Shown here: positions 1 to 64,000 of the stretch, piece after piece
Layout: each line of letters opens with the position of its first letter
Numbering within the stretch: position 1 is the first letter of the stretch
Assembly: GCA_036873755.1 (NCBI GenBank)
Contig: JAVTVY010039313.1
Location: forward strand, 1-64,000
Source of the DNA: Hanleya hanleyi
Lineage: Eukaryota > Mollusca > Polyplacophora > Lepidopleurida > Hanleyidae
Direction of reading: 5' to 3'
DNA length: 64,000 bases
Program-made: the position numbers and the translations under genes
The notes under the pieces: model-generated
What the model was told of the DNA's origin: nothing
What the model saw: the letters and a program-made list of their open reading frames with translations, nothing else
Databases searched by the model: none

Positions 1-1287
1 GACAAACATACATAACAGATACACACATCATATGCCTGGCGCACTTCTGTTAATGTAATCTAGATTCCTGAGGAAATTTCATACTCAAAAGTTTAGTATG
101 CTATCCTAAGTTTCACCATGGCAGTCTTCAGACAAAGAACTTCCCGGCCCCCATTTGGGCGTAGGATGTCCTTTCTAATCTGTTATCACCCCCATGACCC
201 AGCAGCTATATATAGACCTACACATGGTATAACATTTAAAATGTATGTTTCATGTTCCCGGGTCCCATTTGGTTCTTAACTGGGTTTTTTTCTTTGTCAT
301 TTCCCCGGACCTCATAGTCATCATGGTGTAATTTTAGGGTCTTCCGCCCTATAAACAAAAGATAAATATCTCAACCCCCTAATGGGCGTAACATGCCCTT
401 TTGGATTTTCTTTTGGCACCATACACTATCTTGAGAATACATTTATCTTTGGCAGGTTGTTCACCTCGAGCACTTTTGTACCTCAGTTATAGGCAACTAC
501 AATTCGGACAGATTAACGTATAATTGGACACATCTAACCGTTCATCTCGTGTTCATGGAGGTTCCCGACAAATCCAATTTTACGCTTACTGCGCATGTTT
601 CTGCGTATCTACCAAAACAGCGATATTTAAAGGAAATTTAATGGAAAAGGAAAACATATGCATTTAAGAGAACAGTTGTGAAAGGATTTTTTAAATGGAT
701 AATGTGTTTTCCAATTTTAAGGCAATGCGACCTCAACGAAGGAACGCTGGCAAACTGAATTAGCGAAATCAGATTAATTTGGCCTCATGGTCATGGTTTT
801 CCCCATGTTGGTGCGATACTATCTTGACGAGAATCATGGTGACCCCCGATTTTTATCAGATTTTCCGATTCCGCATTGTTCCATAAGTATATTGAGGCAT
901 TTTGGAGAGAACGACATTTTAACTTCTTATGAGCTTTTTCTATAAAAAAATAGAGGCATTTCTCATAAAATTCGTATCTAATCCCATATATTAGTTTGTG
1001 GTTAACCCATTCTAGTAAACCATATAATTTCCTCGATTATGTAAAAATAAGCCTGTTGATCCCTGAATTTTATCCTTGATTTTAAATGTTAAAGGTTTGC
1101 TCTACCTCTTGTTGAAATATAAGAAAAATGACATTTTGTTTTCAAATTGTCTGAAACCGCCTTAATCATTGATCGACACAGCTTTCCTACAGGATTTGAT
1201 ATGATAGATATGTCAAATGTAACCATCGCACCGCCCGCTCTCCCCGTGCCAAATAATTTACAGATCTGAAGAGCGGCATGCACTTAC
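1..1287. other. Intron or downstream region, no exon found
   Basis: This stretch follows the transmembrane exon on the minus strand, so the cytoplasmic exons should start here or beyond the window. I read all frames and saw no kinase, phosphatase or adaptor motif. Short diverged words of the type cccccatttgggcgta recur near 150, 250, 310 and 375, suggesting an old degenerate repeat. Confidence 0.4.
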
Positions 1288-1393
1288 AACACAAAACATA
1301 TAACGACTCCAATTACTACTAAGGCAACGACTGCAGCAACCACTACTCCGATGATGGTGGCTTGATTGGATTCTGGATTTGGGGGCGATGTTC
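1288..1393 (-). CDS. Transmembrane exon of the FTP-EGF receptor
   Basis: Thirty-four whole codons lie between a ttttcag acceptor (just above 1,393) and a gtaagtg donor (just below 1,288). The peptide starts with a short Pro/Asn/Ser stalk, TSPPNPESNQ, and continues into a hydrophobic run of about 22 residues, ATIIGVVVAAVVALVVIG then VVICFV, which is a single membrane-spanning helix. The exon enters in phase 1, matching the EGF exon at 2,504-2,644, and leaves in phase 2, as expected where a modular ectodomain switches to a cytoplasmic region. If unspliced, the frame meets a TAA inside the donor, so splicing to a further exon is implied. The product is therefore a type I membrane receptor whose intracellular part lies outside the window. 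Confidence 0.85.
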
Positions 1394-2503
1394 CTGAAAA
1401 TAGCAGAACATGTTGAATAGCGAGGCATAATGCATTGATCGATTTGCGGTTTATCGTTTCCCTTTAGTAAGAAACCGCAAACTTACGTACACACATAAGG
1501 AGAGGGCGTTATCCATGAAATATATTCTTATACATGTACTGGTGGATATGATGATATGACTTCATGTAGTTGACAATCCGAAGATGGTTCTGAACATTAC
1601 ATACGTCGATATCTTATCGCGGGGACATATTTGTATGGAGAATCAAGGGATTTCCCCCCACTTCCCGACAGGAACTCACTGTCGAACACGGCCAATTTAA
1701 ACGCGAGGGCCTCAAATTTGCTCTACGTGTAGCGGAACCCAACAGCTTACGTTTGCATCTCGTACTATCTCATTTTCGATTTGATTTTCTATAAGAGTTG
1801 CCAAAGTGCGTCGTATTTCGGTGAACATTTCGTCTCGCTCTGGTGATGTTGATTCATCGGTCACCATTTGTGCCCAAAGATTTCTCTACTTCTGAGGGTG
1901 GAAACTGATACCATTTTACCACAATGTCTCGGCCCCTGACCTTATCATCTGGAAACAATTTTGGATAGATGCTATGTAACGCGAGTTGTATTTGCGAGCA
2001 TTACACCGTACGTAATCAGCTGTGAGATATTTTAACTGGACATCTGACGGTAAAACATTTTCCGATAACCCTGTACTCTCACAAAAATGGCCATTCAGTT
2101 CAGCAATTGTCTGGTCAACACATTGGCTTCATGCATGACACGATTCCTGAAATGATCAGATATGGTGCGCTTTCAGAACAATATGGTCAGGGCGATCAAA
2201 CCTGTGTCCGGATACACACGTGACTGGCGATGGGAAATTGGGTCAAAGCAATCATATATATGATGAAGCGGAATAGTTGACCATAGAAATAGATATTGCT
2301 CGTCATATATACTAGTAGGAAAGTAAGGCCGCTCAATCTGGGCAGAACGAGAACAAATATCAGTAGAGCTCTAGTGAAATCAAGTCAGAAGCTACAAATA
2401 ATTCCCTAGAATGCTCAACAGCCCAGACCAAGTTGACATCAAATTTCATGCAAAGATACCATCAAAAAATTGTTTACGTGCAGCATAGATGAAGTTGATA
2501 TAC
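1394..2503 (-). other. Intron
   Basis: Bounded by a gtatatc donor and a ttttcag acceptor on the minus strand. No coding signal or clear repeat was recognised inside. Confidence 0.6.
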
Positions 2504-2644
2504 CTAATTTGTCGCATAAGCTGCCAGTCCGTCCAGGCTCGCAGCTTGGACACTCTCCATTCACGTGATTGCAAGTAGAATTTCCACCCTTGCACGCCCC
2601 GCATGTGTTATTGCAGCCCGTGCCATACAAACCATCCGGACATT
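2504..2644 (-). CDS. EGF/laminin-type repeat exon (membrane-proximal)
   Basis: One cysteine-rich module coded by one exon: CPDGLYGTGCNNTCGACKGG, then further Cys at NSTCNHVNGECPSCEPG and SLCDKL. The order C-x-x-GxYGxxC-x3-C-x2-C, ending in a CxPGRTGxxC loop, is that of the MEGF/laminin-type EGF repeats common in invertebrate scavenger-type receptors. The acceptor is ttgcag and the donor gtatatc; both ends are phase 1. It joins upstream to the exon at 4,509-4,655 and downstream to the transmembrane exon. Confidence 0.9.
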
Positions 2645-3461
2645 CTGCAAGAGAACTTACATATTATTGCCATTCAACAAAACATAACAGTTCAGATGCC
2701 AAATCTTGATTTAGGCCTCAACCTGGCTTCAGCGTCCACCATGTATGTGGGGTTTTTGTGCTTTTCAGATCTTTCAAGTGTGCTAATCGAAAATGCAGAT
2801 GCATTAAATAATAGTAATAGATAATGGAATCAAAGTGGTAATACTATTAGCACGAATAGGTGTCTTTCGTTTGACACAATAAAATCGTATATGATATCGG
2901 CTCCAGATTCGAAACTTGTAGGAAAAACATGATCAAAAACGAATTTGATAATTAATCCAAAACTGTATTTGAAAGTAATTCAAATAAATTATGACACCGT
3001 CAACAGTTTTCGATGATGTCAGCTAGGCATAATATATAAATACTACCATTGACATCGCACATGCGTTGATGACGTGATCTGATTGGTTCGTTCGATTTGC
3101 TGTTATTTTCGTCACAGGGTTAATGTTAATGAATGGTATGCATACGAGTGTCTAAATATTAGAGCACAAGGTCGTCATATCTTTCCAGCGCTATGTGTTG
3201 CTTACTTTCATGAAAGGTCGGAAATTGCCCGCTGTAGGTCTTTCACCATCATATTTCTATTTCAGCTGTGCAACATTGTAGAAGTTCCATCTTTCATATG
3301 AGAGTTAATATCAATCATTAGCTGCAAAAAATTCTCTCTTTTTTTGTGTCCAAGCTTGACCAGATTGGCACCATCTTGTCGTGACTTCGAGTCTCGACTA
3401 CTGTTCTTTCATCACGTTTGTCTGACAGGAGTTATCTAATCATATCGCCATTACGGATTGC

Positions 3462-3664
3462 ATTACAAGCGTCTGGTCCGTCAGCCATAATTCAGCCGTC
3501 GTCCATTAGAGAATATCCGCGTCCATAATCCAAAGACCTATTCCATATTCCATATAACAGTATTAGCACCAAATTCAAAAAGACAATCATAGTATATATA
3601 AACATGCTTGTTTCCTGCAAGAGAGACGCGGTCAACAGTTTTCAATGATGCCGGCAAGACATCA
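3462..3664 (-). mobile_element. 3'-end fragment of a Penelope-like retroelement
   Basis: The sequence from attacaagcgtctggtcc to gccggcaagacatca repeats, with small changes, at 26,551-26,750 and, reverse-complemented, at 11,600-11,797. All three share the same terminus (acaagcgtctgg) and differ in how far they extend the other way. That is the pattern of 5'-truncated retrotransposed copies. This copy is only non-coding 3' sequence. Confidence 0.6.
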
Positions 3665-4055
3665 CCGACGAATGCACGTGTCCCGTAGTTTCGTATGTGT
3701 ATGTATGTAAGCCATGATGGGGTCACAGTCGCAGGTGCAAAAAGCGAGACTACGAAGAGAAAGAGCTGGCAGAAAACTGCAAAAAACTGAGAAAACGACA
3801 ATTAATTCCATGAACTTCAAAACTGAGTTTTGTAGCACGACAGACCCTGCACCCTGGTCAATGTAATATGATGTAATTTTGCTACACACGTGTTCTAGGT
3901 GACATTTAGATTGTAAAGTCAGATACGTTATTATTCTACTTTGTGATGCCCTTTTATGACGCCATGATGCTCTCGTTAAATCCCAACTATCACATAACGG
4001 CACCACGCACGCTGCAATGCGACTAATCGGTCACGTAGCCTCGTTTTGGATTCAG

Positions 4056-4130
4056 CAATGGGGGTGAGTGAGCGAGTAAATAGGGATTAACGTCGCTTTC
4101 AACATTATTTCAGTCATTTATCGACGAATC
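4056..4130 (-). mobile_element. LINE/SINE 3' tail
   Basis: Read on the minus strand it runs gactgaaataatgttgaaag, then cgacgttaatccc, then simple cactcaccc-type sequence. This is the same 3' end found after the non-LTR fragment at 25.1-25.5 kb and again near 7,811-7,876. It is a 5'-truncated insertion with no coding part. Confidence 0.55.
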
Positions 4131-4508
4131 AACTAAGCACCACACAACCAAGTTGCGTTCCTGCTGCTTCAAAGAAGAAATCGTTGAGGCAACATAGAAC
4201 CAGACACCCTCCATCCACCTAAAAACGCGCTGGACAGCACACAAAACACAGACAGGACGCTTACTTAGTGAAATAAAAGATAAGTACAATGGCTATAGTG
4301 TCATAATTGTGTATGTCATCAAAGTATCGCAAATGACGACTCGGTAAAATAGGTAGTAGTGGGTTTCAGATGTGGATATTTTAATTGCGCTTCTCGAAAA
4401 GTTTGGTTCTCGAGAGGCTGCTAAAGGTTTATATCATGATATGAATTTGTACTTGATTGTAAAAATTTCATAGCTAGTGGAGACGGTTTCGGCGCAATTA
4501 TTATTTAC

Positions 4509-4655
4509 CAATTTTGCAGAAATTTCCTTCATAGCCTGGTAAACAGGTTGGTGATCCTGAACATATCCCAGTTGTCGATGAACATGCCGCATGTCCTGAC
4601 GCACACTGACCACAACTTTCTGTGCAATCCGCGCCGTATTTACCAGATGCGCATT
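4509..4655 (-). CDS. EGF-type repeat exon
   Basis: One module: CASGKYGADCTESCGQCASG, followed by Cys in AACSSTTGICSGSPTCLPGY and GNFCKI. Acceptor ctacag, donor gtaaat, both phase 1. It is most similar to the exon at 12,483-12,629 (same CGQCA core and the same SGSP-C-LPGY ending) and has the same length, 147 nt. Together with the exon at 4,863-5,018 it looks like one half of a duplicated two-exon unit. Confidence 0.9.
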
Positions 4656-4862
4656 CTGTAGGTAAAGAAAAAATCAGACCAAAATAACGAGGACTTATTT
4701 ACATCCTAGATAACTTGTCGGGTCGCATGTTCATAAACATAACGGGAATTTTTGTTGTTCAACATGTACAATTAATCTTTGTATTGTGTTGGTTCACAAT
4801 TGAGCAGGTTATCAAAATGAAATTCAAGGGACATATATTGTTCACTTAATCAGTGTACTCAC

Positions 4863-5018
4863 TTTCTTTACAGAGTTCTCCTTCATATCCAGTTTCACAT
4901 CTGGGTATGCTTGCTGTTACAGGACATATACCAGATTCCTTCGCGCATTGATTTGTTCCATTGGCACAATGACCACAGTTCTCCGTACAGCCTGTACCAT
5001 ATTTCCCACTGTCACATC
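4863..5018 (-). CDS. EGF-type repeat exon
   Basis: One module: CDSGKYGTGCTENCGHCANG, then NQCAKESGICPVTASIPRC and ETGYEGELCKE. Acceptor tgcag, donor gtgagt, both phase 1. It is closest to the exon at 12,959-13,108 (shared CAK-S-G-CP block and PRC-x-GxxG-LCK ending). The intron to the next exon is only about 200 bases. Confidence 0.9.
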
Positions 5019-7810
5019 CTGCAAAAACATATTATCTTGGGATAAAATGGGGTATTTTTCTGTGACATACCATTCTCTCTGAACCAAATCGTTTCACTGC
5101 CTCACATCCCCGAAAATATTTTTTTAGAAACCGGGATTTTTTTCTGGGATAAACACCCATGTCAATTTGGAACTACAATTAGGACACATCATGATATGGT
5201 GTTGAGAAATGTGTCAGCGTTTCTGACAGCAAGTCGCATGACTCCGCAGGTCGAAAATCGGATTATATTCAATCCACAGACACCCCGAGAATCAAGAGGT
5301 ATTTGAATATGGTTGTCAGATTTGCCCGCTCATCAGCCCCCATAACCGCACCAATCTACCCAGACAGCGTGTAAACGTTAGGCCCACCTCGGGATATGGT
5401 GGAATAGTGAGGGAAGATGGGGGCGTCGGTACCATGTCCGACCGACAGCGGTAGGCTTATAGGTACGGTAAGCAAAGAGGCAATGGAGGGTGGTGCCATT
5501 GCTAGCAGATTCGAAGAGGCCCAACGCTGAATGCCCTCGAAGATAAGCCATGCCAACCTCGGGCCGATAGTTGTACCTTAGTGAAATAAGACTTGGTCCA
5601 CCTTTGTAGCGCTTGTAAGCTGAACATTTAAATCAGTTATCTCCCATACCTCAGGTTGAAAAAGCCACAGAAGGGTAATTCTTACACATTTTCAGATATT
5701 TTAATGTGGCAGTGAGCTTATTTTTTAGTGTTGATAGTAAAAGCTCCAGTATTTTTGTTCACCTTTCAAATGAAGCCATATAATTGTAGCTTATTATTCC
5801 AACTCATAGCATTTTGGATTATCAAAATCGGATAAGAATTGGTGAATATAAAGCTCGCTGAAGTTCCTTATTTTGGGCATTCCGTCTGATAACGTATTGC
5901 AATATATTGCTAAAAATGTATAAAATTCGCTTATATACAACGGCAGCAAAAACTTGTTAAAACTAGGAAAATAAGAGACCATAATGGTTTCATATTGAAT
6001 GTTTCTAAAGGGAATTAAATGCAATTTGGCACAAATTTTCATCTTCTGCATGTCGAAGAGAAGGATGTATTATTGATAGTTAATCCGATTCATCTACCAC
6101 CTCATTTGCATAAATTTGCATACGAGAACAATATAGCTTACTTTCATATGTGCAACAGCTAGACATGATAATTATCAAATGCAAGTTTAAGTGGTTGTAA
6201 ATAAATATATATATATATATTTAATTATCATAAATTCCATGCAATCGCATGGTACCGCTAGCAACGTAGTATTCAAGTATTACATTATCATGTAGTTTAA
6301 TTATCATCAGTTGCCACTTATATTGCATGGAAACAAAAGAAATCCTTATAAGATTTCATTACGTTTGTGTAGGGAAGGAAAAAGGGGCACAAATTCTTCT
6401 GTAATTATGTAACAGTATAACAGAGGAAATTTCAATAAAACATAGATAAATGTTTAAAATGTTTAAAAATGTGTCCTCATCGACGAACTATTCCCCTCGT
6501 GACCGGTTTTTGGACCGTTTTCAGCGCATCTCCAAACGTTGACTAGACAGAGTGGACAATTCCATCGCACGCTGAAGGGAACTGAACGGGCTTTCATTTA
6601 CGTAAAATAATCTTGGTCTCTGATCATTTTTAATTCAAAGTCAAAGTAACAATGAAAGTAGAGTTGCCAGTTTTGTTAATTCCACAGAGGTTTCAACATT
6701 ATGCGCTATCGTCGCTCAAACAAGGTGAACTGTCGGCTGACTGCATTTGGAAGACTGGAGGCCGCAATTTTGAATCTACGTACGCGTGAAATATTCTCAC
6801 ACGCTGCAGATATCGCAAAATGAGGAAGAGAGCCAGTCAATTTTCATTGTAATGGAGATACAGTAATGAAAAGACAGCATTTCATAATTTTTTCAACAAA
6901 CGTCTAGCTAATTTCCCGGAGAAAAATCGAGTCAGTGAAAGATTTCGTCCGCGTCTGCGGAAGCTAATAAGCTCAACTTTCATTGGCTCAACCCTATATA
7001 AGCGGAGAAAGTGCATGTCCTCTAAAAAGCTGGTGCTGTGCGATATTTTAATCCACACATTTCATCAAAAGTATTTCGACGTAAGCACTTTTTTCCGATA
7101 TAAAAAAAATACATGTAGGCCTACTATGGAGGATCAACTCTGTTCTAGATTTATTCTGTTACACGGGTCGATATCATTCTCCGCTGTTCCCTCTAAAGCG
7201 ATTCTGGCACAGTTAATGCCAAATATTTGAAATTAATGGCACCTTAATGTGATATTTCTTACAAAAGAAAATTTTACAATGTATGTTGCTTCTAACATAT
7301 ACTATTGCCAAAATACAATATGTTTTATGTCAAACCATGGCTTTTGCATACGAAAATTCAGTGTTATCCTATCCCAAATACTCTCATACAATCTTTCCGT
7401 CATTGTAATCTATGTGGGTGACTGATGAATTGGCCAAACATTTCCTCCTCAGCTCTCGCATGCGAGACCAAGGATCCGCAATCTCGATCCTTTCCGATTG
7501 AAGAATACAAACCCATAAAACTAAGATCAAGTTGCCAAGAAAAATTGAAATCTGAACTGAAACAATTTTATGTTGGTATGTAAATGCTGAATTCTACCAA
7601 CATACTCATACAAATTCTCGTGCGTGACCTGTTGATTTCGGCCTCTGTTCTTTCCTAGGTATGAGTATGGACGTGGGCCAGTGATCTTGTGCCCATATGC
7701 CTCTTCGTTCAGAACCTCAGTGGCGCAGGATCTTATCACTGTGTAAAATGTGGCATACATGTATGTGAGGTTTTGCAACTCAGGTTATCGGAGGATCGAT
7801 TTACCAGATC

Positions 7811-7876
7811 AGACCGAGAGAGAGAGAGAGAGAGAGAGAGAATTAGATTTAACATCGCATTCAGAAGTATTAGTAG
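7811..7876 (-). mobile_element. LINE 3' tail with (GA)n tract
   Basis: A run of about 28 bases of GA repeats is followed by attagatttaacatcgcatt and cagaagtatta. This parallels the (GA)n plus ttaagggttaacgtcg plus cagcagtattt sequence at 25,098-25,180, so it is another truncated copy of the same tail. Confidence 0.5.
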
Positions 7877-7877
7877 A

Positions 7878-8132
7878 TTACAAGCGTCTGGTTCGTCATT
7901 CAAAATTCAGCCGTCGTCCATTAAATAATATCCGTGTCCATAGTCAAAAATATTCCAAATATATCATATCCGTATCGCTGATCAGTATTCTTAATCCATA
8001 TGATAGTCGTCCTCTAGAGAATGATGTATCTCAGTCACGCTTTGATTGTGTCTGTTCATATGAGCATCATGAACATATTGAAGTACATGGGTTCATACGG
8101 CCCCTAGCCCCGGGTTAAGCGGAATTAGACAC
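7878..8132 (-). mobile_element. 3' end of a Penelope-like element
   Basis: Begins at the shared terminus ttacaagcgtctgg and ends at the conserved block cccctagccccgggttaagc plus ggaattagacac. In the longer copy at 10,985-11,797 that block lies just after the stop codon of the reverse transcriptase. This copy therefore holds only 3' untranslated sequence. The middle part seen in the 26.5-kb copy (the tattagcaccaaat region) is missing. Confidence 0.65.
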
Positions 8133-9086
8133 AAGTTACAAAACGAGTCACCGAAGGAAAGTGAACCTCTGCTGGGGAGGATTTGGCTTAATGTCACACT
8201 CAAGGTTGTTTAACTCATATGGTGACAGTCATTTTGGTTTGTAGTGGAAGCCGGAGTACACGAAGAGAACCACCGCCCGTCGGCAAGTTACTGACAAACT
8301 TTCACACATGGATCATCTGGGCTCGAACCTGTGGCGGTTCAGCGGTGTGACCAACGAGAGCCTTGAACCTCTGATGAAGACTGATGAGAGGTACTGTTCA
8401 ATATCAAGTTTTATTTAAGCAATTTATAAAATATCAACTAATTGGATACATCAAATAACGTGTATAAGAATTGACCTTATATCTCGTTTTAGATCTCATC
8501 CCGCAGTTTCGTATTGTTGGCTACTGGGATTCCTATAACAATGCACGATGGGGGATTTCTCCTGATGATGTTAATTGTAAATTTGGGAATTTGTTTTCTT
8601 TTTAGATATGTTCATCACTGGTGATAAGAGTACACTTCAAACTTAAATCGCTAATAAAAAGCTGTAAGATTAAGTGATTTTTCTTCAATACGGCGGGATT
8701 GACGATTTCAAGAGAGGTAACTCTGAGAACCCTCGCGGATGCGCTGTTTTCCAAATTTTTATCATTCGGTGTAAATGACGATGAATATGTAGTAGTCAAT
8801 CATCTCTCAATTGGGAACGCCATACGATTTGAAAGGACCAAAACTGAGGGTATTTTTGTAATTTTCATGTTTGGGGTAGGGGTAGTTTGTCAATTAATTT
8901 TAGATGCAGTTTCATACATAAATTTAATAAGTCTGGCCGTTTTGTACACCATTTTGTAACTGAAATTGTTACCATTTTTTTATATATAGTTAGCAATCTT
9001 TATTATGACCAGAGAGGGTTTGTGATAGTATATCACTGTCATTTGAGGGCCACACACGAACACTGTTTTCTGCATCCTTAACACTT

Positions 9087-9472
9087 GGGTATCAGAAAAG
9101 TGATGTTTACGTCATATTTCTTCAAAATTTCTACTTTTCCGCGATGGGAAGTGGGCAAAAACTATTTTATATCACATCACATTAATATTTACTAATTTAT
9201 TATGCACTTTTTGCGGAGAAATTGCATAAATAAAAAATTCGGAAAATCTGACTGAAAAATCGACAAATAAATGCCGTTTTTAAAAATGACGTCACTGTGA
9301 CGTCATCAAAGCGGCCATCTTGGATTTTTTCTGGTAGAGCTTGACCCAAGGGTATAGTGTGGTAAGCTTCAGCTCCCTAGCTCAAGGTGTAAGAAAAATA
9401 ATTAGAGTGGACCTTTCGGCCCCCTCAGGCATGGACAGGTCCCAAAAAGCTCAGGCCAGATAAGGTTAAACT
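9087..9472 (+). repeat. Dispersed repeat with paired CRE-like palindromes, copy 1
   Basis: Contains tgacgtcactgtgacgtcat, ccatcttggatttttt, a tagagcttgacccaaggg block and an end in ccagataaggttaa. Related copies lie at 17,168-17,612, 24,690-25,020, 27,178-27,600 (reversed) and 52,165-52,380 (reversed). No coding frame is conserved, so this is a non-autonomous element, possibly a SINE or MITE. Confidence 0.75.
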
Positions 9473-9886
9473 TCACTGGCCTCATCAAAGGCGTGAATAT
9501 GTATGAATCGATGCTGATCGAGGTCAAGCTCATCATAGTACACGGGGCAAAGTCAAACTGGAATGGTGACACTTAGGCAACAGTCAGGCAAACTTGACGA
9601 AAAAAGGAAAAAAAGCCCAGGCTGGTGTGCATACCCATGGTAGTCTACATAAAAAATGATTTTTTCCGGGAACAGAATTTTTAATATTTATACTATTAAA
9701 AAAAATTGCCAACCTCTTTACAAAAATATCGAAGAAGAGCTCTAACCTATAGGCTGTCGTTACAAACGCTATGGTATATGAACATATATGTACTAATATA
9801 AGTGTTATTGCTAGATCATGCCAAAGGTAAATCCTTCGTGACCTATAATAGCATCGACCAGACGAGAATGGTGTCGTCTGGTTTAT

Positions 9887-11008
9887 TTATAGTGGGACGC
9901 TTTTGATCTTAATGCGTTCGAACAAATGTTTCTTTTGTGCAATTGCTCTGACATACGCCGCTTTCCAGTTCATACCCGAGGTTTTCAACATCGATGCTGT
10001 TCTTTCGATTCCCATATGAACCAGGTCCTTGTCCAACAATTTTATATGGGTCCTGATTTCAGCATACTGCTGACATAAAGCTCGTGGCAGTGTGGGTGCC
10101 AATGTGTTATGGGCTAAAATTGCGGCTTCCTGTTTCGAAAACCCTTCGTCGTGAAACTTTTTTCCTGTGGCCTCCAACGTCTCGCCCATCTCGGCGTCCA
10201 TACTTTCTTTGAACAAATCCTGCCGTAGCCTCGAGTTCATGTTGTGCTCATTCCCTTGTACTGGTTTGGGTTGGTCCTTCACGGTGGGGTGATATTCCGA
10301 GACTGATCGTTTGAAGGGGACCCACTGTAAGGGGGCGGGTTGCTGCTGCTGAACGGGTGTGGCCAGGTGTGGACTCGGTGGATGGTGTAGGGGTATACGA
10401 CGTTGGGGTGACCCCTCGCCGGGTAACAAGTCGTCAACCGGCGATCTTCTGGGGTATGATCTTTTAAGTCTACGAACAGGTAGCCGTGCGGACGACTTGT
10501 AGCGCCTTGAAACGCCTGCATGAAATGGTCGATGTTCTGAGGATAAATTCGACTACCAAACACACGCTCTTTGTGCTCTGTCAATAGGATTTGAGAACAA
10601 CGCAAAGTACTGGCAGTTCAAGGCAATATCTCTGGACGCCTTGCCTTGAGGAAAGAGATTCTGGGTCAAATAAATGACGGACAGATTCCGATGATGGGAT
10701 CCTTTGGTAATCAAGTCGGCAACGTGTCAATTGTCTTTGGTCGCACTCATCAGGTCATCTAACACTATTACGTTGGTCTGCTCGGAGTAGAAGAAACACG
10801 CTTGATCGATATCGTAGGGAGTCCCGGTGACGAAGCTCACATTCTGTAACCTTGCAGTTTCGTAGGCGGGTTGCCACTGGCTATAAAACCATACAACGCG
10901 TGTCGGAGCTGGGGTTGCCACAACGCGTGTCGGAGCTGGGGTTGCCACACCTTCCTCTAAGAACTTCATCAGTGAAGGACGCAGTGAAGGATATATATCC
11001 ACCTTCAC
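9887..11008 (-). pseudogene. A32/FtsK-like packaging ATPase remnant with flanking small ORF
   Basis: Read 5' to 3' on the minus strand. The first piece (to about 10,727) contains RVVWFYSQWQPAYE and a hydrophobic-acidic strand NVIVLDDLMS, which looks like a Walker B motif. Next comes out-of-frame sequence that still reads as KGSHHRNLSVIYLTQN-like text. The second piece (10,279-10,605) has PHGYLFVDLKDHTPEDRRL, a typical late segment of this family. The third frame (9,887-10,429, 180 residues) is a Pro/Gln-rich then helical protein of unknown role. A Walker A loop is not present, so the 5' part is lost, and several frameshifts and stops occur. A direct repeat codes for VATPAPTRVV twice. Such ATPases are known from adintovirus- and polinton-like elements in invertebrate genomes; the family call is from memory. 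It is clearly dead. Confidence 0.45.
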
Positions 11009-11797
11009 TGGATTTGAAGGAAACTACAGATAGCCCTACAGGCACATCTTATTTAGATCTCTACCTCTATAAAAATGAAGCGGGCATTCTCTCTCGTCGA
11101 CTTTATGACAAAAGAGATGATTACAATTTCGACATCGTAAACTATCCCTTTCTGGATAGTAATATTCCAGTGGGACCTGCATATGGCGTATACATATCTC
11201 GCTTAGTAGCATTTGCTAGATCCTGTGTTAAATGTGATGATTTTAATCAACGTCACAAAACATTGTTGCAGAAACTTATAAAACAGGGCTATTCCACCAA
11301 GCGCCTCCACTCAAAGTTTCTCAAATTTGGCGATACATATCGCATGCTGATAGCAAAATACGAACGTAGCGTGCAAGATCTATGGCGCTACGTTTCGTAA
11401 CATGTGTCTAATTCCGCTTAACCCGGGGCTAGGGGCCGTATGAACCCATGTACTTTAAGATCCTCATGGTACTCATATGAACAGTCACAATCAAAGCGTG
11501 ACTGAGGTACATCATTTTTAGATGACGACTCTATAACGAATATTATGGATTAAGAATACTGATCAGCGATACGGATTTGATATTTTGGAACATCATGATG
11601 TCTTGCCGGCATCATTGAAAACTGTTGACCGCTTCTCTCTTGTAGGAAACAAGCCTATGTTTATGTATACTTTTGTCTTTTTGAATTTGGTGCTAATACT
11701 GTTATATGGAAATGGAATAGATCTTTGGATTATGGACGCGGATATTCTCTAATGGACGACGGCTGGATTATGAATGACGGACTAGACGCTTGTAATC
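10985..11797 (+). pseudogene. Penelope-like reverse transcriptase, C-terminal part and 3' end
   Basis: An open frame to the TAA at 11,398-11,400 codes for SYLDLYLYKNEAGILSRRLY, DKRDDYNFDIVNYPFLDSN and IPVGPAYGVYISRLVAFAR. This LYDKRDD...IVN-PFL-SNIP...YGVYIS block is the thumb/C-terminal region of a reverse-transcriptase family widespread in invertebrates and fish that shares the SLYT-IP signature with Penelope-like elements. The catalytic palm is absent: the copy starts abruptly at about 10,985 against the oppositely oriented ATPase remnant. After the stop comes the conserved gtctaattccgcttaacccg block, then the shared 3' terminus at 11,797. Confidence 0.65.
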
Positions 11798-11920
11798 TTT
11801 TCATATGCCGTAGAGCCGCTCATCGTCATCGTATAGGGATACTCCACACCACTTGGCGGTCCTATAGCGGGATTCGGCGTTGTCTCTTGGTTGTGTTTGC
11901 ATTGAATGTGTCTGAGCATA

Positions 11921-12400
11921 CTATCTCGACGAGACCGAACATTGATACATTGTGTTGCCAAATTTCACATAGATATTTTTAATGAGAAATTCAAGCAACT
12001 CTATAAACAAAGAAACATCCCGTGAACGATATCTCTTGTATGTAGTAGAGCTAAAGAATGCTTTATGGCTTCCGACATTAATATATCTACGATCAGTTCT
12101 CTTGAACACATATACTATTAATGAGCTTTGACGGTCAATAAGGTCCTGATGAGGGATTGTAGTATAGAGAGTCGAGAAATCCCATGTAAATACATGTCTG
12201 TACGGTATGTAGCCTTTACCATCAAGTTCTTCCGTAAGACATTTTGAGTTTTTCAATATCCACGTACACGACATGTTGATTAGTCGACCAATACATATGA
12301 ACTGATAGGAACACGTATTTATCCCTATATGTACAGACACCCCCATCTGGCGTATTCTGTAATATCTAGAATTTATTTCGAGTGCACGAAAAATCCACAC
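11921..12400 (-). pseudogene. Penelope-like reverse transcriptase, palm fragment
   Basis: The minus strand reads WILKNSKCLTEELDGKGYIP, HVFTWDFSTLYTTIPHQDLI, KRTDRRYINVGSHKAFFSST and LIELLEFLIKNIYVKFGNT. WDFSTLYTTIPH matches reverse-transcriptase motif A of the same family as the C-terminal piece at 10,985-11,400. Motifs B (GIPMGTN) and C (YIDD) would follow, but the frame loses similarity near 11,960. The two pieces face opposite ways, so they are separate insertions or a rearranged copy. Confidence 0.65.
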
Positions 12401-12482
12401 AATGTTAATATTCGCTTGGCTATAACATGAATTTCTGGCTTAATGTCCGTCTTGCAATAGTCCAGAAAACTCCATGACTTAC

Positions 12483-12629
12483 CCATGTCACAGAGTATAC
12501 CCTTGTATCCCGGTAAACATGATGGTGATCCCGAACATTCTCCCGAAGTCGATGGACACGCCGTTGGTCCTGGCGCACACTGGCCACAGTCTTGTTCGCA
12601 ATCCGCACCATATTTACCCGAACTACAAA
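12483..12629 (-). CDS. EGF-type repeat exon
   Basis: One module: CSSGKYGADCEQDCGQCAPG, then TACPSTSGECSGSPSCLPGY and KGILCDM. Acceptor tcttcag, donor gtaagtc, both phase 1; 147 nt, as in its likely duplicate at 4,509-4,655. The intron separating it from the upstream exon is about 330 bases. Confidence 0.9.
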
Positions 12630-12958
12630 CTGAAGATATGAAGAACCATTATTTTCAACTATATCTTCATACATATAGGTTGTCACTTTCGTGATATATT
12701 AAAAAATCCGATTACATGTAATCAGCGACTGCTTATAGCTAATAAACATTCCATTTGCGATCAAAACATAATAACGTCAAATCTGACATTTTCACATGAA
12801 GTACGTTTCACGTATCAATTGCACACATGTAATTAGAATATTTCCGGTTGATAAAGTCGATATTTTTACGCTTTGCTTGTCGCTTTTTAAAACTGGAGAC
12901 TTTATCGAAACGGCTTAGAATGATAGATACATATTATTGACGTATACGAATCACTCAC

Positions 12959-13108
12959 CATCCTTACAAAGCTTCCCTTTAAACCCAGGTGCACATCTCG
13001 GGGATAAAGATGGGCATTCACCGGAATCCTTCGCGCATTTTTCTGTTCCGCCGGCACAAAAACCGCATTTCTCTGAGCAGTTTGCACCAAATGTTCTTAT
13101 CTCACATT
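12959..13108 (-). CDS. EGF-type repeat exon
   Basis: One module: CEIRTFGANCSEKCGFCAGG, then EKCAKDSGECPSLSPRCAPG and FKGKLCKD. Acceptor tttaag, donor gtgagtg, both phase 1. The first loop has RTFGANC where the other repeats have GKYGxxC. Its best match in the window is the exon at 4,863-5,018. Confidence 0.9.
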
Positions 13109-14870
13109 CTTAAACGAAAACAAATTTTATTTGTGAATTCGATTTGGCTTCGAAAGGTGAAATTTTATATTCTTCACACAATGGGCCTTGATTTTGAACG
13201 TCCGTCTCGGCAAACATCCCAGACGGCAGTCATTGTATAACGAATCACGCGGCTCATGCGAAATTTTTGATTGGTGAACCAAGGTGTAAGATCAACCATA
13301 TTTCATTCATAGTTTAAATTCGTTTTTATGTTAATCAAGCTGATGCTCTTAGACAATATTCATGTCCGTCTTTCATAAATTCCTTGCATTAAATGACAAG
13401 ATTAATATATACCAATAACGAAGTAAATACAGTTATTTTTTTTTTTAATCACTGATGCATTGATGGTCTATAAGGAAAACTTTGAATTTTGAATACCAAA
13501 CAAATTCAGCCTATATGGTCTTGTGCATTGCTATATGATAATGCCAATGAGGTATGCTTGTGATGTTAATGTGGTACTCAGATTGGATTGCTTATGGTTG
13601 ACAACCAAGCACAGTATGGGGATTAAATGTCATACTGTGGCCAGCAACGACAGACTAATTATGAGTCAATTAGGATCATTTACAGAACAATATTTTACTC
13701 GTGTAATGCTGAATCTCTAATAAAGCTGAGCCAAATTCCGTAACAAAATTTTAGAGAATTCTTTTGATGTAGCGAATTTTATTACCCCACAAGCCAAATC
13801 GTATTCAATATATGGATTGTGATTGGTTAAAAGGTCGGGTCGTATAAACCCATACACCCCGAGTGATGTCTTGCTACTCGGGGTATATAAAAACCAAGTC
13901 ACGTGCGACTGGAACCGCCGCTCTCGCTTCGAAAGTTCAGCTGACCATATCTCAAATGGAATAACTTTCGCCCACTCGTCAAAATAAATGTAATGGAATA
14001 ACGTCATAGCGCATCATTTTCACTGTAGTGTCTGACATATAGCCCACCAAAAGGTGTCATTTGTTCCAAACATAAAGGTCGTTTTTTCCGGACGAAACAG
14101 ATCGAAATGTACTGATGTCTTGTGGCGCCTCTCTCGCAGCGCAGTAGCCAAATGCGGACAGTTTCGTAATCGAAATGGCCCGCTGAATTAGTCCGTTGTA
14201 TCGTTGGTTCTAAACGATAAATCTTTTTCAACATTTTTGCTATAAGATGAAAAGGCTTGAGGGATAATAAATTCGTTATTTAGGTTTTCCACCGGGTGTA
14301 TGGCTGACGCCTCAGGGTGTATGAGTTTCAGGAAGGGTCGTAACTTTCCATACACCCGGGGGAAAACCTGAATAACTAATAGTATCCATTCTGCCATTGC
14401 GTAGCTTCACACTACCTCAGTTATCTTACTTGAAGTTGAACACAATATGCCAAATATCATATTTCACGAGTTAAACGCATTCATATGAAGAAAAACGATA
14501 AGCTAAACGCGTTATGGGTAACTAGTTTTGTGGTTGTTGTCCTTCCCAATATTTTTACACAAAGGGAAACCAGGATTTTTTACCGTACAATAACTGTCAG
14601 TCGAATCTATCCTCCTTATATTTTGGAGACACAGGGCAAAATAATCGCGAAATATTATACTTCTCAACTATCACAAAATATCACATTCTCTGTCTAATTC
14701 ACATTCCAGGATAAACATCACAACAGATATTTAGAGAGATCACAATCTTCACAATTCAGGTTGTTTACTATTCATCATAATATTTTGTAATAATAAATAT
14801 TTATTCCAAATCATTGTACGCGCAGCCATGGTAATGACTGGTACCTCATAGATTATCTGTTATATTTTAC
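13109..14870 (-). other. Intron with a hairpin
   Basis: No coding signal on the gene strand. Around 13,836-14,395 there are open frames on the minus strand without recognisable similarity. A hairpin lies at 14,280-14,368. Confidence 0.5.
14280..14368. repeat. Inverted repeat (hairpin)
   Basis: Left arm aggttttccaccgggtgtat and right arm atacacccgggggaaaacct pair almost completely around a loop of about 50 bases. The word 'gggtgtatg' occurs a third time inside the loop. It may be the core of a small foldback element. Confidence 0.6.
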
Positions 14871-15023
14871 CTTGATCGCATTTATCTCCCCTGTATCCAT
14901 CGGCACACCTGTAGTTATCACCAATCAATGGGCAAACACCTGTCCACTCCTCACAGATGGCATCATTCCTACAGTTCCCACAATAGTTGCCACAATCCTC
15001 TCCCCATGTCCCTGGTTCACATA
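14871..15023 (-). CDS. EGF-type repeat exon following the lectin domain
   Basis: One module: CEPGTWGEDCGNYCGNCRND, then AICEEWTGVCPLIGDNYRC and ADGYRGDKCDQ. Acceptor tttgtag, donor gtaaaa, both phase 1. It is the first EGF module after the FTP domain and the most divergent, with GTWG replacing GKYG. Confidence 0.88.
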
Positions 15024-15099
15024 CTACAAATCAATATAGGAATTCCAATTCAGTTGAAAATCAGGACAAAACCGTACAGTGGAACCAGTCTGGTTGACT

Positions 15100-16960
15100 A
15101 TCCATATCGCGTGTTCTTTTTCTTATATTTATCAGCAGATCCGATAGGGTGTAGGGTATTTAATACAGTCCTTAATGTTAAGTCATTTCCGTCAAGGAAA
15201 GATGTGGTGTCATTGGCATATTTTTATATGCCTCCCATCTATATTTATACCTTTAATATCTTGGTTACCCCTAACGGGTTTACCAAAAACTTCTGCACAT
15301 AGAACGAATAGATATGGGGCCTCCCTTTCGACAGCCAGTTCCACTGGGAATCTACCGAAGAAGTGACCGTTATGTATGACACTTGCAATCATTTCACAAT
15401 AAAATATATCTATCCAATGTTTGAATGAATCTCGAATTCCAAAAATCTACAGGTTTTTTTCACAAAATCTATTGAGATAAAGTCAAATGTTTTTTTTTCT
15501 AGTAAACGAGTAGGATCATACCGGGTATAATTATAGAAATATTCAGGGAATAATCCTGAATATATCAGACTGCACATCCTCAATTCAATTTCAGGGATTT
15601 TACCTGAAACCTAGGGATAATTTCCTGAAATTCAGGTATATCATTCATGAATTAAAGCTAAATTACCTGAATTTTAGGGGATTTTACGTACCTGAATAGG
15701 GTCGGGAACTTAAATCAGGATGGTAAATTTGCCTGAATTTCAGGGAAAATACTCTCATTCAGGGATATTTTTCAGGAAATTATCCCTGTATTTCAGGTAA
15801 TATTCCTGAAATTGAATTGTGGATGTGCAACCTGATCTATTCAGGATTGTTTCCTCAATATTTCTGAGAGTGTATGTTATTTTTTTTGTTACATTCGAAC
15901 ATAACTAAATCTCGCTATTTGTAATTGTAATTTATTTGAGTAATCATCCAGTGATGTTTCCTCCCCTAACAGTCCTCGGATGGGAGATAATCCCTCCCGG
16001 CTCAATAGCCTTGAATGAAGTATTTTTGAAATTTGACAGGATATCTTTGATGACTGTTTATATTATTATTTGACAGTAGTCTACCGAAGAAGTGACCGTT
16101 ATGTATGACATTTGTATTCATTCCACAATAAAATATATCTATCCAATGTTTGAATGAATCTCGAATCCAAAAATCTAAAGTTTTTTCTACAAAATCTATT
16201 GAGATAGAGTCAAATGATTTTTCAAATAAACGAGTAGGACCATAGTGGGGATGTTATTTTTTTTTTTACATTCGAATAAGACATCTTACAGTAGGCGAGA
16301 GTTTTCCCCAATATAACATCCTTTTATATGTCCTGTTTGATCGTCTATAAGTTCGTTTAAAACAGTCTTCATTCGGTTCGGTAAACATACTGATGCCATC
16401 TTATATATCACATTAAAGAGTAATTGTCCTTCAATACTTCATGAAATCACTGGCTTCATTGGACTTTGGTAAACATGTTACTATTCCCATTTTCTGACTT
16501 TCTGACAGTTGCCCAGTTTGATGGGCTTCATTAGTGGCTCGTTAAAAAAGACCCCTTTTCCTTCCAAAAACATTTTAAAATTCCACAGGAAACCCACAAT
16601 GGCCAGGGCACTTATTATATTTCATATTCCATACAACTTCTGACAATTCCTCCAAAGTAACTTGTCCCTCCAAAGTCGCAGCGTGTTTCTCGCTTACTTT
16701 ATTACAATGACTATCATCGCTGAAAACCTCAGTCCATGATTCCTTGCCAATTTTCTTTTTGTGCGTATAAGGACTCATATGTTTTTTTTGGTCCTCTATG
16801 ATTTCATTTTGTTCAGTGAATTCTTCAGAATTACTTAATAGCTTGTCTATAATTTTACACTGAACAATTCTTTTTTCTAGTCCACAAATATATTGAGTAG
16901 GCTTTTCACCCAAGTCGTACCCCTTGACTTTGGATCTGATCATTACCTCGTTCATTTTTC
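15100..16960 (-). pseudogene. Decayed L1-like non-LTR retrotransposon, reverse transcriptase part
   Basis: On the minus strand, in order: YDLGEKPTQYICGLEKRIVQ (endonuclease-RT linker), GQVTLEELSEVVWNMKYNKC and PGHCGFPVEF (RT start), GQLSESQKMGIVTCLPK, a broken R-TITL and ring of YI-GE-like text, FEKSFDSISIDFVEKTLDFW (motif A, with Asp changed in context), IHNGHFFGRF, then EAPYLFVLCAEVFGK, QDIKGINIDG and NDTTSFLDGNDL (the YADD region, altered). Stops and frameshifts are frequent. The stretch coding for motif A and IHNGHFFGR occurs twice (15,351-15,520 and 16,080-16,250), so part of the element was duplicated in tandem. The family is L1/Tx1-like by these motifs. Confidence 0.8.
15530..15872. 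mobile_element. Foldback (MITE-like) element inserted in the LINE
   Basis: Long imperfect inverted repeat: left arm includes gcacatcctcaattcaattt and ggataatttcctgaa; right arm includes aaattgaattgtggatgtgc and ttcaggaaattatcc. Many ttcagg/cctgaa words fill both arms. The second LINE copy (16,225-16,270) runs from the same left flank (aaacgagtagga-cata) directly to the same right flank (ttattttt...acattcgaa), so it serves as an unoccupied site. Confidence 0.7.
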
Positions 16961-17167
16961 ACCTCTCAGTTTCTAAAACTTGTCTTATTCTGTTAATTTA
17001 TCTAGCTGATTATCATTTATCTGAATGATCATTTCTGTAGCCCTGGATTAGTTTGGATTCAACTATTTTATTAAAAGCACCGGTGGATATCAAGAACAAT
17101 TCCAGTCTATGGTATATACAAACGAGGAGAGCAAAAAATGGAGAGCAGGAACTCCATGACTTTATAG

Positions 17168-17612
17168 TTTATCATATTGGGGTCATTTTGGGCCTATTTG
17201 CATAACCCCCCGAGCAGACAATTCAAGATGGCGGACACGTGGGTCCCAGGAAAGTGATGTTTTGTCAAATTTCGATGAAAAGCGGGCAGAAACTATTTTA
17301 TTTCACATCATAATAATATTTACTAATTTATCATGCCGTTTTTGCAGAGAAATTGCATAAATACAAAATTCGGAAAATCTGACTGAAAAATCGACCAAAA
17401 ATGCCGTTTTTGAAAATGACGTCACTGTGACGTCATCAAAGCGGCCATCTTGGATTTTTTTTTATATGGTAGAGCTTGACGCAAGGATAGAGTGTGGTAA
17501 GTTTAAGCCCCCTAGCTCAAGGGGTAAGAAAAATAATTAGGGGGGGGGGGTATTTCGGCCCCCAGGCTACAACAGGTCCCAAAAAGCTCAGGCAAGATAG
17601 GGTTAATACTCC
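17168..17612 (+). repeat. Dispersed repeat with paired CRE-like palindromes, copy 2
   Basis: Longest copy. It begins near tattggggtcattttgggcc, includes atttgcataacccc and the tgacgtcactgtgacgtcat block, and ends at gcaagatagggttaa. A partial relative (ggtcattttaaaccaatttg) lies at about 18,740-18,870. Confidence 0.75.
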
Positions 17613-18950
17613 CGAACATGTATAGCCGATCATAGCTCTGAATTGTGTGGTTTTTCTTAACCGGTCATGTGCCATGTGCTACAAGGATGTGTGCCTCGCA
17701 AGGTTGTAGTCCTTCATTCAATGTTCAGCCGTCAAACACAGATGAAGAGAAAAGTAGACTGCATTCCTTTCTTTGGACAATACAGTAAGCATGATCTGAC
17801 AAGGAAACAATCTTATTAGCTCTGTCCATACGGATAATGGATCAGAACACAATGATGCAGAATAATAGGTTATCGCACGAGTTCAATTCTAGACGATTTT
17901 TCAAACTTTATCGATGAGTGCAGTGCCCATTTTTTGTTATAAACGAGTGTGGGAAAAATCGTTTAGAATTAACGAGTATGATAACATTTTTCCCATATAA
18001 AATAAACAGAGGAGCTGTTCGAATTAAGATTGTCTTTCATCGCCCATTAGTGAGACAGTCAACTAGGTAAAACGAGCAAGGATTCGTGTGAACTGCAGTA
18101 ACTGGGTCGATGAATGGACCAAAGCACGCCAGATACATGCACTGAATGTGAGAGTACAATGTTTATTGGAAATATTTTTTTAATTCTTCAGTATAATAAA
18201 ACGGAATAAGCAAGTGTATCATATCTCCGAATATAATAAAATAAGTAATGTGCTTGAAGCTGTATAACATTAATATTGTTAAAGCCTTCTTGTGAAGGGC
18301 GGCTTTTAATAGTTTTACAGAAACAAGTGTGCTGATTTCAACAAACGTTCATTTCAGCGGATTTCTGTGAACAAGCTACTTCGCTCCGTTGGTTAGCCAT
18401 ACATGTCATCAATCCGCATTTCCTCTGGAATAATTAACTGTTTGGTAGATCTCCAAAACAGTTTTTTTGGTGGTGAAAGGTTTTACAAAAGTTTATCATC
18501 ATCGTGCTCATCGACATCTTGTTTACAAACAGACGACAAAAACAGTCCGTGATGCCACGTCATGACGTCACAACCATGGCTAGTCGATCATTCTACGACG
18601 AGAAATTACCCTTTTATATGAGAAACTAGTAGTTATGCCATTAACATGACCTGTCTTGGCAATCTGCAATGCGTATAAATTTAACCATACCACACCTGGG
18701 ACGGAGAGGCGGTTATGATGGGCTAACACTCCTTAACTTTATAGCCACTAATATTGGGTCATTTTAAACCAATTTGCGTACCTCTCCGAAATGGCAGCAA
18801 CTGATGGCTTGACTAAAAAGTCACGTGTTTGTTTCCTTTTAAGATATAAAAGGGCTCAAAATTATTTTATTACACTTGAGTTAATTATTTCCTGATGGTA
18901 TGTAGTATGATTTTTTTTCGGAAAGGAGTTTGATGATATCGGTGTCTTAC

Positions 18951-19157
18951 CGTAGATTAGTACCTCACAGAGAGCTAGTGCCTGAGTGATCTCGATCAGA
19001 TCTCCCGTTATTGGTTGGTTGTTATCACATGTCTTGGTCACCTCATACCCAGGGCCACCTATGCTAGTAGTTTTATCCTTATAGCACTGTGTGTAGTTGT
19101 ACCCAGATACCGAGGACTGTCCAACCGATAACACAAAGCCGTTCAAAGCATTGCGAC
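18951..19157 (-). CDS. Fucolectin-type (FTP) domain, second half
   Basis: Codes for RNALNGFVLSVGQSSVSGYN, then CYKDKTTSIGGPGYEVTKTC and IEITQALALCEVLIYG. The LNGF...VG, paired Cys and ALCEV-I-G ending are those of the C-terminal half of F5/8C-like fucolectin domains, which are calcium-dependent extracellular sugar-binding folds. Acceptor acgcag, donor gtaaga; phase 1 at both ends. It joins the first half (28,587-28,805) across a 9.4-kb intron to give NRDDNR-RNALNGF. Confidence 0.9.
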
Positions 19158-19435
19158 CTGCGTAATAGTATAAACAGATGAGTATGATTTTGAACAACAA
19201 TTTCAAACATAAATCTGCTACAAAATATAATGAACGATAATAGCAAATGTCGCTGCTACTGAATTAAAGGAAAATTATAAAGACGACGATCACCACTTAG
19301 CAGTAAGCCTATGACCATCATAATATTCATTTTAAACGTATATTTGTACGTAGGTGTGTTTGTGAGCTTGGCCCCTATGCTCTCCTACACCACTGGGTGG
19401 ATTGAGTTGAAATTTCATTGTTTACGTTGTGAATA

Positions 19436-22400
19436 AGGGAGCGTGTCAAAAGTTTTGACGCGAACGCGTTCATATTTGAACAGGAGGTCGTTCATATCCG
19501 CATGCGTCAGGCCGTTCATTTTACACAGCAGCGTCAGAAAATGAACAGTCGAACGTTCATTTTTGAACGTTCATTTTTTTAATGCACTCTGACGTTCATT
19601 TTCGCACATTCGTTTTCGCATGTTCATTTTCTCACGTGCGCAAACGGCTGGCGTTTGACGTGAGCAGAAATGAACAACATACAGAAAGCTGCCATCCCGA
19701 TACTAAAAAAACGCGCCGAATCAAATCTACTTTCTCATCGCGCGTCACTCCCGTGTTATAGATTTTATTGTAATTTGCCATGTCTTTTGCTTCGTGTGTT
19801 TATATATTCAATGCATTCCGTAATCATGTGGAGTGGTATTACCGATGTCGGTGATTTTCTTCAATAAAAAGATGGTAAAACTAAAAGTAAAACGTTTTTC
19901 TTTTTCTTGCCCCGTCTCCGCGTCAGCGGTTTGTCACCACCTATATATGAGTGTTCGCTTATATAATACTTGACAAGATAAATTAATGACTTCTTTCTTG
20001 TTTATTTTCCCCAGTGTTTTACTTGTTTGATGTGGATTTTTACATTTCGGGAATCTCTTCTTCATCCACCAAAAAATGAGATTCTCGGTCGGGCGATCAA
20101 AAGTCATGGCCTACGGCGCTTGCGTCCCGTGGATAGATTGTTTCGTCATGGACATGTTACTTTAAATGATTCTTCTTTATCAACTTACAAACGTATTCCA
20201 ATGATCTGTAATGCCTGGAAATGGTATAATTTTAATAAAGAAGCCGACAGTATGTATTGAAAATGGAGTTCGTGCGCTGGAAATGGGCCCTATAGAGAAT
20301 ACTTTGTATGCGGGAAAGAAGGAAGGGTTTAGGCTCCGCAAAGGATATTTCAATACATTGGTCTATGAAAAATATCCATTTTCTTTAAAGAAATTTTTTG
20401 ATGTGTTGGTGTTTGAACTGCGTCCTTTTGTTTTATTTACAAATGAAGGGGACCTCACTGCAGGTTGCATAATGACGGACGCCACATGCGTGATGAAGTC
20501 TCCACGTGAATAAATCGGTCCATATATCTTTTTTAAAGAAAGGTCTTGATGTGTTGGCAATCAGAAATGTTTTATTCAAGGTTTATTTTTTTTATCATGG
20601 AATTAAAACTTTGAACTCCATGGTTTTATTGACATATAGGAGACCTCACATGGCGGCCTACCTTGAGAAATGACGGGAGCTGCATGGCGTCTCTGCGTAA
20701 TTCAGTCGGGCCATGTCTTTTCATAATGATCTTACATGTAGTTTGTAGGCCTGTGTACTTTCCCTGATTTACTCATTTCTTATTGAAGATAATATTACTG
20801 AAGACAAGAAATTCCCAATGTCATAAGGATAAATCGTTATACAAGTGAATGACTTTCGTATATTTATATGTCTATATTATACTTTTGTCACTATGTATTT
20901 CCTCTACGATTACTGGGAGACGCACTAATAAGTTCGGCTTATTGCGCTCCTGTCGTCAAATCAACTTAAACCGAGTGAATGGCGATATTGTGGTTACTCT
21001 GGAAATAGGGAGCTGCTCAAGTTCTCTTTTCTCCCCCAGCGCGGATGCAATTAGCATATTTCCAAGCAAAAAGGAAACCCGTTCGGCTTTTTTTTCTTTT
21101 CTTGTTCTTGATTACTATTGCGATTTGTGTTCTCCATTATATATCTCTGACAAAGTTCATCCATGTGTGGACAAAGATGGAAAACTAGGCTCCAGGATTC
21201 TGACAAGGTTAGTATGGAGATGTATAAATTCCAATTAAACAAGTGTGATCTATAATAAATTTATAATTTCAGTTCAGGAAATGAGCTGCGGCAAATATAC
21301 TTTATATTTATAAAACCAAGACAGGTGTTAAAAATTCGATGAATGCATATTAATAATTTCAAAACATGACTAATTTCCTACCCGCAGCTAAAGACATCTC
21401 AATTCTGGTGCATGATTGGTGGGGGGCTATGCATTCAACAACTATTGATCTAGTCCTGTTGTGAGAAGCCTGGCTTTTGAACCGCATGATAGGTGGGGGC
21501 TATGCATTCAACAACTATTGATCTAGTCCTGTTATGAGAAGCATGGCTTTCGAACTGCATGGGGACTCCTTGCATTTCATGATCGTGGTCCTTAGGAGAA
21601 AAAAAGAACATTATTGGACTTAGTGATCATCCACAGGGATGAACATAATGCTCTAATCAAAACAAAAGGCGTCATAGGACGCGCGAGATGCTCTTTTACT
21701 TATTGCATCTATTGAACAAATACGTAATATAATAATGTGTGGTTTGATATCACAACAAAGTCCTTATTTGTCTATCAAATTAATTCAAATTACGAACATT
21801 TTAAGGAGCTTAATTCACCAACTTGTTCACCCGATTATTGTATCATTCTTTACGATATTTGGTCACATCGGACTTTTAATAAAACCAAATCAGTATGGTG
21901 ATATTTCTCTGTCGAAGTTTAATATTATATAGTTCATCTCGTTTTCTTCCAAAAAATACGCGCGTTAGTTCCTATATATCGCTCGTTTTATAAACCCCGG
22001 TAAATAATTCCCCAGAATATGCACGAAAGATCCACTTTTATTATATTAAATACATTTATTGAATTTGCTGTAGATCAACGTCAAAACTTTGCCATAGTTG
22101 CTTTGAAAGAACGAAAGTACTTCAGAGGAAGTGGGTTATATACCTACGAAAGCCAGTGCAAAATAAATACAGTCAAGTCTCAAAGGTGCTGCCTTTTCGA
22201 GTGATCTGTTTTTGTTTTGTTTTTTGTTTTGTTTTTTTTTTGAGTCGACGCGATAGCCGTAATGTGAGCTCTTCAGCGAATTCTGACCGCTATCATACAT
22301 ACTAATTTGAACGTTCAAAAAAGAATGTTCTTTTTCTGACGTTCATTTTTCTGACGGGGTAGTGTTCATTTTCTGACTGTCGAACGTTCGTTTGCTGGAA

Positions 22401-22475
22401 GAAAAAGAACGAGTACCTGTTCATTTTCTGACGCATTCTTTTAGTTTGAACGTCAAAACTTTTGACACGCTCCCT
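19436..22475. mobile_element. 3.04-kb element with terminal inverted repeats
   Basis: Ends are inverted copies: left agggagcgtgtcaaaagttt then tgacg; right cgtca then aaacttttgacacgctccct. Next to both ends are many copies of gttcattttctgacg-like and gaacgttca words in both orientations, as in the subterminal repeats of DNA transposons. Inside I found no transposase; the open frames at 20,027-20,513 and 20,849-21,238 resemble nothing I know. A 73-bp tandem duplication lies at 21,418-21,563. Likely a non-autonomous DNA transposon. Confidence 0.75.
21418..21563 (+). repeat. 73-bp tandem duplication
   Basis: Two adjacent copies containing ctatgcattcaacaactatt and gatctagtcctgtt, with a few substitutions, inside the 3-kb TIR element. 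Confidence 0.85.
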
Positions 22476-22954
22476 AATGTCAGCGGTGAATGTATGTAAA
22501 GAGTAGATGTAACCTGCTGTGACAGCTTAAGCCCATTGTGGGATATCATTTTACACATATAAGTGACTGGGAATATTTTGTTAAAATTTAATGGGCATCT
22601 TCGTTATGGCTGCAAATTCCGTATTTCAAGTATAGTGTAGACGTGCCATATTGTGAATCATAGCCGACCACCGCAGTAGCTATTTCGCGATCCACTCGAT
22701 TTTGAGTTCTTGATCAAGATATTTTGTAAAATATGCAAATATATATTCAGGCAAAAAACCCTCAAGGTTCTCAACAAAAACAGAAAGACATAATATCAAA
22801 GGAAAAGAAATCACACACGGCCAGAGAAAAATAACCCCACGAGTAGATCACAATTCGATAGCTAGCCAATTTTCACACTATAGGATCTTCGAAAGAGACA
22901 ATGCATAAATGAAGTCTCCACTGTCAACTGATGTGAAGTTTTAAAAGTTTACCA

Positions 22955-23260
22955 GGTTTACCACATTTTGAGGCGTTTACTCCATCAGACGTCCACGATG
23001 TTCATCCATTAACATCAGATGAGTTATTTTTTAGAGCTGATCCGTCATCACTGCTCCCGAGGTAGCGTATCTAATTAAGCCGGTGCTAGGGGCCGTGTGG
23101 ATGCTTCATAGTCTCCACATGAACACAGCTGCAATAAAAGCGCGGTTGAGATAATATTGCTACGTCCGAGAATCCACCATATTCTCAGATCTGAATGTGG
23201 GGTGCCGAGGGAAGCTTTCCTGTATAGTCATATGGTTGCTTTTTAGTCGCCAGATGTCAA
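22955..23260 (+). mobile_element. Retroelement 3' end, first tandem copy
   Basis: Matches 23,455-23,755 closely (gaggcgtttactccatcaga, gtgctaggggccgtgtgg). The block taattaagccggtgctaggg is related to ctaattccgcttaacccggg in the Penelope-like copies at 11.4 and 26.9 kb, so it may be a sister family's 3' end. Frame is broken here by a stop after SSLLPR. Confidence 0.5.
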
Positions 23261-23454
23261 TTTTTCCTATCTCTTGCATATCGGCCCAATTTGTTACCTG
23301 TATATGGTTAGATTCTGCTGGAGGACTGCTGGTCTCCGTGGTCCGCTCTCTGTACAAGTCAATCGACAAATATATGTAGGTTTATTGTTTTGGTGTGAAA
23401 TTTAAGCTGTACGACGTCTGGCATTGCAGGTTAGTTTTTCTGGGTATTCTTGCA

Positions 23455-23755
23455 TTTACCAGGTTTACCCCATGTTGAGGCGTTTACTCCATCAGACGTC
23501 CACGATGACCATCCATTAACATCAGATGAGTTATTTGATAGAGCTTATCCGTCATCAGCTCCCGAGCTAGCGTATCTAATTCCGCCTAAGCCGGTGCTAG
23601 GGGCCGTGTGGATACTTCATAGTCTCCTCATGAACCTCAGCAATAAAAGCGCGGCTGAGATATTGAAGCTACGTCCGAGAATCCACCGTATTCTCGGGTC
23701 TGAATGTGGGGTGCCAAGGGAAGCTTTGCTATAGAGTTTATATGGTTGCTTTTTA
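23455..23755 (+). mobile_element. Retroelement 3' end, second tandem copy
   Basis: Open for 94 codons (23,450-23,734): TPSDVHDDHPLTSDELFDRA then SSAPELAYLIPPKPVLGAV. The part after this corresponds to untranslated sequence of the Penelope-like copies, so the real stop may be lost. The spacing of the two copies is about 500 bases. Confidence 0.5.
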
Positions 23756-24689
23756 GTCACCAGACGTTTGCGTGTCGCTCCAATTTCGTTTCTATGCATA
23801 CCGAGTAGTGTATGCTCTTAGTACTAGTGTTACCTCTACCAGACCTGCAAAAGGAGGGGGGGGGGGGCAGGGGGGCATAACGCCTTTTCGAGGAAAGGAG
23901 CATGTATAAATTCAAAATGAGTTTTCGTATGTTTTCCTTCCAATGTTTGCCTTTTTGGTTAAAGGAATAGTAAACTCTGCGTAAACTCGTGCTCTGCATG
24001 ACATAATTATGCCATCAGATTCCAAAAACACGGGAAGGAAAAATTAGCAAAATTCTACAGCTGGGTAAACACCGATTTATCGTTCACACTTTCACACTTC
24101 ATGATCTGCGACATGTTGGAACGACTGTGACGTTTGATGGGCCATACTGTTTTTATGTAGATGAGGCTGCGACAAAAATCTTGTTGTCATCCGGTCTCTA
24201 TCCCATAAGGTAAAGCATTAAACAACAACAACGGCAGCATTAGCAGCGTTTCTTGTACTGCTATCGGGTGATGTGGCCTGATATTCCTGCCTCAAACAGA
24301 GAGCTCGTGAAATCATATGCAAAATGCCACATGTCAACCTGTATATCAATTCGACATTCATATATCACGATCCTCATAATCGTCCCGGAGCGTAAAGAAA
24401 GGTCCACAGATTTGTCAAAAGCCCATCGGCACAATAATTTACAATTGATGTTCATGTTATTGGCTACACTGCCTACAAAACAACTGCGTCACAGGAATAA
24501 TGTCAGGTGATATTTCAAGGATTTTCATTGGCTAACGGCTCTCAGGCTTTGTATAATGGCGACCTCCACGGATTCTTGATCTGGACGATAGCTTTGATGT
24601 TCAAAATGTTCTCGTTCATTCGGAATTACTAGAAAAGCTGATTTGTTTTATTTTTCGAATACTAATGGTATAGTTCTTTCGATATTAGT

Positions 24690-25020
24690 AAACATCGCCT
24701 TTAGGTTTTCTATAATTTTATTTCACATTAGATAATTATTTCCATATGTAACATGTTGCATTTTGGAGAAAATATCATAAATAGAAAAATTCGGAAAATC
24801 TGACCGAAATATCAATGATAAATTGCATGTTCAGGCTGTGAGGTCATCAAAGCGGCCACCTTGGATTTCTTTACGTTATTTTGTAGTCTGACACCAAGAT
24901 ATATTATGGACAGTTTCAGACCCATCTCAAGAAGTAAGAAAATTATAGAGGGGAGGAGAGGAGTGTAGATTGACCCTTCGTCAGGCCAGGGCCGGTCTCA
25001 AATGGCCTGGTAAGGGTAAT
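24690..25020 (+). repeat. Dispersed repeat, diverged copy 3
   Basis: Shares attcggaaaatctgac, gtcatcaaagcggccaccttgg and ctggtaagggtaat-type ending with copies 1 and 2, with many substitutions and loss of one CRE-like site. Confidence 0.6.
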
Positions 25021-25097
25021 AATTTCATTTTGTGTATAAAGGCACATGGACAATGAGTAACTTATGGATAGTTATTCTGATGGATAGCCATCATTTT

Positions 25098-25560
25098 AAG
25101 AGAGAGAGAGAGAGACAGAGAGAGGGAGAGAGAAAATTAAGGGTTAACGTCGAGTTCAGCAGTATTTCAGCTATATAGCGACGATCAAACAAAATTCTAA
25201 ATATTCCAACAAAAACAAGTTATTAACCCAGCAGTCCTGAAGTAATCAAAACAACACACCAACAACATGTACATACATTTAGATTTATACAACAAACCGA
25301 TTTCTCTAAAATAACCTAAAATACAGTCTTCTTTTACCCGACTAAAAATATCCTCTACAGTAGCTGCTTGATGGAAAGAATCTCTTAGAATTTTAAAATC
25401 TATACTAGTACAGTCGATCAGAATACGTTTTACTGTGAGATCCTCGTGGCATGAAATACACCGTGGGGTAGGTTCTTTTTTACTTCTTTGAGTAAATGTT
25501 CGTTAGTTAATCGTGTATGGCCGATTCTATATCTCCTGATCATGCCTAGATCGAAACGTT
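25098..25560 (-). pseudogene. Non-LTR retrotransposon C-terminus and 3' tail
   Basis: The minus strand reads GMIRRYRIGHTRLTNEHLL, then after a frameshift PTPRCISCHEDLTVKRILID, CTSIDFKILRDSF and VEDIFSRVKEDCILGYFREI, ending in a stop near 25,200. IGHTRLT-x-HLL followed by a C-x2-C...H-x-L-x-C pattern is typical of the end of ORF2 in Jockey/CR1/Nimb-type LINEs. The 3' tail ends in acgttaacccttaa and a (GA)n tract. The 5' part is missing. Confidence 0.75.
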
Positions 25561-26550
25561 TCCCATAAGTTTAAGAAGTGGATGTATGTATCAAATATGT
25601 ATAAATAGGTATGTATATGCATTGTTTTATCGATTATGAAGGTAAATATTTTATAAATGTTTCAAATGAACGATGAAATTCAACTTTCACCAACTTCGCA
25701 TGTATATGGTTTGTCACAGCTAAAAAAGTGTATATATCCTTTCACGCTTAACTGCTCATTTGTAGTTTTAGGTAATGTCAAATTTGCATCTGACCATATC
25801 TATTATCATTTCTGAATTGAATCACTTACAGATGAATATAATTATTAGTCAATGTTTTAACGTGAAGAGGGAAAGGAGAAAAATGAAAAAGTTTGTAACT
25901 GATGTTGGTCAAATATCATTATTTGCTCAAAGGTCCTGAAATTTAAACACAAAATAGAGAAACTGTTACAAAGATATTACTATGTGAAACCTAGTGCATA
26001 TACGTTACACCAGCTTCTACAAACTATTAACCGTCCGAATTTATTAACAAAATTAGCTAAATTCGTCCGAGTTATCCTTGATATTTCAACATAAAACATA
26101 ATTGATAAACAGATTAACTTGACATGTCCCCCCAGAGAGGGTACATATGTACGTTACCCCATAGTATTTGTATAGCTATTATATATATATATGATTACGT
26201 CACATATGCTGTCGTCATGTATGAATGTATATTTTTGTATATCATGCTGCGCATATGCCATGTTCAAGGCCTGCGAAATAAATCAATCCGTCAAACTGCT
26301 GGTCTGATATTATGATGTCTGCATTAAAGGTAATTGCATAACCCCGATATATATACACAGATCTATGGGGATGCATAGCATGATAATAAAAAGTCTCGTA
26401 AAAATAGCAGTTTTAGTCACGATTTCAACTGATCATGAGGGATATATTTCTACAACCGTAATTATGTTCTCTTCAAATATACCAGATGAAGTTTTATTAT
26501 GTTTTTACATTCATGAGTATAATATGGGATTTGAATGCAATTTCGTTCTT

Positions 26551-27062
26551 ATTACAAGCGTCTGGTCCTTCATTCATTATTCAGCCGTCGTTCATTAAGA
26601 ATATCCGTATCGATAATCCAAAGACATATTCTATGTTCCATATAACAACATTAGCACCAAATTAAAAAAGACAATCATAGTATAAAATAGGATAGTTTCC
26701 TGCAAGAGACAAGCGGTCAACAGTTTTCAATGATGCCGGCAAGACATCATGATATTCCAATAATATCAAATCCGTATCGCTGATCAGTATTCTTAATCCA
26801 TATAATATTCGTTGTAAAGTCGTCATCTAGAGAATGATGTATCTCAGTCACGCTTTTATTGTGGCTGTTCATATGAACACCGTGAGGATCTTGAGGTATA
26901 TAGGATCAAAGGGGCCCTAGCCCCGGGTTAAGCGGAATTAGACAAAGTTACGAAATGTAACGCCATAGATTTTGCTATCAGCATGTGATATGTCTCGCCA
27001 AATTTGAGAAAATCTGACTGGAGACGATTGGTGGTATAGCCCTGTTTGATAAGTTTCTGTAA
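26551..27062 (-). pseudogene. 5'-truncated Penelope-like element
   Basis: From about 27,062 the minus strand reads QKLIKQGYTTNRLQSDFLKF and GETYHMLIAK, matching the end of the reverse transcriptase at 11,275-11,380, then the gtctaattccgcttaacccg block and the full 3' region to the shared terminus at 26,551. A short deletion follows LIAK, changing the frame before the stop. Confidence 0.7.
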
Positions 27063-27177
27063 TACCAGTCCCTAGAAAGAGGAGTTTAATTCTCTGTAAA
27101 TATATATGTTTGTATATATAGGTCTTACTCGGCGTTACCAAAAACAGATTGCTTCATACTCTTCCATGTTATTATCT

Positions 27178-27600
27178 TAACTCTATCTGGCCTGGTCTAT
27201 TTGGGACCTGTCCATGCCTGGTAGGGCCGTTTCTCCTCCGCCCCTAAAGATTTGTCTGATTCCTTGAACTAGGGAGCTGAAACTTACCGCACTCTACCCT
27301 TCGGTCAAGCTCTACCAGAAAATGTACAAAATCAAAGATGGCCGGCTTGATTATAGTGATGTCACTTTCAAAAAAAGCATTTGTGGTCGATTTTCCGAAT
27401 TTTTTTATGTGTTTTCTTCGGACAAACTGCATGACAAGTGAATAATATAGTTTTTGCTCACTTTTTCTCGCAGAAAAAAATAACGAAAACATCTCTTTTT
27501 TTGGTACGCCACACGGCCGCCATTTCGAATTTATACATGATCTCCTGCTCGGGGCTTATGCAAATAGGCCCAAAATGACCCTAATATGATAAACTCCAAA
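27178..27600 (-). repeat. Dispersed repeat, reversed copy 4
   Basis: Reverse complement of the 9.1- and 17.2-kb copies: ctatctggcctggtctattt at one end, gcttatgcaaataggcccaa at the other. The double TGACGTCA site is eroded here (tgatgtcactttc). Confidence 0.75.
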
Positions 27601-27625
27601 TCATGGAGACTCGTCAGCTCTCAGT

Positions 27626-28349
27626 TTAAAGGGAACGTAAACTCTGCGGTAAAACACCGTGGGAATTATACAAGAGTCCCGATAGATTAAAAAAATCGTG
27701 ACAAATATTTTTTCTCATTTTTTTCCAATGAATGAGACAGACGCAAACACAGAAAGTACCGTGATTTGGAATTTCGTGGGGGCGCCGCCATGTTTATTTT
27801 GGGCAGGAATTTTATCCAATGGGAAACCGTGAAATTCAGTTGTGCCGATAATCTCCTACGTCATCGAACATTCTCTGCGTCGAGATAACATGGCCGCATA
27901 TGGTCGTTTTCATGCACTCCTCCGTTCCCCGACTAACAGAGGCAATGTAACTTATAGATTAGCTTTGATATAGAATACGGCCTTATTCTAGCAGATATTC
28001 TACGATGCCGGGCTGCTCTGCATTTGGCTGTCACAATGTACCAGGTAATCCCGACACGTCGCACTATCATCCTCGTTCATGTTTGTAAGCTACGGTCTCG
28101 AATACTGCACGGTACTGCACCGCTACCAATGACGCGTTTTTACCTGCAGAGGCAGAAGAACTAGTGTCCGCTGATGTCACAATTCTTCAAACATGGAGGC
28201 CTCTATGTTGTTCTAGTGTAACGAAGTTAAAACGTTTAGTACTGCTTTGAAAAAATTGTAAAAAAATATCTGATAGACGATTTGGATACTTTGAGGAAAA
28301 AGCTTAAACTGGACATGCACGATTCACCAGTAGTTTAAGTTCCCTTTAA
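27626..28349 (+). mobile_element. TTAA-ended element carrying a THAP-like first exon
   Basis: Ends are ttaaagggaacgtaaact and agtttaagttccctttaa, an 18-base inverted repeat with one mismatch, beginning and ending in TTAA as in piggyBac-type insertions. Inside, an ATG at 28,005 opens MPGCSAFGCHNVP, the start of a THAP zinc finger (C-x4-C pattern), followed at once by a gtaatc donor-like site. No transposase is visible. A related left end (ttaaaggaatagtaaactct) lies at 23,959. Either a MITE that captured a gene start, or a shortened autonomous element. Confidence 0.55.
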
Positions 28350-28586
28350 TGCCCCCGGACCTGGTAGTGTTAAAGGTGTTAAACAATACGCGGCCTGAAA
28401 AATAGAACAAAGGTATGCTAATTCTGACAGTTGATGTGTTAATTGGGCCTAATTCGACAAACTGGAAGAGTTAGTCACATAATGTGATTGGATAATTGAT
28501 TTTTTGCAAGTGCACAGCCACATTTTTCCTTTCTAGCATATCAACTGTCTATGACACAAGGCAAACAACACTGACAATGTACTTAC

Positions 28587-28805
28587 GGTTATCATCCCGA
28601 TTGTAAATAGTGAATCTGTAGATATTGTACACCTTGTTTAATGTGACATTCCATTTGGTAGGGTTCGGCTCTACTTTTGTGTGTGAACATCTGGTATCAA
28701 AAAAGTTTCTTCCAGTGAAACCATCCACTGCACGGGTGGCCACGTAACATACCGATTCACAAAGGACGGATGATTGTGAAGCAGGCTGACCGAGAGCAAC
28801 GTTTT
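28587..28805 (-). CDS. Fucolectin-type (FTP) domain, first half
   Basis: Codes for NVALGQPASQSSVLCESVCY, then ATRAVDGFTGRNFFDTRCSH and WNVTLNKVYNIYRFTIYNRD. NVALG-PA-QSS opening, the A-DG block, CSHT and the YNRDD turn are hallmarks of fucolectin/F5/8C-like domains. Acceptor tttttcag, donor gtaagt, phase 1 at both ends. Fucolectins use a His and two basic residues around RxD to hold fucose. Here CSHT and RDD are present, but by eye the distal basic position falls on Ala in the next exon and the usual adjacent Cys pair is missing, so fucose binding is uncertain. Confidence 0.92.
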
Positions 28806-29511
28806 CTGAAAAAAAAACGTGACGGGAGGGTAACCATAATAAGAATGACGATTTATGATGATCGACACATCCATGTCTGTACAATGCTGACACGCGTCGG
28901 GTTGATTAAATGTGACACTTCTCTCCTTCGAGTAAATAAAAGTTTAACATGTTCCATCTCCGCATCCTGAAGCGACAAAGAAATGGGAATTACGTCGGTT
29001 GGATAGATGGTACCAAGATATACTGTACATTCACAGAGGATATGTGTGATGGAGAAATATTACAGAACGGGGATTGAAACTCCAGTTTTACACACATATC
29101 TACTATCAGTTAAATACACATCCAGTGAGTGGTATATATGGGCATGCTCCAGAAACGAGATATGAGAGTTATACCATCACAAACCTCAATTTCCATACGA
29201 AAGTACGGTAGTTTCAGTTTAAGCCGATATTTCTTCCTTGTCCAGAATTAGCCCTTCTCATGTTCGTTCAAATTTTCCATCTGAAAGAGCTGTCACTGTC
29301 GACCATTAGACTGTTATCGCTGGGATACACGATGCGTGTCGAAATTGAAATGTTACATTATATTTTAGGCTTGTAGAAATTTATTTCTCGAATATTCAGG
29401 TGAAATAACCCACTTTAGTCTTATAAAATAGTGTGGGAAATAGCTATTGCATATTCAACCGTGAATCAGTTAGCGCCTAAATCGCTTACCGTAATTCTCT
29501 AGAATACTCAC
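28806..29511 (-). other. Intron
   Basis: Short intron between the N-terminal EGF module and the lectin domain, gtgagt to ttttcag. No repeat or extra exon recognised. Confidence 0.7.
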
Positions 29512-29643
29512 GTCGTTGGCATGTAAGACCATCCCAACCTCTGGAACATGACCTCTGTCTACAACCAGACACGGGATCGCAGTGGGTACAGTGACACGTA
29601 TACTGACAATTGGATCCATATTTACCAGGAGTGTTACAGGCTC
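29512..29643 (-). CDS. N-terminal EGF-type exon
   Basis: One module ahead of the lectin domain: ACNTPGKYGSNCQYTCHCTH, then CDPVSGCRQRSCSRGWDGLT and CQR. Acceptor catctag, donor gtgagt, phase 1 at both ends; the junction codon to the FTP exon becomes Gln. The CHCTHCDPVSGC core resembles the MEGF/SREC-type repeats. It needs a signal-peptide exon upstream in phase 1. Confidence 0.85.
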
Positions 29644-30257
29644 CTAGATGTAAAAGCAAGTTTCAGATCCAACATTCAATAATCAGCCGTCGTCCAGAAA
29701 ATATTTTCGGCGTACAAGAATATGTAGTATGAGAGGAATATATGAAGGGTTTTCTTCTATGGTTTTCTTTACATGTAGGGTTTTGCTATAGTATGTTTGT
29801 TTGGGTCATCTTCGCCGTGTGACCAATCAGGTTAGGTGCGTTAAACTTCAAACAACCAATCAACCTTTACATGTACTTTGAAGCGACAACATCCTGAAAC
29901 CTGCCGTGTAATTTGATATTGTAGTGGAATGTTAATCTACAAGATCAAGTGCAACGATACACATTAGATAACTGACCAAATTACAGTCACATAAATAGTT
30001 TCCAGCCATACATATCAGAGATGGATTGTTACATCATTCAGTTTCATTTTATGTATATTGTCAATGCAATTATAGGCATGGAATTTTCATGAGGGAGTGG
30101 AGAGAGATTTTCTGCTGTAACGTGATTAGTCGCACACAGCAATATATGTAATGATATGTAATGATCACAATGGCATCTATTATTACCAAGTTTTTATACT
30201 ATGTGAGAGGATGGAATATGGGAGCTTCATAAGGTATTTACGTCACAAGTATTTGTT

Positions 30258-31435
30258 TGATTGCATGACCATATTTTGGCAGGATTGTTGGACATCAATC
30301 CGGAATAGTTTAGTAGTCAGGCCTTGAACAAAGACATTTATTGGTCACTCCCTGACAACTTTGTTGATATACAAGGGATTTCAGAAAAGTTGCCGGCTAA
30401 AACTCTCGTTTTGTTTTACTCAATTGGTGACAAATTGAGCTGTCACCCGCTAATAAAAAAAATGCAAAAAATAAAATTGTTGTACTTGATAAAGTTGTAC
30501 ATACTTTGCTGTAATTTCCCAGAATACCCCACTAGTTTGACAGATATACGATTTATGTTTGGGTATGATGGTGATTCATGCTTTACCTTTTGTATCATAG
30601 GCCTATTTGTAGGAGGAGGAAAAAAATGTCCCAACATTTGACTCCTTTTAGTTTCACTTTTTTCGATATGCTGAGATATTTGAGATATTGTTATAAAATA
30701 GTATGCCATATATGATAATATAATATAAGTATATATAAGTTCAATTCAATCGGAAAAACTTCGTCACGCAGATGGTTTATACATCGATATATATTCTATA
30801 TCCAAATATCCTTTATTAGATCAGATTCAAATTAACATGTTCTCAGATGAAGTTAAAAAAACATAGAGGCACGGTTTTGGGAGTGAAATGCATGAAAAAA
30901 TAATAATGCGGAAGTTTCGCCGCTAACAAATGGATCGGTTGACAACACGTTTGTTTTTCTGATTACTAAAAATGAATTATTTGAACGAAAATAGAGCGTT
31001 TTTTCTTGTCTGCTTCATTTTACAAAATTTCATTCTGAAATGATTTTTTGACTGCAATAATTAAAAAAAAATGTTAAGCGACTTACATGTAAAACAATAT
31101 TTTCAATATTATTGGTTAAATATTAACAGGAAGACAGGAAGTTAATTACTTTAATTAATTAATTACCATCTGTTAGATAAACTTGGTTGGCTCACCTGCA
31201 GTGCTTACCAACTAACAGTGTCTGCAGACATCTTCTCTGAAAGCCCATATTCAAAAGATAATTTTCCGTACAAAGAAATACTTTATCATGATTTGTCTTT
31301 CACCAACCCATAGAGTTGGTTGTCAAATGCCACTTAAAGAAACCCATAGAGTGAATAATATATTTTGAATATTTCATAAAAGAAAATCTTTTTCGAAGGT
31401 TTGAAGATTTTGGGGATAATAGAACCTAAATAGAT
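30258..31435 (+). repeat. 1.15-kb duplicated segment, intact copy
   Basis: The first part (30,258-30,730) recurs at 34,316-34,790 and the second (30,735-31,435) at 57,540-58,230, both in the same orientation. It is therefore the uninterrupted version of a sequence that is split elsewhere in the window. Shared words include gacatcaatccggaatagt and gaggcacggttttgggagtg. Confidence 0.8.
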
Positions 31436-31679
31436 TAGTCGACCGGCCACGAGCAAAAGAATACTTAGTATGGCATTGTTTGTTAGGAGCTGGCAATCAT
31501 AATAGATGTCTGCGAAAAATCGTACTCTTCAACGTAGGGTGGATGCCCATCTCAAAATCGCGTTTTTCGGACATAGTGGTCAGTTTGGACCAAATTTGGA
31601 CAAAATGTCAAATTTTCAGTTTTTATGGCTTATTGTCCCCCGCTACTTAGTAGTGGGGGGGGGGGGGGACTTAGAAACA

Positions 31680-34080
31680 CCGGTGTCCGTAATTCCGTAG
31701 TTCCGTAAGATTTTCTTGTCCGGACAATAACTCGTGAACGATTTAATCGATTAGCTTCAAATTTGGGGTGTGCCTTGACACCAGCAGTGCTGCAGGCTCC
31801 TAGATGTAAAAGCAAGTGTCAGATCCAACATTCAATAATCAGCCGTCGTCAATAAAATATTTTCGGTGTACAATTATATGTCGTATGAGGGAAAATATAT
31901 GACGGGTTTTCTTCGATATGTATTTATGTACTTTGAAACATCCATATTGGATTATAAGCAGTTGGATCTTAGATTTTCTTGTCCGGACATTAACTCGTGA
32001 ACGATTTAATCGATCAACATCAAACTTGGGGTGTGCCTTGACATTGGCGAGAGGACGGTTGGGATTGTTTTTCAGCAATGTGCCTAATCCAATATGGCCG
32101 CCGTCAGCCATTTTGGATTATAAGCAGTTGGATCTTAGATTTTCTTGTCCGGACAATAACTCGTGAACAATTCAACCGATCAACTTCAAACTTGGAGTGT
32201 GCCTTGACATTGGTGAGAGGACGGTTGGGATTGATTTTCAGCAATGTGTGTAATCTAATATGGCCGCCGTCAGCCATATTGGATTATAAGCAGTTGGATC
32301 TTAGATTTTTCTTTTCCGGACAATAACTCGTGAACGATTTAACCGATCAACTTCAAACTTGGGGTGTGCCTTGACATTGGTGAGAGGACGGTTGGGATTG
32401 TTTTTCAGCAATGTGCGTAATCTGATATGGCCGCCGTCAGTCATATTGGATTATAAGCAGTTGGATCTTGTCTGGACAATAACTCGAGAATGATTCAACC
32501 GATCTACTTCATATGTGGGGAGTGCCTTAACATTGTTGAGAGGAGGATTAGGATTGTGTTTCAAGGACGTGCTTAATCCAATATGGCCACCATCAGCCAT
32601 ACTGGATTTCATTGGATTTTAAGCAGTTTGATCTTGTCTGGACAATAACTGGAGTACGATTCAACTGATCTACTTCAAACTTGGGGAGGGCCTTGACATC
32701 GGTGAGAGGACGGTTGGGATTGTTTTTCGGCAATGTGCATAATCCAATATGGCCGCCGTCAGTCATATTGGATTATAAGCAGTTGGATCTTGTTCGGACA
32801 ATAACTCGAGAACGATTCAACCGATCTACTTCATACCTGGGGAGTGCCTTGACATTGTTGAGAGGAGGATTAGGATTGATTTTCAAGGACGTGCTTAATC
32901 CAATATGGCCACCATCTGTCATACTGGATTTCATTGGATTTTAAGTAGTTTGATCTTGTCCGGACAATAGCTGGAGTACGATTCAACTGATCTACTTCAA
33001 ACTTGGGAAGTCCCTTGACCTTGGTGAGATCCCGGTTGGGATTGTTTTTCAGCAATGTGCGTAATCTAATATGGCCGCCGTCAGTCATATTGGATTATAA
33101 GCAGTTGGATCTTGTCTGGACAATAACTCGAGAATGATTCAACCGATCTACTTCATATGTGGGGAGTGCCTTAACATTGTTGAGAGGAGGATTAGGATTG
33201 TGTTTCAAGGACGTGCTTAATCCAATATGGCCACCATCAGCCATACTGGATTTCATTGGATTTTAAGCAGTTTGGTCTTGTCTGGACAATAACTGGAGTA
33301 CGATTCAACTGATCTACTTCAAACTTGGGGAGGGCCTTGACATCGGTGAGAGGACGGTTGGGATTGTTTTTCGGCAATGTGCATAATCCAATATGGCCGC
33401 CGTCAGTCATATTGGATTATAAGCAGTTGGATCTTGTTCGGACAAAAACTCGAGAACGATTCAACCGATCTACTTCATACCTGGGGAGTGCCTTGACATT
33501 GTTGAGAGGAGGATTAGGATTGTTTTTGAAGGACGTGCTTAATCCAATATGGCCACCATCAGTCATACTGGATTTCATTGGATTTTAAGTAGTTTGATCT
33601 TGTCCGGACAATAGCTGGAGTACGATTCAACTGATCTACTTCAAACTTGGGAAGTCCCTTGACCTTGGTGAGATCCCGGTTGGGATTGTGTTTCATGAAC
33701 GAGCATAATCCAATTTGGCTGCCATCTACCAGCGATATTGGATTATGATGCATTTTAAGCAGTTGCATCTTGTCTGGACAACAACTCTTAGAATAATTCA
33801 ACTGATCGACTTCAAACTTGCAGTTTGGCTTGACATCGGTGAGAGGACAGTTGTCATTGCTTTACAGTTACCTGTGTAATCCAAGATGGCCACCATCAGT
33901 CATCTTAGATTTTCAGCATTTAGATATTGTCTGGACAATAACTCTAGAACGATTCAACCAATCCACTTCAAACTTGGGGAGTTCATGGACATTGGTGAGA
34001 GGACAGTTGGTATTATGTTTTATGGATGTGCATAATCCAATATGGGTGCCATCTGCTGTATTAAAGTATGTTAAGTTCAT
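31680..34080 (+). repeat. Tandem array, unit about 160 bp with 644-bp higher-order period
   Basis: About fourteen units each carry a cggacaataactcg-like block, a cttcaaacttgggg block, a ccttgacattggtgagagga block and aatccaatatggccgcc. Units starting at 32,517, 32,683, 32,840 and 33,005 recur at 33,161, 33,327, 33,484 and 33,649, each exactly 644 bases on, so a four-unit block was duplicated recently. Long open frames here are by-products of the repeat. Confidence 0.9.
31787..31918 (-). repeat. Duplicated EGF-exon acceptor region
   Basis: Near copy of 29,631-29,762, including the last bases of the EGF exon's 5' edge (caggctcctagatgtaaaag) and adjoining intron (attcaataatcagccgtcgt). Only about 15 bases of exon are included, so this is a by-product of a segment duplication, not a usable exon. 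Confidence 0.7.
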
Positions 34081-34144
34081 CAGCGATATCTCCATTTTCA
34101 AATCATACTCTTCATCAATGATGTGAGATATCATCGACCAAAAA

Positions 34145-34251
34145 AAAATCGACCTTAGAGGTCCACGGCCCCCGCAGCAGCAGCGCCAGTTATGGTGGAT
34201 CCACCATAACTGTTGTTGCTAGCGGGGACATGGACCTCTATGGTCGATTTT
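34145..34251. repeat. 107-bp hairpin palindrome
   Basis: Arms aaatcgacc...gaggtcca and tggacctctatggtcgattt enclose a centre with gttatggtggatccaccata. Nearly all of the arm pairs, with small bulges in the ccgcagcagcag/ttgttgctagcgg part. It could be a foldback element or give a long RNA hairpin. Confidence 0.8.
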
Positions 34252-35404
34252 CATCTACAAAACTCAGGATTTAAGACAGTGTAGCACAACCTAGTATATT
34301 GTTGCTAGACTGGTTTGATTGTATGGCTATTTTTTGGCAGGATTTTTGGACATCAATCCGGAATAGTCTAGTAGTCAGGCCTTGAACATAGACATTTCTT
34401 GGTCACTGCCTGTCAACTTTGTGGATATACAAGGGATTCCAGAAACGTTGCCAGCTACAACTCACGTTTTGTTTTACCCAATTGATGGCGGATGGAGCCG
34501 TCACCCGCTAATAAAAAATGCAAAAAATAAAATCGTTGTACTTGATAAAGTTGTACATACTACGCTGTAATGTTCCAGAATACCCCACTATTTGGACAGA
34601 TATACGATTTATGTTTGGGTATGATGGTGATTCACGCTTTACCTTTTGTATCATAGTCAAATGTTGGAACAATTTTTTCTTCCTCTTACAAATATGCCTC
34701 CTTTTAGTTTCACTTTTTTCGATATGCTGAGATATTTCCTTATTATAAAATAACGTATGCCATGTATGGTAATATAATATAATATAAGTAACATAGTAAT
34801 GTAATTATGTACCAAATCGTAGCTTATCGTCCCAGGAACAAAGGCGCTGGAACATTAATTGTATTTTCATGCACACGTTAGGGTGAAAAACTTAAGAAAT
34901 GGCCCACCCCTCGTTATACGAGTATTACAGAAAATAAAACGTCCCATAGCTGGATCAAAATATTGAAAACATCTGTAATATTTTACACACATACGCTATT
35001 TATGTTGATATATAGTGTATGTTTACATAAGATGTTTTGAAGAGAAAGAAATAATATCTTCCAAACTGACCAAGTTTAACTATATCGTATCCAAGCTACT
35101 ATGCTCTTTTATTATTCTGTAAATTTACACCAACGAAGTTATACTCGTGTATATGGTAAATGGCCATTAATTTAATTATATACATAGGCTACGGTACAAT
35201 AGTGCTGAAATTATCCCGCCACAATACATGTATATAAGAATTTCAGAAGACTAATCAAATGCAACATTAAAAGGGTGGTGGAAAACGATGCCGGGGTACT
35301 GACAAGAAGACATAAAATCCCACAGAAAAATATACTGACAACCTTTTACATAGCCTGTTAGAATAATAAAGATTGCAGTACCGTAAACTCATAGTGGTAA
35401 AACG

Positions 35405-38400
35405 GGTCGTTTGTATGAGCTGCCATATATGACAATATTGTGCAGATGTTATATATATAATTTCTTACAATACATGGTCATGTTGAACATAAATTACTTA
35501 AAGTGCGATATTATATATGAATTGTTTTCTCATATATGTAAGAAATCACAAAATATTTATTGTTCTTCACGGTATATAGTTTTCTCTGTAATATGCTTCT
35601 GTTCGAATAAAATATATTTTATAAATATATGAAAATATAGAATATATATTCTTTGCAAATATATATAATTTTACAATATATGGCATTAAGGTACGTTTAA
35701 CGGAAGTTGCGCGCGCTTCCGATACTGTATGTTGTGGCGAGTTTTTTCTGGCAAATTGCAGTGGAAATCCTGGCGAACTAAGCTGTCAGTGTGGATCAGC
35801 TCGTTGGGCAAATTCTCGCCGACCATTGTTTACAGATATTGCTTCAACAAACAGCTACAATAGCGAGAAAACACCGATCCTGGTAAACCACATTTACGAT
35901 CATACTAGAGCGCACATAATCAACTGGCCAAAGTTTGTCAACATTTATAATATAATTATGAGTATCAATACCTAGCAGATTATTTTTTAAAATGTATCTA
36001 TTTGGAGAAAACTTTTTCCGGTAATTTTTTGAACTCGAAATTTTATCGTATTCCCCCGTCAGGATTCGACGGTTAGAATGAGCTATAGAAAGATAAGTGC
36101 ATGAGAATGAGAGGGTTTGAAAGAAGGAAATGTTAGGTGATACTTTTGCAGGTATGGGAGAAGAAGAGGGCCCCTATAGGTTTGTGTTGAGTGTGAAGAG
36201 GGTATATTGTGTTATAAGAATTTGAGATTACACAGTGTCTATGTGACACCGATAAGAGGGGTCATGTGTAGGATGGCTTGGGGGAGACGGGTTGAATGGC
36301 GTGTTCGCAAGACCAGTGCCCAAGGAGTGCCCAAGTTGTGATGTCGTGACGAGATAAGGGGAAGACGCCAAACGCATATGGTAGGCCGTGGTGGACAAAT
36401 ATCTCTATTGTGTATGCGTATATATTCGAATATATATGCGTATTAAATCCAATATATGTCCATATATATTCACAGCCAATCACAGAGCAGTTTTATATAT
36501 GCGTATTAAATGTTTTTATATGCAGATCAAATCATTTTATATCCATATTAATTCAGATTTCATCCCTATATATAAAGAAATTAGCTACGCACTAACTTTG
36601 AATTTATCTCCATATTAATTCACATTTATGTCGGACAATAATCATTTATGTCGTACACAAATCAACCAATAGAATCACAGGAATTATGTGCGACATAAAT
36701 CGCTTTCCGGTAGACCCTCCATGCCCCCAGTTCCCAAAATATTGGAGATCGATAGTAAGTTTCTCTCCCTACTCTTGCAACAGTATATATTCTTGCCCCT
36801 TATCTCGGAGCAGTGTTTTAGTCCAAATCATGACTTGTCAAAAGTAAACTTCCCGCCCTTCCTCTCCCAGTGTTTGAATATATTTCCCGCAGCTACTGTC
36901 GCAAAGTTTTGAGTACGAAGGAAAACATTGGTCCTGGTCGACAATGACGGTCGACAATAAATTTCTTGCCCTCACTCTCGCAGTGTTTTAGTCGGAAGGA
37001 AAACCTTGGTCCTGGTTGACAATGACGGTCGACGATAAATTTCTCGCCACTTCTCTCGCAGTGTTTGAATAAATTTTCTGCCACTACTCTCGCAGTGTTT
37101 GAGTCCGAATAATAACATTGGTCCTGGATGACAATGACGGTCGACAATAAATTTCCCACTCTTACTCTCGCAGTTTTTGTGTTCGAGGAAAAAACCTTGG
37201 TCCTGGTCGACAGTGACAGTGGACAATACATTTCTTGCCCTATTCTCGCAGTGTTCGAGTCCGAGCAGAAAGCAGTGGTCATGGATGACAATGACGGTAG
37301 ACAATAAATTTCTTTTCCCAACTCACGCAGTGTTTGAGTGCGAGTAGAAAACCTTGGTCCTGGTCGACAATGACAGTCGACGATAAATTTCTTGCCCACA
37401 CTCTGTGTTTTAGTCCGAAGGAAAACTTGTTCTTGCTCCTACTCGTGCAGTACATAAGTCCGAAATAAAACATTGTTCCTGATTGACAATGACGTTGACA
37501 AGAAATTTCCCGCCCTTACTCTCGCAGTGTTTGAGTCCGAGAAGAAAACCTTGGTCCTGGTCGACAATGACGGTCGACAATAAATTTCCCGCCCTTAATC
37601 ACTCTCGCAGTGTTTAAGTCAGAGTAGAAAACCTTGGTTCTGATTGACAATGACGGTCGACAATAAATTTCTTGCCCTCATTCTCGCCGTGTTAATAAAT
37701 TTCCCGCCACTTCTCTCGCAGTGTTCGAATAAATTTTCCGCCATTGCAGTGTTTGAGTCCGAGGAGAAAATCTTGGTCCTGGTCGACAATGACGGTCGAC
37801 AATAAATTTCTTGCCCCTTCTCTCGCAGTGAATGAGTCTGAGCAGAAAACATCGGTCGTAGATGACAATGACGGTCGACAATAAATTTTCCGCCCTTACT
37901 CTCGCAGTGTTGAAGTCCGAGCAGAAAACCTTGGTTCTGATTGACAATGACGGTCGACAATAAATTTCTTGCCCTCATTCTCACAGTTTTAATAAATTTC
38001 CCGCCACTTCTCTCGCAGTGTTCGAATAAATTTTCCGCCATTGCAGTGTTTGAGTCCGAGGAGAAAACCTTGGTCCTGGTCGACAATGACGGTCGACAAT
38101 AAATTTCTTGCCCCTTATCTCGCAGTGAATGAGTCTGAGCAGAAAACATTGGTCGTAGATGACAATGACGGTCGACAATAAATTTCCCGCTCTTACTCTC
38201 GCAGTGTTGAAGTCCGAGCAGAAAACCTTGGTCCTTCCCGCCACTTATCTTGCTGTGTTTGAATAAATTTCCCGCCACTATAGTCTCGCAGTGTTGAGTC
38301 CAAAGAAAAACCTTGGTCCTGGTCGACAATGACGGTCGACAATAAATTTCTTGCCCTAATTCTCGCAGTGTTAATCAATTTCCCGCCACTTCTCTCGCAG

Positions 38401-40030
38401 TGTTCGAATAAATTTTCCATCATTGCTCTTGCATTGTTCGAGTCCGAAGAAAAACCTTGTTCCTGATTGACAATGACGGTCGACAATAAATTTCCCGCCA
38501 CTTCTCTCGCAGTGTTTGAATAAATTTTCCGCCCTTATTCTCGCAGTGTTTAAGTCCGAGAAGAAAACCTTGATCGACAATGACGGTCGACAATACATTT
38601 CTTGACCCTACTCTCACGGAGTTTTAATAAATTTCCCGACACTATTCTCGCAGTGTCGAGTCCGAAGAAAAACCTTGGTCCTGGTCGACAATGACGGTCG
38701 ACAATAAATTTCTTGCCCTCATTCTCGCAGTGTTAATAAATTTCCCGCCACTTCTCTCGCAGTGTTGGAATAAATTTTCCATCATTGCTCTCGCATTGTT
38801 TGAGTCCGAAGAAAAACCTTGATCCTGGTTGACAATGACGGTCGACAATAAATTTCTTGACTCTACTCTCACGGAGTTTGAATAAATTTCCCGCCACTAT
38901 TCTCGCAGTGTTCGAGTCCGAAGGAAAACATTGATCCTGGTCGACAATGACGGTCGACAATAAATTTCTTGCCCCTTCACTCGCACTGTTCGAGTCCGAG
39001 CAGAAAACCTTGGTCGTGGATGACAATGACGGTCGACAATAAATTTCTTGCTCTACTCTCGCAGTGTTCGAGTCCGAGCAGAAAACATTGGCCCTGGTTG
39101 ACAATGACGGTCGACAATAAATTTTCTGCCACTTATGTAGCAGTGTTTGAATAAATTTCCCGCCACTACTCTCGCAGTGTTTGAGTGCGAGCAGAAAACC
39201 TTGGTTCTGATTGACAATGACGGTCGACAACAAATTTCCCTCCCTTATTCTCGCAGTGTTGAAGTCCGTGCAGAAAACATTCGTCCTGGTTGACAATGAC
39301 GGTCGACAATAAATTTCCCGCCACTTCTCTTGCTGTGTTTGAATAAACTTCCCGCCACTACTCTCGCAGTGTTGAGTCCGAAGGAAAACCTTGGTCCTGG
39401 TCGACAATGACGGTCGACAATAAATTTCTTGCCCTCATTCTCGCAGTGTTAATAAATCTCCCACCACTTCTCTCGCAGTGTTCGAATAAATTTTCCGTCA
39501 TTGCTCTCGCATTGTTTGAGTCCGAAGAAAAACCTTGTTCCTGGTTGACAATGACGGTCGACAATAAATTTCCCGCCACTTCTCTCGCAGTGTTTGAATA
39601 AATTCTCCGCCCTTACTCTCGCAGTGTTTGAGTCCGTGAAGAAAACCTTGATCCTGGTCGGGCAATGACGGTCGACAATAAATTTCTTGACCCTATACTC
39701 TCACAGTGTTTGAATAAATTTCCCGCCACTATTCTCGCAGTGTTTCAGTCCAAAGCCGAAAACATTGATCCTGGTCGACAATGATGGTCGACAATATATT
39801 TCTTGTCCCTACTCTCACAGTGTTCGATTCCGAGCAGAAAACCTTGGTCTTGGTCGACAGTGATGGTCGACAATAAATTTCCCGCCCTTACTCTCACAGT
39901 GTTTGATTCCAAGCAGAAAACCTTGGTCCTGGATGACAACGATAGTCGACAATAAATTTCCTGCCACTTTTCTCGCAGTTTTTAAAAAAATGTCGGCCAC
40001 TCCTCTCGCAGTGTTTGAATAAATTTCAAC
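35405..40030 (+). repeat. Left arm of large inverted repeat
   Basis: Contains, in order, tatgagctgccatatatgac, the gcgcttccg region, the tatatgcgtatatt-rich block with aatcacaggaattatgtgcg (36,388-36,690), cctccatgcccccagttccc (36,717) and the modular tandem array. Each has a reverse-complement partner in the right arm in mirrored order. Confidence 0.75.
36890..40030 (+). repeat. Modular GTCGAC tandem array, left arm
   Basis: A 78-bp module (gtcgacaatgacggtcgaca, aataaatttc, ctctcgcagtgttt, gagtccgag, gaaaaccttggtcctgg) alternates irregularly with 31-bp modules (gtttgaataaatttcccgcc plus actctcgca). About thirty copies of the gtcgac core occur. The many open frames on the minus strand are shadows of the repeat and not genes. 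Confidence 0.9.
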
Positions 40031-41063
40031 AACCGTTCTTGGTGGAAATGAATACTGTTGTAGTGCTTGTAGAATTCTAATTAATGCAGTGAACCTGTGA
40101 TCAGCCAATCGATATTTGAATAGAATTTTATTACCTGATGATCTAATTTAGTGCACCACTTTAGCATGCTTGCTGCCTTGTTGAGGAGTTTGAATTTACT
40201 GACCAATTGTACCAGGGGTTCTTTGATGTACAAAGAAAACTCCTGGGGTAAAGAGGATGCGAGAAAATGTGTATCCAAATATTCATTTCAGCTCTAATAT
40301 CAAATAGTTTTGAAATTAGTTTTTACAGCTCAGCCTATGCTGCTGGGGTCTTGTCATCGGCATGTTCTTCCGCCATATTTTTCGTCAAATTATTTATAAT
40401 AGTCCTCCAATGCATCCAACATCCCACACTGAATTTATCATATTTTAACCACTGCTAAAGCATCTTCCGCATTCAACAAATGTTTCAGGCTTTTACATAT
40501 GCATTTTCCATTCATTGTGTACATGTATCAATATACATGGACTAGAACTGTTCGGCTGAGGGGTTGTTGCACCTTTTAGGTGCTGCCTCATGTTTTATCT
40601 GCATTTCTAAGTTTAACTATTGTTCAGCACTTGTTTAACCAAGAAATACTATATAGAGGGACTGTCATTCTAATGATATAGATATTACTTGATACATGTA
40701 CCTGTAATTCTGGCTCCCTAAAAATTCATACATATTGTACTTTTGGATAATAACTCTATTTCAATGACAGTTTCAAAAAAAGTTGTAAAGCTATATTGTA
40801 TTTGCATTCCTAAGTTTTTTTAATGCTCAACATTTGTTTAACCAAGAAATATTATGGAGTTAGTGAGTGAACGCAATTACATGTAGCTGATACACAGAGA
40901 GCTAAAATTCATTATTCTTAATTCTCATTGCATCCATTAATATCAGACTAGGTTGATCAAATTGGTAAAACTAGGCAGTGGATATTGTTCCATGAAACCA
41001 GCTGAATGGCATGATCAGATTATTTGTCCTTGATCAGAATTAATTGAGAGTAGTGTGGTGTAG

Positions 41064-41975
41064 CGCATCTTCATTTTATCCAGCCAATTTCTACGTTCCC
41101 ACTTCGAACTTTCCTTGATATATCAGGACTCCTTCAATGTTCAAATAACTTATAAATAGACACGAAACGTCACTGACCTCGAAAACATTTGAAATTCGAA
41201 ATGGGTCGCACAGGAGCGTTATTGATTGGCTGACCTAATTAGTGGGCACCATATTAGGAGGAAGGACGCCGCTAATAGAGGATGATGTCACTCTATGTGA
41301 CTTCACTCACAATGGATGTGTACGTTCTGATTGGTTCTTCTGTCGTTAACTGGTGAAATTTACACCTCGGATTTTGAACGCTGAAGGGCAATCTCACGTT
41401 CGGCTATTTCCGTATTGGCGGAACAAGCCTCTCACATAGAACGCACAAATCCCCACTGGTGGGGAGCGTATGACGATCACGCAGTGAGCCGGCTAAGAAA
41501 TAGTGCCTTTGATAATCGAGAGATCCGGATGCATTTTATTGTGAAATTCATTTAATTTTAACCAAACGAACATAACTCATTCAAATTATACAAAACTATT
41601 TCTCTGTTTAGTTGAATAATAGCAATCTATCACCAGAACTCAACAACTGGGCTAATTTCCGCCAATACGGAAATAGACGAATGCGAGATTGGTTCCGCCG
41701 AAAATTAATTGTGTGCATGATAAGATAAGATTCTTTATTGCACTGAGCATCCCATTTGGGACAGAGTACAAAACATATAAAAAGTAGAATAAATAAGAAA
41801 GTAAACAAACAAGTGCGACATTTCCGTTTCTGCTCCCAGAAATCCACTAGGCCAGAGGTCAGTTTTCGCAGCTAAAGTGAGTTCTGGGGCTAGATTGCGC
41901 TGAAGGGTCAGATAAATCAAGGCAGGTTCGAAGTGGGAACGTAGAAATTGGCTGGATAAAGTGAAGATGGGTGTA
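41064..41975. mobile_element. 0.9-kb foldback element
   Basis: Left arm includes cagccaatttctacgttccc and acttcgaac; right arm includes gttcgaagtgggaacgtaga and aattggctg. Inner arms also pair: ctatttccgtattggcgg with ccgccaatacggaaatag. No coding sequence is recognised. Confidence 0.7.
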
Positions 41976-42394
41976 GCGGAGAGGAGGATTTTTTTTGTAA
42001 TATTTTTTCTTACATATGTCCTTCACCCTTTCAGCCATTCGTAATCAGTGCTTTACAGATTTAGCCTGACTTAATTCACAAGGCTCATTCCCATATTGGA
42101 TAAGTCAGTATGTGTAGCACTGTACATGGGACACATTCTACTGTCCTGTCATCTAATTGTAGCAGCAACAGTTTATAGTGATTGTCAGCAAGCTGTGGCA
42201 GAAACCACTGGTTCAGATTTCAACATGAGGTTGAGACTCACAAAACCCCTAGGCTTCCCCCAAGCAATTGAGTAATATGCCGAGAATGTGCAACATATTA
42301 TGGCTATACTAATCATCCAGAATTGTCCTTTTCAGAAAATATCATCAATTCTGCAGATATATAAACAGCAACTTAATCATATCTAGATCAATAC

Positions 42395-42930
42395 ACAAAA
42401 AGGGTCATAATTTTTTGTAGGCTTTCAGAATACAAGTAGATAAATAAGTTCACAAAAATTTGGTAGCTGTATTGAGCACAGTTCTTCAGATACATGTATA
42501 ACTGGTTACAACTACACATCACAAAATCGGAGATATTTACATCCGAAAGGGGCATAAATCCATAAAATATGGGCCAAGACTTTTTGTAAGCATCTAGACA
42601 ACTGGATAAAAAAGTTTCCTCATAATCTGGTAGCCGTACCAAACACTGTTAATTATATATAACTGGTTACATTCAAGCTTATATATCACAAAATCAGAGA
42701 TAACTGCACCCGAAAAGAGGCATAACTCTGTAAAATAAGAGCCAAGGCAAGTAACTTTTTGTTGGCTTCTAGAATACAACAGTATAAATAAGTTTTCAAA
42801 ATATAGTAGCTATATCGAACACAGTTCTACAGATATAGCTGGTTACATTCAAGGATATAGGACAGAGAAATTAATATATCTGTTAATATCTCTCTAAAAT
42901 ATGGGCAGAGGGGAGCCACTTTCAATAGGC
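42395..42930 (+). repeat. Tandem array, unit about 170 bp
   Basis: Three diverged units share cataa-tc-gtaaaata-gggcca, actttttgt-ggctt and agatata-aactggttacatt blocks. Confidence 0.7.
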
Positions 42931-44187
42931 AGTGTTCAAAATTTGGTGGTTGTCTCAAGCGGTTTTGCCTAGAATGCGGTAATGGATGGACGGACGTACA
43001 TGGCGACGACAATACCCCAAGGTCAAAATGGCTGAGGGGTAAAAATCCGTCTAGTTATTTTATCTCCATAAAATGTTCACCTCTTCATGGCATCATTTTA
43101 CATGCACATGTGCTATGTAATTGATCTACAGTATACATGTTTCAAAAATTGTTAATTCCTTTGAATTCTTTGTTTGTTTTCTTTGGGGGGAATATAGATG
43201 CTGTACATGCCCAAGTACATCCATCCACCGGTTACTCTGAGGATCAAATCCTGAGAAGGAATATGTATTCTCCAGGCTCTGAAACAATGATCTGTGTGGT
43301 AGTGTTTTTAGTTTAGACATACATGCATGCCTACGCTCACTGATTTGGCGGCACAATTTGGTTGACGGGCTTGATCATTTCAAATTGACTGTGCTGTGTT
43401 CGTGTCATGCACATACACACCACTTCACCATGGACATCCCTCTCCGGTCGATTACAATTTGCTTTGGAGGTCTGGATTGGTTTAGCCAGAAGTGTCGAAG
43501 GCTGAAGATGGTATCTTCCGATATTTCCTCCCAGGATTTGATATTCAAAGTATCCATCAGTACTAATATGCAATATAAAACAAGCATTCTGAGAAACCCA
43601 ATATCTCGCCTTGCAGGGTCTCCGGCTGAAGCTGCAGCATTATATTGAAAACATATGTAGAGCGAATTTTCCATGATACATGCAATTTTTTGCGTAACAG
43701 AAACCTTATCAATGGAAATGTACAAAGTCTAAACTGCGATAATTTGGACAAAAATTCATATTTCATGTCATATTTCTTAAATAGCGCATACACATTCTCG
43801 AATCACATCAAACTTGTGTCAAACTCATCCAATGAAAGCTGACCGGTTCAGCAAACTTTCCAAGTACAGGTGTACATGTATGTACATTATCAGTGACAAA
43901 TTACTAAGACGAAACCCTCAAAATTTGAACCAAAATTTAATGTTTCATATCATACATGTATATAGCACAGGTACATTCTCTAATCATAATGAAATAATAT
44001 AACCTCTTACAACATTTTAGCATATAAACAAATATGGGGTTCCATGATCTTCACCTTTCAAGCTAAAACTGCGTGTACATGTACACTAATGTCTCATCAT
44101 TTATCTTGACCTGATGAAAGAGTAAATTGCTCAAACCGGGAAACGCACGTGGTGTCACATGGCAGTGTGACTAACGTCACAGGACCT

Positions 44188-45151
44188 ACGAAGTAGGGTA
44201 GGCAGCAGGACTCCGGAACTGAACTCTAGGAAATCCCCCACCCCCAAGTTGAAATCCTGCCCATATTAAGATGAGCACTGCCCAAGTCGGATTCACCGGT
44301 GATTTTAATCAAAAATCACCCGAACTTTTCATCAAAAGTAGGTTAGCTCAGAACTTGCTGGTAACAGCCCCCTAATGCACCTTCATGCCAAGCATCATGG
44401 TTCTAATGTCAACAGTTCTCCTTATTTTGCCGACGAAAGGATTCGGATGGACTCGCTCATTCACTCATTACCGGACAATTTGCAAATGAGAGCCTACTTC
44501 GTATGAATTAGAAATATTTGCATTTATCTTTATTTATTTCATTTAAAACATGGCCGTGTGACTAAGTAGGGTTTGATATGATTTAAGTGTGTACTCCAGA
44601 GATGACTTGGGGCCCTATGTGCTACCGTGAGAGAATTTGTATAGCAGTCTCTAATTGACAGTGGGTACTATTAACTTTCCCAGACGTCACCGCTGGTGAG
44701 TCATTAGTGTAGCAACTATTATCGCCCTCAGTTCCTATTACCCTGGACACTTATCAGCCCAGCAGTACAGCACGAGGTCACCCATCCAAGTTTTGACCGG
44801 GCTCAAAGTCCCTTAACTTCGGTGATTTTACGAGAACCGTTGTGTCCAACGTGATATGCCGTATCAGGGAACATTCAAAAACCACAGTGAAGCATACAGC
44901 CAAGGGTTCCCGATTGGCATGACAGAGCACTCGCTGAGCCATCATTAAATAATAATAAAATAATTATAAATCAAATTTTCATCAGAATTCAGTCAGCTCA
45001 GAACTTGCTGGTAACAATGCCCTAATGCATGTTCATGCCAAAAATCAAGGTTCTGATGCCAACGGTTCTCCTTATTTTGCCGATGAAATGATTCGGGTGG
45101 ACTCACTCACTGACTACCGAACAATTTGCAGATGGTAGCCTACTTCGTAGG
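44188..45151. mobile_element. Composite insertion containing a 5S-like sequence
   Basis: Starts cctacgaagtagggtaggc and ends gcctacttcgtagg, an inverted repeat. Flanking sequence (44,050-44,170 and 45,155-45,660) continues without it at 56,390-56,760, which lacks the insertion. Two direct repeats of about 178 bases (44,333-44,510 and 44,977-45,155, with ctcagaacttgctggtaaca) lie inside, with the 5S-like part between them. Confidence 0.55.
44768..44863 (-). pseudogene. 5S rRNA-derived sequence (SINE3-like or pseudogene)
   Basis: On the minus strand: tacggcatatcacgttggac at the 5' end, then an A-box-like region, then acttggatgggtgacctcgt, the universal 5S internal-control and loop sequence. 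The order and spacing match 5S rRNA over about 95 bases with many substitutions, and the last 20 or so bases are shortened. Too diverged to be a working 5S gene; it may be the head of a 5S-derived SINE continuing to about 44,520. Confidence 0.7.
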
Positions 45152-46713
45152 AATATAGCCAATCAAGATAGGCGCTTGCCAACACTATGCAGCGATGATT
45201 TTCTTTTATGTCTGCCTGTGATTTGGTGAAACATGCACATTGGAACAGTGAGTCTCGAAGTACATGTATACACACCTTAAGCTTGAATTAAGCATTGGAA
45301 AGTGTATACAAAGTTTGAAATATATTTATTAAGGCAGTGTGCCATCACTGGACCTAGACAATGATTGCAACAGATCACCATGCTTTATTTGCAGTTTACT
45401 CTGTGTAATAAAATCGTAAAAAAATTACAATAAATACTTTCTGACACTTCGCCATGGTCTTTCATTTGATGGATTTACAATCACTTTAATTTCTTTCAAA
45501 TAGCCAACCATATTTAAATTTTAAAGCCGTCATACATTGCACTTCCCCTGATATGGACCACTGAATATATAGAGCTATATCACCAAATCTGTATTCTGAT
45601 CAGACAATATGTAGCCAAGGCAACATGTGTAGTGTTTGACTTGGATATGCGAAGACGAACATGTTCATGTAACAATTGTGTATATTTCAAAAAATTTTGT
45701 TCTACTTTTTGTTTGAAAATGTCCTTATTTGGAAAATCCCAGTGGGAGGCCTGAATATTGCATGAAATACAGACCCAGTGCGGTATTCCAGCCAGAGGGA
45801 CTGTATTTGCGTGCCTCTGGAGGAACAAGAGTGCATTTTGGTATCTGATAGTGGAGAGAACCATCTGAAATTTGAAATATTCTCAAATTTTCGATGAGTA
45901 TAGTCCCTTGTCCCCACATCAACCTGTTCAGATCTCCTAACTATTGACCTTTCACATCGTTGGTGGAAATAGGGTGGGTATAATTGAAAAATATTATCGA
46001 CGTCGAGAATTATTTCTGAGGGGAAAACTGCATGATTGACATTTTTTAGCTCTCATGACCTGGTTTGAATAAAATTTTGATTGTGAAATATTTTACTGCT
46101 TTCAAGCTTCTCAGAAGTGCCAAAGTGCATTAATCACGTCTAAAATTCCAAAATTTTCCAGGTACCCCCATCTGAGGGAGGGAGCGAGCGAGCCACCCCT
46201 ACAGGTCTGTCCAACCCCAGTCTACCCCCCCCCCCCCATAATATTGACGTCCCCCATAATGATGTCCCTCTGCTACTCCTACAGCTATACTCTCGAACAT
46301 GATAAAGCTCAGTGGTTATGCTGTTATATGAATAGACCATTTTGACAGATGTCCAGTTGCATGCAGTGGTGTAACTTAACTTTCTTAGGTGGTTGCCCAT
46401 CAGGGCAAGTAAAACTGACAGTCTGGTTGCCCTGAATGAGATTAACTTGCCCTGAAGTTTCAGGTGTCGGTCGAAATGCTCATAAATATAAAATAATAAA
46501 TCTCTGGACAATTTTATTAGATTGTTCCTTCTTAATTTGATACATTATCAGCTACATGTATTTTATTCCTTGTGGGTAGCCTGGATTACAAGATGAAAAA
46601 TGAAAATAGATATTAGAGAAAATAATAAATGTCGGCCAGAAAAAATCGGCAATATTATACAGTCGCATTGGCAGTTTTATGAAGTAAATTCTATCTTGTG
46701 TTTATAGTTTAGA

Positions 46714-47599
46714 CGGTCATGCTAAACACTGCCCGGGACCGACCGGAACCGCCCGGGACATAATCTTACCGCCCGGGGCCACCAATGTCATACAGACTGT
46801 TAAGATTCAGCGCTATCCCCGGTTTGAAGGTCGTATTGTCATTATACGACTAACGTGTTACGTTTGTTATGAATTCCACGGAAAACTACGCTTACCCGCA
46901 AAAGAGACCGCGTTACGGCTGAATTCTTAGCCGAATATTATCATGCCTTTTTTCCTCTGTTCCTAACATATATCTTCGGAAATATAACTATATAAAACAG
47001 AAGACGCGAATTATTTTTCTAATAAATTATAAACATGATGAACATGCTGTAATATACCTCAATTCTAAGCAATAGAAATCTCGACTACATATTTTCACTA
47101 ACGGGTGCTGTGAAGATTAAAACCAGATCATGATTCCCGTAACCGTGGAATTCATGTTGTCATTTTCTGATTTAATTTATTGATAAATATCGAATATTAT
47201 AAAACCAAATATATAAATTTGGTGAAAAAGCTAAGCGCTGAACTTAGCGAAATTTAAAGTCTATATATCAACAGAAAAAGTGTCCAGTTTCAGCTTTCCA
47301 TCTTACTTTCAAATTACATAACGCTGGAATACGGGAGCAATGTAGAGCTTTCCATCTTTTTACTCAAAATTTTGTGAGTTGGAATGCGGGAATACAGGAG
47401 CGATCTCGAGCTTTCCATCTTCCGACTATGAATTTTAAAAAAATGGGAAGCCACATTCTTAAGTGTTACACGTGGAATGATCCACAGAAGAAAATAATAC
47501 AGAATGTCAAGTTGAACCTTCGAACCCGTGTGGTGCCGGTCGATTTCCGGACGGCCCCGGGCGGTTCGGGGCGATCCCGGGCTGTATTTAGCAGGACCC
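46714..47599. mobile_element. 886-bp hAT-like non-autonomous element with 8-bp target duplication
   Basis: Flanked on both sides by agtttaga (46,706-46,713 and 47,600-47,607). Terminal inverted repeats: left cggtcatgctaaacactgcc then cgggacc; right ggtc-type partner ending tgtatttagcaggaccc, with GC-rich cccggg blocks in both. An 8-bp duplication is typical of hAT (and P) transposons. No transposase inside. Confidence 0.8.
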
Positions 47600-48060
47600 A
47601 GTTTAGATGCCGATATTCGCCATTGCCGTTCAGTATGAAAATCGGTCAAAATATCCCAATTCAATATCCTAACTTGGATTTAATATCCTAATTGGGATAT
47701 TTTTCCCAGTTAGTCCTTTGCTCTGACCTGGTCTATTGTCCAGACTATATTTTCTGTTTTCTATAGGAACTGCAGCCATAAATAAATGCATGGGTCTTCA
47801 ATTCTGCTGCTTCACCTTGCTGTATCCTGGGAGATATGCATAAGATTTATTCCAGAAATTATCCGAAACAACTGCTATGAGGTACATGTTAGTACATATA
47901 GTGATGTTATAATAACTCCTATACTCAGGAAGCTGTAGGGTCAGAACATCCCGAGAAAGTGGGTGTGTATATGAACATCTCTTCATACACAATTACAAAC
48001 AATGTTCATTTGTTGTTGTTGTTGTTGTTGGCCATCACGTTTGACTTCAATTTCCTGTGC

Positions 48061-48403
48061 TCATGGAAATTCTGCTTTCCAGCTTTCCAAAAATACTCTG
48101 CAGCGTTTGCTGCTGTCATATTGTTCATTCTTCTCTGCGGATGTAGACAGTTTCATGGCCACAGAAGAAGGAGACGATTGTTTCGTCTTCGCCGTGTAAC
48201 TTTTCAAAGAACAATTTTTCTGACAGCGGCCAACGAAAAATAGAGCGGACAAATTCTCCACTATCTGGAGTTGCAGTGAGAGAGCTTGATAACGTTTCAG
48301 CAAGCGGAAAAATACACCAGCTGTGGAGAATGTTGGCTGAAGCGGACAGTATGGAACTATTAGAATCATTTGCGTGCACTTCTTTTTTTGTTGTCATTGC
48401 CAT
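48061..48403 (-). pseudogene. Possible zinc-finger/hAT-related fragment
   Basis: The minus strand reads MKLSTSAEKNEQYDSSKRC then RVFLESWKAEFP before a stop. A K-x-F-x-x-W-x-x-EFPW opening is common in a group of transposon-derived BED/TTF-type zinc-finger proteins. Only this short start is seen and two frames overlap, so it is a weak call. Confidence 0.2.
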
Positions 48404-48942
48404 CCATCAGTCTTCCCGCGTATCAATGACCCAGATGGTTACAGATTGTATTAGAATTTGTGTCCGGCTTAAGAACAAGCATGGCATGTTCATTGGGAAT
48501 AAATATTATGATCATGAACGTAATTCTATGCGACTACAACTCAATTAATGGTAAGCCGTTGTCCAATTTTTGCATAAATCTTCCTTGCCCAAGCCACAGT
48601 TGCCTGGTCTGTGCCGTGGGATGTTGGATCATGGTCTTTGTTTACAAATATTTTTTTTCAATAAATTATGAAAATTAACAAATATCTATTTATAGATTTT
48701 TTTAAATATATTTTTTTCTTTTTTTCTTAGTGTATTTCTTTTCCATCTTTGGCTCAATTAAAGTTATCGCCATATTATGTCAAGCCGAGTTACTACAGTT
48801 TTTAATTATCAACCCTAGCCTTCCTCTATGACATAGAACAAAAGAGAGTTGGGAATAGAGCCACTCAACACGGTCGTTTTCAAACCATTCTAAAAAAAAG
48901 CCTATCTTTCCAAACGCCATCCGTTTATTACTTCCCAAGTGC

Positions 48943-49497
48943 ATGGACCAAGCTTCGGAAGATCGTCGCTTTAAATATCTAAATCTTACATTGAGGAGAG
49001 CAATTCATTCTCCCCGGCCAAAACACTTATTTCAGAATTTTATATGCCGGGCTATACAATATGACCAGCGACGATTGGTCGAAATTAACCTCAAAAGTCA
49101 TCTCCCGCCCACTGGATTATCTGCCCTTGACATACGACCAATGCTTTCTGCCTTCTCCGCAAACCCGTTGTTTTACAACTCCAGTCACCCAGGACTGGAG
49201 AGTCGACCAATGAAATTCCAGACTGGTTATAGGGCTAAAAATAGCGAGCAAAACAATAGCCAAGTTGACATGGCTTCGTTCGTTCCTACACTCGGCGATG
49301 AGTCCTCTTCATGGACTTACATGTACACTCCGGGATCACATGGCTCCATGGCTCTATCCGGCAATAAAACAACCCATCCCAACTCTCTGTCTATTAGATT
49401 TATCGAGTTCGGCAAAGAGTTTGTTTGCCATGAAGAGCTCATCCGTCTGCAATCAGTCTTCAAACATCAACAGCCGGTTGTATTTCTCCTCCATTAA
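48943..49497 (+). CDS. Uncharacterised 184-codon open frame
   Basis: Longest simple open frame outside arrays. Contains MASFVPTLGDESSSWTYMYT from residue 107. I recognise no domain, signal peptide or membrane segment. Its 3' end overlaps an inverted repeat (49,457-49,597) and another frame (49,265-49,582) is open as well, so it may be chance. Confidence 0.15.
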   Translation: MDQASEDRRFKYLNLTLRRAIHSPRPKHLFQNFICRAIQYDQRRLVEINLKSHLPPTGLSALDIRPMLSAFSANPLFYNSSHPGLESRPMKFQTGYRAKNSEQNNSQVDMASFVPTLGDESSSWTYMYTPGSHGSMALSGNKTTHPNSLSIRFIEFGKEFVCHEELIRLQSVFKHQQPVVFLLH

Positions 49498-49597
49498 ATT
49501 TGTATGTGTCACGTGGTCGGCAACGTATCAGGGATCACGTGACCCGTACGAAGATAATGGCGGAACTACAACCGGGCATTGATGTTTGAAGACTGAG
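49457..49597. repeat. Inverted repeat at the inner edge of the right arm
   Basis: Left cagtcttcaaacatcaacag then ccggttgta; right tacaaccgg then gcattgatgtttgaagactg. Arms of about 29 bases with one or two mismatches enclose a loop containing cacgtg and tcacgtgac. Confidence 0.75.
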
Positions 49598-49599
49598 TA

Positions 49600-51460
49600 G
49601 TGGCAGGAAATTTATTCAAACACTGATAGAAGTGGCGGGAAATTTATTGTCGACCGTCATTGTCGACAAGGACTAATGTTTCCCTTCGGACTCCAACACT
49701 GCGAGAGTTGTGGTGGTAAATTTATTCAAACACTGCGAGAGAGTGGGGGAGGGAAAGGTATTGTCAACCATCATTGTCAACCAGAACCAAGGTTTCTCTT
49801 CGGACTAGAACACAGAGAGTAATTGTGAGTAATTTACTGTCGACAGTCATTGTCATCCTTAGGACCAAGGTTTTCCTTCCGACTAAAACACTGCAAGAGT
49901 AAGGGCACGAAATTTATTGTTGACCAGGACCAATGTTATCCTTCGGACTCCAACACTGTGAACGTGAGAGTAACGGCGGTAAATTTATTCAAACACTGCG
50001 AGAGAGGTGGCGGGAAATTTATTGTCGACCGTCATTGTCGACCAGGACTAATGTTTTCCTTTGGACTCCAACACTGCGAGAGTATTGGCAGTAAATTTAT
50101 TCAAACACTGCGAGAGTAGGGGCGGGAAATTTATTGTCGACCGTCATTGTCGACCAGAACCAAGGTTTTTCTTCGGACTAGAGCACTGAGAGTGGTGGCG
50201 GGTAATTTATTTTTGACCTACTTTGTTGGCCAGGACCAGTGTTTCCTTGGGTCTCAAACACTGCGAGAGTAGTGGCGGGAAATTGTTTTAAACCCTGAAT
50301 GAGGAGTGGCGGAAAATTCATTGTCGACCGTCATTGGCATCCAGGACCAAGGTTTTCCTTCCAAATAAACACTGCAAGAGTAAGGGCAAGAAATTTATTG
50401 TCGACCGTCATTGTCGACCAGGACCAATGTTTTTTTTTCGGACTCAAACACTGTGAGAGTAATGGTGGGAAAGTTATTAAAACACTGTGAGAGAGGTGGC
50501 GGAAAGTTTATTGTCGACCGTCATTGTCGACCGGGACTAATGTTTTCCTTCGGACATCAACACTGAAAGAGTAGTGGCGGTAAATTTATTCAAACACTGC
50601 AAGAGTTACGAGGGGCTGGAAATTTATTGTCGACCATCATTGTCGAACAGAACCAAGGTTTTTCTTCAGATTAGAGCACTGGGAGTAGAGGCGGGTAATT
50701 TATTTGTGACCTACATTGTTGGCCAGGACCACTGTTTTCCTTCGGTCTCAAACACTGCGAGAATAGTGGTGGGAAATGTTTTTAAACACTGCGAGATTAG
50801 GGGCAAGAAATTTATTGTCGACCGTCATTGTCGACCAGGCCAATGTTTTTCTTCGGACTCAAACTCTGTGAGAGTAGTGGTGAAAAATTTATTCAAACAT
50901 CGCGAGAGAAGTGGCGGGAAATTTAGTGCCGACCGTCATTGTCAACCAGGACCAATGTTTTATTTCGGACTTATGTACTGCGCGAGTAGGGGCAAGAACC
51001 AAAGTTTTCCTTCGGACTAGAAAACACAGAGAGTGAGGGCAAGAAATTTATCGTCGACCGTCATTGTCGACCAGGACCAAGGTTTTCTACTCGCACTCAA
51101 ACACTGCGAGAGAAAGGGAGGGAAATTTATTGTCGACCGTCATTGTCAACCAGAACCAAGGTTTTCTGCTCTGACTTAAACACTGCGCGAGTAAAGGCGG
51201 GAAATTTATTCAAACACTGCGAGAGAAGTGGCGGGAAATTTATTGTTGACCGTCATTGTCAACCAGAACCAAGGTTTTCTGCTCTGACTTAAACACTGCG
51301 AGAGCAGTGGCGGGAAATTTATTCAAACACTGCAAGAGAAGTGGCGGGAAATTTATTGTCGACCGTCATTGTCAACCAGGACCAATGTTTTCTGCTCGGA
51401 CTCAAACACTGCGAGAGTAAGGATGGGAAATTTATTGTCGACCGTCATTGTCATCCCATT
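49600..51460 (-). repeat. Modular GTCGAC tandem array, right arm part 1
   Basis: Reverse complement of the array at 36.9-40.0 kb: ttattgtcgaccgtcattgt, cgaccaggaccaa, cactgcgagag and gtggcgggaaatttattcaa modules in irregular order. Confidence 0.9.
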
Positions 51461-52380
51461 AAGGTGCAGGAATGGTTATTATTGTCTCGCATGCTATTTA
51501 GCAGATCTGCTACTTCGCAAATAATTTCTAAAATCAGTGATATTTAGAAAAGGGTGTGCTACTTTGAAGATAATTTCTAGGATTATTGCTAGTTAACACT
51601 TTGACTTGCCTGTTCCCAAATGAAATATATTGTATAATTAGCACAATTGCTAAATATTTAATATTCTTTCTAAATTGCAGCCAGAAGAAATATTCAATAT
51701 TCATGATAACTCGCAAACGCAAATTGTCGGACTGCCTCTCCCGAAAGAAAATATATTGTATAATTAGCACAAATACTAAATATTGAATATTTCTTCTAAA
51801 TTGCATCCATGATAAATATTGAATATTTCTTCTAAATCGCAGCTCAAATTGTCCGATTGCCTCCCCTTAAAGAAAATATATTGTATAATTAGCACAAATG
51901 CTACATATTTTCAATATTGCAAGGATTGGTGATTAAAGAGGTTTAAGGCAGTCCTACCCCTTATTTGCTGGTCTGTGCAACTCCTCTGACAAAAACAGGG
52001 ATTATTCTATCGCTCTTCCTGGTTAAACAACGCGCATGCGCTGTTATGTAAGTTTTAAGACAGTCGCAAGTACATTTTCATTTGTGGTCTGTGCAACTCC
52101 ACTCAGACAATAAGATTATTCTATCGTTCTTCCTGGTTAAACAACGCGCATGTGCTGGTATATAGACTGTTTAACCCTATCTGGCCTGGGCTTTTGGGGA
52201 CCTGTCGTGGCCTACGGCGGGGGGGGGGGCGGAATGGACCCCCTAATTATTTTTCTGACCCCTTGAGCTAGGGGGCTGAAACTTACCACACTATATCCTT
52301 GGGTCAAGCTCTACCACAAAATGTAAAAAAATCCAAGATGGCCGACTTGATGACGTCACAGTGACGTCATTTTATAGTAG
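51461..52380. other. AT-rich stretch with dispersed-repeat copy 5
   Basis: 51,580-51,910 has four units with attgtataattagcacaa and ctaaatattgaatat. Two copies of a cttcctggttaaacaacgcg block lie at 52,015 and 52,130. 52,165-52,380 is a reversed copy of the dispersed CRE-like repeat, including gatgacgtcacagtgacgtc. Confidence 0.7.
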
Positions 52381-52384
52381 ATTA

Positions 52385-54345
52385 TAAAAGTGCTAAATAT
52401 TGAATATATTGTCTTTCCCAGACGCCAGCTACATATTTAAGTGCGAATCTTTTCTAATTATATGATATTATAAAGGTGCTAAATATTGAATATATTGTCT
52501 TTTCCCAGACGCCAGATAGATACTTAACTGCGAATCTCTTCTAACTATATGATATTATCAAAGTGCTCAATATTAAATATATTGTCTTTCCCAGACGCCA
52601 GCTACATATTTAACTGCGAATCTTTTCTAATTATATGATATTATCAAAGTGCTAAATATTGAATATATTGTCTTTCTCAGACGCCAGCTACACATTTAAC
52701 TGCGAATCTTTTCTAATTATATGATATTATAAAGGTGCTAAATATTGAATATATTGTCTTTTCCCAGATGCCAGATAGATACTTAACTACGAATCTCTTC
52801 TAATTAGATGATATTATCAAAGTGCTAAATATTCAATATATTGTCTGCTCTCAAACGTCACCTGCATATTTAAATGCGAATATATTCTAATTAGATGATA
52901 TTATAAAGGTGCTAAATATTGAATATATTGTCCTTTCTCCGACACGGTGTTACAGATATTTTGATGCGAATCTCTTCTAATTATATTAGATTATAAAAGT
53001 GCTAAATATTGGATATATTGTCTTTTCTCCGAAAAGGGTCTTGTGGATATTTAACTGCGAATCTCTCCTAATTATATGATATTATCAAAGTGCTAAATAT
53101 TGAATATATTGTCTTTTCCAGACGCCATCTACATATTTAACTGCGAATCTTTTCTAATTATATGATATTATAAAGGTGCTAAATATTGAATATATTGTCT
53201 TTTCCCAGACGCCAGATAGATACTTAACTGCGAATCTTTTCTAATTATATGATATTATCAAAGTGCTAAATATTCAATATATTGTCTGCTCTCAACCGTC
53301 ACCTATATATTAAAATGCGAATATATTCTAATTAGATGATAATATAGAGGTGCTAAATATTGAATATATTGTCCCTTCTCCGACACGGTGTTACAGATAT
53401 TTTGATGCGAATCTCTTCTAATTATAGTAGATTATAAAAGTGCTAAATATCGAATTTATTGTCTTTTCTCCGAAAAGGGTCTTGTGGATATTTAACTGCG
53501 AATCTCTTCTATTTAGTATAGATTATAAAAGTGCTAAATATTGAATATATTGTCTTTTCCCAGATGCCAGCTACATATTTGGGTGCGAATCTTTTCTAAT
53601 TATATGATATTATAAAGGTGCTAAATATTGAATATATTGTCTTTTCCCAGACGCCAGATAGATACTTAACTGCGAATCTCTTCTAATTAGATGATATTAT
53701 CAAAGTGCTAAATATTCAATATATTGTCTGTTCTCAGACGTCAGCTACATATTTATGTGCGAATCTATTCTAATTAGATAATATTATAAAGGTGCTAAAT
53801 ATGGAATATATTGTCCTTTCTCCGACACGGTGTTACAGATATTTTAATGCGAATCTCTTCTAATTATAGTAGATTATAAAAGTGCTAAATATTGAATATA
53901 TTGTCTTTTCTCTGAAAAGACTCTTGTGGATATTTAACTGCGAATCTCTTCTATTTAGTATAGATTATAAAAAGTGCTAAATATTGAATATATTGTCTTT
54001 CCCAGACGCCAGCTACATATTTAAGTGCGAATCTTTTCTAATTATATGATATTATAAAGGTGCTAAATATTGAATATATTGTCTTTTCTCAGACGCCAGA
54101 TAGATACTTAACTGCGATTCTCTTCTAATTAGATGATATTAGCAAAGTGCTAAATATTCAATATATTGTCTGTTCTCAGACGTCAGCTACATATTTATGT
54201 GCGAATCTATTCTAATTAGATAATATTATAAAGGTACTAAATATTGAATATATTGTCCTTTCTCCGACACGGTGTTACAGATATTTTAATGCGAATATAT
54301 TCTAATTAGACTAGATTATAAAAGTGCTAAATATTAAATATAGAT
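52385..54345 (+). repeat. 88-bp tandem array with 442-bp higher-order period
   Basis: About 23 units built on gtgctaaatattgaatatat, tgtcttttcccagacgcca and ctgcgaatctcttctaatta. A distinctive unit with gacacggtgttacagatatt recurs at 52,942, 53,382, 53,824 and 54,266, so five units form one higher-order block of 440-442 bases. Confidence 0.9.
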
Positions 54346-54504
54346 GATATTAAAGTAACCCACTTTTCTGCCTACTGCGGAGTTTAGCAAAAATATCTGC
54401 ACAATATTGCCAAGTATGCTATATAGCACCATGTTGAAGCATAGGAAATTTGAAAAGTATCTAAAAAAAAGCCAATCCTGCACCTAACTCTGTCATCCAC
54501 GCCC

Positions 54505-54905
54505 AATGTTTTCTGCTCGGACTCAAACACTGCGAGAGAAGGGGCAAGAAATTAATTGTCGACCGTCATTGTCGACCAGGGCCATTAGGTTTTTTCCTCT
54601 GACTCCAACAGTGCGAGAGCAAAGGCGGAAAATTTATTCCAACACTGCGAGAAGTGGCGGGAAATTTATTAACACTGCGAGAATGAGGGCAAGAAATTTA
54701 TTGTCGACCAGGACCAATGTTTTTCTTCGGACTCAAACACTGCGAGAGTAGTGGCGAAAAATTTATTCAAACACTGCGAGAGAAGTGGCGGGAAATTTAT
54801 TGTCGACCGTCATTGTCAACCAGGACCAAGGTTTTCCTTCAGACTCAAACACTGCGAGAGCAGAGGCAAGAAAGTTATTGTCACCCAGGTCCATGTTTTT
54901 ATTCG
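54505..54905 (-). repeat. Modular GTCGAC tandem array, right arm part 2
   Basis: Resumes the array interrupted at 51,460, same orientation (attgtcgaccgtcattgtcg, cactgcgagagaagtggcgg). Confidence 0.9.
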
Positions 54906-57539
54906 GACGAAAATAAGAGCAAATTATATTTCAGATTTGTTATAGTATTTCATTGGGTGAGACCTAGCTTCCAGTTTTGGGAACTGGGGGCATGGAGGAT
55001 CCCCCCGCTTTCCTTCCCACAAGTTGAATCCGACTTCTGACCTAACATGTGGGACCTTTCTTTGTTGACATTCGGGACAAGATTTTATATTTCCGATAGC
55101 TTGGTAGCCGCTTGCCGTTTTCATAGCTGGAAAGGGTCACGATAATTTACCCTGTGCAAAGATTGTAGCCATATTGAGATTGTATACACTCTTATAGCCA
55201 CCCCTTTCACATCGCATTGCCAATGCACGGTTTAACTGTGCTTATATTCTGGGTCGTATTTTTTCTATGTTCCTCCGAGGAAACCTCGTAAGCCATAGCA
55301 ACTTTACATACAAAATTGTTGAATTAATAGAAAATACTCATTCGTAGAATATAACGATGTCTTTACCCATCTTCATACACAGGTCGATTCACATACATCG
55401 AAGTGCGGACCTTGCTCTTTTCACGTCCAAAGCAGCGTTTTAATTACGATGTATCAGCAATTCAGAATACAAACAACTAATCGTATACCCTGGAACATTC
55501 GTTTACGCCCTCACTAACAGTTTTCCCATTCTATATATGATGTCTGTTAACGATTTAAACAAAGTTCCTAACTTTTAAGCTTGCACTTGTTAAGCTAAGC
55601 TCAATACGAATATTATATATTTTGTTCTTAACTCTCAAACTGTATATATCTTTTTGATAACATGTAATTGTATTCGGGTACGTTGGTTATTTATTGAATA
55701 AATATATTAATGAATAAATAAAACCATTGTAGTAATAATACTCTCGAACTCTGTTTCATAAATCTCATCACGGTGAAACATCTAAGAACCGGCCACATCA
55801 ATGGCACGATGTGTATCATAACCGTCGACAAATCGCCCACTGACTATGATGGCTTGTCTATCTGGACACGGAAGTGAAGTTATGGCAGGAAGAGAAGCTA
55901 TTTATGTCGCACATAATTCCTGTGATTCTATTGGTTGATTTATGTACGACATAAATGATTATTGTCCGACATAAATTTGAATTGGTATGGAGATTAAATC
56001 GAAATTAGTATGTAGAAAAATTCTTTATATATAGGGATGAAATCTGAATTAATATGTATATAAAATGATTTGATCTGCATACAAAAACATTTAATACGCA
56101 TATATAAAACTGCTCTGTGATTGGCTGTGATATATATGGACATATATTGGATTTAGTATGCATATATATTCGAGATATAATAGAGATATTTGTCCACCAC
56201 GGTCTACCATAAACGCAATGGTCTGATTTTAATTATGCCGTAGGCCTGTTTGTCCAGGATCGGTTCAGTATCTTTGATCTATACCCTTAATAAACTATGT
56301 GGTATCGCAACGATGACGTGTCCTGTTCTTTTGTAATCGGTAACAGGATATAATACAGATAGCGGCCCAGTTTCCCAGAGGTCGCTCCAAATTCATCTTC
56401 ACGTTTCAAGTTAAATAGTAAAAAAAAAAAGTTCCGTCATTTACCTTGACCTAATGAATAGAGTGAATTGTTAAAACCGTGATACTTACTGTTCCATCAC
56501 GTGATGTCATATAGCAATCAAGATAGAAGGCGGGGATTTTCTTTGATGTCCGTGTGATTTCCAAATATGGCAAGTGGTGATGGTATTGATGTTAATTTCT
56601 TTCGAATAGCCAGCTGCACTTCTCCTACTATAGATCACGCAATATTTATATAGCTATGACATCACCAAACCTGTATTCTGATCAGATAATGTGTTATGTT
56701 TAGCCATGGCAACACGTGTAGTGTTCGACTTGGATATGCGAAGATGCCGCGCATTGAGAGATAATAGATCGTCCCGGAACATTTAGCGCACTGGTCTGGC
56801 CATATATTTGGACTGACCGGGTCAAGTTTGTTTGATGCAGCCCCGCCTTATGTATTTTGATAAGGGGATACATTTTCGGTGTATTTGTGGTAACGTCTGA
56901 GGGGTATATTAGACTCTGTTTGCTCAGTAAATTCGAGTATTATTCAGCTTTCTTCTAGTTTTATTTTGCATCATGCGGTTTAAAAAGCTGCTAGGCCCAT
57001 TACAGCATTTAGCTTTAGCCCAGTGTTTGGCGTTCTCCCGAAGATCCATGCTAGTGCGGTAGAGCAGCTACAAGCGTGTTATGAAGACTATGAGCATAAC
57101 GAACAATCTCTGACAAGCTATATAAAGCAGGGATCCCTTCATCAGATGAATCTGGAATTTTTCATTTGAACCCGTGGAAGAGAGAAGAACTCGCCACAAC
57201 AACTCGGACATGCGCTCAGCGAACTTCCGTTAAGCGTATTTATCAACTTCCGTTAAACGTACATAAATCATATATATTGTAAAAGTATATATATTGTAAA
57301 AGTATCTATTTTTATTTTTTTTTTATTTTATTTGAAAAAAAATCATATTTGGAGAAAACTATTTACTGTAAAGAACAATAAATGTTTTGTGATTTCTTAC
57401 ATATATTAGAAAACAATTCATATATAATTTCACACTTTAAATAATATATGTTCAACATGACCATATATTGTAAATAAATATATTTGTAATATCTACACAA
57501 TATTGTCATGAACGGCAGCTCATAAGTTTGGGAAAATTT
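54906..57539 (-). repeat. Outer right arm of large inverted repeat
   Basis: Contains ggaactgggggcatggagg (54,976), cgcacataattcctgtgatt (55,910), aactgctctgtgattggctg (56,110), ttccgttaaacgtacataa (57,245) and acaatattgtcatgaacggc (57,500), each the reverse complement of left-arm sequence. 55,050-55,890 has no partner. 56,390-56,760 instead matches 44,050-45,660 in direct orientation. Confidence 0.75.
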
Positions 57540-58230
57540 TCAATTCAATTGAAAATACTTCGTCAGGCAGACGGTTTATACATGGATATACATTCTATAT
57601 CCAAATATCCTTTATCAGATCAGATTAAAATTGACATGTTCGGAGATGAAATTAAAAAAATCACAGAGGCACGGTTTTGGGAGTGAAATGCATGAAGAAA
57701 TAATTATGTGGGATGTGAAAGTTTCGCCACTCACATGCACCGATCGGTTATCAACAGGTTTGTTCTTCTGATTACTAAAAATGAATTATTTGAACGAAAA
57801 TCGACCGTTGTTTTGTCTGCTTCATTTTGCAAAATTTCATTCTGAAAGTCATTTTATGACTGCAAAAAAAATCGAAAAAGGTGTCCAGCGACTTACATGT
57901 AAAATACAGTCCAAATTTGACCTTATTTTCAATATCATTGGTTAATTATTAACAGAAAGACAGACAGTTAATTACTTGATTAATTGATTACCCTCCGTTA
58001 GATAAACTTGCTTGGCTTACCTGAAGTGCTTACCGAATAACAGTGTCTGCCGACATCTTCTATGACAACCCATTTTCAAAAGATAATTTTCCATATAAAG
58101 AAATAGTTTATCATGATTTGTCTTTCACCAACCCATAGAGTGAATAATTTATATGGATATTTTGTAAAAGAAAATCTTTTTCGAAGGTTTGAAGACTTTT
58201 GGGGATAATCTAACCTTTATAGATCATTGT
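57540..58230 (+). repeat. Second half of the split 1.15-kb duplicate
   Basis: Direct copy of 30,735-31,435 (gaggcacggttttgggagtg, ctaaaaatgaattatttgaa). Together with 34,316-34,790 it makes up the interrupted copy. Confidence 0.85.
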
Positions 58231-59494
58231 CAACTACTATTGATACCCTTGAAAACGAGGTTGTATTCTCAACAGTTGACTCAATTAGATAACATGAAAT
58301 GTCTGGCTACATGTATAGGAGTCATATGCGATATTAACACGAGAGTATCTAGAATAAGTTACATACTAAATATTCTGCGCCCATATTGGGAAGGCAGTGT
58401 TATGTGTTTTATAGTATGATTGTAAAATAGGTTGTCAATGACAAGATTTCCAGAAGAGAAAGTCTTATGTAGACTAAACAGAGGCTATTTCCTATGATTC
58501 GATCGATGTAATGAAAAGCCCTAGAGATTTGTTTCGATTGATATTTATTTATAGTCCTGGTTTTTTTTGTGTAAAAACATGAGCATATGCGTGACGTTAT
58601 GATTCTGACTATATCTGTTTTTCTTGAGTAAAATGCTTGTAGACGAGGGTAGTTATGAAAGTTCAACAACAAGATCTCTACCGATGCAAGAATACATGCT
58701 ATGTACGATATATTATGCACATGTATTTGTGAATGAATAGCGTTTATTCGTGCACTGAAATTGAATAGTGTTTCCGGTTGATTGAAGATGTAGGGCAAAT
58801 ACTGTCAGATATACGTGTAGGGGCTCAAGCTTTAGTGTGGACATCTGGGACACAAATGCAATATTGCTATAGCTCGACTGAAACGTAGGATGTGATGGAA
58901 AAGTAAAAAAATGACAGTTGCAGTATATACATGTTGTACTAGCCTTAGTGTCACCATACGCGCACATTTGAAATGTTAGGGTGTGACTTGAGTAGATGTG
59001 ATTGTGTGTGTGTTTGTGTGAGTGTGTTTTGGAGACATTATTTACATCCTCTCTTAATGTCCGCAATGTACTATAAACCTGTACGTTGATTTTTTCACAT
59101 AATTTCGAAACTTTTCAGTTTTATTTCACTCGATTTATGTTGCATGAAAGACATTTACAGGCGCTATGAATAATATAATTTTCCAATCAGCAGCTGCATA
59201 TCCATGATGAAATATTTTGGAAATTCAGATCATTTCCGAATCAATTTGATAGACCCATTTTTTCAGGGTACTATAACTTTGTGTATAGTATCTGACCACA
59301 CCAAACGGCCCTGTTAAAGTATTATCTTTATGGAAGTACAGTAAATGTGCAAAAGTGTACAAGCCACTATACTGGGGCCACCCCATCATCGGTCCATGCA
59401 TTAGGGGCTACTGAACGAATAGTTACTTTAGAATTATGTGAAATTATAAGAAACATATAATTCTTTGTAATTGTTATTAGTTGGGCATACTTAC

Positions 59495-59575
59495 CGTACG
59501 TTGGAGTAACAGAAATGCAAACAGACAGCCAATAGAAACCAAGAAACACAGACTATGTAAGTTCGAGCAGATCAT
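59495..59575 (-). CDS. Candidate signal-peptide exon
   Basis: From the ATG at 59,575 (purine at -3) the frame reads MICSNLHSLCFLVSIGCLFA then FLLLQRT up to a consensus gtaagt donor. That is a strong signal-peptide profile. It ends in phase 0, which does not fit the phase-1 EGF exon at 29,643. The frame one base over, SVFLGFYWLSVCISVTPTYG, ends in phase 1 and would fit (giving TYG-ACNTPG), but has no ATG here; it would need an upstream exon joined at the ttacatag acceptor-like site. A weaker donor five bases earlier (gtacgg) would also reconcile the ATG frame. It may instead belong to another gene. Confidence 0.35.
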
Positions 59576-60440
59576 CTTTCAACAGCACTGTTCGTCTCTT
59601 TTGAATATCTTATGTCGACGGTATCTGCTGCTCCTTTGAGTGAATCACATGGCCCTACCCGGAAGTCAAATCGAACGTATTATGTCCATGAGATAGAGCA
59701 AACTCGAGCTGGGTTGCGCAGGTGGACATGTTCTCTGTTTATCGTGTTTATCACAACACGGATATAGACATTTTAAAAATCCTGTCGTGAAGTCCGACAT
59801 CTGTACTCTTCTCTCGATACATTGCAACTTCGATAGTCTCAAGTTCTTTTTCGCAAACAAAGACAACCTTTATCCCTGAGAAATTATATAAGGGTAAACA
59901 AAAGACAGTTACAGACAGAGACAGAGGAAAATCGTTCTCTCTTGCACTGACGTTCGCATCAATTCACATAAGCTAACTAGAAATAATACTCATTTGCAAT
60001 GCAGGTAGAAATATTCAAGAAGCAATCTGCTTCGACAGAGCTCCAATGCTCTGTCTATGTTTCGCTTTTGTAACAATGATCCAACCATGCTTTGTCTAAA
60101 TATTTATATCAGAAACAATTTAAAGATTTCCAAATTTGATACGTCACGAACACGGTGAACCAAAAAAATGACAAGATATATTTTTATGAAAATATTTGCC
60201 AAAAGCAGTCATTAAATTCAGAAATACAGTTTTCATAGGGCGTGCTCCATGGTTATTTTACGCACGGTAAGTATGGGAAATTTTAAATCTTTGGGCAAGG
60301 GATTTATAAACTCACCCACACTCCGGTGAAAACATTATTTCAATTCTAATGCACCCCTCAAGTTCATTACCAGCAAAGCTTATAATGAAAGGTTGAGAAA
60401 ATATGGTAAACTTTGACAATCTTTATCCCCTTTCTGTTGT
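59576..60440. other. Region upstream of the candidate first exon
   Basis: Possible promoter and 5' UTR if the exon is real. I saw no convincing TATA box at a fixed distance. An open frame at 59,666-59,866 has no recognisable similarity. Confidence 0.3.
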
Positions 60441-60446
60441 GGAAAA

Positions 60447-60516
60447 AACTCGTCCACTAATATTGGCATGCTGATCCCGTCTAAGTTGGCATCGTGCCAA
60501 TATTAGTGGACGAGTT
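60447..60516. repeat. Perfect 22-bp-arm hairpin
   Basis: aactcgtccactaatattgg ca pairs with tg ccaatattagtggacgagtt across a 26-base loop. Confidence 0.9.
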
Positions 60517-60619
60517 TACGTGGTCGCTGGAACGCGGAGTGATTTCTATGGAATACGTGGGTATAGGTCTAGTTGTGTCGCTTTGTTAATCAATTTCACG
60601 ATGGAAACAAAAGTTAAAC

Positions 60620-61835
60620 TTGCGTCCCCATGTCCCCATTATTCATACTCATGCATAAACTAAGGTAACACTGTCTCCCGGATTCCTCCCCATGTATAAA
60701 TTATGGTAACACCATGCCCCCAGTGTTCCTACCCATGTATAAGCTATGGTAACAACACGTTCACAGTCTTCCTACGCATGTATAAGCTATGGTAACACCA
60801 TATCCCCAGTGTTCCTACGCATGTATAAACTATTGTAACACCACGTTCCCAGTGTTCATACCCATGTATAAACTATGGTAACACCATGCCCCCAGTGTTC
60901 CTATCCATGTATAAACTATTGTAACACCATGTCCCCAGTGTTCCTATGCATGTATAAACTATGGTAACCATGTCCCCAGTGCCCCTACGCATGTATAACA
61001 ATTGTAACACTATGTTCCCAGTGTTCATACCCATGTATAAAGTATGGTATCACCATGTCCCCAGTGTTGATACCCCTGTATAGACTATGGCAACCATGTT
61101 CCCAGTGTCCCTACGCATGTATAAACTATTGTAACACTACATCCTCAGTGTTCATACTCATGTGTAAACTATGGCAACACCATGTCCCCAGTGTTCCTAC
61201 CCATGTATACAGTTTGGTAACAACATGTCCCCAGTGTCCCTACGCATGTATAAACTATTGTAATACTACGTCCCCAGTGTTCCTATCCATGTATAAACTA
61301 TGGTAACAACATGTCCCCAGTGTTCATACCCATGTATAAACTATGATAACACCATGTCCCCAGTGTTCCTACCCATGTATACAGTTTGGTAACAACATGT
61401 CCCCAGTGTCCCTACGCATGTATAAACTATTGTAATACTACGTCCCCAGTGTTCCTATCCATGTATAAACTATGGTAACAACATGTCCCCAGTGTTCATT
61501 CTCGTGTATAGACTATCGTAAGACTATGCCCCCAGTATTCCTCCCCATGTATAAACTATGGTAACACCATGCCCCCAGTGTTCCTCCCCATGTATAAACT
61601 GTTCCTACCCATGTATAAACTATGGTAACACCATGTCCCCAGTGTTCCTCCCCATGTATAAACTATGGCAACACCATGTCCCCAGTGTTCCTACCCATGT
61701 ATAAACTATGGTAACACCATGCCCCCAGTGTTCCTCCCCATGTATAAACTATGACAACACTATGTCCCCTGTGTTCCTATCCATGTATAAACTATAGCAG
61801 CACTATGTCCCCAGTGTTCCTACCCATGTATCAAT
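60620..61835 (+). repeat. 43-bp minisatellite
   Basis: About 28 units of catgtataaactatggtaac then accatgtccccagtgttcct, with variants (acgcatg/cccatg, ggtaac/ttgtaac). A block of several units near 61,180-61,310 recurs at about 61,360-61,490. Confidence 0.9.
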
Positions 61836-64000
61836 ATGCTATATTAGACCCGATCACCTCGAGAAGAAAGAAAACGTTACATGATGACACGAGAAAATAT
61901 TTGCCATGTGATTATACTCAAGGGCATAGGCATATCGCACCAATATTCGATAGAATATTCAAGGAGTCATTCGATAAAGTCTATACTGCCATCTTTGAAA
62001 GTATTATAACCAACCCTTTCATGAATTGTGCCAAGCTGGAAATACAAAAGAGGGAGTAAGCTGGACCTAATGACGAACGGACAGGCAAACGTACATGAAG
62101 TCAAGTGTAATGCCAGTGTTGGCCTATGGGTAATAAGGGCCACTGAAAATCTGCAAACCTTTGTTGATCAGCTTTAGGGTAAATTTATATTTAGGTGCAT
62201 AAGATGAATGTTTCATGACATTTTTCATATATATGATTTGCTTACACGGTTGGAAAAGAACTATGATCTCTATCGTAAAAGGTTTACATAGTTTTCTCAA
62301 GATATGGTACGGCTATTTACTACATAAAGTAATGCCGTTTTTCAAGCATGACCAAAAAACTTCACATTGGCCGGTATTTAGCCTATGTTCAAGTGTACAT
62401 TTCAAGATCACGTCCCCTGTATACTTCCATGGAGGTCAACTTATTTTGTGGAAAAGCCCAATGTACGTAGATACCAGCCGCACAGGTCCGCGAATAGAGT
62501 GTAGAGAATTTTCCTTCTAACATTTACATAATGCTCATCTTAATGCTGTGTTATACAGTAAATAGGGAAAGTGGCAATTTAAGTTGTTATTCATCAAAAC
62601 TACATACCATTTGATCCATAAATTGTGATGAAACCTAACTGGGCAGACTAGGAAGTTACATATGTATGATATACCATGTACACTGCGAGTCAAATGAGTT
62701 CACCATGCATGCGTTAGCCAGTTCAACATAATGCATGGAGTTCTACATATAGCGCTATTTATTTTGTAATGCACGAGACTCACGGATCTATCCAGTCACG
62801 GGCGATTGCCTCCAATGTTCATATTCCCTTTATATATTATTCTAAGTGAATAGATACACAGAAGAATATTGTCCGCCCTTCTGTCGCACCGGGAAGTTTA
62901 GTCACAAAGAGTTCAATTGGCACTATTGGCTGCTTCATTTAGAAATAAATGTATGAGCGTTAATGTTTCAACGAGCTAGGCTAGCGGTGAGTTTTTATTG
63001 GTTATTTCATTTAAGTATACGCTGAACGGAACATCAAGAGTGTGGTGGAAAACGATGCCGACGTACCGACCAGAAGTAAAATGACCTCACAGACGGGCGG
63101 GAGTTATGGGAATTTGACTAATGAACACCTTACAACGAAAGCGTGATTATATCACTGACAGCATCAGGGCTTCATCAGCACGAAAGTAGGGTTATATCTT
63201 ACCGACGAGAAGCTAACGCTTAATAAACGGGAGATGATGCTGAATAAGATAATGAGTTGGCAGGGCTGCTACAGTATTGGCTTGATTAGAGACCGATTCT
63301 CTCAGGGAATTATGGCATAAACTAAGCCAAATTCGTTCCCTGTGCGAGTCCTCGGGACAATGTTTTTCATTATCTGACTAAAGCTTTTACGAGTAAAATC
63401 AGTATTTAAAAATGCCGAGAACAGATTATAGCGCGTTAGACCCAGCCGAGCAACCTTATTACCGTATACTTACACATTCTTCCGCAAACGACAATACTCT
63501 CACTGAATGTATTGTGCTAAAGTAAACTCTGTTGGGGGAAAGGGGGGGGGGAGAGAAAACTAATCTCTTGCTAGGTCGCGAGTCTAAAACTAGGCTCGGT
63601 TTCTTGGGTCGTGTAACATATTAAGAGACAGATCAACAGACATGAAAGACGAGAACAACAACAACAAATAAACAAATAATGTACATATTGCTTTTTTATT
63701 GGTGAACATGGACATTCACGTACATTCAACAATGACAACCGGGACTGTAGAATACCATTGACATTGTATTCGTAATACGTTATACACGGTATCGATGACT
63801 GTACTAGAAATGGCAATAGTTACAAATCTAAAATGATGATCTCCAGATATAAGACGTCCAACCACTTACATTGTAGTGTTGCCATTATATTTAGAGAGTA
63901 TATTCACGTCTATTACTTGACAACAAGGACAGTTTAGCGGGGGTATCGTGAAGCTAGAATAGCACAGAGACGGGAAGTTAGACGTTAATGGGTTCTTCTT
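61836..64000. other. No gene recognised
   Basis: Frames at 61,751-62,059 and 62,215-62,520 have no recognisable similarity and the first begins inside the minisatellite. A block at 63,010-63,100 (gtggtggaaaacgatgccg) repeats 35,245-35,330. A G run lies near 63,541. Confidence 0.5.

Follow-up and report, generated by a model that had tools for sequence, protein, structure and literature searches.

A mirrored 22-kb unit with opposed tandem-repeat arrays in a split dispersed repeat of Hanleya hanleyi: a probable foldback-like insertion

Two copies of one dispersed repeat lie close together in a contig of Hanleya hanleyi (assembly GCA_036873755.1, contig JAVTVY010039313.1, positions 1 to 64,000, the whole stretch that was analysed and hereafter the window), one of them intact and the other split. 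The question raised by this locus is what came to lie between the two halves, and whether it arrived there as a single element. Overall, the window has the character of animal DNA that is rich in repeats and for the most part non-coding. The longest stop-to-stop reading frame not running off its ends has 251 aa and is situated in the left of the two module arrays described below; positions 28,552-28,905 resemble an F5/8 type C domain (27.1 bits against a Pfam cut-off of 27.8), and the protein encoded at 10,831-11,397 has 131 relatives, at least two of which, among the 120 listed, carry the reverse-transcriptase domain PF00078. Searches of the whole window with Rfam at gathering thresholds and with ARAGORN returned nothing. 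Elsewhere in the window we observed a 331-bp imperfect palindrome (15,535-15,865, 75% self-complementary) and a minisatellite whose 43-bp unit is repeated about 28 times over two neighbouring stretches (60,628-61,838).

The repeat, here termed AB, is dispersed and 1.18 kb long, and was delimited by blastn self-comparison as follows.

30,255-31,435, forward strand: AB copy 1, intact, the empty-site reference
34,313-34,786, forward strand: A2, the left half of split AB copy 2, 85% identical to 30,255-30,733
57,539-58,224, forward strand: B2, the right half of split AB copy 2, 81% identical over 726 columns to 30,740-31,435

The identity of B2 to AB copy 1 is 84.5% across the first 607 columns, and 22.75 kb separate A2 from B2. 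Six bases of AB copy 1 (30,734-30,739) are absent from both halves; they sit in a run in which ATATAAG occurs twice in AB copy 1, and the gap may therefore reflect repeat slippage and not loss. In a repeat of about 1,180 bp, the breaks of A2 and B2 fall no more than 6 bp apart, which speaks for the interruption of a single AB copy and against two truncated copies of separate origin. The blastn alignments thus bear out the initial annotation, which had described an intact copy of about 1.15 kb and a split second one. The reverse history, in which a block was lost from AB copy 1, is less economical. Within AB, a micro-inversion of about 45 bp was noted (30,599-30,643 against 34,655-34,699, 89% as an inverted match), and a 166/322-bp satellite-like array occupies 31,943-34,045, shortly before the split copy.

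Self-comparison of the DNA between A2 and B2 revealed a mirrored unit of 22.1 kb (35,414-57,524, its own later insertions included), which starts with TATGAGCTGCC at 35,414 and ends with GGCAGCTCATA at 57,524. From outside to inside, three inverted-repeat blocks (IR1, IR2 and IR3) are followed by module arrays, in collinear inverted order.

34,787-35,413, unstranded: left unpartnered piece of 627 bp, with no right counterpart
35,414-35,749, forward strand: IR1 left, beginning with 11 perfect inverted bases
36,377-36,705, forward strand: IR2 left, 90% identical to 56,211-55,895
36,713-36,739, forward strand: IR3 left, 27 bp, 96% across 27 bases
36,845-40,026, forward strand: left array of 34- and 78-bp modules (TRF, module dissection)
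40,027-49,594, unstranded: spacer of about 9.57 kb, with no recognisable coding capacity
49,595-51,455, reverse strand: right array, inner piece, the same modules inverted (TRF, module dissection)
51,457-54,490, unstranded: nested 3.03-kb element interrupting the right array, bounded by terminal inverted repeats (TIRs) that are short and imperfect (from 51,462 and 54,485)
54,491-54,910, reverse strand: right array, outer piece, severed by the nested 3-kb element (TRF, module dissection)
54,975-55,001, reverse strand: IR3 right, 27 bp (self-comparison)
55,895-56,211, reverse strand: IR2 right (self-comparison)
57,181-57,524, reverse strand: IR1 right (self-comparison and junction reading)

The core of IR1 (35,414-35,709 against 57,524-57,244) is 82% identical, with a weaker extension to 35,749 and 57,181. 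Long inverted terminal repeats, a trait of foldback elements, are therefore present, though patchy: mirrored sequence outside the arrays amounts to only about 0.7 kb. The stretches 55,002-55,894 and 56,212-57,180 of the right arm have no partner in the left arm, and 35,750-36,376 of the left arm has none in the right. Parts of the right arm (56,437-56,485 and 56,615-56,744) match the spacer (44,097-44,144 and 45,538-45,655) as a dispersed repeat. The left arm measures 4.61 kb and the right 4.90 kb once the nested element is subtracted, or about 3.0 kb by coordinate arithmetic when its two unmatched stretches are removed as well. Of the mirrored arms claimed at the outset, the inverted blocks and opposed arrays were upheld. 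Their symmetry does not extend to the AB flanks, as 627 bp are unpartnered on the left and only 14 bp separate the right IR1 from its flank. Nor is the whole right side an arm, because 51,457-54,490, which includes the 87-bp array, inserted there as an element of its own.

TRF and module dissection located arrays of the modular tandem repeats in both arms. When cut at AATAAATTTC, the arrays yielded 86 modules: 34 of 30-40 bp, 49 of 68-86 bp and three odd ones. The commonest 12-mer, TCTCGCAGTGTT, has 46 copies, 28 on the forward strand in the left array and 18 on the reverse strand in the two right pieces; it is never reversed and is found nowhere else in the window. Tandem-repeat modules thus lie inside the inverted repeats in opposed orientation, a second foldback trait. 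The mirror of the arrays is strict in orientation, not in position. A mirrored register, as expected from an inverted duplication en bloc, would give positive Spearman values when windows of the right array are placed by their best match in the left array, and none was found: the coefficients were -0.15 (p 0.32), -0.35 (p 0.02) and -0.32 (p 0.04) for 150-, 200- and 300-bp windows, and -0.26, -0.47 and -0.36 for the array part alone, the p values being overstated because the windows overlap. The exception is the outermost windows of the right array, whose best match (92%) is indeed the outermost position on the left. The idea that modules are matched in position between the arms accordingly had to be abandoned. 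Such a missing register would result if each array had lengthened and shortened on its own, which is documented for Galileo (PMC3573991), or if the two had grown independently. A bacterial match to a 21-base array pattern was rejected, as it was a single stretch of 22-30 bp (E below 0.03) with no array, on a contig of a metagenome-assembled genome; pattern scans of viral contigs and a first scan of genome contigs gave no match.

Reading of the junctions yielded no firm target duplication (TSD), and the candidates are 5 and 6 bp long; a duplication of 7-10 bp, as in Galileo, Tetris and Tm1, was found at neither junction pair. The two candidates are as follows.

35,409-35,413, forward strand: GTTTG left, candidate 5-bp target duplication, directly before IR1
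57,526-57,530, forward strand: GTTTG right, candidate 5-bp target duplication, 1 bp after IR1
34,784-34,789, with its partner at 57,522-57,527, forward strand: ATAAGT, the rival and weaker candidate, at the outer junctions (junction reading)

When pairs of points were drawn at random, 0.5% of 200,000 trials had a shared 5-mer no more than one base from each point, and the true figure for GTTTG is higher, as several junction models and lengths were examined. Its presence at the IR1 edges is suggestive of a target duplication. ATAAGT is also present at the break point in AB copy 1, and its right copy falls 12 bp short of the right flank. At AT-rich points, shared 6-mers arose in 5.9% of 20,000 trials within 7 bp and in 15% within 10 bp, and wider search windows at the outer junctions gave any shared 6-mer or longer in 29%. 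GTTTG fits the IR1 edges better, and ATAAGT is the weaker of the two. Six base pairs is also the size of the target duplication made by Polintons.

The two candidates imply different models of the ends, ATAAGT counting the 627 bp on the left as part of the insertion. With GTTTG, the unit lies 14 bp from one end of about 640 bp lacking in AB copy 1, and these 640 bp would predate it. In that case 34,787-35,413 together with 57,525-57,538 may have belonged to AB copy 2 before the mirrored unit inserted; alternatively, 34,787-35,413 may be a terminus present on the left only, or a later insertion. That the 627-bp piece is a miniature inverted-repeat transposable element (MITE) was not supported, as no terminal inverted repeat rose above noise and a direct repeat of CATAGT within it (34,792 and 35,390) is of chance level. 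Fifty-six bases of this piece (35,263-35,318) recur at 63,030-63,082 with 82% identity, which explained nothing.

The unit has itself been a target of insertion. The nested 3.03-kb element splits the right array in two, is flanked by the target duplication TGTCATCC at 51,449 and 54,491, and carries 126-bp and 87-bp arrays of its own (TRF). A dispersed repeat of about 120-200 bp has copies at 52,169-52,369, 9,287-9,471, 17,417-17,606, 27,177-27,351 and 24,836-24,953, one of which abuts the 87-bp array of this element. The spacer was confirmed at close to the 9.6 kb first assigned to it, and further features were recognised in it and at the edge of the right array.

41,066-41,969, unstranded: MITE-like insertion in the spacer, TIR of about 70 bp, 9-bp target duplication GGTGTAGCG
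46,714-47,599, unstranded: MITE-like insertion in the spacer, TIR of 43 bp, 8-bp target duplication AGTTTAGA
44,749-44,867, reverse strand: relic in the spacer resembling 5S rRNA (Rfam RF00001, score 37 bits, gathering threshold 38, E 0.00016)
49,453-49,596, unstranded: imperfect palindrome of 144 bp at the right-array edge (junction reading)

Random pairs of windows share a 9-mer or longer in 0.5% and an 8-mer or longer in 1.7% of cases. The rule used for GTTTG gave an 8-bp duplication within 5 bp of the TIR match for the nested 3-kb element, and, for the two MITE-like insertions, one of 9 bp directly at the ends (distance 0) and one of 8 bp a single base away (distance 1); the same rule gave no target duplication for the edge palindrome. 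The 5S-like relic is either a 5S pseudogene or a 5S-headed SINE, and stands between 186-bp direct repeats (44,323-44,508 and 44,973-45,154). With the three nested elements removed (3.03, 0.90 and 0.89 kb), 34,787-57,538 comes to about 17.9 kb, or about 17.3 kb without the 627 bp on the left.

No mobility gene had been recognised at first inspection, and this held at the level scanned. The insertion outside its arrays contains 65 stop-free stretches of at least 58 aa, of which 50 were compared with Pfam. No Pfam family, whether polymerase, integrase, ATPase, protease, capsid or any other, reached its cut-off in these 50. Weaker matches were dismissed, the best being to IBR (E 0.017, 15.6 bits against a cut-off of 24.3). 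The longest reading frame in the spacer, of 212 aa, had no relative at E 0.001.

Taken together, these observations lead us to read 35,414-57,524 as probably an old, non-autonomous copy of a giant foldback-like DNA transposon, inserted into AB copy 2 or into its extra 640 bp or so. It is foldback-like by plan and is not assigned to any named family. In its favour are the split AB copy next to an intact one, the collinear IR1-IR2-IR3-array order, the opposed orientation of all 46 copies of the 12-mer, the distance of just 14 bp between the right IR1 and the AB flank, GTTTG at either IR1 end, the lack of a Pfam match at cut-off in 50 of 65 reading frames and the published foldback plans discussed below. 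Provided that the two arms started out alike, the mirrored blocks, now 10-18% divergent, and the nested insertions suggest that the copy is old. An insertion with inverted arms is the most economical reading, and giant foldbacks were the right comparison to draw; the arms have turned out less clean than claimed. The unit is known here from a single copy, and several features count against this reading, namely the unexplained 627 bp on the left, the lack of a 7-10-bp target duplication, the arrays being out of register and the small amount of mirrored sequence outside them.

A mechanism consistent with the foldback-like reading can be outlined. IR1 would mark the ends of the element, as suggested by its 11 perfect inverted bases and the GTTTG beside both copies, and a transposase supplied in trans would pair these ends and move the unit. 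By analogy with Galileo, the reiterated 34- and 78-bp modules might serve as repeated transposase-binding sites. The two arrays would then have grown and shrunk independently through unequal exchange, and other elements would have inserted into the unit later, as the three nested insertions indicate. A more ambitious proposal, which we hold to be doubtful, is that there exists a giant non-autonomous foldback family (about 17-22 kb) with kilobase-scale satellite-like arms, mobilised through arrayed binding sites and making 5-6-bp target duplications, the latter pointing to a transposase unlike those of Mutator- and P-type foldbacks.

The same DNA could be envisaged as a nest of repeats, in which one AB copy received several insertions and two copies of a half-element, made up of outer blocks and array, came by chance to face each other across unrelated DNA, or one arm is a local inverted duplication of the other. 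The locus holds three insertions with target duplications of their own, a dispersed repeat common to the spacer and the right arm, arrays out of register and an unmatched left end, all of which a nest would accommodate. However, the halves of a single AB copy, with breaks within 6 bp, enclose the spacer together with both arms, the mirrored blocks are collinear, and the GTTTG pentamer stands beside both IR1 ends; a nest is thus an unlikely source of this structure, while retaining some weight. It is much less probable that A2 and B2 derive from different AB copies misjoined through repeats during assembly. AB is indeed a repeat and the arrays are difficult to assemble, yet the two break points lie no further than 6 bp apart in a repeat of some 1,180 bp, and the mirrored blocks, at 82-90% identity, are unlike a chimeric read or a collapsed palindrome. 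About as improbable is the decayed remnant of a giant element from a different superfamily, for instance Polinton/Maverick, with arms enlarged by satellite growth, for although the total length falls within the 15-25 kb given for Polintons (PMC6431247) and the ATAAGT candidate has 6 bp, this candidate is weak and rivalled by GTTTG, and no polymerase, integrase, ATPase, protease or capsid reached the Pfam cut-off in the 50 of 65 reading frames scanned.

Should the genome contain further copies that share these ends, foldback elements would be shown to include arms that exceed those of the families compared below two- to threefold. The unit would then also be a clear example of satellite-like arrays being carried from site to site by a transposon. 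Such transposon-borne arrays would bear on the spread of satellite DNA in repeat-rich animal genomes.

At first inspection no named class of transposon had been known to have this plan. That no such class exists proved wrong, as Tetris has the plan, and Galileo and Tm1 have repetitive TIRs. In Tetris, from Drosophila virilis, the TIRs measure up to 1,735 bp and consist of three domains, namely an external flanking one, one of tandem repeats of about 220 bp and an inner one; its middle is variable in composition and without coding capacity, its target duplications are 8-10 bp, its array length differs among copies, and it is apparently non-autonomous (PMC4079207). By plan, not by sequence comparison, our unit resembles the Tetris described there in its outer flanking domain, tandem-repeat domain and non-coding middle. 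In contrast to Tetris, its arms are 4.6 and 4.9 kb, its modules 34 and 78 bp, its middle 9.57 kb and its best candidate target duplication 5 bp, and no counterpart of the inner TIR domain was seen. The one use of the word foldback in an oyster satellitome paper refers to Tetris (PMC8268682).

Galileo, of the P superfamily, is described as having a known transposase, flanking sequences of 7 bp and internally repetitive TIRs that range from 18 bp to about 1.26 kb. Tandem repeats in one of its TIRs expand independently of those in the other, and the transposase reading frame is missing from the copies whose TIRs are longest (PMC3573991). The binding sites for the THAP domain of its transposase are situated in the tandem repeats, according to a second report (PMC3688188). 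On these accounts, the unit is like Galileo in its long TIRs with internal repeats, and unlike it in its longer arms and in that no transposase was found. Tm1, a Mutator/foldback element of root-knot nematodes, has composite multi-domain TIRs with variable tandem motifs and a motif of 14 bp; 45 of 53 complete copies carry target duplications of 8-10 bp, mostly 9 bp, one described copy is 1,080 bp long, and the TIRs of one element are on average 93% alike (PMC3169594). Composite repetitive TIRs, and short non-inverted ends outside the inverted repeat, are shared with the Tm1 so described, whereas the unit is far larger, its arms are 82-90% alike, and its non-inverted end is 627 bp as against 7 bp.

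Foldbacks can also bound much larger DNA. In Ising's composite transposable element of Drosophila, they flank cytologically visible segments of hundreds of kilobases that move as a unit (PMC6431247). The locus described here is similar in that a large piece of DNA lies between foldback-type ends, and differs in being one copy with a spacer without a recognised gene, and in that its movement is putative. No foldback element of this size appeared in the titles and abstract openings of the open-access literature searched, the coverage of which is limited, and the arms are two to three times as long as any TIR reported in the papers cited here. If the unit is a foldback at all, what is new in it is thus the size of the arms and of the element, the plan itself being already known.
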